Source of the DNA: Chloroflexota bacterium
GTDB lineage: Bacteria > Chloroflexota > Anaerolineae > Promineifilales > Promineifilaceae
Length of the DNA stretch: 59,325 nucleotides
Assembly: GCA_022616275.1 (NCBI GenBank)
Contig: JAKEFB010000235.1
Location: forward strand, 1-59,325
Direction: 5' to 3'
Under the pieces are notes generated by a model that had not been told where the DNA came from, ran no database searches, and saw nothing but the letters and a program-made list of their open reading frames with translations. The number at the start of each line of letters is the position of its first letter. Within the stretch, counting starts at the first letter, position 1. Below are positions 1 through 59,325 of the stretch, in pieces. The position numbers were made by a program, and so were the translations under genes.

Positions 1-154
1 AATGGAAATTTTGTTCTAAGGGGACAGTGGAAATACAGAGAGGGCGCGGAGGCACAATGATTTTGCGTGACGGTAGCCAGCCATTTGAGGTACAATCAGG
101 CAAAGTGTAAGCTATTAAGCAATACAAGCTTGGTTAAAAGGCGTTGGGGTTACG

Positions 155-403
155 ATGGATGAGAAAGTTATCCAACTTTTAAAAACTTTACCACCTCTTG
201 TTGCCTGTGTTATCTGGGACGTAGTTAATGAAAATATTTCCCTAAAAACCATCGAAATAGCAGATAAGGTAACGGAAGAAGAATGGAAGCGATATGAGAT
301 TGTGCGCTGCATCGCCGCTGGTAACCCCCAATACCCTCCGGTGCAAGAGGCCCAAGTGTTGGTTGAAATAATGCTTGAAGAATTAGTTATGCCAGTAGCA
401 TAA
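155..403 (+). CDS. Small hypothetical protein (82 aa)
   Basis: The function is not recognised. The product is an 82-residue soluble, acidic, mostly helical protein with no signal peptide, membrane segment or catalytic motif that I can see. Its stop codon directly abuts the ATG of the following gene (TAA then ATG at 404), so the two are probably co-transcribed and translationally coupled. Base composition is visibly more AT-rich than the downstream core genes, and the CGGCCGG words that crowd most genes here are absent, which suggests an accessory or transferred origin. The reading frame is real-looking mainly because of this tight coupling; homology would have to confirm it. Confidence 0.5.
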   Translation: MDEKVIQLLKTLPPLVACVIWDVVNENISLKTIEIADKVTEEEWKRYEIVRCIAAGNPQYPPVQEAQVLVEIMLEELVMPVA

Positions 404-781
404 ATGGTCACCACTCCTATAACTCTGCCACAGCCACGAAAGTTATTCCCATTTTGGTTCATTGTCGCTCTTCTCTTACTCCTAGCAACAATCACGGTTG
501 TTGTTCAAGATCATGCAATTGAGCGGCACGGCGCTGATGCCAGAGCAATTAGAGAATGCCTGGACAACAAAGGGCCTTTCCAAATCTGGCGCGCCCGTGG
601 TGGTGAAACGTTTTATAGATTGTGCCAACTTGATGATGGGCGGTGGGGCTTACAAGCAATTGTTAAGGAAGGCGACGTTTGGTATGAGAGAACCGCCTTT
701 ATTCGAGGGGATGGCTCCTGGAAAGCCTTAATGAAGTATTTACAACGGTTTGCCACACGATACACAGGCACTCTACCCTGA
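404..781 (+). CDS. Hypothetical single-pass membrane protein (125 aa)
   Basis: The function is not recognised. A short N-terminal segment is followed by one strongly hydrophobic helix at about residues 15-34 (FWFIVALLLLLATITVVV), then a soluble domain of about 85 residues with two cysteines (in RECL and RLCQ) and aromatic beta-rich stretches such as GRWGLQ and DVWYERTAF. The pattern suggests a small domain held at the membrane, probably outside the cytoplasm. It starts immediately after the stop codon of the preceding 82-residue gene, which supports a two-gene unit. Like its neighbour it is less GC-rich than the core genes. The small C-terminal domain does not match a family I can name. Confidence 0.5.
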   Translation: MVTTPITLPQPRKLFPFWFIVALLLLLATITVVVQDHAIERHGADARAIRECLDNKGPFQIWRARGGETFYRLCQLDDGRWGLQAIVKEGDVWYERTAFIRGDGSWKALMKYLQRFATRYTGTLP

Positions 782-793
782 TAGAAGGGCAAG

Positions 794-1927
794 TTATAAC
801 TTCAAATCTTTAGCCCCTCCTCTTAACTTTGCTTCCATCTGAAGAAAGCGGCCGATATCCTCCGCCTCGGCCTGCAATTCCGCCTGAACGGCCGGGCCGA
901 GTGGCTCGAACGGCTCGACCTCTATCTCCAACCGTTTCCGTTTCCGTTTCCGTTTGCTCTTCCAGGTTCCCACCACTACGCCGTTGACGAGGACGGCCGG
1001 GCGCAGCAGCCCGCCGCCGGGATGGAGACGCCGGGCATACTCCGGGGCGATGGCCAGCTCCCGGCCGTGGTAGCCCAGCAGGTAGGCGTCATATCCCGGC
1101 AGCAGTGAGACGGCCGGCGCGCCGGCCGGCAGTTCCAGCCAGGCGACATGCTCCTGGAGCATCCAGGCCGGCTGGCCGGCGATCTCGACTTCCAGCAGTT
1201 CGGCCGCTATCTGCTGCCAGGCCCCGCGTGCCTGGCCGGGCGAAAGGCCGGACCAGGTGGCCAGGTCTTCCGGCCTGGCCGGGCCGTAGCCGGCCAGGTA
1301 GCGGCGGGCCAGTTCTGCTGCGGCCTGTTCCGGCGGCAGGGCTGGCCCCAGGCTGCCCAGCCATTCTTCCACCAGAACGTAGGCCGGCTCCCCGTCGCGC
1401 TCCGGTCCCCGGCAAACGATTCCTGCCAGCGCCGCCTGGTGAATGAGGTGATAAACGGCCTGGCCCTCCAGGCGAACGCCCTCGCCGGCCAGCGCCTCGG
1501 TCAGCTCGGCCCGGGTGAGCGGGCCACGGGCGGCCAGAAGCCGGCGCAGGGCGCGAATACCCCTGGCCCGCGTCGCTTCGTCCAACCCCAATTCGAGCTG
1601 CCGCCGGCTCTGGCGGGTAAAAAGCGGCCCCAGGAGGGGCAGCAGCCAGCCAAGGTCCTCCGTGGCTACCAGGTGTAGCGTGCCGCGCATGAGCCAGGTG
1701 TAGACCAGGGAACGTTCCTGCTGCCGGGCCGTTTCCACGTCTCCGGCCGTCAGTCCGGCGCAGCGAGCGCGGATGGCCAGGGCCGCAGCCGGGGCCTCCT
1801 GGGCCTGGACACCACCGAGTCCTTTGACGACGGCCGCTGCCTTGGTGCCGGCCGGCTGCCGGTCGGGCGGCAGCCGCTGGGCGCGCAGGCGCAACAGCCG
1901 CGCCTGGTCGAGGGATAATGACTGCAT
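794..1927 (-). CDS. Winged-helix DNA-binding domain protein (HTH_42 / AlkZ-YcaQ-like superfamily)
   Basis: This 377-residue protein has the hallmarks of the HTH_42 family: an N-terminal LSLDQARLLRLRAQRL helix, the GGVQAQEAP stretch, and the LVYTWLMRGTLHLVATEDLG segment near residues 75-95. Members include DNA glycosylases such as AlkZ/YcaQ, which unhook interstrand crosslinks, but most relatives are uncharacterised, so glycosylase activity is only a possibility. Near the C terminus lies a basic KRKRKRKR run encoded by a perfect hexanucleotide repeat. The gene is divergent from the MFS transporter, with 69 bases between the starts. Length is in the family range (about 350-400 residues). The start ATG at 1927 is the only good N-terminal choice. 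Confidence 0.75.
   Translation of the reverse strand: MQSLSLDQARLLRLRAQRLPPDRQPAGTKAAAVVKGLGGVQAQEAPAAALAIRARCAGLTAGDVETARQQERSLVYTWLMRGTLHLVATEDLGWLLPLLGPLFTRQSRRQLELGLDEATRARGIRALRRLLAARGPLTRAELTEALAGEGVRLEGQAVYHLIHQAALAGIVCRGPERDGEPAYVLVEEWLGSLGPALPPEQAAAELARRYLAGYGPARPEDLATWSGLSPGQARGAWQQIAAELLEVEIAGQPAWMLQEHVAWLELPAGAPAVSLLPGYDAYLLGYHGRELAIAPEYARRLHPGGGLLRPAVLVNGVVVGTWKSKRKRKRKRLEIEVEPFEPLGPAVQAELQAEAEDIGRFLQMEAKLRGGAKDLKL
932..955. repeat. Hexanucleotide microsatellite (CCGTTT)x4 inside a coding region
   Basis: There are four exact copies of CCGTTT on the plus strand, read as AAACGG on the coding strand. They encode alternating Lys-Arg in the winged-helix protein. The unit is a multiple of three, so copy-number change would lengthen or shorten the basic patch without a frameshift. 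Confidence 0.9.
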
Positions 1928-1996
1928 GGCGCTATTTTAGCTGATGATCGGCCGCAAAATCCTGTTTTCGGCAAAAAACGTGTAAGATTAAGCCTC

Positions 1997-3259
1997 ATGC
2001 TTGCTGTTCTACGCCAACGCAACTTCGCCCTGCTCTGGTTCGGCGGGCTGATCTCGCTGACCGGTGACTGGATGCTGCGGATTGCTTTGCCGGTGACAGT
2101 CTTCGAGCTGACCGGCTCGACGCTGGCCACTGGGATCATGTTTATGGTCGGGATGGTCCCGAATTTACTGCTCGGCTCCGTGGCCGGAGTCTTTGTGGAC
2201 CGCTGGGACCGGCGGCGGACGATGATCGCCACCAACCTGCTGCTGGCGGCCGGGCTGCTGCCGCTGTTGCTGCTGGAATCGGCCGGCTGGCTGTGGATCG
2301 TCTACGTAGTCGCCTTTGTCCAGTCGGCCGTCAGCCAGTTCTTTGGTCCGGCCGAAAACGCCCTGCTGCCCCAACTGGTGGACGAAAGCCACTTATTGAC
2401 GGCCAACTCGCTCAACGCCCTGAACAACAACCTGGCCCGGCTCATCGGCCCGGCGTTGGGCGGCTTTGTGGCCGTGGCTTTCGACCTGGCCGGCGTGGCC
2501 CTGGTGGATGCGGCCACCTTTTTGCTGGCGGCTCTACTGATTGGCCTTGTCCGGGTGGCGGCTCCGCCGGCCGGCGCGGCGCAGGCGCCGGCCCAGGAGA
2601 AGCCGGCGATCTCGTTTGTGGCCGTATGGCGCGAGTGGCTGGCCGGGCTGCGGCTGGTCGGCCGGGAGCGGGTCGTGAAGATTCTCTTCGCCATTGCCGC
2701 CATCGTCGCCGTCGGCGAAGGAGTTATCTCCGTGCTGTTCGTGCCTTTCGTGACGGAGGTGTTGCGGGGTAAAGCGTTGCAATTGGGCTGGCTGATGTCG
2801 GCCCAGGCGGTCGGCGGGCTGTTAGGGGGCATAATCATTGCCCGGCTGGGGCAGCGCCTGGAACCACGGCGCTTGCTGGGTCCCAGCGCGGTGCTGTTTG
2901 GCCTGATTGACCTGGCCATCTTCAATTACCCGGCCTTCATTCCCGGTATTACGCTGGCGCTGGTCTTGTTTGTCCTGGTCGGGCTGCCCGGCGCGGGCTT
3001 CAGCGCCAGCATCACGACGCTGCTGCAAAACGACGTGGCCGACGACTATCGCGGCCGGATTTTTGGCGCGCTCAATACGACGTTTGCCTTGTTAACCCTG
3101 GGTGGTATGGGGCTGGCCAGCGTGGCCGGCGACATCGTTGGCATCGTGCCGGTTATCAATATCCAGGGGTATGGCTTCGTCCTGGCCGGCCTGTTGGCCC
3201 TTGTCTTGTTGTCGCCGCGAGGGCAATCCATTACGGCCGGCCGCCATTCTGAAGCGTAG
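1997..3259 (+). CDS. MFS transporter (MFS_3 / macrolide-efflux-like)
   Basis: This 420-residue integral membrane protein has about 12 hydrophobic helices and the typical N-terminal signature of drug-exporter-like MFS proteins (RQRNFALLWFGGLISLTGDW). The loop between helices 2 and 3 carries the MFS motif A variant (GVFVDRWDRRRTM, about residues 64-76), and the second half has the related DYRGRIFGALN segment. It is expected to be a proton-coupled exporter in the cytoplasmic membrane. The substrate cannot be read from sequence, and macrolide export is only the best-known example of the family. It lies divergent to the winged-helix gene and nearly touches the convergent gene that ends at 3263. 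Confidence 0.85.
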   Translation: MLAVLRQRNFALLWFGGLISLTGDWMLRIALPVTVFELTGSTLATGIMFMVGMVPNLLLGSVAGVFVDRWDRRRTMIATNLLLAAGLLPLLLLESAGWLWIVYVVAFVQSAVSQFFGPAENALLPQLVDESHLLTANSLNALNNNLARLIGPALGGFVAVAFDLAGVALVDAATFLLAALLIGLVRVAAPPAGAAQAPAQEKPAISFVAVWREWLAGLRLVGRERVVKILFAIAAIVAVGEGVISVLFVPFVTEVLRGKALQLGWLMSAQAVGGLLGGIIIARLGQRLEPRRLLGPSAVLFGLIDLAIFNYPAFIPGITLALVLFVLVGLPGAGFSASITTLLQNDVADDYRGRIFGALNTTFALLTLGGMGLASVAGDIVGIVPVINIQGYGFVLAGLLALVLLSPRGQSITAGRHSEA

Positions 3260-3262
3260 TTT

Positions 3263-3721
3263 TCATTTAGTCACCCCAGCTTTCTGGTGTAGCTCGTCCA
3301 GGTGGCTTTGCCAGGTGGTGCGGCGCTCGTTGGCATTGAACCTGTCGCTGATGTCGAGGACGGCCAGGTAGGTCTGGCAGATGCGAATCGCTTCGTGGTA
3401 ATCCCCGCGCCTGGTGTAGAGAACGCGTAGCCGGTCGTAGGGAAAGGGGGCAGTTGTCTGGTCGGCGACGTTTTCCTCGTAAAGGGTCATAGCCTCGCCG
3501 ACTCGCCCATCCTTCTCCAACTCCTCCCCTTGTAAGTTGCGGTCAACCATGATACCAAGCACCGTATCGGCCACAGCCGAGCAGGCGTGCTTTTCTTCGA
3601 GCGACAGGGCGGCCCTGTTCTCGTGAAACAGGCGGTCATAGATGATCTGGCGCGGGATGCCTTGGGCAACCTGGGCATCAACCCACCTTACTAACAAGAA
3701 CTCAGCAGTACTTTTGCGCAT
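3263..3721 (-). CDS. Hypothetical protein with a TPR-like C-terminal half
   Basis: This 152-residue soluble protein is rich in helices. The C-terminal half (GRVGEAMTLYEENV, then RRGDYHEAIRICQTYLAV) has the alternating small/aromatic spacing of one or two tetratricopeptide repeats, suggesting a protein-protein interaction role. The N-terminal half (AEFLLVRWVDAQVAQGIP) has no recognised domain. It is convergent with the MFS gene and lies just downstream, on the same strand, of the tRNA gene. No partner is obvious. The function is unknown. Confidence 0.6.
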   Translation of the reverse strand: MRKSTAEFLLVRWVDAQVAQGIPRQIIYDRLFHENRAALSLEEKHACSAVADTVLGIMVDRNLQGEELEKDGRVGEAMTLYEENVADQTTAPFPYDRLRVLYTRRGDYHEAIRICQTYLAVLDISDRFNANERRTTWQSHLDELHQKAGVTK

Positions 3722-3815
3722 GGCTGGTCTCTACCTTTTACTTCCTTTGAAAAGCAACCGGCCGCCGCTTTGGCTCATAGCCTCGCGGCGGCCGGGATAG
3801 ACCTTAACTCTTGAG

Positions 3816-3889
<74 letters not shown>

Positions 3890-3965
3890 TGGTTATTGGT
3901 GACGGCAGGGGAAATTATACCACCGGCCGGGGGGAGCAGCAAATCAACCAGTGGGCTAACGATCA

Positions 3966-4274
3966 TTATTCAGTAGATAAAGGTGTTGTATTTTCGGAAT
4001 ACCGCTTTAGTTCCTGATCAATTCGTTCCCGCAACATCATCTTTATCAACGATTGATAGGGTACATCTCGTTTGTTGGCGATCAACCGGAGTTCATTCAA
4101 CATCAGCTCCGGCAGTCGTAACGATATAGTCCGGGTTGATGGCTTTAGCCTGGGCAAAACGATTTCTTCAGCTTCATCCCAGTCAAGATATTCGGTCGAG
4201 TCATGGGTGGCCCAAAACTCACGCTCTTCGTCTTCACTCTTAAAGGTCGGGATGTTTTTTAGTTTTTTCGGCAT
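3966..4274 (-). CDS. CopG/BrnA-family antitoxin
   Basis: This 102-residue protein matches the CopG_antitoxin/BrnA pattern. An N-terminal toxin-binding segment (FKSEDEEREFWATHDSTEYL, residues 11-30) is followed by a ribbon-helix-helix DNA-binding region, about residues 47-90 (TRTISLRLPELMLNELRLIA, then VPYQSLIKMMLRERI). In this family the antitoxin neutralises a BrnT-type RNase and represses its own operon. Here the toxin gene that should precede it is decayed: only its C-terminal half remains, overlapping the antitoxin start by 35 bases. The antitoxin is therefore an orphan, and is AT-richer than its neighbours. It may now protect against related toxins elsewhere or be passing out of use. Confidence 0.85.
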   Translation of the reverse strand: MPKKLKNIPTFKSEDEEREFWATHDSTEYLDWDEAEEIVLPRLKPSTRTISLRLPELMLNELRLIANKRDVPYQSLIKMMLRERIDQELKRYSENTTPLSTE

Positions 4275-4437
4275 ATCTTCTTGCTTCTTTCCGGTTCATC
4301 CCACGAGCTGAGATAACCCATATTAACTTATCTTTAATCGTAAAGGCAATGAACAACCAACGGTCTGCATCAGTTCGTCCCAAAGCGTAATATCGCCGCT
4401 CCTGCCGCGAGTGTTTGGTATCAGGGGCAGGTTTTAC
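4240..4437 (-). pseudogene. BrnT-type toxin remnant (C-terminal half)
   Basis: Translating the minus strand in the frame ending at the TAA at 4242-4240 gives a stretch containing RRYYALGRTDADRWLFIAF, then KLIWVISARGMNRKEARRY. This is the conserved C-terminal half of BrnT ribonuclease toxins. The frame runs back only to an in-frame TAG at 4440-4438 with no ATG, GTG or TTG start in the N-terminal part. None of the three frames upstream restores the usual BrnT beginning (WD..K...N..KHG). About 35-40 N-terminal residues are missing, so the toxin is probably inactive. The remnant overlaps the first 35 bases of the antitoxin gene, as intact BrnT/BrnA operons often do. Confidence 0.75.
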
Positions 4438-4484
4438 CTAACCTAAATCTCCGCAAAAAAGGCGCACACTCTCGGCAAGTACGG

Positions 4485-4490
4485 TATAAT
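4485..4490 (+). promoter_or_regulatory. Candidate -10 element (TATAAT) for the SDR gene
   Basis: A perfect TATAAT lies 70 bases before the ATG at 4560, in the spacer behind the toxin remnant. No convincing -35 hexamer lies 16-18 bases upstream. Confidence 0.35.
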
Positions 4491-4559
4491 CAACGTCATA
4501 CCGGCCGTACCCGGCTGTATCCGCGTCCTGGCTTAGTTCACAAAAAGGGATGAGCTATT

Positions 4560-5642
4560 ATGAAAGCATTTGTTACCGGGGGAACGGGATTTATCGGTCA
4601 ACACCTGGTGCGCAAGCTCCTGGAGCGGGGCTACGACGTCTATGCGCTGGCGCGGTCGCCCGAAAGCGCGAGTGACCTGGCAGCGCTGGGGGCGCACATT
4701 GTCCCGGGCGACATCGGCCAGGTGGACTCGATGCGCGAGGCGATGCGCGGCAGCGACGTCGTCTTTCACCTGGCTGGCTGGTACAAGATCGGCGCGCCGG
4801 ACTGGATGAAGGCTGAATCTATCAACGTGGGCGGGACGCGCAAGGTGCTGCGGCTGGCCCACGAGCTGGGCGTGCCCCGCATCGTCTACGCCAGCACGGT
4901 GGCCGTCTTTGGCGACACGAAGGGCAAGGTGGTAGACGAGAGCTTCTACCAGGGCGGGCCGTTCCTGAGCGAGTACGACCGGACCAAGTGGTTGGCCCAT
5001 TACAAGGTAGCCGTTCCGGTGATAGAAAGGGGCGCGCCGGTCATCATCACCATGCCTGGCGGGGTCTACGGCCCCGGCGACCACAGCTCGGTCGGCCAGA
5101 TGATGCGTCTGTTTTACGAAGGCAAAATGCCCATCCTCTATGGCCCGGAAACGACCTTAACCTACGCCCACGTAGAGGACATTGCCGAGGGCATTCTCCT
5201 GGCGGCCGAAAAAGGCCAGCCGGGCGAGAGCTACATCCTGGCCGGCCCGGCCGTGCCCCTGGGGGAGATGTTCGATTTCTGGGCCCAGATTACGGGTAAG
5301 CGGGCGCCCGTCCTGCGCATTCCGGCGGCGCTGGTGCGGCCGTTCGCCTCCCTGATTGGCTTCCTGGGCTCCACCCTGTCCCTACCGGACGTTTACAGCC
5401 GGGAGGCGGCCCAAATCCTGGGAGCCACCTACATGGCCCGGGCCGACAAGGCGCGGGCCAAACTGGGCTGGCGGCCGCGCTCTCTGCACGAAGGAATGAA
5501 GGAAACGTTCGCCTGGATTGCCGCCCAGCCCCCGGCCAAAGCGGCCGTGCCCCGGCCGGAAAGGCGGCTGGCCGCCCTGGCTTTCGGCACAGCCCTTGTT
5601 CTCTTCCTGAGCTGGTACTTCACCCGCCGCCGGAAGAGCTAG
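4560..5642 (+). CDS. NAD(P)-dependent epimerase/dehydratase (extended SDR, dihydroflavonol-reductase-like) with C-terminal membrane anchor
   Basis: This 360-residue protein is an extended short-chain dehydrogenase. The Rossmann motif GGTGFIG is at residues 7-13, the catalytic Ser/Thr region (YASTVAVFGD) at about 110-119, and YDRTK places the catalytic Tyr139 and Lys143. It is closest in pattern to dihydroflavonol-4-reductase/HpnA-like SDRs that reduce or epimerise sugar or lipid-linked substrates. Unusually, it ends with a hydrophobic helix (LAALAFGTALVLFLSWYF, about residues 336-353) and a basic RRRKS tail. This would tether it to the inner face of the membrane and hints at a lipid substrate. 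It stands alone on its strand, followed by the ABC operon 114 bases later. Confidence 0.85.
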   Translation: MKAFVTGGTGFIGQHLVRKLLERGYDVYALARSPESASDLAALGAHIVPGDIGQVDSMREAMRGSDVVFHLAGWYKIGAPDWMKAESINVGGTRKVLRLAHELGVPRIVYASTVAVFGDTKGKVVDESFYQGGPFLSEYDRTKWLAHYKVAVPVIERGAPVIITMPGGVYGPGDHSSVGQMMRLFYEGKMPILYGPETTLTYAHVEDIAEGILLAAEKGQPGESYILAGPAVPLGEMFDFWAQITGKRAPVLRIPAALVRPFASLIGFLGSTLSLPDVYSREAAQILGATYMARADKARAKLGWRPRSLHEGMKETFAWIAAQPPAKAAVPRPERRLAALAFGTALVLFLSWYFTRRRKS

Positions 5643-5756
5643 AGTGCCAGTCTCTCAATACCTCCTCTAGCTCTCGCTCCATACCTGACAACTGTCACCC
5701 AAAATCTGGCTTAATGACAGTGGACGGATCACCTTTTTCTGGGTATTCTCTTCACT

Positions 5757-7220
5757 ATGCGCGTCGAATTACGGGAGATTCGCAAGCAGTTTGGGCCGGT
5801 AAAAGCCAACGACGGTATCAGTCTGGTCCTGGAAGGGGGACAAATTTATGGGCTGTTAGGGGAAAACGGGGCGGGTAAAAGCACCCTCATGAAAATCCTG
5901 TCTGGCTACCAGCCGCCGGACAGCGGCCAGATTTTTTTGAACGGCCGGCCGGTCCGCTTTCACTCGCCGGCCGAGGCGCTGTCCGGCGGCGTGGGCATGC
6001 TCTACCAGGACCCGCTCGACATCCCCCCCTTCCGCGTCATTGACAATTATCTGCTCGGCCGGGAGAGCGGCCTGGGGTTGAACTACAAGGCCGCCCGCCG
6101 CCAATTGCGGGAGCTGGCCGGCCGCTACAACTTTGCCATAGACCTGGACGCCACCATTGATTCCCTCTCTCTGGGAGAGCGGCAGCAACTGGAGCTGATG
6201 CGGCTGCTGGCCGGCGGAGCCCAGGTGCTCATCCTCGACGAACCGACCACCGGCATCAGCGCCGAGCAAAAAGAGCTACTTTTCGACTCTATGCGCCGCC
6301 TGGCCGCCCAGGAAGGCAAGACGCTTATCCTCGTCTCGCACAAGCTGGACGAAGTCCAGGAGCTGTGCCAGCACGCTTTTGTGCTGCGCCGGGGTCAGCT
6401 CGTGGGCCAGACGGGGATTCCCTGCCCCACAGTAAAGTTGGTGGAGATGATGTTTGGCCAGGCGCCACCGCGCAGCCAACGGCCGCCGTTTGAACCAGGC
6501 GACCCTGTCCTGGAAGTGGAGGCTGCCACGCTGGCTGACGCCCGTTTACGGGTGGAAAACGTCAGCCTGGCGGTGCCAGCCGGCGAGATCTTTGGGCTGG
6601 CCGGCCTGGAGGGCAGCGGCCAGCGCCACCTGCTGCGAGGTTGCGCCGGGCTGCTGCGCCCGGAACATGGTCGCATCCGGCTGGCCGGCCAGGATGTTAC
6701 CCACTGGTCTTATCACCGGCGGCAGGATGCCGGGGCAGCTTACCTGGCGGCCGGCCGGCTGGAGGAAGGATTAATAGCCGGCCTGACGCTGACCGAGCAC
6801 ATGGCGCTGGTCCGGCCGGACCGTAGCTTCATGGTGGATTGGAACCAGGCCCATCGGGAGATTACCGGACGAATCAGCCACTACCATATCGTCGGCCGGC
6901 CCGATTCTACGGCCGGCGAGCTATCCGGCGGCAACCAGCAGCGCCTGTTGTTTGCCCTGCTGCGCGACCGCCTCCGGCTGCTGCTGCTGGAGCACCCGAC
7001 TCGGGGGCTGGACGTGCGTTCGGCCGACACTATCTGGCAACTGCTCTATCGCCGCCGTGAGCAGGGCACGGCCATCCTGTTCATATCGGCCGACCTGGAC
7101 GAAATTATCGAGCGCAGCGACCGGATTGCCGTCTTTTCCGGCGGCAAAATGTCGCGCATTGTTTTGGCCAGAGAGACGACGGTGGACGAATTAGGCCATT
7201 TGATTGGAGGGCAGGCATGA
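5757..7220 (+). CDS. BMP-family ABC transporter, ATP-binding protein 1 (two ABC domains)
   Basis: This 487-residue protein has two ABC cassettes, as in sugar and nucleoside (NupA/YufO-type) importers. The first has a normal Walker A (GENGAGKST, about residues 36-44), signature LSLGERQQLE and Walker B VLILDEP. The second begins near residue 250. Its P-loop is degenerate (GLEGSGQRH), as is usual for this class, but it keeps LSGGNQQR and a Walker-B-like LLLLEHP, where Glu is followed by His. It energises import from the cytoplasmic face. It opens a run of permease genes and overlaps the first by four bases (ATGA). A second paralogous ATPase lies at the far end of the cluster. The substrate is likely a nucleoside or purine, by family. 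Confidence 0.9.
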   Translation: MRVELREIRKQFGPVKANDGISLVLEGGQIYGLLGENGAGKSTLMKILSGYQPPDSGQIFLNGRPVRFHSPAEALSGGVGMLYQDPLDIPPFRVIDNYLLGRESGLGLNYKAARRQLRELAGRYNFAIDLDATIDSLSLGERQQLELMRLLAGGAQVLILDEPTTGISAEQKELLFDSMRRLAAQEGKTLILVSHKLDEVQELCQHAFVLRRGQLVGQTGIPCPTVKLVEMMFGQAPPRSQRPPFEPGDPVLEVEAATLADARLRVENVSLAVPAGEIFGLAGLEGSGQRHLLRGCAGLLRPEHGRIRLAGQDVTHWSYHRRQDAGAAYLAAGRLEEGLIAGLTLTEHMALVRPDRSFMVDWNQAHREITGRISHYHIVGRPDSTAGELSGGNQQRLLFALLRDRLRLLLLEHPTRGLDVRSADTIWQLLYRRREQGTAILFISADLDEIIERSDRIAVFSGGKMSRIVLARETTVDELGHLIGGQA

Positions 7221-8329
7221 GCTTTCGCCGGCGATTGACCTGGGCCTGGCCGGTAGTCCCCATTGTGGCGGCCCTGCTCTTTACCTCCGGCCTGCTGCTG
7301 TTATTCGACACGCACCCCCTGGCAGCGTTCCAGGCCATGTTTGAGGGGGCTTTTGGCGACAGCTCTAAGACGTTGAGCGTGCTGGCCTTCTGGATACCGC
7401 TATTGCTGGCCGCGGCCGGGCTGCTGGTGACATTTACGGCCGGGCTGTGGAACATCGGCGTGGAGGGCCAGATCGTCATGGGGGCGATTGGCGCCAGTTG
7501 GATTGCCCTGAAGGTGCAGGCCCCCGGGCTGGTCCTCATTGCCCTGGAAGTTGTGGTGGCCATGCTGGCCGGGGCGTTGTGGGCCGGGCTGGCGGCCGTG
7601 CTGAAGACGCGCGGCCGGGTCCATGAAATTTTTGGCGGCCTGGCCCTCAACAACCTGGCCATTATCTTCACCAACTATCTCATTTCCGGCCCCTGGCAGC
7701 CGCCCGAGGGAGGCTCTTTTCGAGGTACGCAACCCTTCCAGGACGCCGCCCTGCTGCCTCTGTTTCGCGACTCCCACTTCAGCCCGCTCTCGCTGGTCTT
7801 GACTCTAATCGCCTTCGGCCTGGTGGCCCTGGCGCTGCGAGGCACTTTCTGGGGTCTGAAGCTGAAGGCGCTGGGCAAGAACCCTTATTCGGCCTTCCTG
7901 CTGGGTGTCTCCAGCGAGCGAGAAACGATTTTGGCCATGATGTTTTGCGGGGCGCTGGCCGGCCTGGGCGGGGCGGTGCGGGTGTTGAGCTGGTTCGACA
8001 GCCTGCGCCAGAGCATTTCCGGGGGCATTGGCTTCCTGGCCCTGTTGGTGGTCATGCTGGCTGGCTATCGCCTCTTCTGGGTGCCGCTGATTGCCTTTTT
8101 CTTTTCGGCCGTGCTCAACGGCAGCATCTCCCTGCAACTGCGCACCCAGCTCCACTCTTCGTTGGGCGGCATCCTCACCGGGGTCATGGTCCTGTTTGTG
8201 CTGCTGTTTGGCGACGCCGGCCGGTTGGGTTTGGGCCGGCGGCCGGATCTGGGCCAGAAAGGTGCGCCCGAGGTCAGCGAGCCGGCCATTGAGCCGCTTG
8301 GTCCTAATTTACCGGGAGAGTCTACGTGA
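7217..8329 (+). CDS. BMP-family ABC transporter permease A1
   Basis: This 370-residue membrane protein of the BPD_transp_2 family has 8-10 hydrophobic helices and the family motif NIGVEGQ near residue 78. It corresponds to the longer permease of nucleoside-type importers (NupB/YufP-like). The start overlaps the ATPase stop by four bases, indicating translational coupling. Residues in the first 90 positions align by eye with the permease starting at 9457: both have D..PL.A, EGAFG and NIG.EGQ. The two are therefore paralogues from a cassette duplication. The C-terminal 30 residues are polar and cytoplasmic. After its stop codon lies a block of tandem repeats and a hairpin before the next permease. 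Confidence 0.9.
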   Translation: MSFRRRLTWAWPVVPIVAALLFTSGLLLLFDTHPLAAFQAMFEGAFGDSSKTLSVLAFWIPLLLAAAGLLVTFTAGLWNIGVEGQIVMGAIGASWIALKVQAPGLVLIALEVVVAMLAGALWAGLAAVLKTRGRVHEIFGGLALNNLAIIFTNYLISGPWQPPEGGSFRGTQPFQDAALLPLFRDSHFSPLSLVLTLIAFGLVALALRGTFWGLKLKALGKNPYSAFLLGVSSERETILAMMFCGALAGLGGAVRVLSWFDSLRQSISGGIGFLALLVVMLAGYRLFWVPLIAFFFSAVLNGSISLQLRTQLHSSLGGILTGVMVLFVLLFGDAGRLGLGRRPDLGQKGAPEVSEPAIEPLGPNLPGEST

Positions 8330-8462
8330 GCGAGTCTGCAAGTCTGCGAGTCTGCGAGTTTGCAAGTGTGCAAGTGACCTGCCACCTCCCACCTGCCACT
8401 TGCCTACTTGCAAACTTGTCCCCTTCCCCCTCAGTCCTCAGTCCTCAGTCCTCAGTCCTCAG
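8330..8462. repeat. Tandem-repeat block with long hairpin between two permease genes
   Basis: The block has three parts. Octamers of the form GCRAGTYT run from 8331 to 8376. A near-perfect 20-base inverted repeat pairs 8357-8376 with 8397-8416 (two mismatches). Finally there are 4.7 copies of the heptamer CTCAGTC at 8430-8462. The repeats start right after the stop codon at 8329 and end before the ribosome binding site of the next gene (GGAGG at 8475-8479). They may act as an mRNA hairpin between two cistrons. Confidence 0.8.
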
Positions 8463-8485
8463 CTCTTCCTCGCCGGAGGCACTCT

Positions 8486-9460
8486 ATGAGTGAAGCCGAG
8501 CTTATTCGGACGCTAGCCTCTATTGTGCTGCAGTCGGCCCCGCTGATTATTGTCGTGTGCGGCGAGACGATTACCGAGCGGGCCGGGGTGGTGAATCTGT
8601 CGCTAGACGGGACAATGTTGCTGGCGGCCATGACCGGCTTTATCGTCGGGCTGAAGACAGAGAATGTCTGGCTGGGCTTTGTGGCCGCGGCCGGGATCGG
8701 CGTGCTCTTTGCCGCCATTGTCGCTTTTGGCAGCATCCGTTTGCGCCAGAGCCAGGTAGCCATTGGCTTTGTCCTCACCCTGCTGGGCGACGACCTAAGC
8801 GCTTTCCTGGGCCAGAACTACACCCGCGTCCCCGGCGCGCTGGTCACGCGCGGCGGCATCCCGCTGTTACAAGATATTCCCATTCTTGGCCCGATTCTTT
8901 TTGACCAGGACGTCGTCGTCTATTTTGCCCTGGTCCTGATTGGCTTCACCTGGTGGTTCCTGAACCGCACCCAGCCAGGGCTGCGGCTGCGCAGCGCCGG
9001 CGAGCGGCCGGAGGCGGCTTTTGCCCGGGGGGTACAAGTCAACCGGCTACGCTACCTGTACACGATGCTGGGCGGGGCGCTGGTCGGCATTGCCGGGGCA
9101 GCCTATTCGCTGGACGTAAAAATCGGCTGGTCGGAGGGGCACACCCGGGGCTTTGGCTGGATTGCCCTGGCGATTGTTATTTTTGGCGGCTGGTCGCCGG
9201 TTCGCGGCGCGTTAGGGGCGGTTTTGTTTGGCGCGACCAAGGCCCTGGCGACGGTCTTGCAGCGCACTTTCCCGGAAGTGTCCGTTGTGGTCTTTAACGC
9301 CATCCCCTGGGTCTTGATGATTGCCGTGCTGCTGGCGGTGGGCAGCAACGCCACCGAGCGGCTGGTGGCCCTCATGCCCCGGCCGGCGCAGCGGCCATTG
9401 CGCCGGTTGCTGCGTGTCTCGCCGCCGCTGGCCCTGGGTACAGAGTTTGCAGAAAAATGA
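8486..9460 (+). CDS. BMP-family ABC transporter permease B1
   Basis: This 324-residue BPD_transp_2 permease corresponds to the shorter NupC/YufQ-like subunit, with about 8-10 hydrophobic helices. An upstream in-frame ATG at 8408 would add a Pro/Ser-rich stretch translated from the tandem repeats. The start at 8486 is preferred because it has GGAGG seven bases upstream and gives the usual beginning, including GETITERAGVVNLSLDGTM. It pairs with permease A1 to form one membrane channel. It overlaps the next permease by four bases (ATGA). Its paralogue at 10578 shares the ILGPI.F..DV/NVLVY region and the FGGW loop near the C terminus. Confidence 0.9.
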   Translation: MSEAELIRTLASIVLQSAPLIIVVCGETITERAGVVNLSLDGTMLLAAMTGFIVGLKTENVWLGFVAAAGIGVLFAAIVAFGSIRLRQSQVAIGFVLTLLGDDLSAFLGQNYTRVPGALVTRGGIPLLQDIPILGPILFDQDVVVYFALVLIGFTWWFLNRTQPGLRLRSAGERPEAAFARGVQVNRLRYLYTMLGGALVGIAGAAYSLDVKIGWSEGHTRGFGWIALAIVIFGGWSPVRGALGAVLFGATKALATVLQRTFPEVSVVVFNAIPWVLMIAVLLAVGSNATERLVALMPRPAQRPLRRLLRVSPPLALGTEFAEK

Positions 9461-10581
9461 TCGGCCGCATCTTTGACGCCCTCCTTCCCCTGCTGGCCGC
9501 CCTGGCCGCCCTGGCGGTCGGGGCGGTGATGTTGATTTTGCTGGACACCAATCCCCTAGAAGCGTATGGCGCTTTATGGGAGGGAGCATTCGGTAGCCAG
9601 AACGCCCTGGCCGACACCATTGTCAAGGCTACGCCGCTGCTGTTGGTCGGGCTGGGCATCTGCATTGCCTTTCGCGGTGGGGTAATCAACATTGGCGGGG
9701 AGGGCCAGCTCGTGGCCGGGGCGCTCAGCGCCACGGTCGTCGGCCTCTCCTTCCCCCAAGCGCCGGGCTATGTGATTATCCCCCTGGCCATGGCCGCCGG
9801 TTTCCTGGCCGGGGCGATCTGGGGCGGCATTCCCGGGCTGCTCAAGGCCCATTTCAACGTCAACGAAATCCTGAGCACGATCATGATGAACCAGATCGCC
9901 GTCCAGGGGATGAACTTCCTGCTGCGTGGGGCGTTGATTGACCCGGTGCAACTGGAGGCGGCCTCGCGCATCCCCCAGACGGCCCGCCTGGCTGAGGCCT
10001 TTGACTTGCCCCGGCTGGTTCCCACGCGGCTGCACCTGGGGGCAGGCATTGCCGTCGTCCTGGCTGTGCTGGTTTACGTCTTCCTGTGGCGGACCACGGT
10101 TGGCTACCGCATCCGGGCCGTGGGCCAGAACCCGGACGCTTCCCGCTACGCCGGCATTAACGTCAAGCGTTACCTGGTGCTGTCGCTGCTGTTGAGCGGG
10201 GCGCTGGCCGGGCTGGCCGGCGCCATCCAGGTCTACGGCGTCAACCACCGTATGTTTACCGATGGCTCGGCCACCGGCTTTACCGGCTCGGCCGGCTTCA
10301 ACGGCATTGTCGCCGCCCTTTTCGGCAAGCTCCACCCCATCGGCGCCATCCCAGCTTCCTTCGTCTTCGGGGCGCTGCTGGTTGGGGCCAACCGCATGCA
10401 GCGGGCTGTCCAGATACCCTCGGCCCTGGTCACAGCCCTGAACGGGCTGGTGGTCATTTTTGTGGTCAGCAGCGACATCTGGAGCCGGCGGCGAGCGCGC
10501 TGGCGGCTCCAGGCCGAGGCCGAACCTGCCCCCCACCTGGAGGTGGAAAAAGCGGCCGAACGGCCGGAGGTGGCGGCGTGA
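9457..10581 (+). CDS. BMP-family ABC transporter permease A2
   Basis: This 374-residue permease is paralogous to the one at 7217 and is the second A-type subunit. The NIGGEGQ motif lies near residue 75, and FNVNEILSTIMMN near residue 135 matches the conserved coupling region of nucleoside-type permeases. It starts inside the stop codon of permease B1 and itself overlaps permease B2 by four bases (GTGA), so all four permeases after the repeat block are read as one coupled unit. It has about 9 hydrophobic helices and a polar Glu-rich cytoplasmic tail. It probably assembles with B2 and one of the two ATPases. The two channels may move different substrates or be alternative assemblies. Confidence 0.9.
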   Translation: MIGRIFDALLPLLAALAALAVGAVMLILLDTNPLEAYGALWEGAFGSQNALADTIVKATPLLLVGLGICIAFRGGVINIGGEGQLVAGALSATVVGLSFPQAPGYVIIPLAMAAGFLAGAIWGGIPGLLKAHFNVNEILSTIMMNQIAVQGMNFLLRGALIDPVQLEAASRIPQTARLAEAFDLPRLVPTRLHLGAGIAVVLAVLVYVFLWRTTVGYRIRAVGQNPDASRYAGINVKRYLVLSLLLSGALAGLAGAIQVYGVNHRMFTDGSATGFTGSAGFNGIVAALFGKLHPIGAIPASFVFGALLVGANRMQRAVQIPSALVTALNGLVVIFVVSSDIWSRRRARWRLQAEAEPAPHLEVEKAAERPEVAA

Positions 10582-11510
10582 TTAGCGAGTTGTTCACCGC
10601 CCAGGTGCTGATCGGCATTCTGTCCTCCGGCTTCCGGCTGGCCACGCCGTACCTGTACGCGGCTATTGGCGAGACCTTTAGCCAGCGGAGCGGCGTGCTG
10701 AACCTGGGCGTGGACGGTATCATGCTCATGGGCGCTTACGCCGGCTTTTACGTGGCTTTTCGCACCGGCAACCTCCTCCTGGGGCTGCTGGCGGCCGCGG
10801 TCGCCGGTGGCCTGTTGGGATTGGCGATGGCTTTTATCAGCGTCACCCTGAAGGCCGAACAGGGGATCAGCGGTATTGGTTTATATCTCTTTGGCCTGGG
10901 GATGAGTGACCTGCTCTTCCAGAAAACGCTGGGTACGGTGGAAACGGTCAAGGGCTTCCCGAAGCTGGACATTCCTCTGCTGAGTGGCATCCCGGTGCTT
11001 GGCCCGATTTTTTTCCAACACAACGTCCTGGTCTACGGGGCCTATGCCCTGGTCCCGCTGGCCTGGTTTATTCTCAACAAGACGACGTTAGGACTAAAAA
11101 TTCGGGCTGTAGGCGAAAACCCGCAAGCGGCCGATTCGTTGGGCGTCAGCGTAGCTCGGGTGCGTTACTTTACCGTTACCCTGGGGGGCGTACTGTCCGG
11201 GGTTGCCGGCGCGTCGTTGTCCATTGCCCTGCTTAATGTCTTTCAGCAGAATTTGACCAATAGCCTGGGCTTTATTGCCGTGGCCCTGGTCTACTTTGGC
11301 GGCTGGCGGCCGTGGGGCGTCCTGGCCGGCGCGCTGGTTTTCAGCATGGTAAACGCCCTCCAGATCAACGTCCAGGTCTTGGGTATTCCCGTGCCTTCGG
11401 ACATCGCCGTGATGATGCCCTACCTGCTGACCATTCTGGTCCTGGTGTTGAGCGTCCAGCGCGTCCGCCAGCCGGCCGCGCTGACGAAGGTCTATGAACG
11501 CGGCGAATGA
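10578..11510 (+). CDS. BMP-family ABC transporter permease B2
   Basis: This 310-residue B-type permease starts at a GTG that overlaps the previous stop. It contains the conserved SGVLNLGVDGIMLMGAYAGF segment (about residues 38-57) and GENPQAADSLGVSV near residue 180, typical of NupC/YufQ-like subunits. By pattern it is closer to classical family members than B1 is; B1 lacks the Gly-rich middle part of this segment. It has about 8-9 hydrophobic helices. It is followed by a 108-base spacer and then the binding lipoprotein. Confidence 0.9.
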   Translation: MISELFTAQVLIGILSSGFRLATPYLYAAIGETFSQRSGVLNLGVDGIMLMGAYAGFYVAFRTGNLLLGLLAAAVAGGLLGLAMAFISVTLKAEQGISGIGLYLFGLGMSDLLFQKTLGTVETVKGFPKLDIPLLSGIPVLGPIFFQHNVLVYGAYALVPLAWFILNKTTLGLKIRAVGENPQAADSLGVSVARVRYFTVTLGGVLSGVAGASLSIALLNVFQQNLTNSLGFIAVALVYFGGWRPWGVLAGALVFSMVNALQINVQVLGIPVPSDIAVMMPYLLTILVLVLSVQRVRQPAALTKVYERGE

Positions 11511-11535
11511 TTTTTGATAGCTGACAGCTTTTCAC

Positions 11536-11547
11536 AAAGGAGGTGAT
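11536..11547 (+). other. Full-length Shine-Dalgarno-like sequence without an adjacent start codon
   Basis: AAAGGAGGTGAT is a 12-base complement to the usual 3' end of bacterial 16S rRNA. The nearest proper start (11619) lies 71 bases away and has its own AGGAGG at 11605-11610. No start codon at a usual spacing follows the upstream element. Confidence 0.6.
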
Positions 11548-11618
11548 AGGATCGCGAGAAAACCACGCATTACCCATCCATCACTCACAACTCTCTACTT
11601 TTTTAGGAGGCGAAGAAA

Positions 11619-13841
11619 ATGAAACGCAACAAACGATTTCTGATTATTCTTTTACTGCTGGCGCTGGTGGTTAGCGCTTGTGGTGGCGGTGACGCCACCG
11701 ACCAGACACCGGCAGCGACAGAGCCCAGCGGCGAGCCAGAAGAAGGCCAGCCGGAAGAGGGTGGCGAAACGGAAGAGGCGCCAGAGCCTGCCGGCCCGTT
11801 CCGGGTAGCGGTGGTTCTGCCCAGCGCCATCAACGACCTGGCCTTCAGCCAGAGCATGTACGACGCCCTGACGGCCATCCAGGAAGAAATGGGCGAAGAG
11901 AACTTTGAGTTTGCCCACTCGGAGAATATGTTTGTAGTGGACGACGCCGCGGCCGCCATCCGTGACTACGCCAGCGAGGGCTATAACCTGGTCATTGCCC
12001 ACGGCTCCCAGTATGGCAGCTCAGTGCAAGAAATTGCTCCGGACTTCCCGGAGGTCAGCTTTGCCTGGGGCACCACGGCCGATACCTTTGGCCTGCCTAA
12101 CGTCTTTGCTTACGAGGCCGCGTCTGACCAGGGCGGTTATGTGAATGGCGTCCTGGCCGCCACTCTCTCCCAAAGCGGCGTCCTGGGCGTGGTCGGCCCG
12201 ATTGAAACGGGCGACGCCAAGCTGTACGTAGACGGCTTTGTGGCCGGGGCGACGGCCACCAACCCCGACATTGAAGTGAACGTCAACTACATCGGCTCCT
12301 TCAGCGACGTGGCCCTGGCGGCCGAAGCGGCCCAGACGCACGTCAACGCCGGGGCCGACGCCATGACCGGCTCGGCCCAGATGGTGGTCGGGGCGATTGG
12401 CGTGGCCGAAGAGAACGACGTCCTCTGGTTTGGCACACAGTCCAGCCAGAGTTCGCTGGCCCCGGACATCGTGGTCGCCAACCAGGTCTACGACTGGACC
12501 GTGGTGCTGAACGACATGATCGGCCAGATCCAGGGCGGCACGTTGGGCGGCGAATCCTTCATCCTGACGCTGGCCAACGGCGGTCTGGTGATGGAGTACA
12601 ACGAAGCGTACGAGCTGCCGGCCGAGGCCCGAGAAGTGGCCGACGCCACCGTCCAGGGCATTACCGACGGCTCCATCGTCGTGGGCGTGTCGGCCCCCGA
12701 AGAGGGCGAGCCGCCGGCGGGTGAAACACCGGCGGCCGGCGGCGAAGGGCCGGTCTTTGGCATGGTCCTGGTCGGCCCGAGGAACGACCACGGCTGGAGC
12801 CAGGCTCACTACGAGGGCGGTCTGTACGTGGAAGAAAACCTGCCCGGCTCGCGGATGATCGTCTTTGAGTCGCTCAACCCGGCCGATAAGCCGGAAGCCA
12901 CCCTGGAGGGCGTGGTGGACGACATGGTGGCCGACGGGGCGACGCTCATCTTCACCACCTCGGATGAATTTGAGGAAGATACCGTCGGCGTGGCCGAGAA
13001 GTATCCAGAGGTGATTTTCCTCAATATCTCCGGCGACGACGTGCTGACTGGCGAAGCGCCACCTAACGAGGGCAACATCATGGGCCGGATGGAAGATATG
13101 AAGGCCATTGCCGGCTGCGCCGCCGCCCTGGCAAGCGAGACCGGCCACATCGGTTACCTGGGGCCGTTGATCAATTTCGAGACCCGCCGTCTGGCTTCCT
13201 CGGCCTACCTGGGCGCGCGCTACTGCAGCGAAAATTACCGTGGCCTGGACCCGGATGCGCTCCAGTTTACCGTCACCTGGATTGGCTTCTGGTTCAACAT
13301 CCCCGGCGTCACCCTCGATCCGACGGAAGTGACCAACGGCTTCTTTGACTCCGGCGTGGACGTGGTTATGAGCGGCATTGACACGACCGAAGGGATTGAC
13401 GTGGCCGGGCAGCGAGCCCGCCAGGGCGACGGGGTCTGGGCTGTGCCCTACGACTTTGCCGGCGCTTGCGACCAGGCCCCGGAGATCTGCCTGGGTGTGC
13501 CCTACTTCAACTGGGGTCCGGCTTATCTGGAAACGGCTACCGCCGTGGCTAACGGAACCTGGGAACAGTCCTGGGACTGGAACGGGGCCAACTGGGAAGA
13601 CCTGACCGACAACACCACCACCAACGTGGGCTGGATCTCCGGCCCGGCGCTGACCGAGGAGATGCAGGCCAGCCTGGACGAATTCATCGCCGGGTTAGCT
13701 TCCGGCGAAATCAACGTCTGGACCGGCCTGATCAATCTGCAAGATGGCACGGAGTACATTCCGGCCGGCGAGGTGGCGACGGACGAGGAAATCTGGTATC
13801 TGCCCCAGTTGCTGGAAGGGATGGAAGGGCCGAGCGAGTAG
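11619..13841 (+). CDS. BMP-family substrate-binding lipoprotein with two fused BMP domains
   Basis: This 740-residue secreted lipoprotein has a signal peptide ending in the lipobox LVVSAC, with Cys21 as lipid attachment site, then a Glu/Pro/Thr-rich linker to about residue 60. Two complete BMP (Med/PnrA-like) binding domains follow. Domain 1 spans about residues 61-355 (FRVAVVLPSAINDLAFSQSM, with HGSQYG further on). A Pro/Gly/Glu linker follows, and domain 2 spans about 378-735 (FGMVLVGPRNDHGWSQAHYEGG). Ordinary members are about 350 residues with one domain, so this is a fusion. It delivers ligand to the permeases encoded upstream. Two heads match the two permease pairs and two ATPases. Family ligands are nucleosides, purines or related compounds. 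The start has AGGAGG upstream. Confidence 0.92.
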   Translation: MKRNKRFLIILLLLALVVSACGGGDATDQTPAATEPSGEPEEGQPEEGGETEEAPEPAGPFRVAVVLPSAINDLAFSQSMYDALTAIQEEMGEENFEFAHSENMFVVDDAAAAIRDYASEGYNLVIAHGSQYGSSVQEIAPDFPEVSFAWGTTADTFGLPNVFAYEAASDQGGYVNGVLAATLSQSGVLGVVGPIETGDAKLYVDGFVAGATATNPDIEVNVNYIGSFSDVALAAEAAQTHVNAGADAMTGSAQMVVGAIGVAEENDVLWFGTQSSQSSLAPDIVVANQVYDWTVVLNDMIGQIQGGTLGGESFILTLANGGLVMEYNEAYELPAEAREVADATVQGITDGSIVVGVSAPEEGEPPAGETPAAGGEGPVFGMVLVGPRNDHGWSQAHYEGGLYVEENLPGSRMIVFESLNPADKPEATLEGVVDDMVADGATLIFTTSDEFEEDTVGVAEKYPEVIFLNISGDDVLTGEAPPNEGNIMGRMEDMKAIAGCAAALASETGHIGYLGPLINFETRRLASSAYLGARYCSENYRGLDPDALQFTVTWIGFWFNIPGVTLDPTEVTNGFFDSGVDVVMSGIDTTEGIDVAGQRARQGDGVWAVPYDFAGACDQAPEICLGVPYFNWGPAYLETATAVANGTWEQSWDWNGANWEDLTDNTTTNVGWISGPALTEEMQASLDEFIAGLASGEINVWTGLINLQDGTEYIPAGEVATDEEIWYLPQLLEGMEGPSE

Positions 13842-13886
13842 GCAAGTTTGCAAGTAGGCAAGTCTGCGAGCAGGCAAGTCTGTAAG
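13841..13886. repeat. Octamer tandem repeat (GCAAGTNN-like)
   Basis: About five degenerate copies of an eight-base unit (GGCAAGTT, TGCAAGTA, GGCAAGTC, TGCGAGCA, GGCAAGTC) follow directly on the stop codon of the binding lipoprotein. It is the same family as the block at 8331-8376. Confidence 0.8.
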
Positions 13887-13892
13887 GCTTAG

Positions 13893-13939
13893 GGGAACGG
13901 AGCGCAAGGAAGTGGCTGCTTTCTTGCGCTCTTGTTCCC
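13893..13939 (+). terminator. Stem-loop after the binding-protein gene
   Basis: GGGAAC pairs with GTTCCC, and AGCGCAAG with CTTGCGCT, around a loop of about ten bases. There is no T-run after it, so it is more likely an mRNA-stabilising or attenuating hairpin than a full intrinsic terminator. Such hairpins often give the binding protein a higher dose than the other subunits. Confidence 0.5.
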
Positions 13940-13945
13940 AGCCTA

Positions 13946-13992
13946 CAGCCTAACAGGCTGTGCTACGTGCCGTACAGCAGGCTGTTAGCCTG
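13946..13992. repeat. Inverted repeat (CAGGCTGTTAGCCTG type)
   Basis: The arms at 13946-13960 and 13978-13992 pair over 15 bases with two mismatches, with a 17-base loop. The left side also begins with two copies of the heptamer CAGCCTA. The ATG at 13967, a possible start of the next gene, lies in the loop. Confidence 0.7.
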
Positions 13993-14035
13993 CGCGGCGC
14001 TGGAAAGACGGGGGCGGTATAGAGGTACTGACTCT

Positions 14036-15580
14036 GTGGCAATAAATGGTGTAAAGGGTTTACCTTCCGGCCGGCCGCGCATTGACAGTGTGGAGATGCG
14101 GGGCATCGTCAAGCGCTTTCCAGGCGTGCTGGCCAACGACCGCGTGGATTTTGACGTGCGCACCGGGGAGATTCACGCCTTGCTGGGTGAGAACGGAGCT
14201 GGCAAGAGCACGTTGATGAAGATCCTCTACGGCCTCTACCAGCCGAACGAGGGGGAAATTCGCCTGAACGGCCGGCCGGTGACGATTAACTCGCCAGCCG
14301 ATTCGATCCGGCTGGGGATTGGCATGATCCACCAGCACTTCATGCTCGTGCCCACCTTGACCGTGGCCGAAAACGTGGCCCTGGGGCTGCCTTCTTCGCG
14401 CGGCCCGTTGACGGACCTGGACCAGGTGGCCCGGCGGATTGACGAGCTGGCCAGAATCTACGGCCTGCAGATGGATCCGGACGCGACCGTCTGGCAACTG
14501 TCCGTTGGCCAACAGCAACGGGTGGAGATCATGAAGGCCCTTTACCGGGGGGCGGCGCTGTTGATCCTGGACGAGCCGACGGCCGTATTGACGCCCCAGG
14601 AAGTGGAGGAATTCTTTACCACCCTGCAACAAATGGCGGAGCGGGGCCATGCTCTCATCTTTATTTCCCACAAGCTGGCCGAGGTGCTGCGCATCAGCCA
14701 GCGGGTGACAGTGCTGCGGGACGGCCGGGTGGTACACACCCTGCCCACGGGGGAAACGACCAAAGAGGAGTTGGCCCAGATGATGGTCGGCCGGCCGGTT
14801 ACTTTGCAGCGGGAGCGGCCAGCCGTGGAATTGGGAGAACTCCTTCTCCAACTGGAAGAGGTCTGGGCGCAAAGCGACCGGGAAACGCCAGCCTTGCGTG
14901 GCGTCTCTCTGGCCGTGCGGGCGGGCGAGATTGTGGGCCTGGCTGGGGTTTCCGGCAATGGCCAAGTCGAGCTGGCTCAGGTGATTGCCGGCCTGCGGCC
15001 GGCCAGTGGCGGCCGGGTGCTGCTGGAAGGGGAGGAGATCACCGGCCGGCCGCCGGGGCAAATCATGGAACAGGGCCTGGCCTACATCCCGGAAGAGCGG
15101 ATGAAGGATGGGATGATCCGCAACTTCAGCGTGGCCGAAAATTTGATCCTGCGTGAGCACGGCCGGCCGCCTTACGCCCGGAGCGGCTTTTTCAACTTCC
15201 GGGCTATTTCTCGCCGTTCGGCCGAGCTGATCCGCAGCTTTAACGTCAAAACGCCCTCCCAGGAAACGCCGGTCAAGAACCTGTCGGGGGGCAATATTCA
15301 AAAGCTGATCCTGGCCCGCGAGCTATCGCGCCAGCCGCGCGTCCTGGTGGCCGCCCAACCAACGCGGGGGCTGGACATTGGGGCGACGGAGTACGTCCAC
15401 CTCCGGCTACTGCAGCAGCGCCAGGAAGGGACGGCCACGCTGCTCATCTCCGAGGACCTGGACGAAATCCTGGCCCTTTCCGACCGGATTGCAGTGATTT
15501 ACGAGGGGCGGATCATGGGAGAAGTGGCCCGCGAGGAGGCGACGGCGGAGAAGTTGGGGCTGCTGATGGCAGGCATATGA
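14036..15580 (+). CDS. BMP-family ABC transporter, ATP-binding protein 2 (two ABC domains)
   Basis: This is the second double-cassette ATPase of the doubled importer. Domain 1 has GENGAGKST, signature LSVGQQQR and Walker B LLILDEPTAV. Domain 2 has a degenerate P-loop (GVSGNGQVE), signature LSGGNIQK and LVAAQPTRGLD. Conserved similarity begins at VEMRGIVKRFPG, encoded from about 14090. The frame is open back to an ATG at 13967, but that codon lies inside a hairpin repeat. I favour the GTG at 14036, which has GAGG about ten bases upstream; ATG 14096 is a less likely alternative because it would trim the conserved start. It keeps a more canonical second domain than the first ATPase and probably serves permeases A2/B2. 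Confidence 0.88.
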   Translation: MAINGVKGLPSGRPRIDSVEMRGIVKRFPGVLANDRVDFDVRTGEIHALLGENGAGKSTLMKILYGLYQPNEGEIRLNGRPVTINSPADSIRLGIGMIHQHFMLVPTLTVAENVALGLPSSRGPLTDLDQVARRIDELARIYGLQMDPDATVWQLSVGQQQRVEIMKALYRGAALLILDEPTAVLTPQEVEEFFTTLQQMAERGHALIFISHKLAEVLRISQRVTVLRDGRVVHTLPTGETTKEELAQMMVGRPVTLQRERPAVELGELLLQLEEVWAQSDRETPALRGVSLAVRAGEIVGLAGVSGNGQVELAQVIAGLRPASGGRVLLEGEEITGRPPGQIMEQGLAYIPEERMKDGMIRNFSVAENLILREHGRPPYARSGFFNFRAISRRSAELIRSFNVKTPSQETPVKNLSGGNIQKLILARELSRQPRVLVAAQPTRGLDIGATEYVHLRLLQQRQEGTATLLISEDLDEILALSDRIAVIYEGRIMGEVAREEATAEKLGLLMAGI

Positions 15581-15634
15581 ACGGAGGAAAACGAATTGGG
15601 TTTATGGCAGCCGTGAAACATAAGCAGAAAAGTC

Positions 15635-15643
15635 TGGTAAAAT
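15635..15643 (+). promoter_or_regulatory. Extended -10 promoter candidate (TGGTAAAAT)
   Basis: A TGn extension plus TAAAAT lies 42 bases before the nucleotidyltransferase ATG at 15685. No clear -35 hexamer is present. Confidence 0.45.
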
Positions 15644-15684
15644 AGAAGCTTACTGGTATTGGCTGGTTGTTCGAGCGTAAAACA

Positions 15685-16354
<670 letters not shown>

Positions 16355-16394
16355 ACTGGCCCGTTTAATACTCGAAAAAACGGAAGGATTGCTA

Positions 16395-17615
16395 TCACCG
16401 AAGTAACCGGCCGGCGTGTTTTTCGATGATGGCCAGTTGTTCCCGGCAGTGCTCGGCCATAGATTGCCGGCCGGCGGCCTGGGCGATGGCCAGGGCCTGG
16501 TTCATTTCCTGGTAAGCTGACTCGTACCGGCCGAGGCGGCGGTAGGCGTAAGAGCGCCAGTAATGAAGGGCGCTGGCTTCCTCGGACTGGCTGCCGGCCG
16601 GCAACACAGCCACTCCCTGGCTGAAGGCAGAGATAGCTTTATCCGGTTTCTCTCTATCCAGGTAGTAGCGTCCCAGGAGATAATGGGCTGTCGCCTGGCT
16701 GGCCGGTTTGGCCAGGCCCAACTCCAGGGCGCGGGTGGCGTGGCGGGCTGTCTGTTCTGGTACGCGACGTTTATGATTGGTTTGTAGTAAGGCCAGTTGC
16801 AGGTGTCCTTCGGCCGATTGTGGACTGCCCTTTAAGAAAGCCTTGAGCTGTCGCTCCGCTTTCTGTGTTTCGCCGGAGTGGCGATAGCTGTCAATAAGTT
16901 CCAGTTGCAGCCGCTCGTCGTCGGGATTTTGTTGGAGATTTTGTTCTAGCCCGGTCGCAACAGTTTGTTCGGCGGCTGATTGGTAGGCAGGCATCTCAAA
17001 GCGGCCGTGGCGGTCGGCGTACCAAAACACCCCCAATACGGCGACATGCACGACCAGGGTCAGGCCACTCAATAATGGGGTTGCATTAAAGTTATAGATG
17101 GTGCGCCAGTCGCCAATGAAGGTGAAAAGCGTAAACAAGGGGTAATAGACCAGGCCGTAGTAAAGGTGAAAGCGCAACGCCCGCAGGCCAAAGTAGCGAA
17201 AGGGGGCAAAGCTGTTGCGCCACAGCGCCAGCCAAAGAGCAAGGCCATAGACCAGGGTGCCCAGCGTGCCGGCCAGGCTGATAAACCAATCCTGGGCAGC
17301 GCTGAAGTTGCCGGCCGGGACGATGTAGCCCCAGTAAAAACCGTAACCAAACTCAACAACCCGGCCGCCAAACAGCCAGGTGGCCAGCATGTGGCCAAAT
17401 TCATGAACCAACACCCCCGGCGGCACGGCGACGAAAAAAGCCATCCTCTCTGCCAGGTGCTTCTGCCAGGGTTGTAGTCCACCACTATGCAGTTCCTGCC
17501 AACGACTGCGGGCAACCCCCACCAGGCGCAGGCCATTGACAAAGTTGGCGAGCGAGATAATCGTAAAAAGCAGGAAAATGGGGTTGTCCAGAAGCCGCTC
17601 GAAAAAGGCGCTCAT
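16395..17615 (-). CDS. M50-like membrane metalloprotease with C-terminal TPR repeats
   Basis: This 406-residue protein has HEFGH at residues 71-75, the zinc-binding HExxH of site-2-protease-like (M50) families. It is placed at the start of a hydrophobic region with about five or six membrane helices spanning residues 10-205. After about residue 215 it becomes soluble with at least three TPR-like repeats (for example HYLLGRYYLDREKPDKAISA near residues 308-327). A second zinc ligand motif (NxxPxxxLDG) is not obvious, so proteolysis is likely but unproven; it may be a degenerate relative. It lies upstream of no clear partner and shares the strand with carbamate kinase, ending 9-10 bases after it. 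The TPR part probably recruits clients. Confidence 0.7.
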   Translation of the reverse strand: MSAFFERLLDNPIFLLFTIISLANFVNGLRLVGVARSRWQELHSGGLQPWQKHLAERMAFFVAVPPGVLVHEFGHMLATWLFGGRVVEFGYGFYWGYIVPAGNFSAAQDWFISLAGTLGTLVYGLALWLALWRNSFAPFRYFGLRALRFHLYYGLVYYPLFTLFTFIGDWRTIYNFNATPLLSGLTLVVHVAVLGVFWYADRHGRFEMPAYQSAAEQTVATGLEQNLQQNPDDERLQLELIDSYRHSGETQKAERQLKAFLKGSPQSAEGHLQLALLQTNHKRRVPEQTARHATRALELGLAKPASQATAHYLLGRYYLDREKPDKAISAFSQGVAVLPAGSQSEEASALHYWRSYAYRRLGRYESAYQEMNQALAIAQAAGRQSMAEHCREQLAIIEKHAGRLLR

Positions 17616-17624
17616 GGGCTGACC

Positions 17625-18569
17625 TTAATGGACCCAGGTGCCGGTCTCGCGCCGTAGGGCGCGGGCGATATTGGGCGGGTCGGTAATGAGGGCCGGGTTG
17701 CCCGTCTCCCGGACAAAGTCAACCACGGCTTCTATCTTGGGCTGCATGCTGCCGGCGGCGAAGTGACCCTGGGCCATATAGGTCTCAGCCTCGCCAACCG
17801 TGAGTTCGCTCAGGTTTTGCTGCTCCGGCGTGTTGAAGTGGATGGCCACTTTCTCCACGCCAGTGGAAATGAGGAACAGGTCCACCTGTAACTGGCAGGC
17901 CAGCAGGCCGCTGGCCCGGTCTTTGTCTATGACGGCGTAAACGCCCCGCAATTCGCGCAACTCCCCAGACGGGTTCTGCACCACGGGAATGCCGCCCCCG
18001 CCCACGGCCGCGACAATACAGCCGGCCGCCAGCAGGCTGCGAATGGCGCCTTCCTCGATAATGCGCAGTGGTTCGGGCGAGGCGACGACCCGCCGCCAGC
18101 CCCGGCCGGCGTCTTCAATGACCCGCCAACCTCCGGCCTCGAACTGGCGGGCCTCAGTTTCACTCATGAAGCCGCCAATCGGCTTGCTAGGCGCGGCAAA
18201 AGCGGCATCGTTTTGGTCTACCAACACCTGGGTAACGACGGAAACGACCGGCCGGGCAATCCCCCGGCTGTAAAGCTCGTTGCCCAACGCCTGTTGGAGC
18301 ATATAGCCGATAGCGCCCTGGGTGTCGGCCACGATCAGGTCCAGCGGCGTAGTGTGGACGGCATGGGCGGCCAGCTCGTTGCGGCGCAAAATATAGCCCA
18401 CCTGGGGACCGTTGCCGTGGGTAATGACCAGTTGCCAGCCGGCCTCGACCATATTGGCCAGGTGGCGGCATGTCTCGCGAACCGCCTCCCATTGATGGGG
18501 CACGTCGGGGCGGTTCTTATCGGTAATAAGTGAGTTGCCGCCAATGGCAACCAGGGCTATCTGAGCCAT
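17625..18569 (-). CDS. arcC: Carbamate kinase
   Basis: The product (314 residues from the chosen ATG) has the full amino-acid-kinase fold signature of carbamate kinase: VAIGGNSL near the N terminus, QLVITHGNGPQVG, and AAVGGGGIPVV for the nucleotide site. It also has AVIDKDRASGLLA, in which the Lys binds phosphate, and HFAAGSMQPKIEA. It makes ATP from carbamoyl phosphate and ADP, or runs in reverse. A GTG at 18608 would give 13 extra residues; the ATG at 18569 with AGGA upstream gives the normal family length. No arginine deiminase or ornithine carbamoyltransferase gene is nearby, so it is not an arc operon. It may serve purine/allantoin or carbamate turnover instead. Confidence 0.93.
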   Translation of the reverse strand: MAQIALVAIGGNSLITDKNRPDVPHQWEAVRETCRHLANMVEAGWQLVITHGNGPQVGYILRRNELAAHAVHTTPLDLIVADTQGAIGYMLQQALGNELYSRGIARPVVSVVTQVLVDQNDAAFAAPSKPIGGFMSETEARQFEAGGWRVIEDAGRGWRRVVASPEPLRIIEEGAIRSLLAAGCIVAAVGGGGIPVVQNPSGELRELRGVYAVIDKDRASGLLACQLQVDLFLISTGVEKVAIHFNTPEQQNLSELTVGEAETYMAQGHFAAGSMQPKIEAVVDFVRETGNPALITDPPNIARALRRETGTWVH

Positions 18570-18764
18570 ATCCACTTTTCCTGTCTCTGCCTGGAGCTTA
18601 GTGGCCACAACCTCCTGGAGACTCCGTTAAAGGGAGCAGTCTAGTGCGCAAGCTTCTGGGAAGTTTAAGGGCCCAACAAGATCATACAGCAGAGTGAGCG
18701 CAAGGGCAATGCAATTTGTACCGCCACCTGTATCTCTTCACCCCTACCCCTGGCCCCAACCTTA

Positions 18765-18773
18765 TGTTAAAAT
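18765..18773 (+). promoter_or_regulatory. Extended -10 promoter candidate (TGTTAAAAT)
   Basis: A TGn extension plus TAAAAT lies 21 bases upstream of the ATG at 18794. No good -35 is seen. The short leader suggests transcription starts close to the gene. Confidence 0.45.
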
Positions 18774-18793
18774 AAAGCGCCAAGAGAAGGTTC

Positions 18794-20458
18794 ATGACCA
18801 GTAAAGCCGAGTTTTTAGGACAACTCCATATTTTTTCCGAGCTGGTGGAAGAGGAACTGGAAGATCTGGCCAACATCACCGAGGAATACGACTTTGAAGA
18901 CGGGGCAGTCGTTGCCTACCAGCGCGACGTGGCCGACAAATTCTACATCGTCCGCAGCGGCCGCCTCTACGCCTTCCAGGTAGATGACCGGGGTATTGTC
19001 CGCGATACGCGGGCTTACATGCCCGGTGACTATTTCGACGAAGTCTGGCTGTTTACGCCGATGACTCACACGGCAACCGTCCGGGGGTCAGGCAGCGGCC
19101 GCATCCTGGTAATTGAACAGGACAAATTCCTGAACTTTCTCAACAAAAACCCCGGTCTGGTAGAGGTGCTGAACCTGTCCGAGCCGGCCCGGCAGGCGGC
19201 CGGTCGGAGCCGGGTGGCTTTGCCCAAGCGATATCAGGGTCTTGGCCTCTTGCCGGAGGAGATTGTGGAGTATGAGGGACGACGCAGCCAGTGGTTGCTG
19301 GTGTTCCGCCTGTCCTGGCCCCTCTTTTTCATCTTTGTCTTGCTGGTAATAGCCGCCACCCAATGGCAGGCCGGCGCCAGCCCGCTGCTATTGATTGTCC
19401 TGGCTATTCCCATCTTCCTATTTGGCTTTATTGCCCTCTTTCAGTTCCTGGACTGGTACAACGATTACTTTGTGATTACCACCAAACACCTCATTCACCA
19501 TGAATTTGATTTGCGCCGTTTCCGCGCTCGGACCAACAAGACCTCCATTGACCAGATACAAAGCGTGGAAGTGGAGAAACCGAATCTTCTGGCCAACATC
19601 TTGAATACCGGCACAGCCCGGATTACCACGGCCGCCCAGGCGGGGGTGCTTCTCTTTGATTACATTGACGACCCAGCGATAGTCAGAAGCACCATCAACC
19701 GGCTGCGGGAACAGGTGCGGGCCATGGATGCCGGCCGGGCTCAGGCAGCCATGCGCGCCTCGATTGAGCAGCATTTCCAGGCCCGGCCGGCCTACGCCAG
19801 GGTGGCAGAAGGGGAGGCGGCCCCTGTGTCAGCCGGGGCGCAGCAGCCTCCCTTTCTAGAGCGCGTCCGGCGAGCCATCAGTCCCCGCGTGGAAGCAGCC
19901 GGGGTCATTACTTACCGCAAACATCCCTTCGTCCTGCTGGCCAACACCTGGTGGATTATTCTTGTCTGGCTGGCCCTCATCACGGGTATGGTGTTGATTA
20001 ACAACCTGGGGGTTGTCCTGATCCTGCTATTGTTGCTGGCTTTCGACAGCGCTTACTTTGTCTGGCAGTTTGAAGACTGGCGGAACGACACCTTTCAACT
20101 GGGCGACCGCTACGTGGTAGACATTGACCGCCGGCCGTTTGGTTTTGGCGAAAGCCGGAAACAGGCCGAACTGGGCAACATTCAAAATATTAACTCTGAT
20201 AAACCGGGCATTTTGCCTACCATTTTTAACTACGGCAATGTATACATTGAAACAGCCGGGGCCTCGGCCGATATTACCTTTGAATCGGTAACCAACCCCA
20301 ACCTCGTTCAGAGCGACATCTTCAGGCGGCGCGAGTTGTTCCGGCAGCGCCAGCGGGTACAGGAAGGCGAGCAGCGGCGCAAGGAGTACGCCGTGCTGTT
20401 GGACGTATATCAGCAAGCTCAGGAGCAAAGCCGCCTTCCCCGGCGAACACCCCCTTAA
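18794..20458 (+). CDS. Cyclic-nucleotide-binding-domain protein with two membrane PH-like (bPH) modules
   Basis: This 554-residue membrane protein has three parts. Residues 10-120 form a cNMP-binding/CRP-like beta-roll (with FYIVRSGRLYAFQVDDRG, then MPGDYFDE), but there is no DNA-binding domain. Then come two copies of the arrangement 'two hydrophobic helices plus bPH-like domain'. The first copy has helices at about residues 170-220 and the domain to about 300. The second has helices near residues 385-425 and the domain to about 500 (with RYVVDIDRRPFGFGESRKQA). It should sit in the cytoplasmic membrane and may couple a cyclic nucleotide or other ligand to a membrane process. Which ligand is bound is unknown. 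The C terminus is Gln/Arg-rich and probably coiled. Confidence 0.75.
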   Translation: MTSKAEFLGQLHIFSELVEEELEDLANITEEYDFEDGAVVAYQRDVADKFYIVRSGRLYAFQVDDRGIVRDTRAYMPGDYFDEVWLFTPMTHTATVRGSGSGRILVIEQDKFLNFLNKNPGLVEVLNLSEPARQAAGRSRVALPKRYQGLGLLPEEIVEYEGRRSQWLLVFRLSWPLFFIFVLLVIAATQWQAGASPLLLIVLAIPIFLFGFIALFQFLDWYNDYFVITTKHLIHHEFDLRRFRARTNKTSIDQIQSVEVEKPNLLANILNTGTARITTAAQAGVLLFDYIDDPAIVRSTINRLREQVRAMDAGRAQAAMRASIEQHFQARPAYARVAEGEAAPVSAGAQQPPFLERVRRAISPRVEAAGVITYRKHPFVLLANTWWIILVWLALITGMVLINNLGVVLILLLLLAFDSAYFVWQFEDWRNDTFQLGDRYVVDIDRRPFGFGESRKQAELGNIQNINSDKPGILPTIFNYGNVYIETAGASADITFESVTNPNLVQSDIFRRRELFRQRQRVQEGEQRRKEYAVLLDVYQQAQEQSRLPRRTPP

Positions 20459-20611
20459 TTTTAGATTTTGGATTCCGGTTGATGTACTTTACAATCCAAA
20501 ATCTAAAATCCGAGGTTTTGAAGTGGCCGTGAGCATAAGCCATAGTCAGAGACGGCCACAGTTAGAGAGCATCTTACAATCTAAAATCCAAAATCTAAAA
20601 TCCAAAATCCG
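20458..20611. repeat. AAAATCY heptamer repeats with perfect 17-bp inverted repeat
   Basis: The arms at 20458-20474 and 20493-20509 are perfect reverse complements (17 bases, 18-base loop) built from the heptamer AAAATC(C/T). A further 4.7 direct copies lie at 20578-20611, ending just before the def start codon at 20615. The hairpin begins at the stop codon of the PH-like gene and may protect or terminate its mRNA. Confidence 0.85.
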
Positions 20612-20614
20612 TTT

Positions 20615-21172
20615 ATGGCTGTTTTGAAAATTGAAACGTTAAACAACGAGATTTTGCGCAAGAAGGCCCGGCCGGTTACGAAATTCGACGCCGACTTGCA
20701 GAAGCTGATTGACGACATGGTCGAAACCATGCGCTCGGCTTCTGGTGTGGGCCTGGCCGGCCCCCAGGTAAACCAGCAGTTGCGCCTGGCCGTGGTGGAA
20801 TCGCTGCCGGAGCAGGACGAGGAAGGCCAGGAGATCGAAGGTTCCCGCCAGCTTTTTGTACTCATTAACCCGGAAATTATCTGGAAATCGCGGGACGTGG
20901 TCGAAGGCATTGAAGGCTGCCTGTCCATACCTGGCTGGGTAGGCGAGGTCAGTCGCCACCAATCCATTCGGGTCCGGGCCCAGGACCGGCATGGCAAAAA
21001 GCTTCGCCTGCGCTTTAGCGACTGGACAGCGCGCATTGTCCAGCACGAAATAGACCACCTGGACGGTATCCTGTACATTGACAAATTAACAGCCCCGGAA
21101 AAGATCTGGCGCGAGGAAGAGTTTTACGAGCAGCAGGGAGACGAGGAAGAGAATAAACTGGCAGTGGGCTAG
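20615..21172 (+). CDS. def: Peptide deformylase
   Basis: This 185-residue enzyme removes the formyl group from nascent proteins. The three family motifs are intact: GVGLAGPQV at residues 44-52, EGCLS at 100-104 with the metal ligand Cys102, and QHEIDH at 143-148 supplying the two His ligands and catalytic Glu. Motif 1 has Gly-Pro where many enzymes have Ala-Pro, which is tolerated. Length and layout fit type I bacterial deformylases. The Shine-Dalgarno region is replaced by the AAAATC repeats, so translation may be inefficient or leaderless-like. It precedes gatC by 52 bases on the same strand, a translation-themed cluster. Confidence 0.95.
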   Translation: MAVLKIETLNNEILRKKARPVTKFDADLQKLIDDMVETMRSASGVGLAGPQVNQQLRLAVVESLPEQDEEGQEIEGSRQLFVLINPEIIWKSRDVVEGIEGCLSIPGWVGEVSRHQSIRVRAQDRHGKKLRLRFSDWTARIVQHEIDHLDGILYIDKLTAPEKIWREEEFYEQQGDEEENKLAVG

Positions 21173-21183
21173 GGATGCTGGAA

Positions 21184-21192
21184 TGGTATAAT
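21184..21192 (+). promoter_or_regulatory. Extended -10 promoter candidate (TGGTATAAT)
   Basis: A perfect TATAAT with a TGn extension lies 32 bases before the gatC start, just after the def stop codon. There is no recognisable -35. Confidence 0.5.
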
Positions 21193-21224
21193 TTTACAAA
21201 CTGCCTCACCTGCTGGAGCAACTC

Positions 21225-21518
21225 ATGTCATTATCGTTGGCAGACGTCGAGAAAATTGCTGCCCTGGCCAGACTGGAGTTAACGGCCGAGGAAAAAGCCC
21301 GTTACCAGGAGCAGCTATCGGCCGTGCTGGAGTACGCGGCCCGGCTGAACGAACTGGACTTGACCGGCGTGCCGCCCACCGCTTCGGCCGTGGCCCTGCA
21401 AAACATCCTGCGCCAAGACGAAGTAGAGCCTTCGCTTCCAGTCGAGGAAGTGCTGTTCAACGCTCCGCAAAAGGCCCAGAACCAGTTCCAGATCCAGACT
21501 GTTTTGGATGACGCCTGA
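21225..21518 (+). CDS. gatC: Asp-tRNA(Asn)/Glu-tRNA(Gln) amidotransferase subunit C
   Basis: This 97-residue protein matches GatC: it begins LADVEKIAALARLELTAEEK, has LNELDLTGVPPT in the middle and ends with FQIQTVLDD. GatC wraps around GatA and GatB and stabilises the complex that turns Glu-tRNA(Gln) or Asp-tRNA(Asn) into the correct aminoacyl-tRNA. Its presence implies that at least one of GlnRS or AsnRS is bypassed in this organism. A textbook intrinsic terminator lies between it and gatA, so gatC and gatA are not simply one transcript. Confidence 0.95.
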   Translation: MSLSLADVEKIAALARLELTAEEKARYQEQLSAVLEYAARLNELDLTGVPPTASAVALQNILRQDEVEPSLPVEEVLFNAPQKAQNQFQIQTVLDDA

Positions 21519-21555
21519 CCCAAACCGGACTGCTTCGTCACAGCATCCTAAACCG

Positions 21556-21583
21556 GCAGGGCGACAGGCCCTGCTTTTTGTTT
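21556..21583 (+). terminator. Intrinsic terminator between gatC and gatA
   Basis: A perfect seven-base stem (GCAGGGC/GCCCTGC) with loop GACAG is followed by TTTTTGTTT. It lies nine bases before the gatA ATG. Confidence 0.85.
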
Positions 21584-21591
21584 AAAGAATC

Positions 21592-23043
21592 ATGGATTTA
21601 ACCGCTCTCACTCTGACAGAACTGCGCGACGCGCTGCGTCGCGGCAAAACCACCAGCGTGGCCGCCACCCAGGCCATGCTGGACCGGATTGTCGCCATAG
21701 ACAACGATATCAAGAGCTATTTGACCGTCACGGACGAGCTGGCCCTGGAGCAGGCCGACCAGGCCGATGCCCGCCGCGCCCAGGGCGAGGACACTCCCTT
21801 GTTGGGTATCCCTGTGGCGGTCAAGGACATTTTCTGCACTCAGGGCGTGGAAACGACGGCCGGAAGCCAGATTTTACAGGGCTTTATCCCACCTTACGAC
21901 GCCTTTGCCGTGCAACGGCTGAAAGAAGCCGGGGCTGTTATCCTGGGAAAAACGAATACGGACGAGTTCGCCATGGGCTCGTCTACTGAGAACTCGGGCT
22001 ATTTCACAACCCGCAACCCGTGGAACCTGGAGCGAGTGCCAGGCGGCAGCAGCGGCGGCAGCGCTGCCGCCGTGGCGGCGCAGATGGCCTATGGGGCCCT
22101 GGGTACTGATACCGGCGGCAGCGTGCGCCAGCCCGCCTCTTTTTGCAGCGTAGTTGGTCTGCGGCCCACCTACGGCCGGGTGTCTCGCTGGGGTGTGGTG
22201 GCCTTTGCCTCTTCGTTGGACCAGGTCGGTCCCTTTGGTCGGACGGTGGCCGATTGTACCGCCATGTTCCAGGTAGCGGCCGGCTATGACCCCCGCGACA
22301 GCACCTCGCTCGACGCGCCGGTGCCGGATTACGAGGCCGCCCTCACGGGAGATATTCGGGGGTTGCGCGTCGGCGTGCCCCGGGAATATTTCATTGAAGG
22401 GATTCAGCCGGAGGTGGCGATGGCAGTGCGCGCTGCCCTGGACAGGCTGGCCGAACTGGGCGCCGAAATTGTGACCATTAGCCTGCCCCACACCCGCTAC
22501 GCCCTGCCTGTCTACTATCTGATTGCTCCGGCCGAGGCCAGCGCCAACCTGGCCCGCTACGACGGTGTTCGCTATGGACCGCGCCTCGAAGGAGCCACTC
22601 TACTGGAAACTTACCGGAAAACGCGAGCCTTGTTTGGCCAGGAGGCCAAGCGGCGCATTATGCTGGGAACGTACGCCTTGAGCGCCGGTTATTACGAGGC
22701 CTATTACGGCCGGGCGCTCAAGGTGCGCACGCTCATCAAAAACGACTTTTTGCAAGCTTTTGAACAGGTGGACGTTATTGCTGCCCCCACCAGCCCGACC
22801 ACGGCCTTCAAGATAGGGGAACGGGCCGACGACCCGTTAAGCATGTACCTGGCCGACGTCTTTACCTTGCCGGTGAACCTGAGCGCCAGTTGCGGTCTGT
22901 CTGTCCCTTGTGGCTTCGACAGCCAGAGGCTGCCCATTGGCCTGCAACTGATCGGCAACACACTGCAGGAGGCTACCATTCTCAACGTGGCCTACGCCTA
23001 CGAGCAGGCGACGGAGTGGCACAAGCAGTTGGCATTGTCTTAA
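21592..23043 (+). CDS. gatA: Asp-tRNA(Asn)/Glu-tRNA(Gln) amidotransferase subunit A
   Basis: This 483-residue amidase-signature protein has the complete Ser-cisSer-Lys triad: Lys78 in VAVKDIF, Ser153 in [10 protein letters not shown] and the nucleophile Ser177 in [11 protein letters not shown]. It hydrolyses glutamine and passes ammonia through a tunnel to the GatB active site. Length and motif spacing match characterised GatA enzymes closely. The ATG follows an intrinsic terminator by nine bases. Expression must therefore rely on read-through, or on a promoter I could not identify in the 73-base spacer. It is separated from gatB by two unrelated metabolic genes. Confidence 0.97.
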
Positions 23044-23085
23044 GACTATTTTTGCAGGTGAGCCAGCCACTTTTTCCAGGCATTG

Positions 23086-23094
23086 TGCTATAAA
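23086..23094 (+). promoter_or_regulatory. Extended -10 promoter candidate (TGCTATAAA)
   Basis: TGC is followed by TATAAA, 51 bases before the ATG at 23146. No clear -35 is present. Confidence 0.4.
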
Positions 23095-23145
23095 TGCCGG
23101 TGGTGGCTTCCTGAATGTTGAAATTCTAGCTGGGAGATTAAGCAT

Positions 23146-24147
23146 ATGAAAGTGATTGTTTTACTGGCCGGCTACGGCACCCGGATGCGGCCGCATACCT
23201 GGAGCCGTCCCAAACCGCTGTTGAAAGTAGCCGGCAATACCGTCGTCGGCCATTTGCTGGACCTGATGAGCGACATCACCTGTGAAGAGGTCATTTTTGT
23301 CGTCGGCTATAAAGGGGAGCAGCTTGAAAGCTGGATCCGGGAAAATTACCCGCACCTGAACGCCCACTTTATTGTCCAGGAGGAAGCCAAGGGCCAGGCC
23401 CACGCCGTATGGCTATGTCAGGAGTACCTGGACGAGAGCGAAGTAGTCGTGGCTTTTGGCGACGGGGTGGTGAAGGCCGATTACACTCACCTGGCCCACT
23501 CTGGAGCAGATGGCGTTTTCCTGGTGAAAGAGGTTGAAGACCCGCGTCCTTTTGGTGTGGTCGTTCTAGATGAAAACGGCTATATCACCAAGTTTGTCGA
23601 AAAGCCCAAGACGATGGAACACCGGTTGGCGATTGCTGGCATTTACTGGTTCCGCAGTGGCCGGTTCTTGTTCCAGGCCCTGGATACCATTATCCAACAG
23701 GAGCGTACTACGTTGGGCGAGTACTTCATGGCCGATGCCTTTCAGGTCATGTTGGAAAATGGAGCCAGGTTGCAGACGATGGAAGTGGAGCAGTGGGCCG
23801 ACGCCGGCACGCCGGAAGCAATCCTGAACACCAACGCCCGGTTGCTGTCTGTGGGCTATTCCACCCAGGACGCTCTGGAGAGGGGCTACAGCGAGGGTTT
23901 TACGGTGGTGCCGCCGGTATACATCCACCCCACGGCCGAAATTGAAGCCTCGGTTATTGGGCCCTATGCCAGCGTAGACGCCGACGTTAAAATTCAAAAT
24001 GCCATCGTTCGCGACAGCATTATTGACACCGGCGCCTACATTGAAAATTGTGTTCTGGAAAAAGCGCTAGTCGGCGAACAAGCCAAGGTCACCGGCCGGG
24101 GCAAAGCCTTGTTTGTCGGTGACAATTCTTACGTAGATCTGGGATAG
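23146..24147 (+). CDS. Nucleotidyltransferase family (NDP-sugar pyrophosphorylase) with left-handed beta-helix tail
   Basis: This 333-residue protein has the sugar-nucleotidyltransferase signature LLAGYGTRMRPHT with SRPKPLLKVAG (residues 6-29), a metal-binding region VVVAFGDG near residue 105, and EKPKTMEHRLAIAGIYWF (about 154-171). From about residue 260 to the end, hexapeptide-like turns (IHPTAEIEASVIGPYASV, and others) form a short left-handed beta-helix, as in GlmU and GlgC relatives. It joins a nucleoside triphosphate to a sugar phosphate; whether the sugar is glucose-1-P, mannose-1-P or GlcNAc-1-P is not readable. The gene sits between gatA and an aminotransferase, 10 bases from the latter. 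Confidence 0.88.
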   Translation: MKVIVLLAGYGTRMRPHTWSRPKPLLKVAGNTVVGHLLDLMSDITCEEVIFVVGYKGEQLESWIRENYPHLNAHFIVQEEAKGQAHAVWLCQEYLDESEVVVAFGDGVVKADYTHLAHSGADGVFLVKEVEDPRPFGVVVLDENGYITKFVEKPKTMEHRLAIAGIYWFRSGRFLFQALDTIIQQERTTLGEYFMADAFQVMLENGARLQTMEVEQWADAGTPEAILNTNARLLSVGYSTQDALERGYSEGFTVVPPVYIHPTAEIEASVIGPYASVDADVKIQNAIVRDSIIDTGAYIENCVLEKALVGEQAKVTGRGKALFVGDNSYVDLG

Positions 24148-24156
24148 GAGATCCGT

Positions 24157-25317
24157 ATGCGCAATTTTATCTCAACCCGTATTGCTCAAACGCCACCGTC
24201 AGGCATTCGTAAGTTCTTCGATATTGCGGCGACGATGAAAACTGTTATTTCGCTGGGTATCGGGGAGCCCGATTTTGTGACCCCAGAGCCGATCCTGCGG
24301 GCGGGCATTGACTCTTTACAGCGTGGCGAGACCCAATATACCTCTAATAGCGGCACAGTCGAGCTGCGGGCGGCTCTCAGCAAGCATCTGGGTCGGTTAT
24401 ATGGCGTCCACTATAACCCGGAGGATGAAGTGATCGTTACCGTCGGGGTAAGTGAGGCATTGTACCTGGCTCTGACGGCCGTGGTCAATCCGGGCGACGA
24501 GATCATAATTCCCGAGCCGTGCTTCGTGGCCTATGGGCCGGAGGCGATCTTTGCCGGCGGCGTGCCGGTAATGGTTCCGACTTACGTGGAAAATGGGTTT
24601 CAGGTAACGGCCGAGATCATTGAGGCCGCTATTACACCTAAGACGAAGGCCATTCTACTGGGTTATCCCAGCAACCCTACCGGGGCGGTCATGACCCGGG
24701 AGGTAATGGCCGGGATTGCTGCCTTAGCCGAAGAGCGCGACCTGCTGCTGATCTCGGACGAGATTTACGACCAGTTGGTATACGGAATTGAACACGTCTG
24801 TGTGTCTGGCTTGCCGGGGATGCGCGACCGGACGATTCTGTTGGGTGGCTTTAGCAAGGATTACGCCATGACCGGCTGGCGCATTGGCTACGCCTGCGCC
24901 AATCCGGAACTGCTGGCTGCTATGCGCAAGGTCCACCAGTATACGATCATGTCCGCGCCAACCACGGCCCAGGCGGCCGCGGTCGTGGCCCTGGAGCACG
25001 GCGAGGAACACGTGGCCCAAATGCGCCAGGAATATGACCGCCGCCGCCGCCTGATTGTAGACGGCTTTAATACCCTGGGCCTCGACTGTTTTGAGCCGCG
25101 CGGCGCTTTTTACGCCTTCCCGTCCATCGCCGCCAGTGGCCTGAGCAGCGACGATTTTGCCATGCGGCTGCTAGAAGAAGAGGAGGTGGCCGTCGTCCCC
25201 GGCGACGCCTTTGGCCCCAGCGGGGCGGGCTATGTTCGCGCCTCCTACGCCACGGCCTACGAGAAGATTGAGGAGGCGTTGAACCGTATTGAATCGTTCA
25301 TGCGCCGGCACGGTTAG
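24157..25317 (+). CDS. Class I/II pyridoxal-phosphate aminotransferase
   Basis: This 386-residue fold-type I aminotransferase has the substrate loop SLGIGEPDF (residues 32-40), the PLP-phosphate region SNPTGAVMT (172-180), DEIYDQLVY (201-209), the Schiff-base Lys234 in GGFSKDYAMTGWR, and the Arg that binds the substrate carboxylate near the C terminus. It belongs with aspartate/aromatic or alanine-type transaminases (subgroup I-gamma-like); the exact amino acid cannot be fixed. It follows the nucleotidyltransferase by nine bases and precedes gatB by 29, so the three are likely one transcript. An AGGAG-like site precedes the ATG. Confidence 0.92.
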   Translation: MRNFISTRIAQTPPSGIRKFFDIAATMKTVISLGIGEPDFVTPEPILRAGIDSLQRGETQYTSNSGTVELRAALSKHLGRLYGVHYNPEDEVIVTVGVSEALYLALTAVVNPGDEIIIPEPCFVAYGPEAIFAGGVPVMVPTYVENGFQVTAEIIEAAITPKTKAILLGYPSNPTGAVMTREVMAGIAALAEERDLLLISDEIYDQLVYGIEHVCVSGLPGMRDRTILLGGFSKDYAMTGWRIGYACANPELLAAMRKVHQYTIMSAPTTAQAAAVVALEHGEEHVAQMRQEYDRRRRLIVDGFNTLGLDCFEPRGAFYAFPSIAASGLSSDDFAMRLLEEEEVAVVPGDAFGPSGAGYVRASYATAYEKIEEALNRIESFMRRHG

Positions 25318-25346
25318 CATAGACAGTTAACCGTACAGTTTCAGAA

Positions 25347-26813
25347 ATGGCCATCACAAGCAAGTATGAACCGGTCATCGGCCTGGAAGTCCACGCCGAG
25401 ATGATGACCAACTCCAAGATGTTCTGTAGCTGCCGGGTGGTAGACAGCGTGACAGCGCCGCCCAACACGGCCGTCTGCCCGGTCTGCCTGGGGATGCCGG
25501 GCATGTTGCCGGTCATCAATAAAAGGGCCGTGGAGTTTGCCATGCGGGTGGCCCTGGCGCTGAACTGCACTATCCAGCCTGACAACGTCTTTGCCCGCAA
25601 GAACTACTTCTACCCGGACCTGCCCAAAGGCTACCAGATCAGCCAGTATGAATTGCCCCTGGCCACCAACGGCTGGCTGGACATTGCCTTGGAATCAGGC
25701 GAGAGGCGCCGCATTCGCATCCGCCGGGTCCACCTGGAAGAAGATACCGGCAAGCTCACCCACCTGGAAGACGGCAGCGGCTCACTGGTAGATTTTAACC
25801 GCTCCGGCGTCCCCCTCCTGGAAATCGTTTCCGAGCCGGACATGCGCTCGGTAGAAGAGGCCCGCGTCTACGCCATGAAGTTGCGCCAGATTTTGCGCTA
25901 TCTGGGCGTCAATTCCGGGGACATGGAAAAGGGGGTTATCCGCTTTGAGGCTAACGTCAGCCTGCGCCCGGCCGGTAGCCAGGCTTTGGGCACCCGCACC
26001 GAGGTCAAGAACCTGAACAGCTTCCGCGCCCTGGCCGAGGCCGCCGCTTACGAGCTGGAGCGGCAGGCGGCTATCCTGGACGCCAGTGGCCAGGTGGTCC
26101 AGGATACGATGGGCTGGAGCGAAAGCCGGCGCGAAACCTTTAGCCAGCGCGGCAAAGAGGAAGCCCACGATTACCGCTATTTTCCCGAACCGGACCTGCC
26201 GCCGCTACAGATAGCGCCAGCCTGGATTGAGGCAATTCGGGCCGCCCTGCCCGAATTACCGGATGCCCGAGTGGCCCGGTATACGAGCGCCCTGGGCCTC
26301 ACCCCTTACGAGGCCCGGGTGTTGGCCGAAGAGCGGCCGGTCGCCGAATGGTTTGAAGCGGCCGTGACTGTCGGCGGCGCGCCCAAGGCAGTGGCCAACT
26401 GGCTCATTAACGCGCTCTTTAGTCTGATGAACGAACATCGCCTGAGTATTGACCAGGTCAAGCTGACGCCGGCCGGGCTCGTCGAATTGATCGGCCTCGT
26501 AGACAAAGGCGCCATTAATACCAACACCGCCAAAGAGGTCCTGGCCGAGATGTTTGCCAGCGGCCGGCCGGCCGGGGAGATCGTTCAGGCCCGGGGGTTG
26601 GCCCAGATTTCCGACGAAGCGGCCCTGGCGGCCGTGGTGGCCGGGGTGCTGGCCCAGAACTCGCAGCAAGTGGCTAATTACCTGGCCGGCAAGGAAACGC
26701 TACGCGGCTGGTTTGTCGGCCAGGTGATGAAGGCGACCGGGGGCAAAGCCAATCCCGCCCTGGTCAACCAGTTGCTTCATGAGCAGTTGACCCGGTTAGA
26801 AGGCGAGCAATAG
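25347..26813 (+). CDS. gatB: Asp-tRNA(Asn)/Glu-tRNA(Gln) amidotransferase subunit B
   Basis: This 488-residue GatB starts with [20 protein letters not shown], has [19 protein letters not shown] (zinc-site and kinase-like core) and [11 protein letters not shown], and ends in a YqeY-like tail domain that grips tRNA (from about residue 330). It phosphorylates the Glu or Asp on the mischarged tRNA and exchanges it for the amide using ammonia from GatA. It lies downstream of gatC and gatA but is split from them by two metabolic genes, a less usual order. Length is normal. Confidence 0.97.
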
Positions 26814-26905
26814 CCGCCGGCCGCGCTCCGGCCATCTCGGTACTATTTTCCTACGGCCATTTCACCCCACTATCACGGGATATTCACACAGTCTGGGCAG
26901 CTTTG

Positions 26906-26914
26906 TGCTATTAT
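26906..26914 (+). promoter_or_regulatory. Extended -10 promoter candidate (TGCTATTAT) for the signalling operon
   Basis: TGC is followed by TATTAT, 85 bases upstream of the first sensor gene. A small hairpin (CCCCT/AGGGG, 26923-26939) lies in the predicted leader. Confidence 0.45.
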
Positions 26915-26998
26915 TATACTAATCCCCTATGGGAAGGGGTTTGTGCTATCGCGTCTCATGTTGCCAACAGAAGAGTGTGCCAAAATCAGGATTAGACT

Positions 26999-29461
26999 AT
27001 GAGCGAGCTGACGCCACCTATAACCCAAGAAGCGCTTAACGCCAAACGGGTAGCTGACCGGTTTCTCTTCGTCCTTATTGTCCCCTTGCCTATTTCCTTC
27101 TACTTCGGCCTCGTAGCCGGGACCTGGCAACCATTTGGCATTGCTACCATAGCGATCATATTGGCTATTGCCTGTCTTGTGGGACGCCGGCTCATCTTGC
27201 AGGGTCGTATTGAGCAGGGTAGCTGGTGGGTTATTGGAGGTGTTCTAGTTGGTCTGCCTATGGCTACTTTCCTGCTGGCCGGTCTTGGCCTGGTCCTGGT
27301 GCTGATTGCCATTTTACTGGTCATGGTCATTGCCACGCAAACCCTGTCTCCTCGAGGGGTGACCCGCGCTGCGCTGGCTGGCGTGGTTTCCGGTTTTGCC
27401 ACCAGCGCCATAGACTTTTGGGGTCCGTCAACTCAATTAGAATTTCCCGGCTACCGTGAATTATTCCTGGTCTTTGCCCTGGTTTTCATTATATTCAACG
27501 TCGTCACGATTGCCCGTCGCTTTGCTTCTCTACCGCTTTCCACCAAGCTGATCCTGGTTTTCCTGGGTAGCACACTCGCCCCGGCCGTTATCCTGGCCTA
27601 CGTTAACGATCTGGCTGGCCGGAGAACGCTTATTGGCGAAGCGAACCAAAGGCTGTTTGCCGCCGCCGCCGAGACGGCCGCGCGGGTGGACAGCTTTTTT
27701 CTCATCGGGCTGGAATCAATCACCCAGGCGGCGCAACTTCCGGCCTGGCAAGCCTACCTGACGCTGCCGGAAGAACAGCGGGCCGGCAGCTTTGAGGAAA
27801 CAGAAGCTCTAGCCCTGCTTACGGCGCTACGGAACCGGCGGGGTCAGGCCGGGCAGCCACCGGTGCGTGGCTACGCGCTACTGGACAACCAGGGACGCGT
27901 GGTGCTAGACACCGGCCTGTTCCCTGCGCCGCCAGCCGGCCAACCCCTGGATCTGTCACAACGCGACTTTTTCAACCAGCCCTTCACCACAGCCCAGCCT
28001 TACATTTCGCCAGTCCTATTCGTCCCCGAGGTTGGTGAAGTACCCAGCCTGTTTTTCGCTGCCCCGGTGCGTGTGCCAGCGCGGGAACCGTTTGGCGTGC
28101 TCGTAGCCCGGTACAACGCCAATGCCCTCCAGGGGTTCGTGGCTACCAGCAACGGCCTGGCCGGGCGGGACTCATTCGCCGTATTGGTGGACGAGAATTT
28201 CACTCACCTAGCCCACGGGACGACCCCGGAAATCACTACCTATACGATTATTGGCGCGCCGGATACGGCCAGGGCCGCCGAGCTACAAAATAGCTATCGT
28301 TTACCCAACAAGCCAGTCAATGAGCTGTACGTCAATCTGCCTGAACTGGAAGAAAATTTGTTGTCTGTGGAAACTCAGCCGTTCTTCGCGGCTGAGGACG
28401 TGGCCACCGGCGAACGGCTAAACCAGGTAGCGGCCGCCCGATTGAGCAAACAGCCCTCCTGGTTCATTCTCTTCTTCCAGCCGCAGGACGTCTTCCTGGC
28501 CCCGGCCGAGACACAGACCCGCACCACTATCTTGCTGGCCGTTTTGCTGACGGGCTTCGTGGCCATTGGGGCCATCGCCATTACCAACCAGCTCACCCGG
28601 CCTATTACTATGCTAACTGAGACCGCGACCCGGGTGGCGGCCGGCGACCTGACTGCCCGGGCCTCGATTGAAACGGCCGACGAAATTGGTACGTTGGCTA
28701 CTGTGTTTAATGATATGACCAGCCAGTTGCGACAAACGCTGTTGGGCCTGGAGGCGCGGGTGGCCGAACGGACGCGCGCCCTGGTGGTCAGCGCCGACGT
28801 CGGCCGTCGCCTGACGACTATCCTGGACGAGCAGACCCTGGTATCGGAAGTAGTGACCCAGATCCAGGACGCTTTTAAATACTATCACGTCCACATTTAC
28901 CTGTGGGACGAAACACACGAAAACCTGATCCTGGCCGGTGGCACCGGCGAAGCTGGGCGGGTCATGTTACAGGCCGGGCATAAAATCCCCAAGGGCAGGG
29001 GCCTGGTTGGCCGGGCGGCCGAGACCAACACCACCGTTCTGGTATCGGACGTCAGTGAGGACCCAAGCTGGTTGCCGAACCCCCTGCTACCGGAAACCCA
29101 ATCGGAAGCGGCTGTGCCCATTACTATTGGCGAACAAGTGTTAGGCGTCCTGGACGTTCAGCACAACATCATCAATGGCCTGAGACAAGAGGACGCCGAC
29201 CTGTTGCAGTCCGTAGCCAACCAGGTAGCCATTGCCCTGCAGAATGCCCGCACCTTTACCCAGGCCCAGCGCAAGGCAGAACGGGAGGCGTTGCTGAATG
29301 CCATTAGCCAGCGCATTCAAGGCGCATCCTCTGTAGACAGCGCCTTAAAAGTAGCTATCCGGGAATTGGGCCGGGCAGTGGGGGCACAAAATGTTGCGGT
29401 ACGATTAAGCGCTTCGTCTCCGGATGACAGTCGCCGGAGTAAAAGTTTATCAGAAGAGTAG
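26999..29461 (+). CDS. Membrane sensor protein: multi-TM, dCACHE-like, HAMP, GAF, conserved tail; no kinase
   Basis: This 820-residue protein has about six hydrophobic helices between residues 20 and 170. A large extracellular region of about 190-505 follows and looks like a double-CACHE ligand sensor. A membrane helix near 505-530 leads into a HAMP domain (TRPITMLTETATRVAAGDL to about 580). The GAF domain is at about 598-755, with GRGLVGRAAETN, WLPNPLLPETQ and VLGVLDVQ. The C-terminal tail (LLNAISQRIQGASSVDSALK and onward) has no histidine kinase, GGDEF or methyl-accepting core. It must therefore signal through a partner. It heads a seven-gene co-directional run, and a binding lipoprotein gene follows 17 bases later. 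Confidence 0.85.
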   Translation: MSELTPPITQEALNAKRVADRFLFVLIVPLPISFYFGLVAGTWQPFGIATIAIILAIACLVGRRLILQGRIEQGSWWVIGGVLVGLPMATFLLAGLGLVLVLIAILLVMVIATQTLSPRGVTRAALAGVVSGFATSAIDFWGPSTQLEFPGYRELFLVFALVFIIFNVVTIARRFASLPLSTKLILVFLGSTLAPAVILAYVNDLAGRRTLIGEANQRLFAAAAETAARVDSFFLIGLESITQAAQLPAWQAYLTLPEEQRAGSFEETEALALLTALRNRRGQAGQPPVRGYALLDNQGRVVLDTGLFPAPPAGQPLDLSQRDFFNQPFTTAQPYISPVLFVPEVGEVPSLFFAAPVRVPAREPFGVLVARYNANALQGFVATSNGLAGRDSFAVLVDENFTHLAHGTTPEITTYTIIGAPDTARAAELQNSYRLPNKPVNELYVNLPELEENLLSVETQPFFAAEDVATGERLNQVAAARLSKQPSWFILFFQPQDVFLAPAETQTRTTILLAVLLTGFVAIGAIAITNQLTRPITMLTETATRVAAGDLTARASIETADEIGTLATVFNDMTSQLRQTLLGLEARVAERTRALVVSADVGRRLTTILDEQTLVSEVVTQIQDAFKYYHVHIYLWDETHENLILAGGTGEAGRVMLQAGHKIPKGRGLVGRAAETNTTVLVSDVSEDPSWLPNPLLPETQSEAAVPITIGEQVLGVLDVQHNIINGLRQEDADLLQSVANQVAIALQNARTFTQAQRKAEREALLNAISQRIQGASSVDSALKVAIRELGRAVGAQNVAVRLSASSPDDSRRSKSLSEE

Positions 29462-29477
29462 TAAGGAGGAGAGAAAG

Positions 29478-30467
29478 ATGGCCAACAAAATTTTTGCGCG
29501 CTGCGCAGGCATCCTGTTTTTCGTTGTATCCGGGGTCATCCTGGCGGCGTGCTCGGCCACGGCCGAGCCGGCCGAGGTCTCGGTGCGCCTGAAGTGGTTG
29601 CATCAGACCCAATTTGCCGGCATGTACATAGCCGAGCAGGAAGGTTATTACGAGGACGAGAATTTGACGGTCACGATTGACTCGGTAGATTTTGAACAGC
29701 AATCCGCCATTGAAAAGGTGTTGGCCGGCGAAAATGATTTCGGTCTCACCTCGCCGGAAGCGCTGCTCCTGGCCCGGAGCGAGGGAAAGCCGGTGCGGGC
29801 GGTGGCTGTCATTTTCAAGCTGAACCCCACCGTTTATCTGGTGACGCCCGATTCAGGCATTGAAACCCCTGAGGATTTGCTAGGTGAAAAAGTGGCCCTT
29901 TCCCCGGAAGAACCGACCATCCTTTTTATCGCCATGATGAAACAACTGGGGCTGGATCTGGATCAGGTAGAGATCGTCGAAACGACGACCTTTGACCTGT
30001 ATGAATGCTGGGAGCTGGCGCCCGTCTGCCCGAATTACTCGACAAACGGCCCCATTATCCTGGATCAGGCCGGGGAGGAATACAATCTGATCTGGCCCAG
30101 CGATTACGGGGTTACCTGGTACGGCGATGTGTTGGTGACAACCGAACAAATGATTGAGGAACAGCCTGAGGTTGTCGAGCGGTTCGTCAGGGCCACGTTG
30201 AAAGGATGGCAAAAGGCCATCGAAGAGCCAGACCTGGCTGTCACAACCACGCTGGCGCTTGACAGCCAGCTTGACGAGGAATTTCAGACAGAGGCCATGC
30301 AACGCAGTATCCCCTTGATTGATACGGGCGAAGCACCTATTGGCGTGATGAGCGAGGAAATCTGGCAAAACACACTGGATATTCTGTTGGACCAGGAGAT
30401 CCTTTCCGAGCCGTTAGATCTGGAACAGGTCTATACCAACGAATTTGCCGAAGGCGCACTGGAATAA
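29478..30467 (+). CDS. NMT1/THI5-like ABC substrate-binding lipoprotein without cognate permease
   Basis: This 329-residue lipoprotein has a signal peptide with lipobox GVILAAC, then a mature domain of the NMT1/THI5-SsuA type. WLHQTQFAGMYIAEQEGYY is a hallmark of pyrimidine-precursor and sulfonate binding relatives. AAGGAGG at 29462-29468 fixes the start at the ATG 29478. No ABC permease or ATPase gene is nearby. It sits between two membrane sensors, so it is more likely to load ligand onto a sensor than onto a transporter. Candidate ligands are aminopyrimidines, thiamine precursors, alkylsulfonates or similar; none can be chosen from sequence. Confidence 0.88.
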   Translation: MANKIFARCAGILFFVVSGVILAACSATAEPAEVSVRLKWLHQTQFAGMYIAEQEGYYEDENLTVTIDSVDFEQQSAIEKVLAGENDFGLTSPEALLLARSEGKPVRAVAVIFKLNPTVYLVTPDSGIETPEDLLGEKVALSPEEPTILFIAMMKQLGLDLDQVEIVETTTFDLYECWELAPVCPNYSTNGPIILDQAGEEYNLIWPSDYGVTWYGDVLVTTEQMIEEQPEVVERFVRATLKGWQKAIEEPDLAVTTTLALDSQLDEEFQTEAMQRSIPLIDTGEAPIGVMSEEIWQNTLDILLDQEILSEPLDLEQVYTNEFAEGALE

Positions 30468-30502
30468 CACGGTCTGGTTGAGCCTGGGAAAGAGAGACAA
30501 CT

Positions 30503-32917
30503 ATGGATGACAAAAATAACGTAGCAGCGCCAGCTATAAGCTCTAGTGAGGAGAGGGAACGGGGAAAAGGCGTTTCACAAATCGAACGCCGCCACTCAGC
30601 CCTCCGGCGTTTGCTGGTATTCATCTTATTCTTCTCGATCCTCGGGTCCCTCTTAAATTTTTACGCCTACTTCTCGATCAGGTCATGGTCGTCTTTAGGA
30701 ACAGCAGTCTGGGGAGGTGTTGGCTCTATCATTTATCTGGTTGCCTGGCGCCGGGAACGGAAAGGGAAATATGAGCATGCAGCCCGTCTCGTCTTGATTT
30801 CGGTTGCTTTTCTCTATCCTGTCTACATGCTATTTCTTCCCCAAGGTGTAGCCCTGGTCATTAGCGTTACAGTTGTGCTTTTTACTGGCCTGTTGGCCAG
30901 CCTGTTGCTGCCACGACAGCGATTTCTCTGGATGGTCGCTGGCTTGTTGGGGGCAGGCCTGGCCCTGCTCATGAGCGAGGTGTCGCCCTTTCCCCGCCCG
31001 GACGTGACGCCCTTACAGGCAGGACCGGCTTTCTATGGCGTTCTCCTGATTACCTTGTTGTTCTTTGCCTGGCAGCTCATCCGCCTTCTGGCAATCAGTA
31101 CGATCCGCGCCCGTCTACTCATTGCCTTCATCTTGTTGGTGTTACTTCCCCTGGCCGTGGTCACGGGGGTGGCCAGCATTACGGGTCTGCAAGAGTCGCA
31201 GGCCCGCACCATTGACCAGCTTGAATCGGTAACCACTCTTAAGGAAGCCGAAATTGACTTCTGGGTAAATAGTCTGCACACCACGCTGGAGCTGGCGCTG
31301 CAACCCAACACACCGGCCGCCACTATACCGGATCTGCTGGACGGCAGTCTACCTCCGGCCGAGCAGGAAAGCGCTTCCGCCAGCATCCTGGCCAATTTCC
31401 AGTACGTCATTGGCGAAACAGGGCTGCTAGAAGAGCTGTTCTTGCTCAACCAGCAAGGCCGGGTCATCCTGTCCACAGACCTCGGGCAGGAAAACAAAAT
31501 CTTGAACAGCACCGCTTTCTTCCGGGAAGGGTTACAAGGCCCTTACACCGATCCGCCTCTATTCTCACCTTCGCTGAACCGGGTCTCTATTGTCGTGGCC
31601 CGGCCGATTCGTGACGAACAAGGCCAGGTGGCGGGTGTATTGGCCGGCCGGGCCAGCCTGGACCGGTTGAGCGAAATCATGCTGGAACGGGCTGGCCTGG
31701 GCAGCACGGGCGAGACTTACCTGGTGAGTTCCAACCGCGCCTTGCTGACCGAGTCACTTTTCGCCGGTTTCCCGCTCGGGAACACCTACGTACGAACGGC
31801 CGCCACTGAGGTGGCGGTAGCTGGCCAGAGCAATGGCTCCGGGCTTTACGACACTTACCGGGGAGCGCCGGTGGTTGGTGTTTACCAGTGGCTGCCGGAA
31901 CTCCAAATCGCCCTGGTGGCGGAACAGAGCCAGCAAGAGGCCTTTCGGGATATTACCAATACCCTGACGCTTAACGCCGTCGTAGCCCTGACAGCCTTAA
32001 TTGTGGCCGGTCTTGCTTCCTTGTTTGTCACTCGCAGTATCGCCCGGCCGCTGGGTGAGTTGGCGGCTACAGCCAGGCAAATTGAAGCCGGCGATCTGTC
32101 AGTGAGAGCCAGTGTGGAGCGGGAAGACGAAATTGGCAGCCTGGCCCAGGCTTTTAACACTATGACCGGCCAGTTGCGGCAACTCATCGGCGTCCTGGAA
32201 CAGCGCGTGGCCGAACGGACCCGGGCGCTGGAAACGAGCGTCCAGGTCAGCCGTAACCTGTCTACTATTCTGGATCAAAACACTTTGATGTTTGAAGTGG
32301 TCCAACAGGTCCAGTCGGCCTTCGACTATTATCACGCCCAAATTTACCTGTTTGACGAGGCCCACCAAAACCTGGTCCTGATGGCGGCCACGGGCGAGGC
32401 CGGCCGCCAGTTGCGCCTGCGGGGCCATAAGCTCCTTCGGGGGCAGGGTCTAGTCGGCCGGGCGGCGCAGACGAATGAGGTGGTCCTGGCCCCGGACGTA
32501 ACCAGCGAACCTGGCTGGCTGCCCAACCCTCTGCTGCCTGACACGAAGGCCGAGGTGGCCGTCCCGATTGCTTCCGGCCACAGCGTGCTGGGCGTGTTGG
32601 ATGTGCAGCACAGCCAGGTAAATGCCCTGAACGATGGTGACGCCGCCCTGCTTCGCTCCATTGCCGACCAGGTAGCCATCGCTTTGCAGAATGCCCGCCT
32701 GTTTGAACAGGCCAAACACCAGGCAGAACAGGAACTGTTCATTAACACGATTAGCCAGAGGATCCAAAACGCCACCTCTGTAGAAAGCGTGCTACAAATT
32801 ACTGCGCAGGCCCTGGGCGAAACATTGGGTATGGATCGTGCCACTGTCGAACTAAGCCTCAGCCACGCCGCCGGCCGGAAAACTACGCCGCCTGATGGCG
32901 GCCGGGTCGGCCCTTGA
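30503..32917 (+). CDS. Second membrane sensor protein: multi-TM, dCACHE-like, HAMP, GAF, conserved tail; no kinase
   Basis: This 804-residue protein is paralogous in layout to the sensor at 26999. A polar N-terminal 30 residues come first, then about five or six membrane helices to residue 215. A dCACHE-like extracellular region of about 220-485 contains GSTGETYLVSSNRALLTESL, the typical second-lobe signature. A HAMP domain follows (ARPLGELAATARQIEAGDLS, to about 560). The GAF domain is at about 590-745 (QGLVGRAAQTNEVVLAPDV, WLPNPLLPDTK), and the tail is ISQRIQNATSVESVLQITAQ. No output catalytic domain is present. It is flanked on both sides by genes for solute-binding lipoproteins, at 35 and 33 bases. 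Confidence 0.85.
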   Translation: MDDKNNVAAPAISSSEERERGKGVSQIERRHSALRRLLVFILFFSILGSLLNFYAYFSIRSWSSLGTAVWGGVGSIIYLVAWRRERKGKYEHAARLVLISVAFLYPVYMLFLPQGVALVISVTVVLFTGLLASLLLPRQRFLWMVAGLLGAGLALLMSEVSPFPRPDVTPLQAGPAFYGVLLITLLFFAWQLIRLLAISTIRARLLIAFILLVLLPLAVVTGVASITGLQESQARTIDQLESVTTLKEAEIDFWVNSLHTTLELALQPNTPAATIPDLLDGSLPPAEQESASASILANFQYVIGETGLLEELFLLNQQGRVILSTDLGQENKILNSTAFFREGLQGPYTDPPLFSPSLNRVSIVVARPIRDEQGQVAGVLAGRASLDRLSEIMLERAGLGSTGETYLVSSNRALLTESLFAGFPLGNTYVRTAATEVAVAGQSNGSGLYDTYRGAPVVGVYQWLPELQIALVAEQSQQEAFRDITNTLTLNAVVALTALIVAGLASLFVTRSIARPLGELAATARQIEAGDLSVRASVEREDEIGSLAQAFNTMTGQLRQLIGVLEQRVAERTRALETSVQVSRNLSTILDQNTLMFEVVQQVQSAFDYYHAQIYLFDEAHQNLVLMAATGEAGRQLRLRGHKLLRGQGLVGRAAQTNEVVLAPDVTSEPGWLPNPLLPDTKAEVAVPIASGHSVLGVLDVQHSQVNALNDGDAALLRSIADQVAIALQNARLFEQAKHQAEQELFINTISQRIQNATSVESVLQITAQALGETLGMDRATVELSLSHAAGRKTTPPDGGRVGP

Positions 32918-32950
32918 GCGGATCGTCATTTAGCTGGGTAGAGAGTGAAA

Positions 32951-34039
32951 ATGAGTGTCCGATTGTTGGGTGTCATCTTTTACTTTCTTTTCGCGCTGTT
33001 GGGGTTGGTGGCCTGCGCCGGCGCCTCGTTAGCGCCAACGCCGACCACAGAACCAACCCGCGGGGAAGAAAAGGTTTTGAATATTTACAACTGGGACACT
33101 TACATTGACCCGGCCATCCTGGCCGATTTTGAAGAGCAATTTGGCATAACGGTCAATTACGAAACGTATGAGAACAATGAAGCCCTGTTGAGCGCCGTCG
33201 AAAGCCCGAACGCCAATTATGATATTGTGGTCCCAACCGACTATATGGTAGCCATTATGCGGCAGCGAGAGTTGCTCGTTCCTTTGCGCAAGGAGAATAT
33301 TCCCAACTTCAAAAACGTGGACCCGGCTTTTCTCAACTCGGCCTTTGATCCCGGCAACCGGTATTGCGCGCCTTACCAGTGGGGAACGGTCGGAATCGGT
33401 TATAATATTGAAGCGACAGACAAGGAAATTAAAAGCTGGGCCGATTTCTTTGATCCCGCCTATGCCGGCCGCGTTGCTCTCCTGGATGATGCCCGTCCTA
33501 CGCTGGGCATTGTCTTGTTGTACCTGGGCTATAGTCCAAACACAACTAACCCGGCAGAAATTGTCCAGGCCCGCGATTTCCTCGTAGAACGCAGGGAAGA
33601 GATAGTGGCTTTCGCGCCGGATACCGGTCAGGATTTAGTAGTTAATGGTGAAGCGGATCTGGTTATGGAGTGGAGTGGTGATATTTTTCAGGTAATGGAA
33701 GAGAATTCCGACATCCGCTACGCGATTCCCGAAGAAGGGTCGGTTATCTGGACTGACGCCGCATGTATCCCGATTACAGCCACACACCGGGACGAGGCTG
33801 AGTTGTTTATCAATTACATTTTGGAGCCTGAAGTTGGCGCCGCTCTGTCCAATTTTATTCGCTACGCCACGCCTAACCAGGCCGCTTTTCCTATGATAAT
33901 CGAGGCGGACCGGAACAACCCGGCCCTGTACCCGTCGGAACAGGTGCGCGAGCGCCTGTTTTTCCTGGTAGACCTTGGTCCTGATACCGAGCTATATGAG
34001 CAGGCCTGGCAAGAGATCACGGCCCCCGCCGGATCATAA
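32951..34039 (+). CDS. PotD-like (spermidine/putrescine-type) substrate-binding lipoprotein without cognate permease
   Basis: This 362-residue lipoprotein has a signal peptide with the lipobox LGLVAC and a linker, then EKVLNIYNWDTYIDPAILAD, the N-terminal signature of PotD/PotF. Further core features are YDIVVPTDYMVAIM and the aromatic site motif MEWSGDIFQV, close to the family's Trp/Asp polyamine cage. It binds polyamines or related cations in the family. A GTG at 32945 would add two residues, but the ATG at 32951 is preferred. There are no potABC genes in the window. It directly precedes the giant GAF protein by 27 bases, so a sensory rather than transport role is likely. Confidence 0.88.
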   Translation: MSVRLLGVIFYFLFALLGLVACAGASLAPTPTTEPTRGEEKVLNIYNWDTYIDPAILADFEEQFGITVNYETYENNEALLSAVESPNANYDIVVPTDYMVAIMRQRELLVPLRKENIPNFKNVDPAFLNSAFDPGNRYCAPYQWGTVGIGYNIEATDKEIKSWADFFDPAYAGRVALLDDARPTLGIVLLYLGYSPNTTNPAEIVQARDFLVERREEIVAFAPDTGQDLVVNGEADLVMEWSGDIFQVMEENSDIRYAIPEEGSVIWTDAACIPITATHRDEAELFINYILEPEVGAALSNFIRYATPNQAAFPMIIEADRNNPALYPSEQVRERLFFLVDLGPDTELYEQAWQEITAPAGS

Positions 34040-34066
34040 AGAGCAGGTTGGCCTGAAAGGTTTGGG

Positions 34067-37000
34067 ATGATGAGTCGTACAACGTCTGGAAGAGTGACCG
34101 GATCCTTTTCCTCCATACGCGCCCGGATTCTCCTGGGCTCTGTGCTCTTGCTTGGCCTGGCGCTGGGTGGGACAGCTATCGGCTATTTGAGTCTGCGCAA
34201 CGCTCACCAAAATACGCAAAACACCCTGCAACAAGCATACCGCATTCGCGAACTTAGCCTGACGATTGACAACGAATTTTTGTTGGCCCGCGCCAGCGAA
34301 ACCGCTTTTCTGAGCACCTGGCGCACCGTGGGGTTTGAAGCAGCGTCGGCCGAGCACGTCAGTGCTAACGAGGAGCACCTGAACCGGGCCCAAGTTGCGT
34401 TAGACACTATTGAGGAGCTGGGTAACACGATTACACCGGACATAGAGCCCCTGAATCATCTCCGGGAGGACGTGGCCGAATTACGGCCGTTACTAGACGA
34501 GTATAAAGAGGCCTTCCAAACCACCGTAGACAGCGTGGCCTCTCGGGCCGCCATGTCTGGCCAGGAGGACGTTCTCCAGCAAACGCTGGATGACCTGGCC
34601 AACAAGACGGCCACCCTCAGCAACCCGGAGCTTTACCAGCTCACCTTGCAAATTCGCGCCAACGAACAGGCCTTTTTCAATACCGGCCAGCAGGAATACG
34701 CCGACAATATTCGCCTGCTGTTAGACCGTTTCAAGAGCAACGTCGCCGCCAGTGAACCGGGTGACCTGGTTGCCGATGGTCAACAGTTATCCGCCCAGGA
34801 ACTGACTGGCCAGGCTGATTCTTATTTCGCTACCTTTAATGAACTGGTGGCCCTGGAACAGGAATTTGACGTCAACGTCGCTCTATTCCGTGAAGTCACT
34901 GCGGAAATTAACGCGCTGACCGAGCACATGGGCGAGGACAGTAACGAAAGCCTGGCATTGATAACCGCCCGGCTGGAAACTACGCGTAATCGTAACCTGA
35001 TTCTTGTTGGCGCCGTTACCCTGCTGCTATTGGGCCTGGGCCCTCTGGCAGTCTTGTTCTACTCCGGCCGCATTATCCAACGGCTGACCAGGCTCAGCCA
35101 GGCAGCTCGCGAAATCGGCCAGGGCAACCTTGCCTATCCCATTGAAGGGGGCGGCCCGGATGAGTTGGCCGTGCTGGCCCAAACCTTTCGGGATATGGCC
35201 GGCCAGTTGCACACCCTGGTGGGCTCTCTGGAAGCCCAGGTCACCGGCCGGACCCGCGACCTGGCGCTGGCGGCCGAAATCGGCCGCGGCCTTTCGCGGG
35301 TGCGAGATCTGGAACAATTAATGGCTGAAACCGTAGAGCTTGTCCGTTCTCGCTTTGACCTTTACTACACCCAGATTTACCTGGCCGACGCTACCGGCCG
35401 CAACCTGACGCTGCGGGCCGGGACGGGTCTGGTGGGAGCCGAACTGGCGCGGCGTGGTCACCGGTTGGCAATTAGCGCTGGCTCTATTAACGGCGTGGCT
35501 GCCCTGGAGCGGCAGATTGTCGTCGTGGAAGACACAACCACCAGCGACATTTTCCGGCCTAACCCGCTCCTGCCCGACACCCGCTCCGAAATGGCCATCC
35601 CTCTGCTGGTTGGCGAGCACGTCGTCGGTGTACTGGATCTACAAAGTGACGAACCAGGTGTCTTCTCAACAGAAAGCGTGCCTGCTTTCGAGGCTCTGGC
35701 TGGCCAGTTGGCGGTAGCGATTGAGAACGCCCGCCTGTTCTCGGAAACAATCCAGGCCCGGAGCGCGCTGGAAGCCCAGGCTCGCCGCCTGGCCTATGGT
35801 GGCTGGGAGGCGTATCTGAACGCCATCGAGCGGGGTGAACACCTGGGCTACAGCTATGACCGGCAAACGGTTGCCCTTCTGGAGAAACCCTTGGCCCCGG
35901 CTGCCGGAAGCAATGCCCTGTCAGTCCCAATAGCAGTGGCCGGGGCTCAAATTGGTCTGATCCAGGTCCAGGGCCAGGAAGGCCACTATTGGACTGAAGA
36001 GGAGTCTCAGGTGGTAACGGCCGTGGCCCGGCAAGTGGCCCAACAGGTAGAAAACCTGCGGTTGCTGGCTGAAGCTGACCGCTTCCGCAGCGAGGCTGAA
36101 CAGGCTACCCGGCAGTTGACGCGCGAAGGGTGGACCGATTACTTACACACTCAGGGGCAGTCGGAGAGTGGTTATCTCTACAATATGAACCAGGTTCAGC
36201 CGCTGCCGGCTGAAACCAACGGCCGGCAAGACGCCCAACCGGCTATCACTCAGCCACTATCGGTGCGCGGCGAACCGGTAGGCCAGGTTGAAGTGGCAGG
36301 TATTGAGGACCCGGAGGTGGCTGACCTGGTGGCGGCTGTGACCGAGCGCTTGGGCGCTCACCTGGAAAACCTCCGCTTGTCGGAAGAAACGACCAGAGCC
36401 TTGCGGCAGACCCAGGCGCTGTATAATGCCAGCCGGGCCTTGCTTGGTTACGAAAACCTGGCCGACCTGCTACAGGCAGTTGTAGACAGCGCCGTGGAAG
36501 CGCTCCCGGCCGACCGCGTCACCCTCACTACGCTGGACACGGAACGCGAACAGGTGATCAATTGGGTGTGGGGAGGCGCGGTTGAGCATCGGGATCAGGT
36601 GTCCTACAGCGAACTGATGGAGGGCTTAACCGGTTGGGTGCTACAGGAACACCGGCCGGCCCTTTCCTTAAAAGGTGTGCCTGATCTCCGCGAAGGCTCA
36701 AAGATCCGGAAACGACGGCAGAAGTCGAACTCCGGCTCCGTTATCGTCGTTCCTCTCCGTTATCGTGACGAATTCCTGGGCACGATGACTGCCATTAACC
36801 GGCCGGAGCAGCGGGATTTCATCGAGGAGGATGTGAACACTATGGTGGCCCTCGCCAACCAGGCGGCCACCGCCATTACCAACCTGCGCCTCTTTGAGCA
36901 AACGCAGCAGGCCCTGGCCGAAACCAGTAAGCGGGCCGAAGAGCTGTCGGTCATTAACCAGGTGATTCAGGCTGTTTCCCAGCAGTTGGAACTGGACCAA

Positions 37001-40000
37001 CTACTGGAAACCGTTTACCAGCAGGTGAAGCGTATTATGCCGGCCGACGCCTTTATCGTGGGGCTGTATGATGTCGAGCAGGACCTCATCAGCTACCCGT
37101 TGATTTACGACGAGGGCATCCGTTACCAGGAACCCCCTACCCCACCGACGCGTGACAGTAAAATATTTGAAGTGATTCAAAAGGGACAGCCCTATTTGCG
37201 GCATCGCACCCGCGAGGAAATGACCCAGAACCCTGACCAGGATGACTCCACGGCCCTGGGCAACGCCAGCAAGGTATCTCTTTCGATGCTGTTCGTTCCC
37301 TTGCAAACGGGAACTCAAAAGCTAGGCGTCCTCTCCATTCAGAGCTACAAGTACGATGCCTACACCGAAGCTGATTTGACCCTGCTGGGCGGGATTGCTA
37401 ACCACGTCGCCATTGCCTTAAACAACGCTCAGTTGTTTCATCAGACCCAGGCCGCGCTGGCCGAGACGGAAGAGCAGGCGCTGCGCCTGGGGTTGCTGAA
37501 TGAGCTAGGCCAGGCCCTGACGGCCGCCAACAACCTGGAGAGTGTTTACCGGGTGGCCAGCCAGCGAACGCACCAGATCGTCCAGTCGGACAGGACCAAC
37601 ATTACCCTGTTAAACCCTTCTGGTACTCATTACACCATCGTGGCTCATGGTGGTGAGAAGAGCACGACAAAAGTGGGCGACACCATACCGGTAGCCGGCT
37701 CGACGATAGAAACTGCCGCCAGGGAGGCCCGGGTGGTGGTGGTGAACCAGGCCCAAGATAGCCATATGCCGGGTATTCTCTCCTTTATGGTTGCCCCCTT
37801 GCTGGCCGGCGGCCGGGTTATTGGCACATTGAACGTCGGCAACAAAAAAGCCAATAGTTTTACCACTCGCGACGAACGCTTACTGTTCCAGGTGGCTTCG
37901 CTCCTGGCCTCCACCATTGAAAGCCGGCAGCTTTTCGCCCAGACACAGGAAAGGGCCGAAGAGCTGGCGGTAATCAACCGTGTGGCTCAAACAGTGTCGC
38001 AACAGATCGAGCCCAAGCAATTGCTGGAAGCGGTTTACGAACAAATCCAGCGCATCATGCCGGCCGACGCGTTCTTTGTCGGCATCTACAACGACGCTAC
38101 CGGCTTCATTAGCTATCCCCTTATTTACGATGACGGCCAGCGGTACGAAAATACGCCAGATGTTTTGCCTCTCGGAAGCGTCACACACGAGGTCATAGTA
38201 TACGGCCGGCCAGCCATTTTAAACCGCACACCCGAAGAAGTGGCCGCGTTACAAGTTCAGAAACCGGACACGACGCTTGGCGACCAGGAGAAAATCTCTG
38301 CCTCGTTGCTTTACGTTCCCCTCCAGGTAGGCGTAGAAATCAGCGGCGTTCTTTCGATCCAGAGCTACCAGTACAATGCTTATGACCAGGCAGACGTGAC
38401 CCTATTGACCGGTATCGCCAACCACGTGGCTGTAGCCCTGGAAAATGCCCGCCTGTTCCAGCAAACCCAGGCAGCGTTGGCCGAAACAGAAGAGCGGGCC
38501 GAAGAACTGGCAGTCATCAACCGGGTGGCCCAATCTGTCTCTCAACAGTTGGACGAGGAACAATTGCTGGAGAGTGTGTACGAGCAGATCCAGCGTATCA
38601 TGTCGGCCGACGCCTTCTTTGTGGCTCTACACGATCCCAAGACTGACATCATTACTTATCCGTTGATGTACGACGAGGGGCAACGCTTTAACCAGTCGCC
38701 GACGACCATGTCGCCTAGAGGCCAGGTTTCCCAGGTCATTCGATCTGGCGAACTTATCCTGGTTCTACGTACGGCGGAAGAGGTGGCCAGGGTAGAAAAA
38801 GAGCGTGACCTCACCTTCCTGGGCAACGTCGAACGTGTGTCGGCTTCACTGCTCTACGTTCCGTTACGTATCGGCGCGCGGACGTTTGGTGTCCTTTCGG
38901 TCCAAAGCTACAGCCTCAATGCTTACGACCAGGCCGACGTGGCCCTGTTATCCGGCATCGCCAACCACGTGGCTGTAGCCCTGGAGAACGCCCGCCTGTT
39001 CCAGCAGACCCAGGTGACGCTGGCCGAAACGGCCGTTCTCTACCAGGCCAGCGCCGAGTTGAATGCCGCCCAAAGTTACGACGATGTCCTGGACGTTTTA
39101 CGCCGGCATACGATCGCCGGCCAGGCCGTCAGCAACGTCAGTGTGATGTTCTTCAACCACCCCTGGACGGAGGGTAACTCACCTGATTGGGCTGACGTGC
39201 TGGCCTATTGGGACGCAGTCCCCTCCGACAGCCTCAAGCTACGTTATCCCCTGAAAGATTATCCCTCGGCCCTGGAGATTCTCCATCCTGAAGAGCCGAC
39301 GATTATTGATGATATCGTCCAGGACCCCAGGCTAGACGAACGGTTGCGGAACCTATACGTACGGGGTTTGGGGGCAACCAGCACGATCTTTGTGCCCATG
39401 GTCGTGGCCGGCCAGTGGATTGGCTACGTTAACGCTATTTATCCTCAAAAGCCGGAACTATCGGACGAGGCTATTCGCCGCCTGACCACGCTGGCCCGGC
39501 AGGCGGCCGTGGCCGTGCAAGGTCTGCGCAACCTCACTCTGGCTGAACACCGGGCCCAGGAAGCGCAGCGCCGGAGCGAGGAGTTGGCCGTTCTTAACGA
39601 AATGGGCCGGCAACTCACTGCCCTGGTGGACGTGGATGCCGTCGTTGAGAGCATTTACCAGTTCACGGCCCGGCTCATGGATGCGACTAACTTCTACGTT
39701 GCCTTTTACGACCACAAGCGAGACGAGATCAGCTTTGCGCTGGACATTATTGGTGAACGGGTCCGCTGGCACTCGGGCAAACGCCGCGCCGGGCAGGGGC
39801 TAACCGAATACCTTATTCGTTCTCGCCGGCCGCTGCTCCTGGAAAAAGAGGTGGACCTCCGGCTGGCGGAGCTGGGCATACAGATGATTGGACCGCCGGC
39901 CGAATCGTGGTTAGGAGTGCCAATGATCGCCGGCAATCAGGTCATTGGCGTCATTGGCGTGCAGAGTTACACGGCACCGCTCACTTATAACGAGCACCAC

Positions 40001-40759
40001 CTTGAATTGCTGACGGCTGTGGCCAGCCAGGCAGCCATTGCCATTGAAAACGCCCGGCTATTTGGACAAACGCAAACTCGCGCCGAAGAACTGGCTGTTT
40101 TGAACGAGATGAGCCGCGAACTGACAGCGTCTCTGGAGGTGAACACCATTATTAATCACGTTTACAATTACGCGTCGCGGCTCATGGACACGACCAACTT
40201 CTACATTGCCCTGTATGACGCAGACAGCAGCTTGATTAGCTTCCCCATAGCCACCCAAGAAGGCCAGCGGGTCAACTGGCGTTCACGTCCTTTCGGCGAA
40301 GGTATGACGGAGTACTTAGTAAAGAGCCGCAAACCTTTGTTGATTACCGAGAAGGTAGAGGAACGGCTAAAGGAGTTGGGGCTCGCCTCCATCGGGATGC
40401 AAGCTGAATCCTGGGCCGGGACACCAATGCTCTTTGGCGAACAGGTGATTGGCGCCATTGCCATTCAGCACCCCCAGCCGCACCTGTACGACGAACACCA
40501 TATTGAGCTGCTCAACGCAGTGGCCAGCCAGGCGGTTATTGCTCTGGAGAATGCGCGCCTGTTTACCCAGGTGCAGGCCCGCGCTCGTCGCGAGCGCATC
40601 CTGCGCGAGGTAACCGCCAGAGTCCGCAGCGCCACGGACGTGGACACTATTATGCGAACGGCCGTGCAGGAAGTGGGCCAGGCCCTGGGGCGGCAAACCT
40701 TTGTTTACCTGGGTGACGGGGAACCCGCCCCATCCTCACAACAGGTAAAGGGAAGTTAA
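34067..40759 (+). CDS. Giant membrane multi-GAF sensor protein (2230 aa), no kinase domain
   Basis: This is a 2230-residue protein. A membrane helix lies at about residues 23-45, followed by a helical extracellular sensor (about 46-310). A second membrane helix and HAMP occupy about 315-390. I count nine clear GAF domains beginning at about residues 400, 785, 962, 1143, 1302, 1483, 1658, 1842 and 2011, plus two shorter GAF-like segments near 580-665 and 690-775. The tail (ILREVTARVRSATDVDTIMR) matches those of the two smaller sensors. The fifth and sixth clear GAFs (1302 and 1483) and the last two (1842 and 2011) are near-duplicates, a sign of recent tandem expansion. There is no HisKA or HATPase, yet the next gene (one base away) is a kinase, so the two very likely act together. 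Its ligands are unknown. Confidence 0.88.
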   Translation: MMSRTTSGRVTGSFSSIRARILLGSVLLLGLALGGTAIGYLSLRNAHQNTQNTLQQAYRIRELSLTIDNEFLLARASETAFLSTWRTVGFEAASAEHVSANEEHLNRAQVALDTIEELGNTITPDIEPLNHLREDVAELRPLLDEYKEAFQTTVDSVASRAAMSGQEDVLQQTLDDLANKTATLSNPELYQLTLQIRANEQAFFNTGQQEYADNIRLLLDRFKSNVAASEPGDLVADGQQLSAQELTGQADSYFATFNELVALEQEFDVNVALFREVTAEINALTEHMGEDSNESLALITARLETTRNRNLILVGAVTLLLLGLGPLAVLFYSGRIIQRLTRLSQAAREIGQGNLAYPIEGGGPDELAVLAQTFRDMAGQLHTLVGSLEAQVTGRTRDLALAAEIGRGLSRVRDLEQLMAETVELVRSRFDLYYTQIYLADATGRNLTLRAGTGLVGAELARRGHRLAISAGSINGVAALERQIVVVEDTTTSDIFRPNPLLPDTRSEMAIPLLVGEHVVGVLDLQSDEPGVFSTESVPAFEALAGQLAVAIENARLFSETIQARSALEAQARRLAYGGWEAYLNAIERGEHLGYSYDRQTVALLEKPLAPAAGSNALSVPIAVAGAQIGLIQVQGQEGHYWTEEESQVVTAVARQVAQQVENLRLLAEADRFRSEAEQATRQLTREGWTDYLHTQGQSESGYLYNMNQVQPLPAETNGRQDAQPAITQPLSVRGEPVGQVEVAGIEDPEVADLVAAVTERLGAHLENLRLSEETTRALRQTQALYNASRALLGYENLADLLQAVVDSAVEALPADRVTLTTLDTEREQVINWVWGGAVEHRDQVSYSELMEGLTGWVLQEHRPALSLKGVPDLREGSKIRKRRQKSNSGSVIVVPLRYRDEFLGTMTAINRPEQRDFIEEDVNTMVALANQAATAITNLRLFEQTQQALAETSKRAEELSVINQVIQAVSQQLELDQLLETVYQQVKRIMPADAFIVGLYDVEQDLISYPLIYDEGIRYQEPPTPPTRDSKIFEVIQKGQPYLRHRTREEMTQNPDQDDSTALGNASKVSLSMLFVPLQTGTQKLGVLSIQSYKYDAYTEADLTLLGGIANHVAIALNNAQLFHQTQAALAETEEQALRLGLLNELGQALTAANNLESVYRVASQRTHQIVQSDRTNITLLNPSGTHYTIVAHGGEKSTTKVGDTIPVAGSTIETAAREARVVVVNQAQDSHMPGILSFMVAPLLAGGRVIGTLNVGNKKANSFTTRDERLLFQVASLLASTIESRQLFAQTQERAEELAVINRVAQTVSQQIEPKQLLEAVYEQIQRIMPADAFFVGIYNDATGFISYPLIYDDGQRYENTPDVLPLGSVTHEVIVYGRPAILNRTPEEVAALQVQKPDTTLGDQEKISASLLYVPLQVGVEISGVLSIQSYQYNAYDQADVTLLTGIANHVAVALENARLFQQTQAALAETEERAEELAVINRVAQSVSQQLDEEQLLESVYEQIQRIMSADAFFVALHDPKTDIITYPLMYDEGQRFNQSPTTMSPRGQVSQVIRSGELILVLRTAEEVARVEKERDLTFLGNVERVSASLLYVPLRIGARTFGVLSVQSYSLNAYDQADVALLSGIANHVAVALENARLFQQTQVTLAETAVLYQASAELNAAQSYDDVLDVLRRHTIAGQAVSNVSVMFFNHPWTEGNSPDWADVLAYWDAVPSDSLKLRYPLKDYPSALEILHPEEPTIIDDIVQDPRLDERLRNLYVRGLGATSTIFVPMVVAGQWIGYVNAIYPQKPELSDEAIRRLTTLARQAAVAVQGLRNLTLAEHRAQEAQRRSEELAVLNEMGRQLTALVDVDAVVESIYQFTARLMDATNFYVAFYDHKRDEISFALDIIGERVRWHSGKRRAGQGLTEYLIRSRRPLLLEKEVDLRLAELGIQMIGPPAESWLGVPMIAGNQVIGVIGVQSYTAPLTYNEHHLELLTAVASQAAIAIENARLFGQTQTRAEELAVLNEMSRELTASLEVNTIINHVYNYASRLMDTTNFYIALYDADSSLISFPIATQEGQRVNWRSRPFGEGMTEYLVKSRKPLLITEKVEERLKELGLASIGMQAESWAGTPMLFGEQVIGAIAIQHPQPHLYDEHHIELLNAVASQAVIALENARLFTQVQARARRERILREVTARVRSATDVDTIMRTAVQEVGQALGRQTFVYLGDGEPAPSSQQVKGS

Positions 40760-40760
40760 C

Positions 40761-43418
40761 ATGAGTGCGACAGACGAACCATTGCCAATCACTGACCCGG
40801 GCGACAGGGACGTTACCTGGCAAGGAAGTGAAGAACGGTATCGCGCCGTCCTCGAAAATATCCAGGATGGTTACTACGAAGTAGACCTGGGCGGCCACTA
40901 TACGTTCTTCAACGAGGCCCTATGTGACATCTTCGGCTACAGCCGGGAAGAGCTGCTGGGCATGAGTTACAAACAAAGGGTAGACGAGGCCACGGCCGAA
41001 GATATGTACCGTTGTTTCAACCAGGTCTATAAGACGGGTGCGGCAGTTAAAAGCTACGAATACCAATTCACTCACGGGGATGGAAGCCAGCGAACCATTC
41101 AAATTTCGGTCGCTCCCATCCGGGATAGGGACAACAACGTGGTGGGGTTCCGGGGTCTGGGCCGCGACGTTACGGAAAGCAAGCTGGCCCAGTTGGCGCT
41201 GCTGGCCAGTGAGGAACGCTACCGTCTTTTGCTTGAACAGCGCCGGCGTGAAATCCGGCTGGCCGCACAGGTGGCCCAGGAAATTGCCACTGCGGCCAAC
41301 CTGAATGAGTTGTACAAACGGGTAGTGACCCAGGTGAAGGAACAATTCGGTTATTACCACGCCCAATTGCTACGCTATGACCCGGCCATTGATGCCGTGG
41401 TCCTCATTGCCGGCTACGGTGAGACAGGGGCCAGGATGCTGGCGGCTGGCCACAAGGCTCCAATGCGGACCGGTCTAATCGGCGTGGCCGCCAGCACCGG
41501 CCAGTCGGTGCTGCGGCCAGACGTGGCCGGCGACCCCCAATGGCAATCTAATCCCTTATTGCCCGAGACGCGGGGGGAGCTGGCCGTACCGATCAAGCTG
41601 GGGGAGCAGGTCCTGGGGGTACTGGACGTACAAAGCGACACGGCCGGGGCGTTGACGGCCGACGACCAACTGGCGCTGGAAGGTCTGTGCGGCCAGATTG
41701 CCGTGGCCATTGAAAGTACCCGGTTACGCCAGGAAATGGCCGACCGCCTCCGCGAATTGGACCAGCTCCATCGCATTTTGAGCCGCGAAGGGTGGCAATC
41801 TTTCCGGGCCACTCACGCCAAAAGCGCCCAGGGTTATCTGTTTGACCGTGCCTCAGTCCAGCCAGTGGGCTCAGAGGAGCAGCCACCCAGTGGCAATGGC
41901 CATTCTCAACCACAAGAGGAGTCAGTACGCTCTGTAGCAGCGGAAAATGCTATTACCACGCCCATGACGGTGCGTGGGGAAGTGATTGGCGCGTTGGGGA
42001 TCGAAGACGACCCGGCTAATCCGCTCTCGCCCGAAGACCAGGAACTGCTGGCTTCTATCTCTGTCCAGGTCGCTGAGGCCTTGGAAGGCGCCCGGCTGTT
42101 GGAACAAATCCAGCGACGTGCTTCGGAGCTAGAAACTGTGGCCCGGGTGAGTGCAGTCGCTTCGACCATTTTGGACGCGTCCAGGCTGTTGCAAACAGTA
42201 GTAGATCTGACGAAGGAACGGTTCGACCTCTATCACGTTTCTATTTTCTTGTTTAACGAAGAAGATCTGCGCCTGGAACTGGCGGCCGGCAGCGGCGAAA
42301 TCGGCAAGTTGATCCAGATAGAAAATCCGGTCCTGCCCTTGCATCTGCCCAAGTCCATTATTTCCCGGGCCGGGCGAACCCGGCAGGCCATCGTCGTGAA
42401 CGATGTACGCGCAGCCCCAGACTATATGGAACACCCCTTGCTATCGCAAACACGCTCGGAGTTGGCCATTCCTCTTGTTGTCGGCGACCAACTCCTTGGC
42501 GTGTTGGATGTGCAATCAGAGATGATCAACCGCTTTACTGAGGACGACGTACGGGTCCAAAGCACGCTGGCGGCCCAGGTAGCCGTTGCCCTGCAAAATG
42601 CTTATCTGTACGCCGAACAGTTGGCCGCGGCCGAGCGGCTGCGCGAGGTAGACCGGCTTAAGTCGGAGTTCCTGGCCAGCATGAGCCACGAACTGCGTAC
42701 GCCGCTCAACTCCATTATCGGCTTTGCCGACGTGATCCTGGAAGGCATTGACGGCCCCTTGACTGAACGGATGGAAGAGGACGTTACCCTGATTCGCGAC
42801 AGCGGCCGCCATTTGCGGGAGCTGATCGGCCACATTCTGGATATGTCTAAAATTGAAGCCGGCATGATGGAGCTGCGTTACGAACAGGTCAACGTGCAGC
42901 AGGTGGCCCGGGAAATTATTGCCAACGCCCGATCGCTGGCGTTGGATAAAGATATTACAGTCCGGCTAGAAATTGATCCGGATGTGGAAACCGTGGAAGC
43001 CGACCGCACCCGGTTGACGCAGGTGTTGTTCAACCTGATCAGCAACGCTATCAAATTCACCGAAAAAGGCTCGGTCACCCTGGTCATCGGCCAGAAAAAT
43101 GACCAGTTGTTGGTGTCAGTAATAGATACGGGTATTGGCATCCGCAAAGAGGACGTTCCTATTATCTTTGAACAGTTCCGCCAGATTGACGGTAGCCTTA
43201 CCCGCCGGCATGGCGGCACAGGGCTGGGACTACCTATTAGTAGAAGCTTGGTGGAATTGCACGGCGGAGAAATGTGGGTGGAAAGCGAGCCGGACATCGG
43301 CAGCACTTTCTCGTTTTCTATTCCAGTGCAAAAAGCGGCTAAGAAAGGGGATACCGGCCCCCTGGCCCGTAGAGGGCATACCGGCCCGCTTCGCCCCCTA
43401 CCCGGCCAGTCTCACTAA
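40761..43418 (+). CDS. Soluble hybrid-free sensor histidine kinase: PAS-GAF-GAF-like-GAF-HisKA-HATPase
   Basis: This 885-residue cytoplasmic kinase has a PAS domain at about residues 22-145 (with GYYEVDLGGHYTFFNEALC). GAF domains lie at about 170-325 and 465-620, with a divergent GAF-like segment (340-455) of the type also seen in the giant protein. HisKA has MSHELRTPLNSIIGF with the phospho-acceptor His643. The ATPase has N-box LFNLISNAIKF near 757, G1 DTGIGI near 789 and G2 GGTGLGL near 818. It is the only kinase in the seven-gene cluster. It has no membrane segment and probably receives signals from the membrane GAF proteins. It starts one base after the giant gene and hands phosphate to the receiver encoded next. 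Confidence 0.93.
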   Translation: MSATDEPLPITDPGDRDVTWQGSEERYRAVLENIQDGYYEVDLGGHYTFFNEALCDIFGYSREELLGMSYKQRVDEATAEDMYRCFNQVYKTGAAVKSYEYQFTHGDGSQRTIQISVAPIRDRDNNVVGFRGLGRDVTESKLAQLALLASEERYRLLLEQRRREIRLAAQVAQEIATAANLNELYKRVVTQVKEQFGYYHAQLLRYDPAIDAVVLIAGYGETGARMLAAGHKAPMRTGLIGVAASTGQSVLRPDVAGDPQWQSNPLLPETRGELAVPIKLGEQVLGVLDVQSDTAGALTADDQLALEGLCGQIAVAIESTRLRQEMADRLRELDQLHRILSREGWQSFRATHAKSAQGYLFDRASVQPVGSEEQPPSGNGHSQPQEESVRSVAAENAITTPMTVRGEVIGALGIEDDPANPLSPEDQELLASISVQVAEALEGARLLEQIQRRASELETVARVSAVASTILDASRLLQTVVDLTKERFDLYHVSIFLFNEEDLRLELAAGSGEIGKLIQIENPVLPLHLPKSIISRAGRTRQAIVVNDVRAAPDYMEHPLLSQTRSELAIPLVVGDQLLGVLDVQSEMINRFTEDDVRVQSTLAAQVAVALQNAYLYAEQLAAAERLREVDRLKSEFLASMSHELRTPLNSIIGFADVILEGIDGPLTERMEEDVTLIRDSGRHLRELIGHILDMSKIEAGMMELRYEQVNVQQVAREIIANARSLALDKDITVRLEIDPDVETVEADRTRLTQVLFNLISNAIKFTEKGSVTLVIGQKNDQLLVSVIDTGIGIRKEDVPIIFEQFRQIDGSLTRRHGGTGLGLPISRSLVELHGGEMWVESEPDIGSTFSFSIPVQKAAKKGDTGPLARRGHTGPLRPLPGQSH

Positions 43419-43439
43419 AGTCGTGAATAAATGGTAGCT

Positions 43440-43820
43440 ATGGCCAAAAAAGTTCTTGCGATTGAAGACAACACAACTAACATGGTCCTGATCTCTCGGA
43501 TCGTCGAAGCCGAGGGCCTTAAACTGCTGCAAGCCGAGGATGGACCAGGCGCGCTAGAACTATTATCCAGAGAAGTACCGGACCTCATTCTGCTGGATAT
43601 TAATATACCCGGTATCAACGGCCTTGACTTGGCCCGCCAGATTAAAGCAGACAACCGGCTGGCCCACATTCCACTCATTGCCACGACGGCCAACGTGCTG
43701 CTGGGCGATCGGGAGCGATGCCTGGAGGCCGGCTGTGACGATTACATGCCCAAACCCCTCGACATCCGCAAGCTGCGGGAGCTGATGCGGGATTACCTGA
43801 GCGGTACGAAGCAGATTTAG
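43440..43820 (+). CDS. Single-domain response regulator (DivK/CheY-like)
   Basis: This 126-residue stand-alone receiver carries the acidic pair in LAIEDN and the phospho-Asp in LILLDINIPGINGLDL. It has the conserved Thr in LIATTAN and the Lys in YMPKPL. There is no DNA-binding or enzymatic output domain. It is DivK-like in its TTNMVLISRI helix. Two ATGs are possible (43431 and 43440); I use the second, giving the usual MAKKVLAIEDN start. Neither has a strong Shine-Dalgarno. It follows the kinase and closes the operon at a strong hairpin. It probably passes phosphate to, or interacts with, a target outside the window. Confidence 0.92.
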   Translation: MAKKVLAIEDNTTNMVLISRIVEAEGLKLLQAEDGPGALELLSREVPDLILLDINIPGINGLDLARQIKADNRLAHIPLIATTANVLLGDRERCLEAGCDDYMPKPLDIRKLRELMRDYLSGTKQI

Positions 43821-43827
43821 TCAGCAA

Positions 43828-43880
43828 AACCCCCGCAGGTCTTTAGAGCACGATAGTTTGTGCCCCGACCTGCGGGGGTT
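43828..43880. terminator. Bidirectional terminator-like hairpin between convergent operons
   Basis: The arms AACCCCCGCAGGTC (43828-43841) and GACCTGCGGGGGTT (43867-43880) are perfect 14-base complements around a 25-base loop. It separates the receiver gene from the convergent methyltransferase gene that ends at 43885. There is no long T-run on either side. Confidence 0.75.
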
Positions 43881-43884
43881 CGTG

Positions 43885-45063
43885 TCAGGGTTTATAATCC
43901 CGGCCGATTAAGACGGTGGCTTCCCCCTGAACGTGTGTCAAAAAGATAACCCGGTGCTCGTCTCCTTGCAGGCGCAACCGTTGTCGTAGCTCGTCGGGGT
44001 CAAGTGGCGAGCCACGTTTCTTGATCGTCACCTGGCCTACGTGGCGCTGCTGCAAGTAGTGACGCAGCCGCTTCAACTGGAAAGGGAAAGCATCTTCCAG
44101 GGCGTAGCAGCGGGCAAAAACCGTCTCCTGGGGAGCACCGGCCGTCAGGTAAGCAATATCCTCGTCAATCTTGGTGGCGCCCAACCGCCCGGCCAGTTGC
44201 TCGACCAGGTGGGCGCGAATGACGGCGCCGTCCGGTTCGTAGAGGTAGGCCTGGGGCCGGGTGACGGCCACGTGGCCCACCGGTTCGTCGGCGAGGGTGT
44301 GGCCGCCCGGCAGCAGGGTGGCCCGCCGGCCAGCCCCCGAGCGTAGCTCTCCAAACCACAAAACTCCTTCCCGCACTTCGCCATCCACCGAAATAAACTC
44401 TACTTCTGCTTCGGCCGGCAACTCGGCATACTCTACCCCTGGGCTGATTTTGATGCCCATGTAGGGGACCCACAGCCGCCAGCGGTCCAGAAAGTCCAGG
44501 GGCGGCTGGTAATCGTGGACGGAATAAAAGCGGCGGCCGGCCTCATCCCGCCGGGAGGGGTCGGCAAAAAGGGCCTGTACCGGCAGCGGCGTCAGCTCCA
44601 GCAGGTCGGCCTGCAAGGGGTGAAAGCGCGTTGCCTGGCCGTAAACCCGAACGTTTTCCTGGGCCATGGCCAGCCGCAAGCCATCCCAGTCCACGCCGAT
44701 AACGTCGGCCTGTTCAGCCAGGGCCAGCGAGTCTCCGCCAATGCCGCAGCCCAGGTCGGCAATGCGCCCCAGACCGGCGGCCGCATACCGGCCGGCCCGG
44801 TACCGGGAGATCACTTCGGCCGAGGCCTGCTCCAGGGCCGGCCGGGTGAAATACATCTGGGCGGCGCGGCTAAACTTGGCCGCCGCCAACTGGCGCAGCA
44901 GGGTGGTTTCCAGGATAGCGTGAGCCTTCTCCGGTCCCACCTCCCGGCGCAGACGCTCGGCCAGTGGCAAATGGCTTTCGGAGGTCAGGCCGGCGGCCGC
45001 CGTTTCGTCCAGCCCTCGCTGTCCTTCTTCACTGAGCAGAAAATAAAATTCGTCTAATCCCAC
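43885..45063 (-). CDS. Class I SAM-dependent methyltransferase with THUMP-like domain
   Basis: This 392-residue protein has an N-terminal helical part (residues 1-95) and a Rossmann methyltransferase core, with motif I DLGCGIGGDS at about 103-112, VDWDGLR, and ADPSRRDEAGRR near 168-178. A C-terminal THUMP-like domain contains LYEPDGAVIRAHLVEQLAGR and RHVGQVTIKKRG. THUMP-like methyltransferases are thought to act on RNA, but the target is not known; related Chloroflexota proteins are usually listed only as 'THUMP-like domain-containing'. It is downstream, on the same strand, of the nuclease gene by 48 bases, so it may be the last gene of the CHAT/RT run or a housekeeping neighbour. Confidence 0.85.
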   Translation of the reverse strand: MGLDEFYFLLSEEGQRGLDETAAAGLTSESHLPLAERLRREVGPEKAHAILETTLLRQLAAAKFSRAAQMYFTRPALEQASAEVISRYRAGRYAAAGLGRIADLGCGIGGDSLALAEQADVIGVDWDGLRLAMAQENVRVYGQATRFHPLQADLLELTPLPVQALFADPSRRDEAGRRFYSVHDYQPPLDFLDRWRLWVPYMGIKISPGVEYAELPAEAEVEFISVDGEVREGVLWFGELRSGAGRRATLLPGGHTLADEPVGHVAVTRPQAYLYEPDGAVIRAHLVEQLAGRLGATKIDEDIAYLTAGAPQETVFARCYALEDAFPFQLKRLRHYLQQRHVGQVTIKKRGSPLDPDELRQRLRLQGDEHRVIFLTHVQGEATVLIGRDYKP

Positions 45064-45111
45064 GCAGATTTGGCTGTCTTGATGTGACAGCCCCTTTCTG
45101 GCACCACCCGC

Positions 45112-45891
45112 TCAGGGTATCTCTGGCTCCAGTTCAAGGGATGTCTCGTCTAGCTCCCAGGCGTTCCAATCCTGCCCGGCCGCCTCCCGGCCGCAGTAGA
45201 CCTGGTAGGCGCAGCGGGCGCATTCGGCCAGGTCGTTCGTCAGTGGCCACGGTTCCAGAACTTCCAGTTGCCGGTCAATTTGGGCGACCAATTCCTGGAG
45301 TGCGGTCCAGTTCTCCTGGTGGGCGGCCGGGCTATAGCCGATGGTGGCGGCCGCTTCGGGGGCGTGGACGTACCAGTAGGTGAGGCTAATTTGCTCCGGG
45401 GCAATGGCCTGGCCAAGGGCCACCCCACCCTCGGCCAGCAGGGCCAGGTAGAGACGGGTCTGTAAATCCTGCTCTAGTTCGGCCAACGGGCGCGGCCGGC
45501 TCTCCGTTTTCCAGTCAAAAATGTGGGCGCCGGCCTCACCCAACACCAGCAGGTCAAAGCGGCCGGTCAACAGGTGGCGGCCGATGGGCATGGTCAGGCT
45601 TGACTCGGGAAACAACCGGCCGGGCGGCAGTTGCGGTCCCTGGTCTACAAACCGCTCCCACCAGGCGCGCAACGCCGGCTCGGCTGCGGCCTCGCCGGCC
45701 ACCGGCAGCCCCAGGAAGTGGCGGTGCAGCAGTTGGTGAAAGCGCTCGCCCAGGGAGCGGGCCTGCTCGACCGGCTCGTCCAGCGGCGCCACCGGCCAGG
45801 GTAGTCGTTCCAGGTAACGCAGTTGAAAGCGCCGCCGGCAGGCCAGGAAGTCGGCCAATTTAACGCGGCTGAATTGAATCGTTTCATTCAT
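45112..45891 (-). CDS. PD-(D/E)XK nuclease with Cas4/AddB-like four-cysteine iron-sulfur motif
   Basis: This 259-residue protein has the RecB/Cas4-like nuclease core: His52 in GERFHQLLH, Asp113 in GRFDLLVL and Asp126-Trp-Lys128 in IFDWKTE. A Cys at 18 and C-X2-C-X5-C at 224-233 give the four ligands of the iron-sulfur cluster known from Cas4 and AddB. It should cut DNA ends or trim single strands. A GTG at 45906 would add five residues, but the ATG at 45891 is preferred; no strong ribosome site is visible for either. It lies 61 bases after the reverse transcriptase gene, across a heptamer repeat. No other cas genes are present, so a CRISPR role is unlikely. Confidence 0.85.
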   Translation of the reverse strand: MNETIQFSRVKLADFLACRRRFQLRYLERLPWPVAPLDEPVEQARSLGERFHQLLHRHFLGLPVAGEAAAEPALRAWWERFVDQGPQLPPGRLFPESSLTMPIGRHLLTGRFDLLVLGEAGAHIFDWKTESRPRPLAELEQDLQTRLYLALLAEGGVALGQAIAPEQISLTYWYVHAPEAAATIGYSPAAHQENWTALQELVAQIDRQLEVLEPWPLTNDLAECARCAYQVYCGREAAGQDWNAWELDETSLELEPEIP

Positions 45892-45899
45892 AGGAAGAA

Positions 45900-45920
45900 G
45901 TGTCACGTGTCAGGTGCCAG
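45900..45920. repeat. Three heptamers GTGTCAC/GTGTCAG/GTGCCAG
   Basis: Three consecutive seven-base units of one degenerate family lie in the short spacer between the reverse transcriptase and nuclease genes. A weak hairpin (TTTGGC/GCCAAA at 45923-45937) follows. Confidence 0.7.
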
Positions 45921-45952
45921 ACTTTGGCAAGGCCAAAATCCTGTCAAGTGCT

Positions 45953-48229
45953 TTAGCCAACTTGCCGGCGGCGTTCCAGGATGAGTTGGAGCGGAACAAG
46001 CTCTGTAACCAAAAAGCGGAAAGAACCAAATCGTTCCAGGATTTGCGGTCCATAAGTATAAAGAATCCAAAGCCAGTATTTGCCGAGCTGATTCTGCTGC
46101 TTGCCGCTCATTTGCGCTCCTCGCTGAATAAAGTCTTTCACCAGGGCAGCCATCATTTTCGTTTCCCTGGGAGCGACCGGTTGCAGGGGTTCCAGCCAAT
46201 AGTGGTAAAACCATGCCCATTCATTGATCTTCCTCTGCCACCCCTCTTCAGGCAGAGTAGACGGTTTACTTCGTCGCTCTTGTTGATGAGCTTGAGCATA
46301 GCTGGCGACCTCTATCCAGGGATTGACCAGACCCAGTCCACCGGCCGTAAGCGGCCAGTAGAACCAGGCTTCGGGTAATTCCATATCCACGTCAAGCCCC
46401 GACAATTTCGACCAGATCATTTCATCCAACAGCGCCACGATGCTGCGGCCGTTGGCAAAGTGATCGTGAAACCGGGCCATGGCCTCGTTGATGCTCTGGC
46501 GGTGCTGGTTGCCGAGTCGTACGTTAAGGGCCAACCCATTCAGCAACTCCCGCAGGTGATTGTTATAAGCTTCGACGCTGGCCATGAGGGATGAGGCCCG
46601 GAAAACCTCTTCGCGGGCATTGGCCAGGTGGATATCCAATGCAGCCTGATCAACTTGCCACTCACCATCTGGCCGAAGTTGCAAGAATTTCCACGCGGGC
46701 AGGCGAGAGGGAAACCCCTCAGGCAGGTTACTGTCCAGGCAAACTGCGCCGGATTTGCGTTCGTTAATCTCTAACCCTGTGGCTCCACAGAACGTCTGCA
46801 GCGCCTGCCACGCCGTTCGCGCGTGGGCTGCCTTGGCAGCCAGAATACAGATGTCATCTACCACTCGAATAATCTGGACAGGCGCTTGTTGATAAACGTA
46901 ATGCTCTAACTGGACGAGTAGCGTTTCACCCAGTATATGAGAAAGGAGACGATCATTAGCTAGGCCTCGCCGGGCGACAATTATGTCGTCGCCAAGCTGC
47001 ATCCGAACCGCTGTGATTTCCTCGACAATGCGCCTGTCTTCTTCCAGGACGCCGCCAGTTTCAAGAATAGTACGTAGCACCTCGTGGGAAATAGATGAAT
47101 AAAAATCTTTGAGATCAGCCTTGAGAATGTAGCGCGGTTGTCCTGGAAAGGCGGAGCGCCAGAGCTGGGCTTCGGCGTTCACCAACCGCACCACTAACTC
47201 TGTGCCACCGCTGTATCCCGCCTGCGTATAATCCACTCCCCAGATAGCGTCCCTGAGTTCCTGGTGCGCCAGTCCGCGTTTTTCCCGGATTGCAATTCCC
47301 TTGGAGGTCCCCTCTTCCATAGACCATGTCTCTTGAAAGGCGCCTTCTGAAGTCCATGAAATACCTCTGAACCCACCTGTCTCCGGCGGTTGTTCCCCGG
47401 CCAGATAGGGGTACTTCATCATCCATCTGTCACCTACTACTTCTAGCAGAACGGCGGTTGGCAAATCTTCATCGAGGAACAATCGCCACCTTCCACCGAC
47501 TCGCGTGGTCATAAGGGGAACCCCGGCCGCTGGCCAGCGCCAATCCTCCAGACTGTCCAGGAGAATGGTGAGGGCATCGGAGAATTCATTCAACAGAATT
47601 GGATCTTCGAGGAAACGACCGGCCTGTTGCCGCAGAGGGGCTGGACGGTAGATATTGTCACGGATACGTTCCAGGTTTCGTTCTAAGTAGCCGGTATCCA
47701 TTCTGCGCTTGAGGTTACTCCCTCGTGACCCTTCGGCCACCTTTGCCATTGGCGCGAGCAGGGGAGCGAGGAAGGCCTGGTGGCCAGGAACCGATTTGAG
47801 TTCTCGCAGTTGATCCAGGATTTGCTGCCTGGCTACAATCTGTTCGGAACTGGCTGGCGGAGGGAGCGCTTCAGCCCATTCAACCAGGAGAGCGCCAAAG
47901 ATATAGACAAAGTCTGCCCGTGATCGGCCAGTTTCAAGCTCATTTTCGAGTTGCCGGAGCCAAAATTGCAGAAACCCTTCGGCAACGATCTCTGAACTAT
48001 CTAGCTGGTAGAGAATGACATCTAAATTTGCCACATTAGGGTGGAGGGGTTGTTCAGCGAATTTGAGATCTTGTATCCCCTTGTACAACCGGCGAAGGCG
48101 GGTAGCCGTGTCCTTCGCGGCTGCAACCTGCTCCTCAAGCTGGTGATACGCTTCCAGCAAACGCTCCCGTTGGCGGCGCAACTCCTGGAGCTTCATGCGT
48201 GTAATAAACTGCTCAACGTCCGTAAACAT
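45953..48229 (-). CDS. Unusual reverse transcriptase (UG/Abi-like) with long N-terminal domain
   Basis: This 758-residue protein has a coiled and helical N-terminal region of about 350 residues with no recognised domain, then a reverse transcriptase core. Motif A is YILKADLKDFYSSIS (catalytic Asp372), motif B is RGLANDRLLSHILGE (421-435), motif C is RVVDDICIL (Asp458-Asp459), motif D is TGLEINERKSGAV and the following thumb element is FLQLRPDGEW. In motif C the usual Tyr/Phe is Val (VVDD, not YADD). About 200 helical residues follow. The layout resembles the 'unknown group' and Abi-type RTs linked to phage defence rather than retrons, DGRs or group II introns. It starts one base after the CHAT stop, with GGAGG inside the CHAT gene, so the two are translationally coupled. 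Confidence 0.85.
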   Translation of the reverse strand: MFTDVEQFITRMKLQELRRQRERLLEAYHQLEEQVAAAKDTATRLRRLYKGIQDLKFAEQPLHPNVANLDVILYQLDSSEIVAEGFLQFWLRQLENELETGRSRADFVYIFGALLVEWAEALPPPASSEQIVARQQILDQLRELKSVPGHQAFLAPLLAPMAKVAEGSRGSNLKRRMDTGYLERNLERIRDNIYRPAPLRQQAGRFLEDPILLNEFSDALTILLDSLEDWRWPAAGVPLMTTRVGGRWRLFLDEDLPTAVLLEVVGDRWMMKYPYLAGEQPPETGGFRGISWTSEGAFQETWSMEEGTSKGIAIREKRGLAHQELRDAIWGVDYTQAGYSGGTELVVRLVNAEAQLWRSAFPGQPRYILKADLKDFYSSISHEVLRTILETGGVLEEDRRIVEEITAVRMQLGDDIIVARRGLANDRLLSHILGETLLVQLEHYVYQQAPVQIIRVVDDICILAAKAAHARTAWQALQTFCGATGLEINERKSGAVCLDSNLPEGFPSRLPAWKFLQLRPDGEWQVDQAALDIHLANAREEVFRASSLMASVEAYNNHLRELLNGLALNVRLGNQHRQSINEAMARFHDHFANGRSIVALLDEMIWSKLSGLDVDMELPEAWFYWPLTAGGLGLVNPWIEVASYAQAHQQERRSKPSTLPEEGWQRKINEWAWFYHYWLEPLQPVAPRETKMMAALVKDFIQRGAQMSGKQQNQLGKYWLWILYTYGPQILERFGSFRFLVTELVPLQLILERRRQVG

Positions 48230-48230
48230 A

Positions 48231-50447
48231 TTAACCTCCGAAGAGGGTTGGGGCCATTTGTATAGCTTTTTGTATCAGGGGTAGCAACTTGCTGGCGGCC
48301 GCGACGGCGCCGCCGGCCGCCCCGGCGATCTTGGTCACGCTTTCGAGCTTGCGCACCAGGCGGGCGCCATCCGGTTCTGTTTGAGCAGCCTCGTCCTGGG
48401 CATCGGCCAGTTCTTCAGCCGCATCTTCGGCGTCTCTCGGCCGCAACGACTGGCGGATAGCCTCAAATTCGCTGCGAATGTCTTGCAGCAGTTGGTCAAA
48501 ATCCTCCCTGGTCGGGCCGGCCGCCGGGCCAACCGTAACGTCGCCAGTGACGTCTTTGACCTGAGTACCCACCACGGCGTCGCCGGTGAGGCTGACGGCG
48601 CTGCCGCCGGAAACACCAGAGATATTGACACCCTTGATAATATCCCGGCCGGCCTTATCGCCGGCCACTTTATCACCACCTACCTTATCGCCGCCCACCT
48701 TGTCGCCTTGAATTTCGTCACCCATTGTTTGTCGCTCCACGTAATCACCATAATAATTGTACTGATAAATGACAGTGCCGGCCACGCCCTGGCCTTTTTG
48801 GCCGGTGGCCGGCGCCGGCGTGGCCACCAGCCTGTCTGGCGGCTGCCAGAGGTAGCCGTCTTGGGCACGCATGAACAGCACCGGGATGCCCCAGTAAATT
48901 TTGTCGTCCTTACTGCTAAAAGCGCTCTTGCGAGCCTCAGTCAGAGCTGCATCAAGAGGAAAGCCAACAGACAGGTAGTAATACAGGTCATGAATAAGGG
49001 CCAGGGCCGTCTCGTAAGGTACTTTGAATTGCATGGCAACGACGGCCGGCACACCCGCTTCGACCAGGGATGGGGCCATACCCATAAAAGCCTCTCCCTC
49101 GTCGTGCTCGGCCGTCTGGCAGGCGGTCAGAACCACTGCCTTGACGCCACTATTACGAAGTAAGACTCTCATTTGCTCGGCGTCTACCAGGTGTTTGCCG
49201 TTTTGTGGGCCGCCCGGCCGCTCCAGGGCCAGCGCCCCCTGGCCATCCTCTTTGATAACCCCGTGGCCAACGTAGTGAAGCAACTGGTAGCCAGCAGCCA
49301 GTTCGCGCTGTAGCGCCTCCAGAGTAGTATTCTTCAGCACTTTCCATTGGATGTGGCCGGCTACCGGCGCCAGAGACTTTTCAATAAGCTGGTACTCTTC
49401 GTTTTCGTTCAAAGGAGCCAACTCAGGGTCTTGTGGGCTGGCCAGGGCCACCAGCAGCCGGGGTTGGGGCGTGGCCAGCCGCTCGGCCGGAAGCGACTTG
49501 GCCACGTAACGAACAACGGGTGACAACGAGTTTAAGGCAAAATAGTCATACTCTACCCCGCCATAGCAATATTCCCAGGGCAGGCGGCTGAGTTCCGGCG
49601 GATCTATGCGCAGGCGCAGGCGCAGCCCTTTGCCGTTCCTATCTACCTGGTCCAGGCTGCGCGTAAACAAGTTCCAAACTTCGGCCGGAAAAAGCAGCTC
49701 TCGCAGCCACTTACCAAGGGTCCTGGCGTCCTCCGGCCGGGCCATCAGGCCTTTCAAGTATTGAATAAGCTCGTAAAATTTGGGGTCGTCCAGCGGGAAT
49801 AGCTGCGGAATAAGGCTTCTCGTCTCGCCGGCCGGGGAGTAAAGCACCTCGACGGCGTAACCTTTATCGCCCCAGTGGGCCAAACGGATGTCAAAATTTT
49901 CGTATTGCAACGCCTTCTTAGGCTGTTCCACCCTGTCAATGGAGTGCTGTGTCTGAGGGGCGTCGGATCTATCTTCCTGCCTCGGTCGGTCCAGGCGAAA
50001 AACGGCCAGGGCGAGTTTCGGCTTCAGCCGTTGCAGTTCGGCCAGCAGTTCCTCCCACCGGCCGGCCTGGCGCATCTGCTCCTGCAAGGTCCAGGCTTTG
50101 TTGCGCTTGATGAAATCGTCGTAATCCCAGCCCAGCAGCCCATCGGCGTCCAGGCCCAGGTTCAGCTTATCTACCCCCAGGCTGCGGCACAGCGTCGCCA
50201 TCTCTGCTTCGCTGAAAGAGGCGGCAATCAGTTCGTAGAGGTACGGTTGCAAGTCCAATCCCGGCCGGCGGCCACTGACCTTTTGATACAAGGTGTCCAG
50301 CCGCAGGCGACGCCGTGCATCTTCGAAGAGCTGGCGGGCCATGACCGAAGGGTTACCCAGGCTAACGTACACGCCCAGATCGTGCGCCAGCTCCTTAATC
50401 TCTTCCTCGCCAAAATGTTGAGCGATTAAGCGATAAAACTGTTCCAT
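48231..50447 (-). CDS. CHAT-domain caspase-like protease with N-terminal EAD-like repeats and GDK-repeat tail
   Basis: This 738-residue protein has two N-terminal death-fold-like effector-associated modules, about residues 3-60 (FYRLIAQHFGEEEIKELAHD) and 68-140 (LYELIAASFSEAEMATLCRS). A CHAT peptidase spans about 180-540, with the dyad His395 in YVGHGVI and Cys443 in LTACQTAE. From about 578 to 602 comes a run of GDKVGGDK-type repeats, then a Gly/Val-rich low-complexity region and an acidic helical tail. CHAT enzymes are caspase relatives that are activated inside multi-protein switches and cleave partners. Here EAD-like modules probably recruit another EAD protein. It lies between the unknown protein and the reverse transcriptase, five bases and one base away. 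Confidence 0.88.
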   Translation of the reverse strand: MEQFYRLIAQHFGEEEIKELAHDLGVYVSLGNPSVMARQLFEDARRRLRLDTLYQKVSGRRPGLDLQPYLYELIAASFSEAEMATLCRSLGVDKLNLGLDADGLLGWDYDDFIKRNKAWTLQEQMRQAGRWEELLAELQRLKPKLALAVFRLDRPRQEDRSDAPQTQHSIDRVEQPKKALQYENFDIRLAHWGDKGYAVEVLYSPAGETRSLIPQLFPLDDPKFYELIQYLKGLMARPEDARTLGKWLRELLFPAEVWNLFTRSLDQVDRNGKGLRLRLRIDPPELSRLPWEYCYGGVEYDYFALNSLSPVVRYVAKSLPAERLATPQPRLLVALASPQDPELAPLNENEEYQLIEKSLAPVAGHIQWKVLKNTTLEALQRELAAGYQLLHYVGHGVIKEDGQGALALERPGGPQNGKHLVDAEQMRVLLRNSGVKAVVLTACQTAEHDEGEAFMGMAPSLVEAGVPAVVAMQFKVPYETALALIHDLYYYLSVGFPLDAALTEARKSAFSSKDDKIYWGIPVLFMRAQDGYLWQPPDRLVATPAPATGQKGQGVAGTVIYQYNYYGDYVERQTMGDEIQGDKVGGDKVGGDKVAGDKAGRDIIKGVNISGVSGGSAVSLTGDAVVGTQVKDVTGDVTVGPAAGPTREDFDQLLQDIRSEFEAIRQSLRPRDAEDAAEELADAQDEAAQTEPDGARLVRKLESVTKIAGAAGGAVAAASKLLPLIQKAIQMAPTLFGG

Positions 50448-50452
50448 CTGCC

Positions 50453-51670
50453 CTATCCCAAACGCACGTCGCTGCTGGCCAACAGCGGGTCGTGCTCCAC
50501 TTTAAATAGGGTCGGCACGTGGGCCTGCCAGCCTTTGGCCAGCACCACGCGGTCCGTACCCATTGCTTCCCGCCGGACCAGGTCTTCGGCCAGCCGCTCC
50601 ACGTAGCCTCGCGGATTGTACGGTAGCTTGTGTTTGGACTGGCCGGCGATTTTCTTGCCCACGTGCTCAAAGCCCACTTTCAGGAAAGAGCCAAGAGTAA
50701 AGCCATAGCGCGCGTTGAGGGGCATCTCTACCACCTGGCCCCAGACCTCCTGCCAGTGGAAATCGGTGCAGGCCAGAACGACCTTGCCGCTCTTTTTGCG
50801 GATCAGGAAGTCAAAGCGCTCGGCGTCGGGCACTTCGTGGCGGACCTGCTCGCTGAACTTGAAGCCAATGTTCGTGTTGAGCCAGAAGAACCAGATACGT
50901 AAGACAAAGTGATCCTGATCAAAATTAAACAGTTCAAAGTCAACGCTGCTGGGCGCGTACTTTTCTATGCCTGGAGATAGCAGAGATGGGGAAGTATTGT
51001 CGGTGATAATGATGGCCGGGTTTCCCTGGCCGGGCCATTCGACCAGGAGGCGGTTGTTGTCCTGGCGGATAGATAAGGACGGGGCTGTTACCTGTTGGTA
51101 GGTGACTTCGGCCGCCGGCCACCAGCGGGCGTCGTAATCGGCCAGGTAGTCGCCGGCCGCCTGCCACCAGCCGGCCCCGGCCGGCGCCAGGCGCACGACC
51201 CCGGCCGGCAGGTCGGCCGGCTTTTGCAGTGTGACCGGCAGGCTGGCGTACATGTGGCCGTTGGCCGGAGCGTAGGCTTCCAGGGTGACGGCAGCCATTT
51301 CCGGCAATTCGTCACCCTGGTGTTTGACGTTCAGGTAAATGGTGCTGGGCACGCCAGCCTTGAGGCTGACGCACTCTTCGGCGTGGCCGCCCTGGTCGTC
51401 GGCCTTGAGGCAGGGGCCTTCTTCGTGGCCGCCACCCCAACTGACCAGGAAGGCCTCGCCCTCATCGGCGTAGCCGCAGGTCATGCCCGTAGCCTGGGCG
51501 TCGGCCATGCGGCGTGTCCGCAGCCGCAGCGGCGGCAGATTTTCTTTGTCCGGCGTGGTCGAAACTTTCACTTTCAGGGTGCGGGTGCTCCACGGCCGGT
51601 AGACCAGGCTGGCCCCCGGCTGGCCCACGCCCTGGTCCAGCCGGAGGTGAACGGCTGCTTCATTACTCAT
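50453..51670 (-). CDS. Unknown protein, first gene of the CHAT/reverse transcriptase operon
   Basis: The family is not recognised. The 405-residue product starts MSNEAAVHLRLDQGVG. It has beta-rich sections and Trp-rich stretches: AGWWQAAGDYLADYDARWWP (about residues 168-187) and FNFDQDHFVLRIWFFW (about 250-270). The C-terminal part is rich in charged and aromatic residues (KKSGKVVLACTDFHWQEVWG). I see no signal peptide, membrane helix or catalytic motif. The frame is open to 51820, but ATG 51670 is preceded by GGGAGT and lies behind a -10 promoter, so the upstream 50 codons are unlikely to be translated. It ends five bases before the CHAT ATG, tightly coupled, so it is probably an obligate component such as a sensor or switch. 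Confidence 0.75.
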   Translation of the reverse strand: MSNEAAVHLRLDQGVGQPGASLVYRPWSTRTLKVKVSTTPDKENLPPLRLRTRRMADAQATGMTCGYADEGEAFLVSWGGGHEEGPCLKADDQGGHAEECVSLKAGVPSTIYLNVKHQGDELPEMAAVTLEAYAPANGHMYASLPVTLQKPADLPAGVVRLAPAGAGWWQAAGDYLADYDARWWPAAEVTYQQVTAPSLSIRQDNNRLLVEWPGQGNPAIIITDNTSPSLLSPGIEKYAPSSVDFELFNFDQDHFVLRIWFFWLNTNIGFKFSEQVRHEVPDAERFDFLIRKKSGKVVLACTDFHWQEVWGQVVEMPLNARYGFTLGSFLKVGFEHVGKKIAGQSKHKLPYNPRGYVERLAEDLVRREAMGTDRVVLAKGWQAHVPTLFKVEHDPLLASSDVRLG

Positions 51671-51720
51671 CATTACTCCCGATGCAAAGCGCTCGACGTA
51701 TTTTCCACGTACGCCCTGGC

Positions 51721-51729
51721 AGTATAACA
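51721..51729 (-). promoter_or_regulatory. Extended -10 promoter candidate (TGTTATACT) for the CHAT/RT operon
   Basis: On the minus strand, TG plus one base precedes TATACT, giving a predicted transcript start near 51714 and a leader of about 44 bases before the ATG at 51670. Confidence 0.45.
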
Positions 51730-51856
51730 CAAATCGCTTTTCAGCAGGAAAATGGCCCTTAGAGGTCATTGCAGAAACCGGCCGAATGGCGACAATAGTA
51801 GGCAGGTATAGGGCTGACAATGGGGAGGTTACGCCCTACTCCTCAAGGAGTGTGTC

Positions 51857-52663
51857 ATGTCGGGTTATCGCACAAAAATATCAGCCTGGTGGCTGTGGTC
51901 GGCAGTGCTGCTGGTTTTGTTCTTGCCAGCCTGTCGGAACAGAGACGAGAACAACGAAAATGACGGCGAAGGGACGGAAGTGGCCATCAACGCCCAAACA
52001 CCGGCCGGCCCAACCGCGCGCCCGTCCGGCACAGCCAGGCCCGGGACGGGCAATGGAACGCCGGCCGGTAGCGGGCGGCCGACGCCGACGCTCCGGCCGA
52101 CTGGAGAATCGCCCCAACCGGCCGCGACGGCGGGAGACCTCCAGGTGCGGGTGATTTTTAGCTCCATCAACGTGCGCAACGGCCCCGGCACGGACCAGAG
52201 GTCAATTGCCTACTTGTACGAAGACGACGTCGTCGAGGTCCTGGAGGTCAGCGACAATGAAGAGTGGTACCGGGTCCGGCTGGAAGATGGAACCAGGGGC
52301 TGGGTGGCCGCCAGCGTCGTCGAGACAGTAGGGCCCACCCCGGCCGCCACCCAGGCACGGCCGCCCGACCCGGACAATATCCAGCTCCGCGTCGTTCCGT
52401 CGAGCGTCAACCTCCGCCAGGGCCCGGGAACGGAGCATCCGATTTGGAGGGTGCTTTTTGCTGGCGATTTAGTGACGGCCATTAGCCGGACGCGCAACAG
52501 TGGCTGGCTCTACGTGGAAACGGCCAGTGGCCACCGCGGTTGGATAGCGGGCGGCGTTCTGAACTTCGTCGGTGAGGCGTCATGGTCAGACATTCCTGTC
52601 GCCCTGGTCGAGCCCACCTCCCCTGCTCCCACGTCCACCCCATCCGCCACCCCGGAAGGATAA
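51857..52663 (+). CDS. SH3b-domain lipoprotein (two SH3b repeats)
   Basis: This 268-residue lipoprotein has a signal peptide with lipobox LFLPAC (Cys26), then a Pro/Thr/Gly-rich linker (about residues 27-92). Two bacterial SH3b domains follow, at about 95-155 (INVRNGPGTDQRSIAYLYED) and about 175-235 (VNLRQGPGTEHPIWRVLFAG). SH3b domains of this type bind peptidoglycan or cell-surface ligands, so the protein is probably attached to the cell envelope. AAGGAG lies seven bases before the ATG. It is divergent to the CHAT/RT operon and shows no sign of belonging to it. It ends in a Pro/Ser/Thr tail, followed by heptamer repeats. Confidence 0.85.
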   Translation: MSGYRTKISAWWLWSAVLLVLFLPACRNRDENNENDGEGTEVAINAQTPAGPTARPSGTARPGTGNGTPAGSGRPTPTLRPTGESPQPAATAGDLQVRVIFSSINVRNGPGTDQRSIAYLYEDDVVEVLEVSDNEEWYRVRLEDGTRGWVAASVVETVGPTPAATQARPPDPDNIQLRVVPSSVNLRQGPGTEHPIWRVLFAGDLVTAISRTRNSGWLYVETASGHRGWIAGGVLNFVGEASWSDIPVALVEPTSPAPTSTPSATPEG

Positions 52664-52783
52664 ATCTAAAATCTAAAATCCCGGCCGTTCCTTCCGAGAA
52701 CTCGGAACCTCATTCCCTCCTTTCGGAACAGAATCATAGTAAAATTCCAGCAACTGGCAGCTTACGGCTGATAGCTAATAGCT
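52662..52783. repeat. Two heptamer repeat families in one spacer
   Basis: AAAATCT units (52662-52680, overlapping the stop codon) and GCTTACG/GCTGATA/GCTAATA units (52760-52783) flank a spacer between two plus-strand genes. The first is the same family as at 20458-20611. The second is related to a pair at 11516-11529. Confidence 0.7.
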
Positions 52784-52802
52784 TTAGGAAGCGGAAGGAA
52801 AA

Positions 52803-54821
52803 ATGAAGCAACAAAAATTAGTGATCATTCTAATACTTTTGGCAGCCCTGTTCACGGCAGCCAGCAGTTGGGCGGCGCCGGCCGCCGAGGAGCCGGCCGG
52901 ACTGCAAACCAAACAAATCGCCGCCCCACCGGAAGAATTCCTCAGCGGCCAGCTACAGCTTCCCGACCCGGCCGCCAGCGGCATTCGCTCGACCTCGGCT
53001 ATGCTGCCTGTCCACCTGGCGGCCACGGGCGGCGCGTGGACCTGGTCGGGTGAGGCAGCGGTAGACGCCACCGAGAACGTGTCGCTGATGGTCTTTGCTC
53101 CCCAGGCGGCCGGCTGGCAGGTGACGGTGACACTGCCTGGCGGCCGCCAGATAGATCTGGCCGGCGGCGCTACAGCCGCCGGGGTACGCCAGCGAGCCTC
53201 TGACCTGGGTCTGGGTGAGAACCGCTATCCGGGCACGGTCTATACCTTTGCCCGCCCGGCTAGTGGTGTCTGGCAAATCCAGGTGACGGCCGGTGGGCCG
53301 CGCCAGGGCCTAACCGGCCCGGACGGCTACCTGTTGCTGTCAGGCAAAAGCCCTTACCACCTCTTTACCCACCTGAGCAGCCACGAATTGCTGGCCGGCC
53401 GGCAGCTAGGGCTGGTGACTTACCTCACTTACGAGCCGCTGGGGAGTGGCCAGGGGGTCCCGGCGCCGCTAACCGGCCACATCCGCTCGGCCGAGATGCG
53501 TCTGGTGGCTCCAGATGGCACGGAACAGTCGCTGCCGATGTTTGACGACGGCCAGCACGCCGACGGCCCGGCCGGCGACGGCGTCTTTGGCGGCCTGGTG
53601 GAAGCAGCGCTGGCCGGCCAGTACACAGCCCAGGTTACCGTGCAAGGCGAAACGCCCGCTGGCCTGGCCTTCCTGCGCACTACCGAGCACGTCTTCCCGG
53701 TCATTGAGCCGGCTCTGACCCTGGCGGCCGGCCAGATGGCGACGGCCGCGGCGGCCGACGATACCCGCTTACGGATTGAGCTGGCCGCCCTGCCGGCGGC
53801 CGGCGAAACTGGCGGCAACGTGCAACTCTTTGCCGAGCTATGGGGAACCGATGGCAATGGCGAGGCCACGCCGGTAGCCTGGGTGGGCGGCATCGTCCGG
53901 CCGGAGGAAGGCCCGGCCGGGCTGGTCCTACCCCTCATACTCGACGGCCGGTGGATTGCCCTGGCCGGAGCCGGAGCGCCGTTTGAGCTGCGCCAGGTGC
54001 GCGTCCACGACCTGCAGACTCACGTGCCTCTGGCCCTGGCGGCCAATATCCCCCTGGAAGTCAGCAGCCTGCCGGCGGCGGCCGGCCGGGCGGTGACGGA
54101 GGTCACGGAAGAAATGCTGATGGGCGGCCGGCCGGCGGCCGGGCCAGGTGGGCGCGATCCCCAGGTTGACCGGCGATTGATGCTCGTCCACGGCTACTGC
54201 TCCGGGGGCGTCTGGCCAACGGCCGATTTTACGCAATACGCCGTTTTCCAGGATTTCAACCAGAACCGCACCCACGACCAGTTTGCCCAGTTGATTGGCA
54301 GCTACGGCGACCAGTTCGACTCTTTTGGCGTGGTGGCCCACAGCCAGGGTGGGGCGGCGTCGCTGCACCTCTACACCTATTACTGGAGCGGCCTGGACTA
54401 CTCTTCTGGCTCGCGGCTGATCCAGTCGGTGGGCACTCCCTACCGGGGCACCTCCCTGGCCGGCAACCTGGCCCTGCTGGGCCAGATCTTCGGCATCGGC
54501 TGCGGCACTAACTGGGACCTGACCTACGACGGCGCAGCCCTATGGCTGTCGGGCATTCCCTCCTGGGCCCGCAGCCGGGTGTACTACTTCACTACGTCGT
54601 TTACCGACCTCTGGTACCGTTACGATTACTGCCACCTGGGCAGCGACCTGTTCCTCAGCGACCCCGACGACGGGGCGACCGAACGCTGGGCCGGCCAGCT
54701 CTCCGGGGCCAACAACATGGGCCACAAGACAGGCTGGTGCCACACGACCGGCATGCGCGATCCGGCCCAGTACAATGACTACAACCGGAACGCCAACATG
54801 AACACCTACGCCAACCGGTAG
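52803..54821 (+). CDS. Secreted alpha/beta hydrolase (lipase-like) with N-terminal beta-rich domains
   Basis: This 672-residue exported protein has a signal peptide (about residues 1-24, ending SSWAAPA). Residues 30-430 are beta-sandwich-like and Gly/Ala-rich, including a segment reading MFDDGQHADGPAGDGVFGG, typical of choice-of-anchor or big-domain repeats. The C-terminal part (about 445-672) is an alpha/beta hydrolase. It has the oxyanion region LMLVHGYCSGG and the nucleophile Ser514 in VVAHSQGGAA, where the usual first Gly is Ala. A later His in MGHKTGWCHTTG is a candidate catalytic residue. It may act on lipids or esters at the cell surface. It starts 139 bases after the SH3b gene and shares its strand. 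Confidence 0.8.
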   Translation: MKQQKLVIILILLAALFTAASSWAAPAAEEPAGLQTKQIAAPPEEFLSGQLQLPDPAASGIRSTSAMLPVHLAATGGAWTWSGEAAVDATENVSLMVFAPQAAGWQVTVTLPGGRQIDLAGGATAAGVRQRASDLGLGENRYPGTVYTFARPASGVWQIQVTAGGPRQGLTGPDGYLLLSGKSPYHLFTHLSSHELLAGRQLGLVTYLTYEPLGSGQGVPAPLTGHIRSAEMRLVAPDGTEQSLPMFDDGQHADGPAGDGVFGGLVEAALAGQYTAQVTVQGETPAGLAFLRTTEHVFPVIEPALTLAAGQMATAAAADDTRLRIELAALPAAGETGGNVQLFAELWGTDGNGEATPVAWVGGIVRPEEGPAGLVLPLILDGRWIALAGAGAPFELRQVRVHDLQTHVPLALAANIPLEVSSLPAAAGRAVTEVTEEMLMGGRPAAGPGGRDPQVDRRLMLVHGYCSGGVWPTADFTQYAVFQDFNQNRTHDQFAQLIGSYGDQFDSFGVVAHSQGGAASLHLYTYYWSGLDYSSGSRLIQSVGTPYRGTSLAGNLALLGQIFGIGCGTNWDLTYDGAALWLSGIPSWARSRVYYFTTSFTDLWYRYDYCHLGSDLFLSDPDDGATERWAGQLSGANNMGHKTGWCHTTGMRDPAQYNDYNRNANMNTYANR

Positions 54822-54826
54822 TGGAG

Positions 54827-54868
54827 GTAGGGGCACGATGTATCGTGCCCGATGCGTCGCGCCCCTAC
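54827..54868. repeat. Inverted repeat (GGGGCACGAT / ATCGTGCCCC type)
   Basis: GGGCACGAT (54831-54839) pairs perfectly with ATCGTGCCC (54842-54850). An outer pair, GTAGGGG (54827-54833) with CCCCTAC (54862-54868), overlaps it. A relative with the same outer ends lies at about 57747-57773, upstream of the amino-acid binding protein gene. Confidence 0.75.
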
Positions 54869-54914
54869 TCTTGATCAATGGCCATGAATTGGGGGAAGAT
54901 GGCTATTCAACTGG

Positions 54915-55676
<762 letters not shown>

Positions 55677-55687
55677 CCACTATGGTA

Positions 55688-56590
55688 TTAACGCCGGCCG
55701 GTAGCCAACCGCCGCTCTAGCCAACGCACCAAACGGGTCAACATCACAGTCAGCAGCAGGTAAATAAAAGCCAGGAGGTTGAAGGTCTGGAAGTAGAGGA
55801 AAGTGCTGGCCGCATACAAGTTGGCGGCCTGGGTAATGTCCCGCACCCCCAGCACGGAGACCAGGGAGGAGTCTTTGACCATGGCCACAAAATCGTTGCC
55901 CAGGGCCGGCAGCACCCGGCGGACGGCCTGGGGCAGGATGATGTAGCGCAGGGCCTGGAAGTAGCTCATCCCCAGGCTGCGGGCCGCTTCCATCTGGCCT
56001 TTTTCAATGGACTGGATGCCGGCCCGGAAAATTTCGGCCTCAAAAGCCCCGTAGGCCACGCCCAGGGCGAAAGTTGCCCGGACTGTGTTGCTGACGTCGC
56101 GGGTGCTCAATTCGCTGAGCGGCGTGCCCAGAAAGCTAATATTGACGGACAACAGCCATTCGCCAAGATTCTTCAGGCCTTCAATAATCAGCGGCACGCC
56201 GACAAAGGCAATATACATGATCAAAACGAGAATGGGAACGCCGCGCACAATCTCCACGTAGAAAGTGGCTACGTTGTAATAAATGACTTCATACCAGGTC
56301 CGTCCTTGGGAGACACGGCCCAGACCAACAATTAAACCGACCAGGACGGCCGTCGCATAGCCGACAAAAGCTACAGTCAGCGTCACTCTGATACCAGTGA
56401 CAACAAACCGAAGGATGGCCTGCCATTGCTCATTGGTGGCGATACGAAAGACAATGAGTAGTCCCAAGGCAATAGCGAGCAGCAGCCACCACGGCCATTG
56501 GGAAATAGAGTCCAGGCCCGGCCACAGGCGCGGTTTTTGGGCGCTATCAGGGAGGGTTAAAGGTGGAGAGGGTGATCTTTCGGCAGACAT
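55688..56590 (-). CDS. Amino acid ABC transporter permease (GlnP/HisM-type)
   Basis: This 300-residue membrane protein of the amino-acid permease family has five to six hydrophobic helices, the EAA-loop region ARSLGMSYFQALRYIILPQ, and EIVRGVPILVLIMYIAFVG. GGAGG upstream fixes the start at the ATG 56590; the frame is open to 56611, but the shorter start has the better ribosome site. It works as a dimer in the cytoplasmic membrane with the ATPase encoded next. It is separated from the binding-protein gene by an intrinsic terminator, so it is read at a lower level by partial read-through. Confidence 0.93.
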   Translation of the reverse strand: MSAERSPSPPLTLPDSAQKPRLWPGLDSISQWPWWLLLAIALGLLIVFRIATNEQWQAILRFVVTGIRVTLTVAFVGYATAVLVGLIVGLGRVSQGRTWYEVIYYNVATFYVEIVRGVPILVLIMYIAFVGVPLIIEGLKNLGEWLLSVNISFLGTPLSELSTRDVSNTVRATFALGVAYGAFEAEIFRAGIQSIEKGQMEAARSLGMSYFQALRYIILPQAVRRVLPALGNDFVAMVKDSSLVSVLGVRDITQAANLYAASTFLYFQTFNLLAFIYLLLTVMLTRLVRWLERRLATGRR

Positions 56591-56639
56591 AAGTAACCTC
56601 CGGCACGGCAATTCATCTCATTTTAACAAGTGAACCGGA

Positions 56640-56682
56640 AATACAAAAGAAAGAGGGCGCACCGGCTTACCGGCGCGCCCTC
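56640..56682 (-). terminator. Intrinsic terminator between amino-acid binding protein and permease
   Basis: On the minus strand a 13-base stem (one G-U wobble) with a 4-base loop (56653-56682) is followed by TTTCTTTTG. It probably gives more binding-protein mRNA than permease mRNA. Confidence 0.85.
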
Positions 56683-56741
56683 CTCAAGGAATTAACTCTC
56701 GCCAAAATGTGGCGGATCGGACGATTGTTGGTCCACCGCCA

Positions 56742-57632
56742 CTAAGCGCCTTCTTCCGTTTCGGTGGCAAACCATTTGTCGAACAGCTCGTCCAGGGTGC
56801 CATCTTCGTCCATCTCAGCCAGGGCGGCGTTGACGGCGTCGCGCAGCTCGCTGCCCTTGGGGAAGATGAAGCCCAGCTCCTCGCTGGTCAGCGGCTCGCC
56901 GGTGATCTTAACCTCATCGGGATTGGCCCCGACGTAGCCCAGGCCGGCGACGTTGTCCATGACCACCGCGTCCACGTCGCCGTTGATCAGCGCCTGAACG
57001 GCCAGGCCGAACTGTTCGTAAGCCACAATCCGGTCCTCACCCACTAGCTCCGCCGACGTGTCGTAATTGGTCGTCCCCGGCTGGGTGCCCACCAGCAGGT
57101 CTGGGTCGGCCGCCAGTTCCTCGGCGTTGCTGAAGCGGTCTTCGTCTATCCGCACCAACAGTACCTGCGACAACTGGATGTAGGGGTCGGAGAAGTCCAC
57201 GTGCTGGGCCCGCTCCTCGGTGATGGTGATCCCATCCGCCCCGACGTCGAAGGTGTCGAATTCGCCCTCGCCACCCATCACGGCCACCATCGCGTCCCAG
57301 CTCGTCTCCACGAACACCGGCGTGCAGTTCAGCCGCTCGCAAATCTCGGCGAAGATGTCATAGTCGTAGCCAACCGCCTCCCCCGTGTCAACGTCAATGA
57401 AGTTGAACGGGTTGTAGGCGTTCTCGACTGCGATCCGGATTTCCTGGCCACCCAGGTCCGGCAGGCCACCCGTTTCCGGTTCTGGGGTTTCTTCCATTTG
57501 TTCAGCCGTCGGGGTTGGCCTGGCTTCGGCCGTGGCGGCCGCGGTCGGCTCTTCTTGCCCGGCCCCACCGCCGCAGGCGACCAGGACCAGGGCCAGTAAG
57601 AGCGCCAGAAGTAAAAAGGTCTTATTCTTCAT
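56742..57632 (-). CDS. Amino acid ABC transporter substrate-binding lipoprotein (SBP_bac_3)
   Basis: This 296-residue lipoprotein has the lipobox ALVLVAC (Cys20), a Pro/Thr/Glu-rich linker, and then a family-3 binding domain with [36 protein letters not shown], and [20 protein letters not shown]. Such proteins capture polar amino acids outside the membrane. The Asp and Arg that bind the alpha-amino and carboxylate groups are present in general form; a precise ligand cannot be named. An AAGGAG site precedes the ATG. It is the first gene of its operon and ends 60 bases before the terminator. Confidence 0.93.
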
Positions 57633-57708
57633 TTCTCTTCTATCTCCTTAATCTTAAAAAACACACCCTCTCTTGGACTGGCGTTTGTCCAACTGGGGTT
57701 GGTTCAAA

Positions 57709-57736
57709 AGTATAGTCAAATTAGGGGAGAGAGCAA
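57709..57736 (-). promoter_or_regulatory. Promoter candidate for the amino-acid ABC operon
   Basis: On the minus strand, TTGCTC (57736-57731) is separated by 16 bases from TATACT (57714-57709). A small inverted repeat (TTGGAC/GTCCAA, 57673-57692) lies in the leader and could be an operator or mRNA hairpin. Confidence 0.4.
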
Positions 57737-57766
57737 GGTTCAGCAGGGGTACAGACCATCGTGCCC

Positions 57767-58690
57767 CTACAGTCCTTCCAGCGGCGGTGGTTCCTGCCGG
57801 CCGAGAAGGCGACGCACCTGGCGGGCAACACGCTTCAGGCCGCCTTCCTTGTGCCTGCTGGCCAGGACGGCTGCCCACTCCTCCAGACTACCATCGCCGT
57901 ACAACTGGCTCAGTTGCTCCCGGTTCAGCGACAACCAGACAAAAAGGTCGGCTTCGGTCCGGCCGGGAAAGTCGTCCAGCAGCCCTGATTCGCGAATGAT
58001 TAGAACAGTCGGCAGGTAGATCATTTCGTACCAGCCTTCCACCGCTTCCTCATAAGGGATTTCCCGGCCGTCAATGAGGGCCAGCTTTTCGCGCAAATCC
58101 CGGATCTGGGCCAGCAGCTCTGTGTACTGGCCGGGCAGCGTAAAAAGAATACTGTGGTCCGGCCGTAATTGGTCCAGGTGGGTCTTGTCCAGGAAATTTC
58201 GCTCCCCCAGCCGCAACAAAACTTCGTCCAATGAGTCCTGCGGGCCAATTGGTATTTCGCCGGGAAACTCCCAGACGTGGGCTTCGATGGTATCGTAGCC
58301 CATCTGGTGGGCGATGGCCACGCGGTGGTTGCCGTCGCGAACAAAGTAAACGTCGCCGACCTGGTAGACTTCAATCGGCAGCCAGCCGTGGGCAATGGCC
58401 AGGGATTCTACTTTGACCCATCGCTCGCGCATGCTGTCGTTGAGGGGCAGGAAACTGCGGGTGAAGTCCTGGTAGCGCCCCATGCTGCCGACGATGTTGG
58501 CCAGGGGAATTTGCCGGACCCCCCGGTAGAGCGGGTGCTGCTGCTTCAGCTCGGCCCGGATGGCCTCAAAAGGCAACAGGGATTGATCCTGGCCGGCCAG
58601 CCAGGCCGACATTTTTTCCCAGGCCGCTCGCCGCCTAGCCTGGTCAAAGTGCTGATCAGCCTGGCGGCGGTAGAAGGGGTTTTCGCTCAT
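57767..58690 (-). CDS. ParB/Srx-like domain protein, function unknown
   Basis: This 307-residue soluble protein (from ATG 58690) has in its centre a ParB-like N-terminal-domain pattern: VYQVGDVYFVRDGNHRVAIA, about residues 115-134. DGNHR is the motif seen in ParB-fold and related nucleotide-binding proteins. The C-terminal half is helical and Glu/Arg-rich, ending in a basic RRLLGRQEPPP tail. It might be a regulator or a nucleotide-using enzyme; chromosome segregation is unlikely because no ParA is near. The frame is open to 58780, but the upstream 30 codons overlap the spacer and have no ribosome site. It is downstream of the peptide-binding protein across a strong hairpin. Confidence 0.6.
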   Translation of the reverse strand: MSENPFYRRQADQHFDQARRRAAWEKMSAWLAGQDQSLLPFEAIRAELKQQHPLYRGVRQIPLANIVGSMGRYQDFTRSFLPLNDSMRERWVKVESLAIAHGWLPIEVYQVGDVYFVRDGNHRVAIAHQMGYDTIEAHVWEFPGEIPIGPQDSLDEVLLRLGERNFLDKTHLDQLRPDHSILFTLPGQYTELLAQIRDLREKLALIDGREIPYEEAVEGWYEMIYLPTVLIIRESGLLDDFPGRTEADLFVWLSLNREQLSQLYGDGSLEEWAAVLASRHKEGGLKRVARQVRRLLGRQEPPPLEGL

Positions 58691-58733
58691 AGGCTCAGGG
58701 CCAGATTGTACCCCTTGCCTATGTAGGGTCAAG

Positions 58734-58801
58734 AAACCTCCCGGAGGTTTAAGCGATGGTCGCCGGGCTGCCCGGCGCAATCGCCAACCTCCGGGAGGTT
58801 G
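58734..58801 (-). terminator. Long imperfect hairpin after the peptide-binding protein gene
   Basis: AACCTCCCGGAGGTT (58735-58749) and AACCTCCGGGAGGTT (58786-58800) are each self-complementary and are also exact reverse complements of each other. The inner GCCGGG/CCCGGC and GCGAT/ATCGC arms complete a long stem. It lies 33 bases downstream of the gene ending at 58834, so it may end its transcript, and could also form two separate hairpins. Confidence 0.6.
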
Positions 58802-58833
58802 AGGAGGAGTCTAATCGTAGCGGATGCGCGGGT

Positions 58834-59325
58834 CTAGTCCTGCACTTCCAGCTTGGCCTCCCAATCAATGTTCCAGGTATACCACTGGTCGCCACCAAAG
58901 AGGGCCGTAATCTTGTCCAGCCAGTGGTGCTCGGCGACGTAGTTGATCGTGACCCAAATGGGCGCGAAAGGAAACTCGCCTTCGGGGCCGAAGAACATCT
59001 CTTCGATCTGGGCGTACAGCTCAATGCGCCGCGCCGGATCGGCCTCCTCGCGAGCCTCGACGATCAGGTCGTCAATCTCGTTGCAGGTCCGCTTCTGCCG
59101 GTTCTCGGCGTTGCCGCACCACAACACGTCGCCAACCCAATTGTTCTCGTCGGCGTAGTCCGGGCCCCAGCCCAGCGTCCACATGTGCGGCGCTTCCTCG
59201 TCCGGCACGTCACCCGCCGTCGCTGCCAGCAGTTCCGCGAACGGCTGCTGCTCGATGACGATCGTGTCAGCCGGGCAACCCAGGTTCTCTTCCCAGTTGG
59301 CTTGGGCAAACTCAATCCAGTTGAG
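58834..59325 (-). CDS. Family 5 (peptide/nickel) ABC substrate-binding protein, C-terminal part; cut by the window edge
   Basis: The open frame reaches the window end at 59325 with no start, so about 164 C-terminal residues are visible. MWTLGWGPDYADENNW with the Cys pair in WCGNAENRQKRTCN, then IELYAQIEEMFFGPEGEFPF and FAPIWVTINYVAEHHW, are the closing parts of SBP_bac_5 proteins (oligopeptide, dipeptide or nickel type). The rest of the gene and probably its permeases lie outside. An internal GTG at 59208 might be mistaken for its start, but similarity continues upstream to the edge. The protein is expected to be a secreted lipoprotein. Confidence 0.85.
   Translation of the reverse strand, partial: LNWIEFAQANWEENLGCPADTIVIEQQPFAELLAATAGDVPDEEAPHMWTLGWGPDYADENNWVGDVLWCGNAENRQKRTCNEIDDLIVEAREEADPARRIELYAQIEEMFFGPEGEFPFAPIWVTINYVAEHHWLDKITALFGGDQWYTWNIDWEAKLEVQD

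What the first reader, a model, noticed from the sequence alone, without database searches (positions are those of the whole stretch)
45953..51670. CHAT protease, reverse transcriptase and an unknown protein in one tightly coupled operon: candidate undescribed conflict system
Seen: three minus-strand genes with gaps of five and one bases (unknown protein, EAD-like/CHAT protein with His395/Cys443, reverse transcriptase with motifs A-D). The RT ribosome site lies inside the CHAT gene. Known: EAD and CHAT proteins occur in bacterial NTPase-switch conflict systems, and UG/Abi-type RTs defend against phage. Inference: the RT, or the DNA it makes, may act as sensor or trigger for the CHAT protease, with the first protein as the missing switch or target. 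I do not know this exact trio as a named system.
Basis: partly seen in the sequence, partly recalled or inferred. Interest (0 to 1): 0.93.

Follow-up and report, generated by a model that had tools for sequence, protein, structure and literature searches.

The report
Protease pair plus inserted reverse transcriptase
The three neighbouring genes are real, but only two of them (a caspase-like CHAT protease and an undescribed partner protein) were found together in related bacteria; the reverse transcriptase, a known but unstudied type, was found next to them only in this genome, so a three-gene defence system is not supported.

Summary
In detail: three minus-strand genes 5 and 1 bases apart, the ribosome site of the reverse transcriptase (RT) lying inside the end of CHAT. 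The RT belongs to UG37, a known UG/Abi group (PADLOC, E 3e-221). None of 22 other UG37 loci (19 near-complete, 3 fragments) has CHAT or the unknown protein ("UP") in the held flank. None of 34 relatives' copies of this site shows an RT (one has no upstream sequence). Of 53 family genomes, many incomplete, only this one has a UG37-level match. RT composition is atypical, by a narrow margin. What recurs is the pair: UP stands directly before an EAD-CHAT protease here and in 4 of the 34. UP also occurs fused to a clostripain protease, before a TPR and a CHAT-NACHT gene, and beside a KAP-NTPase-EAD7 gene. I read UP as an undescribed partner of caspase-fold proteases in an EAD-type conflict system, with a UG37 RT inserted later and translationally coupled. 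A functional RT-CHAT link in this genome is not excluded; I think it unlikely.

The parts
50453..51673 (-). UP: 406-aa protein of a family I did not find described; partner of clan-CD (caspase-fold) proteases
   Evidence: No match at E<=1 in Pfam, PADLOC, NCBIfam and none with a profile against PDB sequences. Homologues directly before CHAT in L134, L136, L158, L159; fused to Peptidase_C11 in L193.
48231..50447 (-). EAD7-CHAT protease, 738 aa, with C-terminal tail
   Evidence: EAD7 E 1.6e-12, CHAT E 2.7e-32; His395/Cys443 invariant in six aligned proteins.
48231..48842 (-). C-terminal tail of the CHAT protein (residues 536-738): GDK repeats and DUF5955-like stretch
   Evidence: Absent from the five relatives aligned; partial matches at five other places in the own genome.
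45953..48229 (-). UG37 reverse transcriptase, 758 aa, lineage-specific insertion between CHAT and the nuclease gene
   Evidence: PADLOC RT_UG37 E 3.4e-221; catalytic D372, D458, D459 invariant; atypical composition; not seen in 34 corresponding loci.
48234..48239 (-). GGAGGT ribosome-binding site of the RT inside the end of the CHAT gene (translational coupling inferred)
   Evidence: Read directly from the sequence.
45112..45906 (-). PD-(D/E)XK nuclease gene, next gene downstream; CHAT adjoins it directly in 16 of 34 relatives
   Evidence: PDDEXK_1 E 1.3e-29; anchor of the comparison.

Best explanation
Shown: the cluster contains a recurrent two-gene module (UP followed by an EAD-CHAT protease) at a variable site before a nuclease gene. 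A UG37 RT gene lies between CHAT and the nuclease gene in this genome only, among those examined, with its ribosome site inside CHAT. Inferred: the RT was inserted there after the module; the module is a conflict-system effector unit. The EAD7 domains, and perhaps the GDK/DUF5955-like tail, dock the CHAT protease onto an NTPase hub encoded elsewhere in the genome (such as the 1473-aa EAD7-EAD7-tail-AAA protein). When the hub is triggered, the CHAT protease is activated. UP is its dedicated partner, a regulator or first substrate that gates the protease. The UG37 RT is an independent, normally stand-alone DNA-synthesising enzyme, probably defensive, that gains co-expression from this position.
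For: UP directly before CHAT in 4 of 34 relatives (three genera) plus the window, gaps 26-199 bp in the four; CHAT before the nuclease gene in 17 of 34; RT in 0 of 34. 12 UP genes in all: 5 next to CHAT, 1 followed by a TPR and a CHAT-NACHT gene, 1 fused in one 905-aa frame to Peptidase_C11 (E 4e-48), 1 divergent from a KAP-NTPase-EAD7 gene, 1 at a contig edge, 3 without CHAT in the held sequence. RT: UG37 E 3e-221; 0 of 22 other UG37 loci with CHAT or UP; 1 of 53 family genomes; GGCCGG/CCGGCC 4 in 2277 bp against a minimum of 5 and median of 13 in 525 overlapping windows, tetranucleotide distance reached by 0.6% of windows. EAD7: 24 matches in the genome, 23 over the cut-off; EAD7-tail-AAA protein.
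Against: 3 of 12 UP genes have no CHAT in the held sequence, and 13 of the 17 CHAT genes at the site show no UP before them (one of these, L094, starts at a contig end), so neither strictly needs the other. The four UP-CHAT pairs of relatives come from one family and may be one inherited event; independent support rests on single cases (UP2 locus, C11 fusion, KAP-EAD7 neighbour). The composition argument is modest: the margin is one motif, and the short ABC-ATPase gene of the window has an even lower motif density (1.3 against 1.8 per kb). The UP fold is unknown (single-sequence model pLDDT 36). Tight coupling of RT to CHAT could mean function. No experiment.
Confidence: 0.66

Rival explanations
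1. The trio is a genuine, young three-part system: the RT (or the DNA it makes on infection) triggers the CHAT protease, with UP as regulator or target.
For: 1-base gap and RT ribosome site inside CHAT; UG/Abi RTs are described as defence enzymes coupled to effectors (PMC13174585 introduction), and nuclease-protease pairs occur in rare DRT variants (PMC12799240 passages); a TIR-beta-helix gene lies 77 bp before another UG37 RT (L040), so effectors may be exchangeable.
Against: 0 of 22 other UG37 loci with CHAT or UP in the held flank; 0 of 34 corresponding loci with RT; atypical composition of the RT; several genes near other UG37 RTs look unrelated to defence (HisG, FKBP, enolase-like, sulfotransferase).
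Confidence: 0.12
2. UP and CHAT are unrelated cargo of a variable site and co-occur only because the site attracts accessory genes; the RT is one more such insertion.
For: The site is variable: CHAT frames of very different length (293-1536 aa) or none, a pentapeptide-repeat gene between CHAT and nuclease in L134; 13 of 17 CHAT genes there show no UP.
Against: UP meets proteases or EAD7 also outside this site: UP2 before TPR and CHAT-NACHT in L068, C11 fusion in L193, KAP-EAD7 neighbour in L192.
Confidence: 0.14
3. The CHAT protease and the following PD-(D/E)XK nuclease form a protease-activated nuclease pair, like caspase-nuclease (canu) loci, with the RT as an interruption.
For: CHAT directly before the nuclease in 16 of 34 relatives, five with overlapping ends; nuclease-protease pairs are a known defence theme (PMC12799240 passages).
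Against: 16 of 34 loci have the nuclease gene and upstream sequence but no CHAT, and the methyltransferase gene follows it in 23 of 34; it is of the PD-(D/E)XK kind, not the MBL-fold kind of the paper.
Confidence: 0.08

Closest known systems
UG37 reverse transcriptases (UG/Abi family; PADLOC RT_UG37)
   Same: Profile match over nearly the whole length, catalytic aspartates, long helical N-terminal extension.
   Different: Here directly after a CHAT gene; elsewhere beside other genes. A linker segment is shorter than in most aligned members (profile positions 270-333 unmatched; alignment).
EAD-effector conflict systems (Kaur et al. 2020, 2021; PMC7159879, PMC8195603, passages seen)
   Same: EAD7 plus a caspase-superfamily (CHAT) protease; another EAD7 protein with an AAA domain in the same genome.
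   Different: No NTPase among the three genes; an additional UP family; tail module added to CHAT.
Trypco1/2 (trypsin-co-occurring domains, PMC7159879 passage)
   Same: A protein that recurs beside a protease gene.
   Different: UP accompanies caspase-fold (CHAT, clostripain) proteases, not trypsins; no relation tested.
Nuclease-protease pairs and canu (PMC12799240, passages seen)
   Same: Protease gene, unknown gene and nuclease gene close together; rare DRT variants carry nuclease-protease pairs.
   Different: CHAT instead of trypsin or caspase; PD-(D/E)XK instead of MBL-fold nuclease.
SAVED-CHAT and Craspase (TPR-CHAT) (control mechanism recalled)
   Same: CHAT protease under control of a sensor; PDB 8tl0 ('CHAT domain-containing protein'; SAVED-CHAT by recall) is the only PDB sequence match of the CHAT profile at E<=0.01.
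   Different: No SAVED, TPR or CRISPR part found in the three genes; control would come through EAD7.

Membership tests
UG37 RT | Match to the UG37 profile over its length | tested here: met
   E 3.4e-221, 734 bits; positions 1-269 and 334-774 of 778. The profile also rings weakly in 3 of 14 control genomes, so only UG37-level matches were counted as UG37.
UG37 RT | RT catalytic aspartates | tested here: met
   D372, D458, D459 invariant in 14 proteins
UG37 RT | Phage defence activity | not testable with these tools
   No experiment; I recall no tested UG37 member
Class 1 UG RT (AbiK-like) | C-terminal alpha-Rep/HEAT-like domain | tested here: inconclusive
   C-terminal part is helical in the model; best fold matches are R2 and LINE-1 RTs, and no Abi RT is among the 50 rows shown
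Class 2 UG RT (DRT2/9/10-like) | Noncoding RNA encoded in cis | tested here: inconclusive
   Only 1 base before and 46 bases after the RT gene; no Rfam match at gathering score in 43000-53000; an RNA overlapping genes or in trans is not excluded
EAD-effector conflict system | EAD fused to an effector domain | tested here: met
   EAD7 and CHAT over cut-off
EAD-effector conflict system | Cognate EAD on an NTPase or other core component in the same genome | tested here: met
   24 EAD7 matches; 1473-aa EAD7-EAD7-AAA protein in L202; on another contig, not in the same operon
EAD-effector conflict system | Homotypic EAD binding | not testable with these tools
   Needs a binding assay or complex model
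UP-CHAT-RT trio as a conserved system | Trio recurs in other genomes | tested here: not met
   0 of 22 UG37 loci and 0 of 34 corresponding loci
canu / gated nuclease-protease pair | MBL-fold nuclease beside a caspase | tested here: not met
   Downstream nuclease is PDDEXK_1
Diversity-generating retroelement | Template/variable repeat pair and Avd | not tested
   RT profile places it in UG37; repeats were looked for only in 45700-48600

The most novel reading that the evidence does not exclude
A stand-alone UG37 RT has been captured as the trigger of an EAD7-CHAT protease, giving an RT-gated caspase-like system in which infection-induced DNA synthesis (or the RT itself) activates proteolysis of UP or other targets; UG37 RTs may do so modularly, with CHAT here and a TIR-beta-helix protein in L040.
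Probability: 0.12. Interest if true: 0.85.

Novelty: new variant of a known kind. Interest (0 to 1): 0.42.

Why it matters
The claimed three-part system falls away, but the comparison exposes two testable things. First, a protein family I did not find described recurs with caspase-fold proteases of two kinds (CHAT by gene order, clostripain by fusion), a candidate for a missing regulator or substrate in bacterial caspase-like immunity. Second, the UG37 reverse transcriptases found here, from five phyla (Chloroflexota, Actinomycetota, Planctomycetota, Pseudomonadota, Myxococcota; several are metagenome bins), show no constant partner, which suggests that UG37 works alone and can be assayed as a single gene.

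Tried and rejected
Rejected: (1) RT as part of a conserved trio. (2) UP as an NTPase switch: no Pfam, PADLOC or NCBIfam match at E<=1 for the window protein, none significant for six UP proteins in Pfam (one DUF1287 at E 0.27), none for the UP profile in PDB sequences. (3) RT plus CHAT tail inserted as one block: the tail has the host's GGCCGG richness and the RT does not; the GC3 values printed there for tail and core were computed out of frame and are not used. (4) Insertion-site duplication: the 20-base motif just before the nuclease gene occurs once in the window, and its 14-base core only in two of 193 loci, both copies of the window; no convincing flanking repeats. (5) Mobile-element carriage: no UG37 relative in a pattern-based scan of viral contigs nor by tblastn in plasmids or phages.

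Dropped before counts: the weak UP hit in G213 (E 2e-4 over 67 residues), which gave no UP match when its surroundings were read; the CHAT-profile hit in L192 (E 2e-10), explained by EAD7; RT-core hits of E 6.6e-13 or weaker, of 3.7e-10 or weaker and of 1.8e-10 or weaker, not counted as UG37.

Led nowhere: the single-sequence scan of genome contigs (repeated with an alignment); the literature search for UG37 gave 34 papers, of which the 20 listed are unrelated; 'reverse transcriptase' + 'CHAT protease' + phage gave 2 papers, seen only as a listing; EAD7 gave 11, of which 10 were listed. The defining UG/Abi paper (10.1093/nar/gkac467) is not held, so what it says of UG37 neighbours is unknown to me. 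The UP model is unusable (pLDDT 36). No Abi RT appears among the 50 fold matches shown, which excludes nothing. The UG37 tree does not resolve the window RT.
Full report
Observation. The three genes are present as described: UP 50453-51673, CHAT 48231-50447, RT 45953-48229, all on the minus strand, with gaps of 5 and 1 bases. GGAGGT at 48239-48234 forms the last two sense codons of CHAT and stands before the RT start. The CHAT protein carries EAD7 (E 1.6e-12, two stretches) and CHAT (E 2.7e-32); His395 and Cys443 are at the stated positions and invariant in an alignment of the window protein with five relatives. It ends in a 203-residue tail of GDK repeats and a DUF5955-like stretch (below cut-off, E 0.0002).

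Is the trio conserved? Of 22 other UG37 loci (19 with a near-complete RT, one of them split over two frames, and 3 fragments), none has a CHAT or UP match at E<=0.1, with profiles built from six proteins each, in the held flank (loci of 7-18 kb; L047 has only 103 bases before its RT). The Pfam CHAT search of 21 of these and related genomes, the window's included, is a capped list; in it no CHAT lies within 100 kb of a UG37 RT on the contigs whose numbers I could match, other than in the window. Genes near the other RTs differ: HisG in six genomes of one genus (four identifiable as Herpetosiphon by contig; HisG confirmed by Pfam in one, the same protein start in all six), a leucine-rich-repeat protein, a TIR-beta-helix protein, FKBP, an enolase-like protein, a sulfotransferase; not every neighbour was scanned. 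Of 53 genomes of the window's family, some of them incomplete, only the window's has a UG37-level match; the next best is 3.7e-10.

The site in relatives. The nuclease gene downstream (45112-45906) was found in 35 of 40 family genomes, the own included. I fetched the locus of all 34 others. In 17 of 34 a CHAT gene precedes it on the same strand: 16 with a gap of -10 to 217 bases (one a weak match, L142, E 1e-9), and L134 with a pentapeptide-repeat gene between. In 4 of 34 (L134, L136, L158, L159; three genera) UP precedes that CHAT gene. In none is there an RT. L137 has no sequence before the nuclease gene, several others little, and 16 show no CHAT. The methyltransferase gene follows in 23 of 34, and both ABC-transporter genes lie upstream on the same strand in 11 of 34. 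In G547 the CHAT gene abuts the nuclease gene and the contig ends at its start, while UP stands at the edge of another contig (L094, L188); whether they adjoin is unknown. So the RT looks like an insertion specific to this lineage. Its composition agrees, modestly: 4 GGCCGG/CCGGCC in 2277 bp, fewer than in any of 525 overlapping windows (minimum 5, median 13), and a tetranucleotide distance reached by 0.6% of the windows sampled. Against this, the short ABC-ATPase gene of the window has a lower motif density still (1.3 against 1.8 per kb).

What UP is. It has no match at E<=1 in Pfam, PADLOC or NCBIfam. A six-row alignment finds it in 9 of 298 class genomes (10 genes); with L158 and L159 that makes 12. 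Five stand directly before CHAT (window, L134, L136, L158, L159). UP2, in the window's own genome, stands before a TPR gene and a gene with CHAT, HEAT and a weak NACHT match (L068). One is fused in a single 905-aa frame to Peptidase_C11 (clostripain family, E 4e-48; L193). One, incomplete at a contig end, is divergent from a KAP-NTPase-EAD7 gene (L192). One is at a contig edge (L188). Three have no CHAT in the held sequence (L189, L190, L191). CHAT and clostripain are both caspase-fold (clan CD) proteases (established knowledge), so fusion and gene order point to the same kind of partner.

How it may work. Shown: domain content, gene order, fusion. Inferred: the EAD7 domains connect CHAT with an NTPase hub. 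The genome holds 24 EAD7 matches, and a 1473-aa protein has two EAD7 domains, a stretch like the second half of the CHAT tail (E 1.6e-14) and an AAA domain. The GDK part of the tail also begins TPR proteins with weak AAA/NB-ARC matches (L203). UP would gate CHAT or be its first substrate; the data do not choose between these. The RT has 1 and 46 bases of flanking space, so an RNA template in cis outside genes is unlikely; untemplated or protein-primed synthesis, as reported for Class 1 UG RTs (PMC13174585 introduction), is the simpler guess.

Known or new. The RT is a new member of a known group. EAD-effector systems with caspase-like proteases are a known kind (PMC7159879 and PMC8195603, passages seen). 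The UP family and its protease link I did not find named, within Pfam, NCBIfam, PADLOC and the paper searches. No paper on UG37 RTs was among the 20 of 34 listed, and the word is absent from the held texts of PMC12632851, PMC13174585 and PMC12483538. The defining survey could not be read. Overall: a new variant of a known kind, of moderate interest; the trio claim is not supported, though a young RT-CHAT coupling is not excluded.

Noticed in passing
   Followed up: partly
L202:2306-6727 (own genome, G000:C167): 1473-aa protein with two EAD7 domains, a stretch like the window CHAT tail and an AAA domain; candidate NTPase hub for the CHAT effector.
   Followed up: partly
L034-L039 (six genomes of one genus, four identifiable as Herpetosiphon): UG37 RT lies directly after the same gene (hisG, confirmed in L034) in all six, suggesting long vertical inheritance.
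   Followed up: no
L040:9748-11280: TIR plus beta-helix gene 77 bp before a UG37 RT on the same strand.
   Followed up: partly
[not shown]
   Followed up: partly
L134-L165, L094, L096: The place before the PD-(D/E)XK nuclease gene holds CHAT genes of very different length in 17 of 34 loci.
   Followed up: partly
L203:11795-14410, L203:3250-6990, L204:3290-4051, L205:2800-3306 (own genome): The GDK-repeat part of the CHAT tail recurs at the start of proteins or frames that lie with TPR arrays, two of them with weak AAA/NB-ARC matches.
   Followed up: no
L057:1790-4197 (Ca. Parabeggiatoa): UG37 RT split over two overlapping frames; sequencing error or decay unknown.
   Followed up: no
window 34067-40759: 2230-aa protein with what look like many repeated GAF-like segments (read by eye), next to further sensor-like proteins and a histidine-kinase-like gene.
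   Followed up: no
window 8330-8462 and 13837-13886: Short tandem repeats (7-24 base units, e.g. CCTCAGT and AGTCTGCA) in the ABC-transporter region.
   Followed up: no
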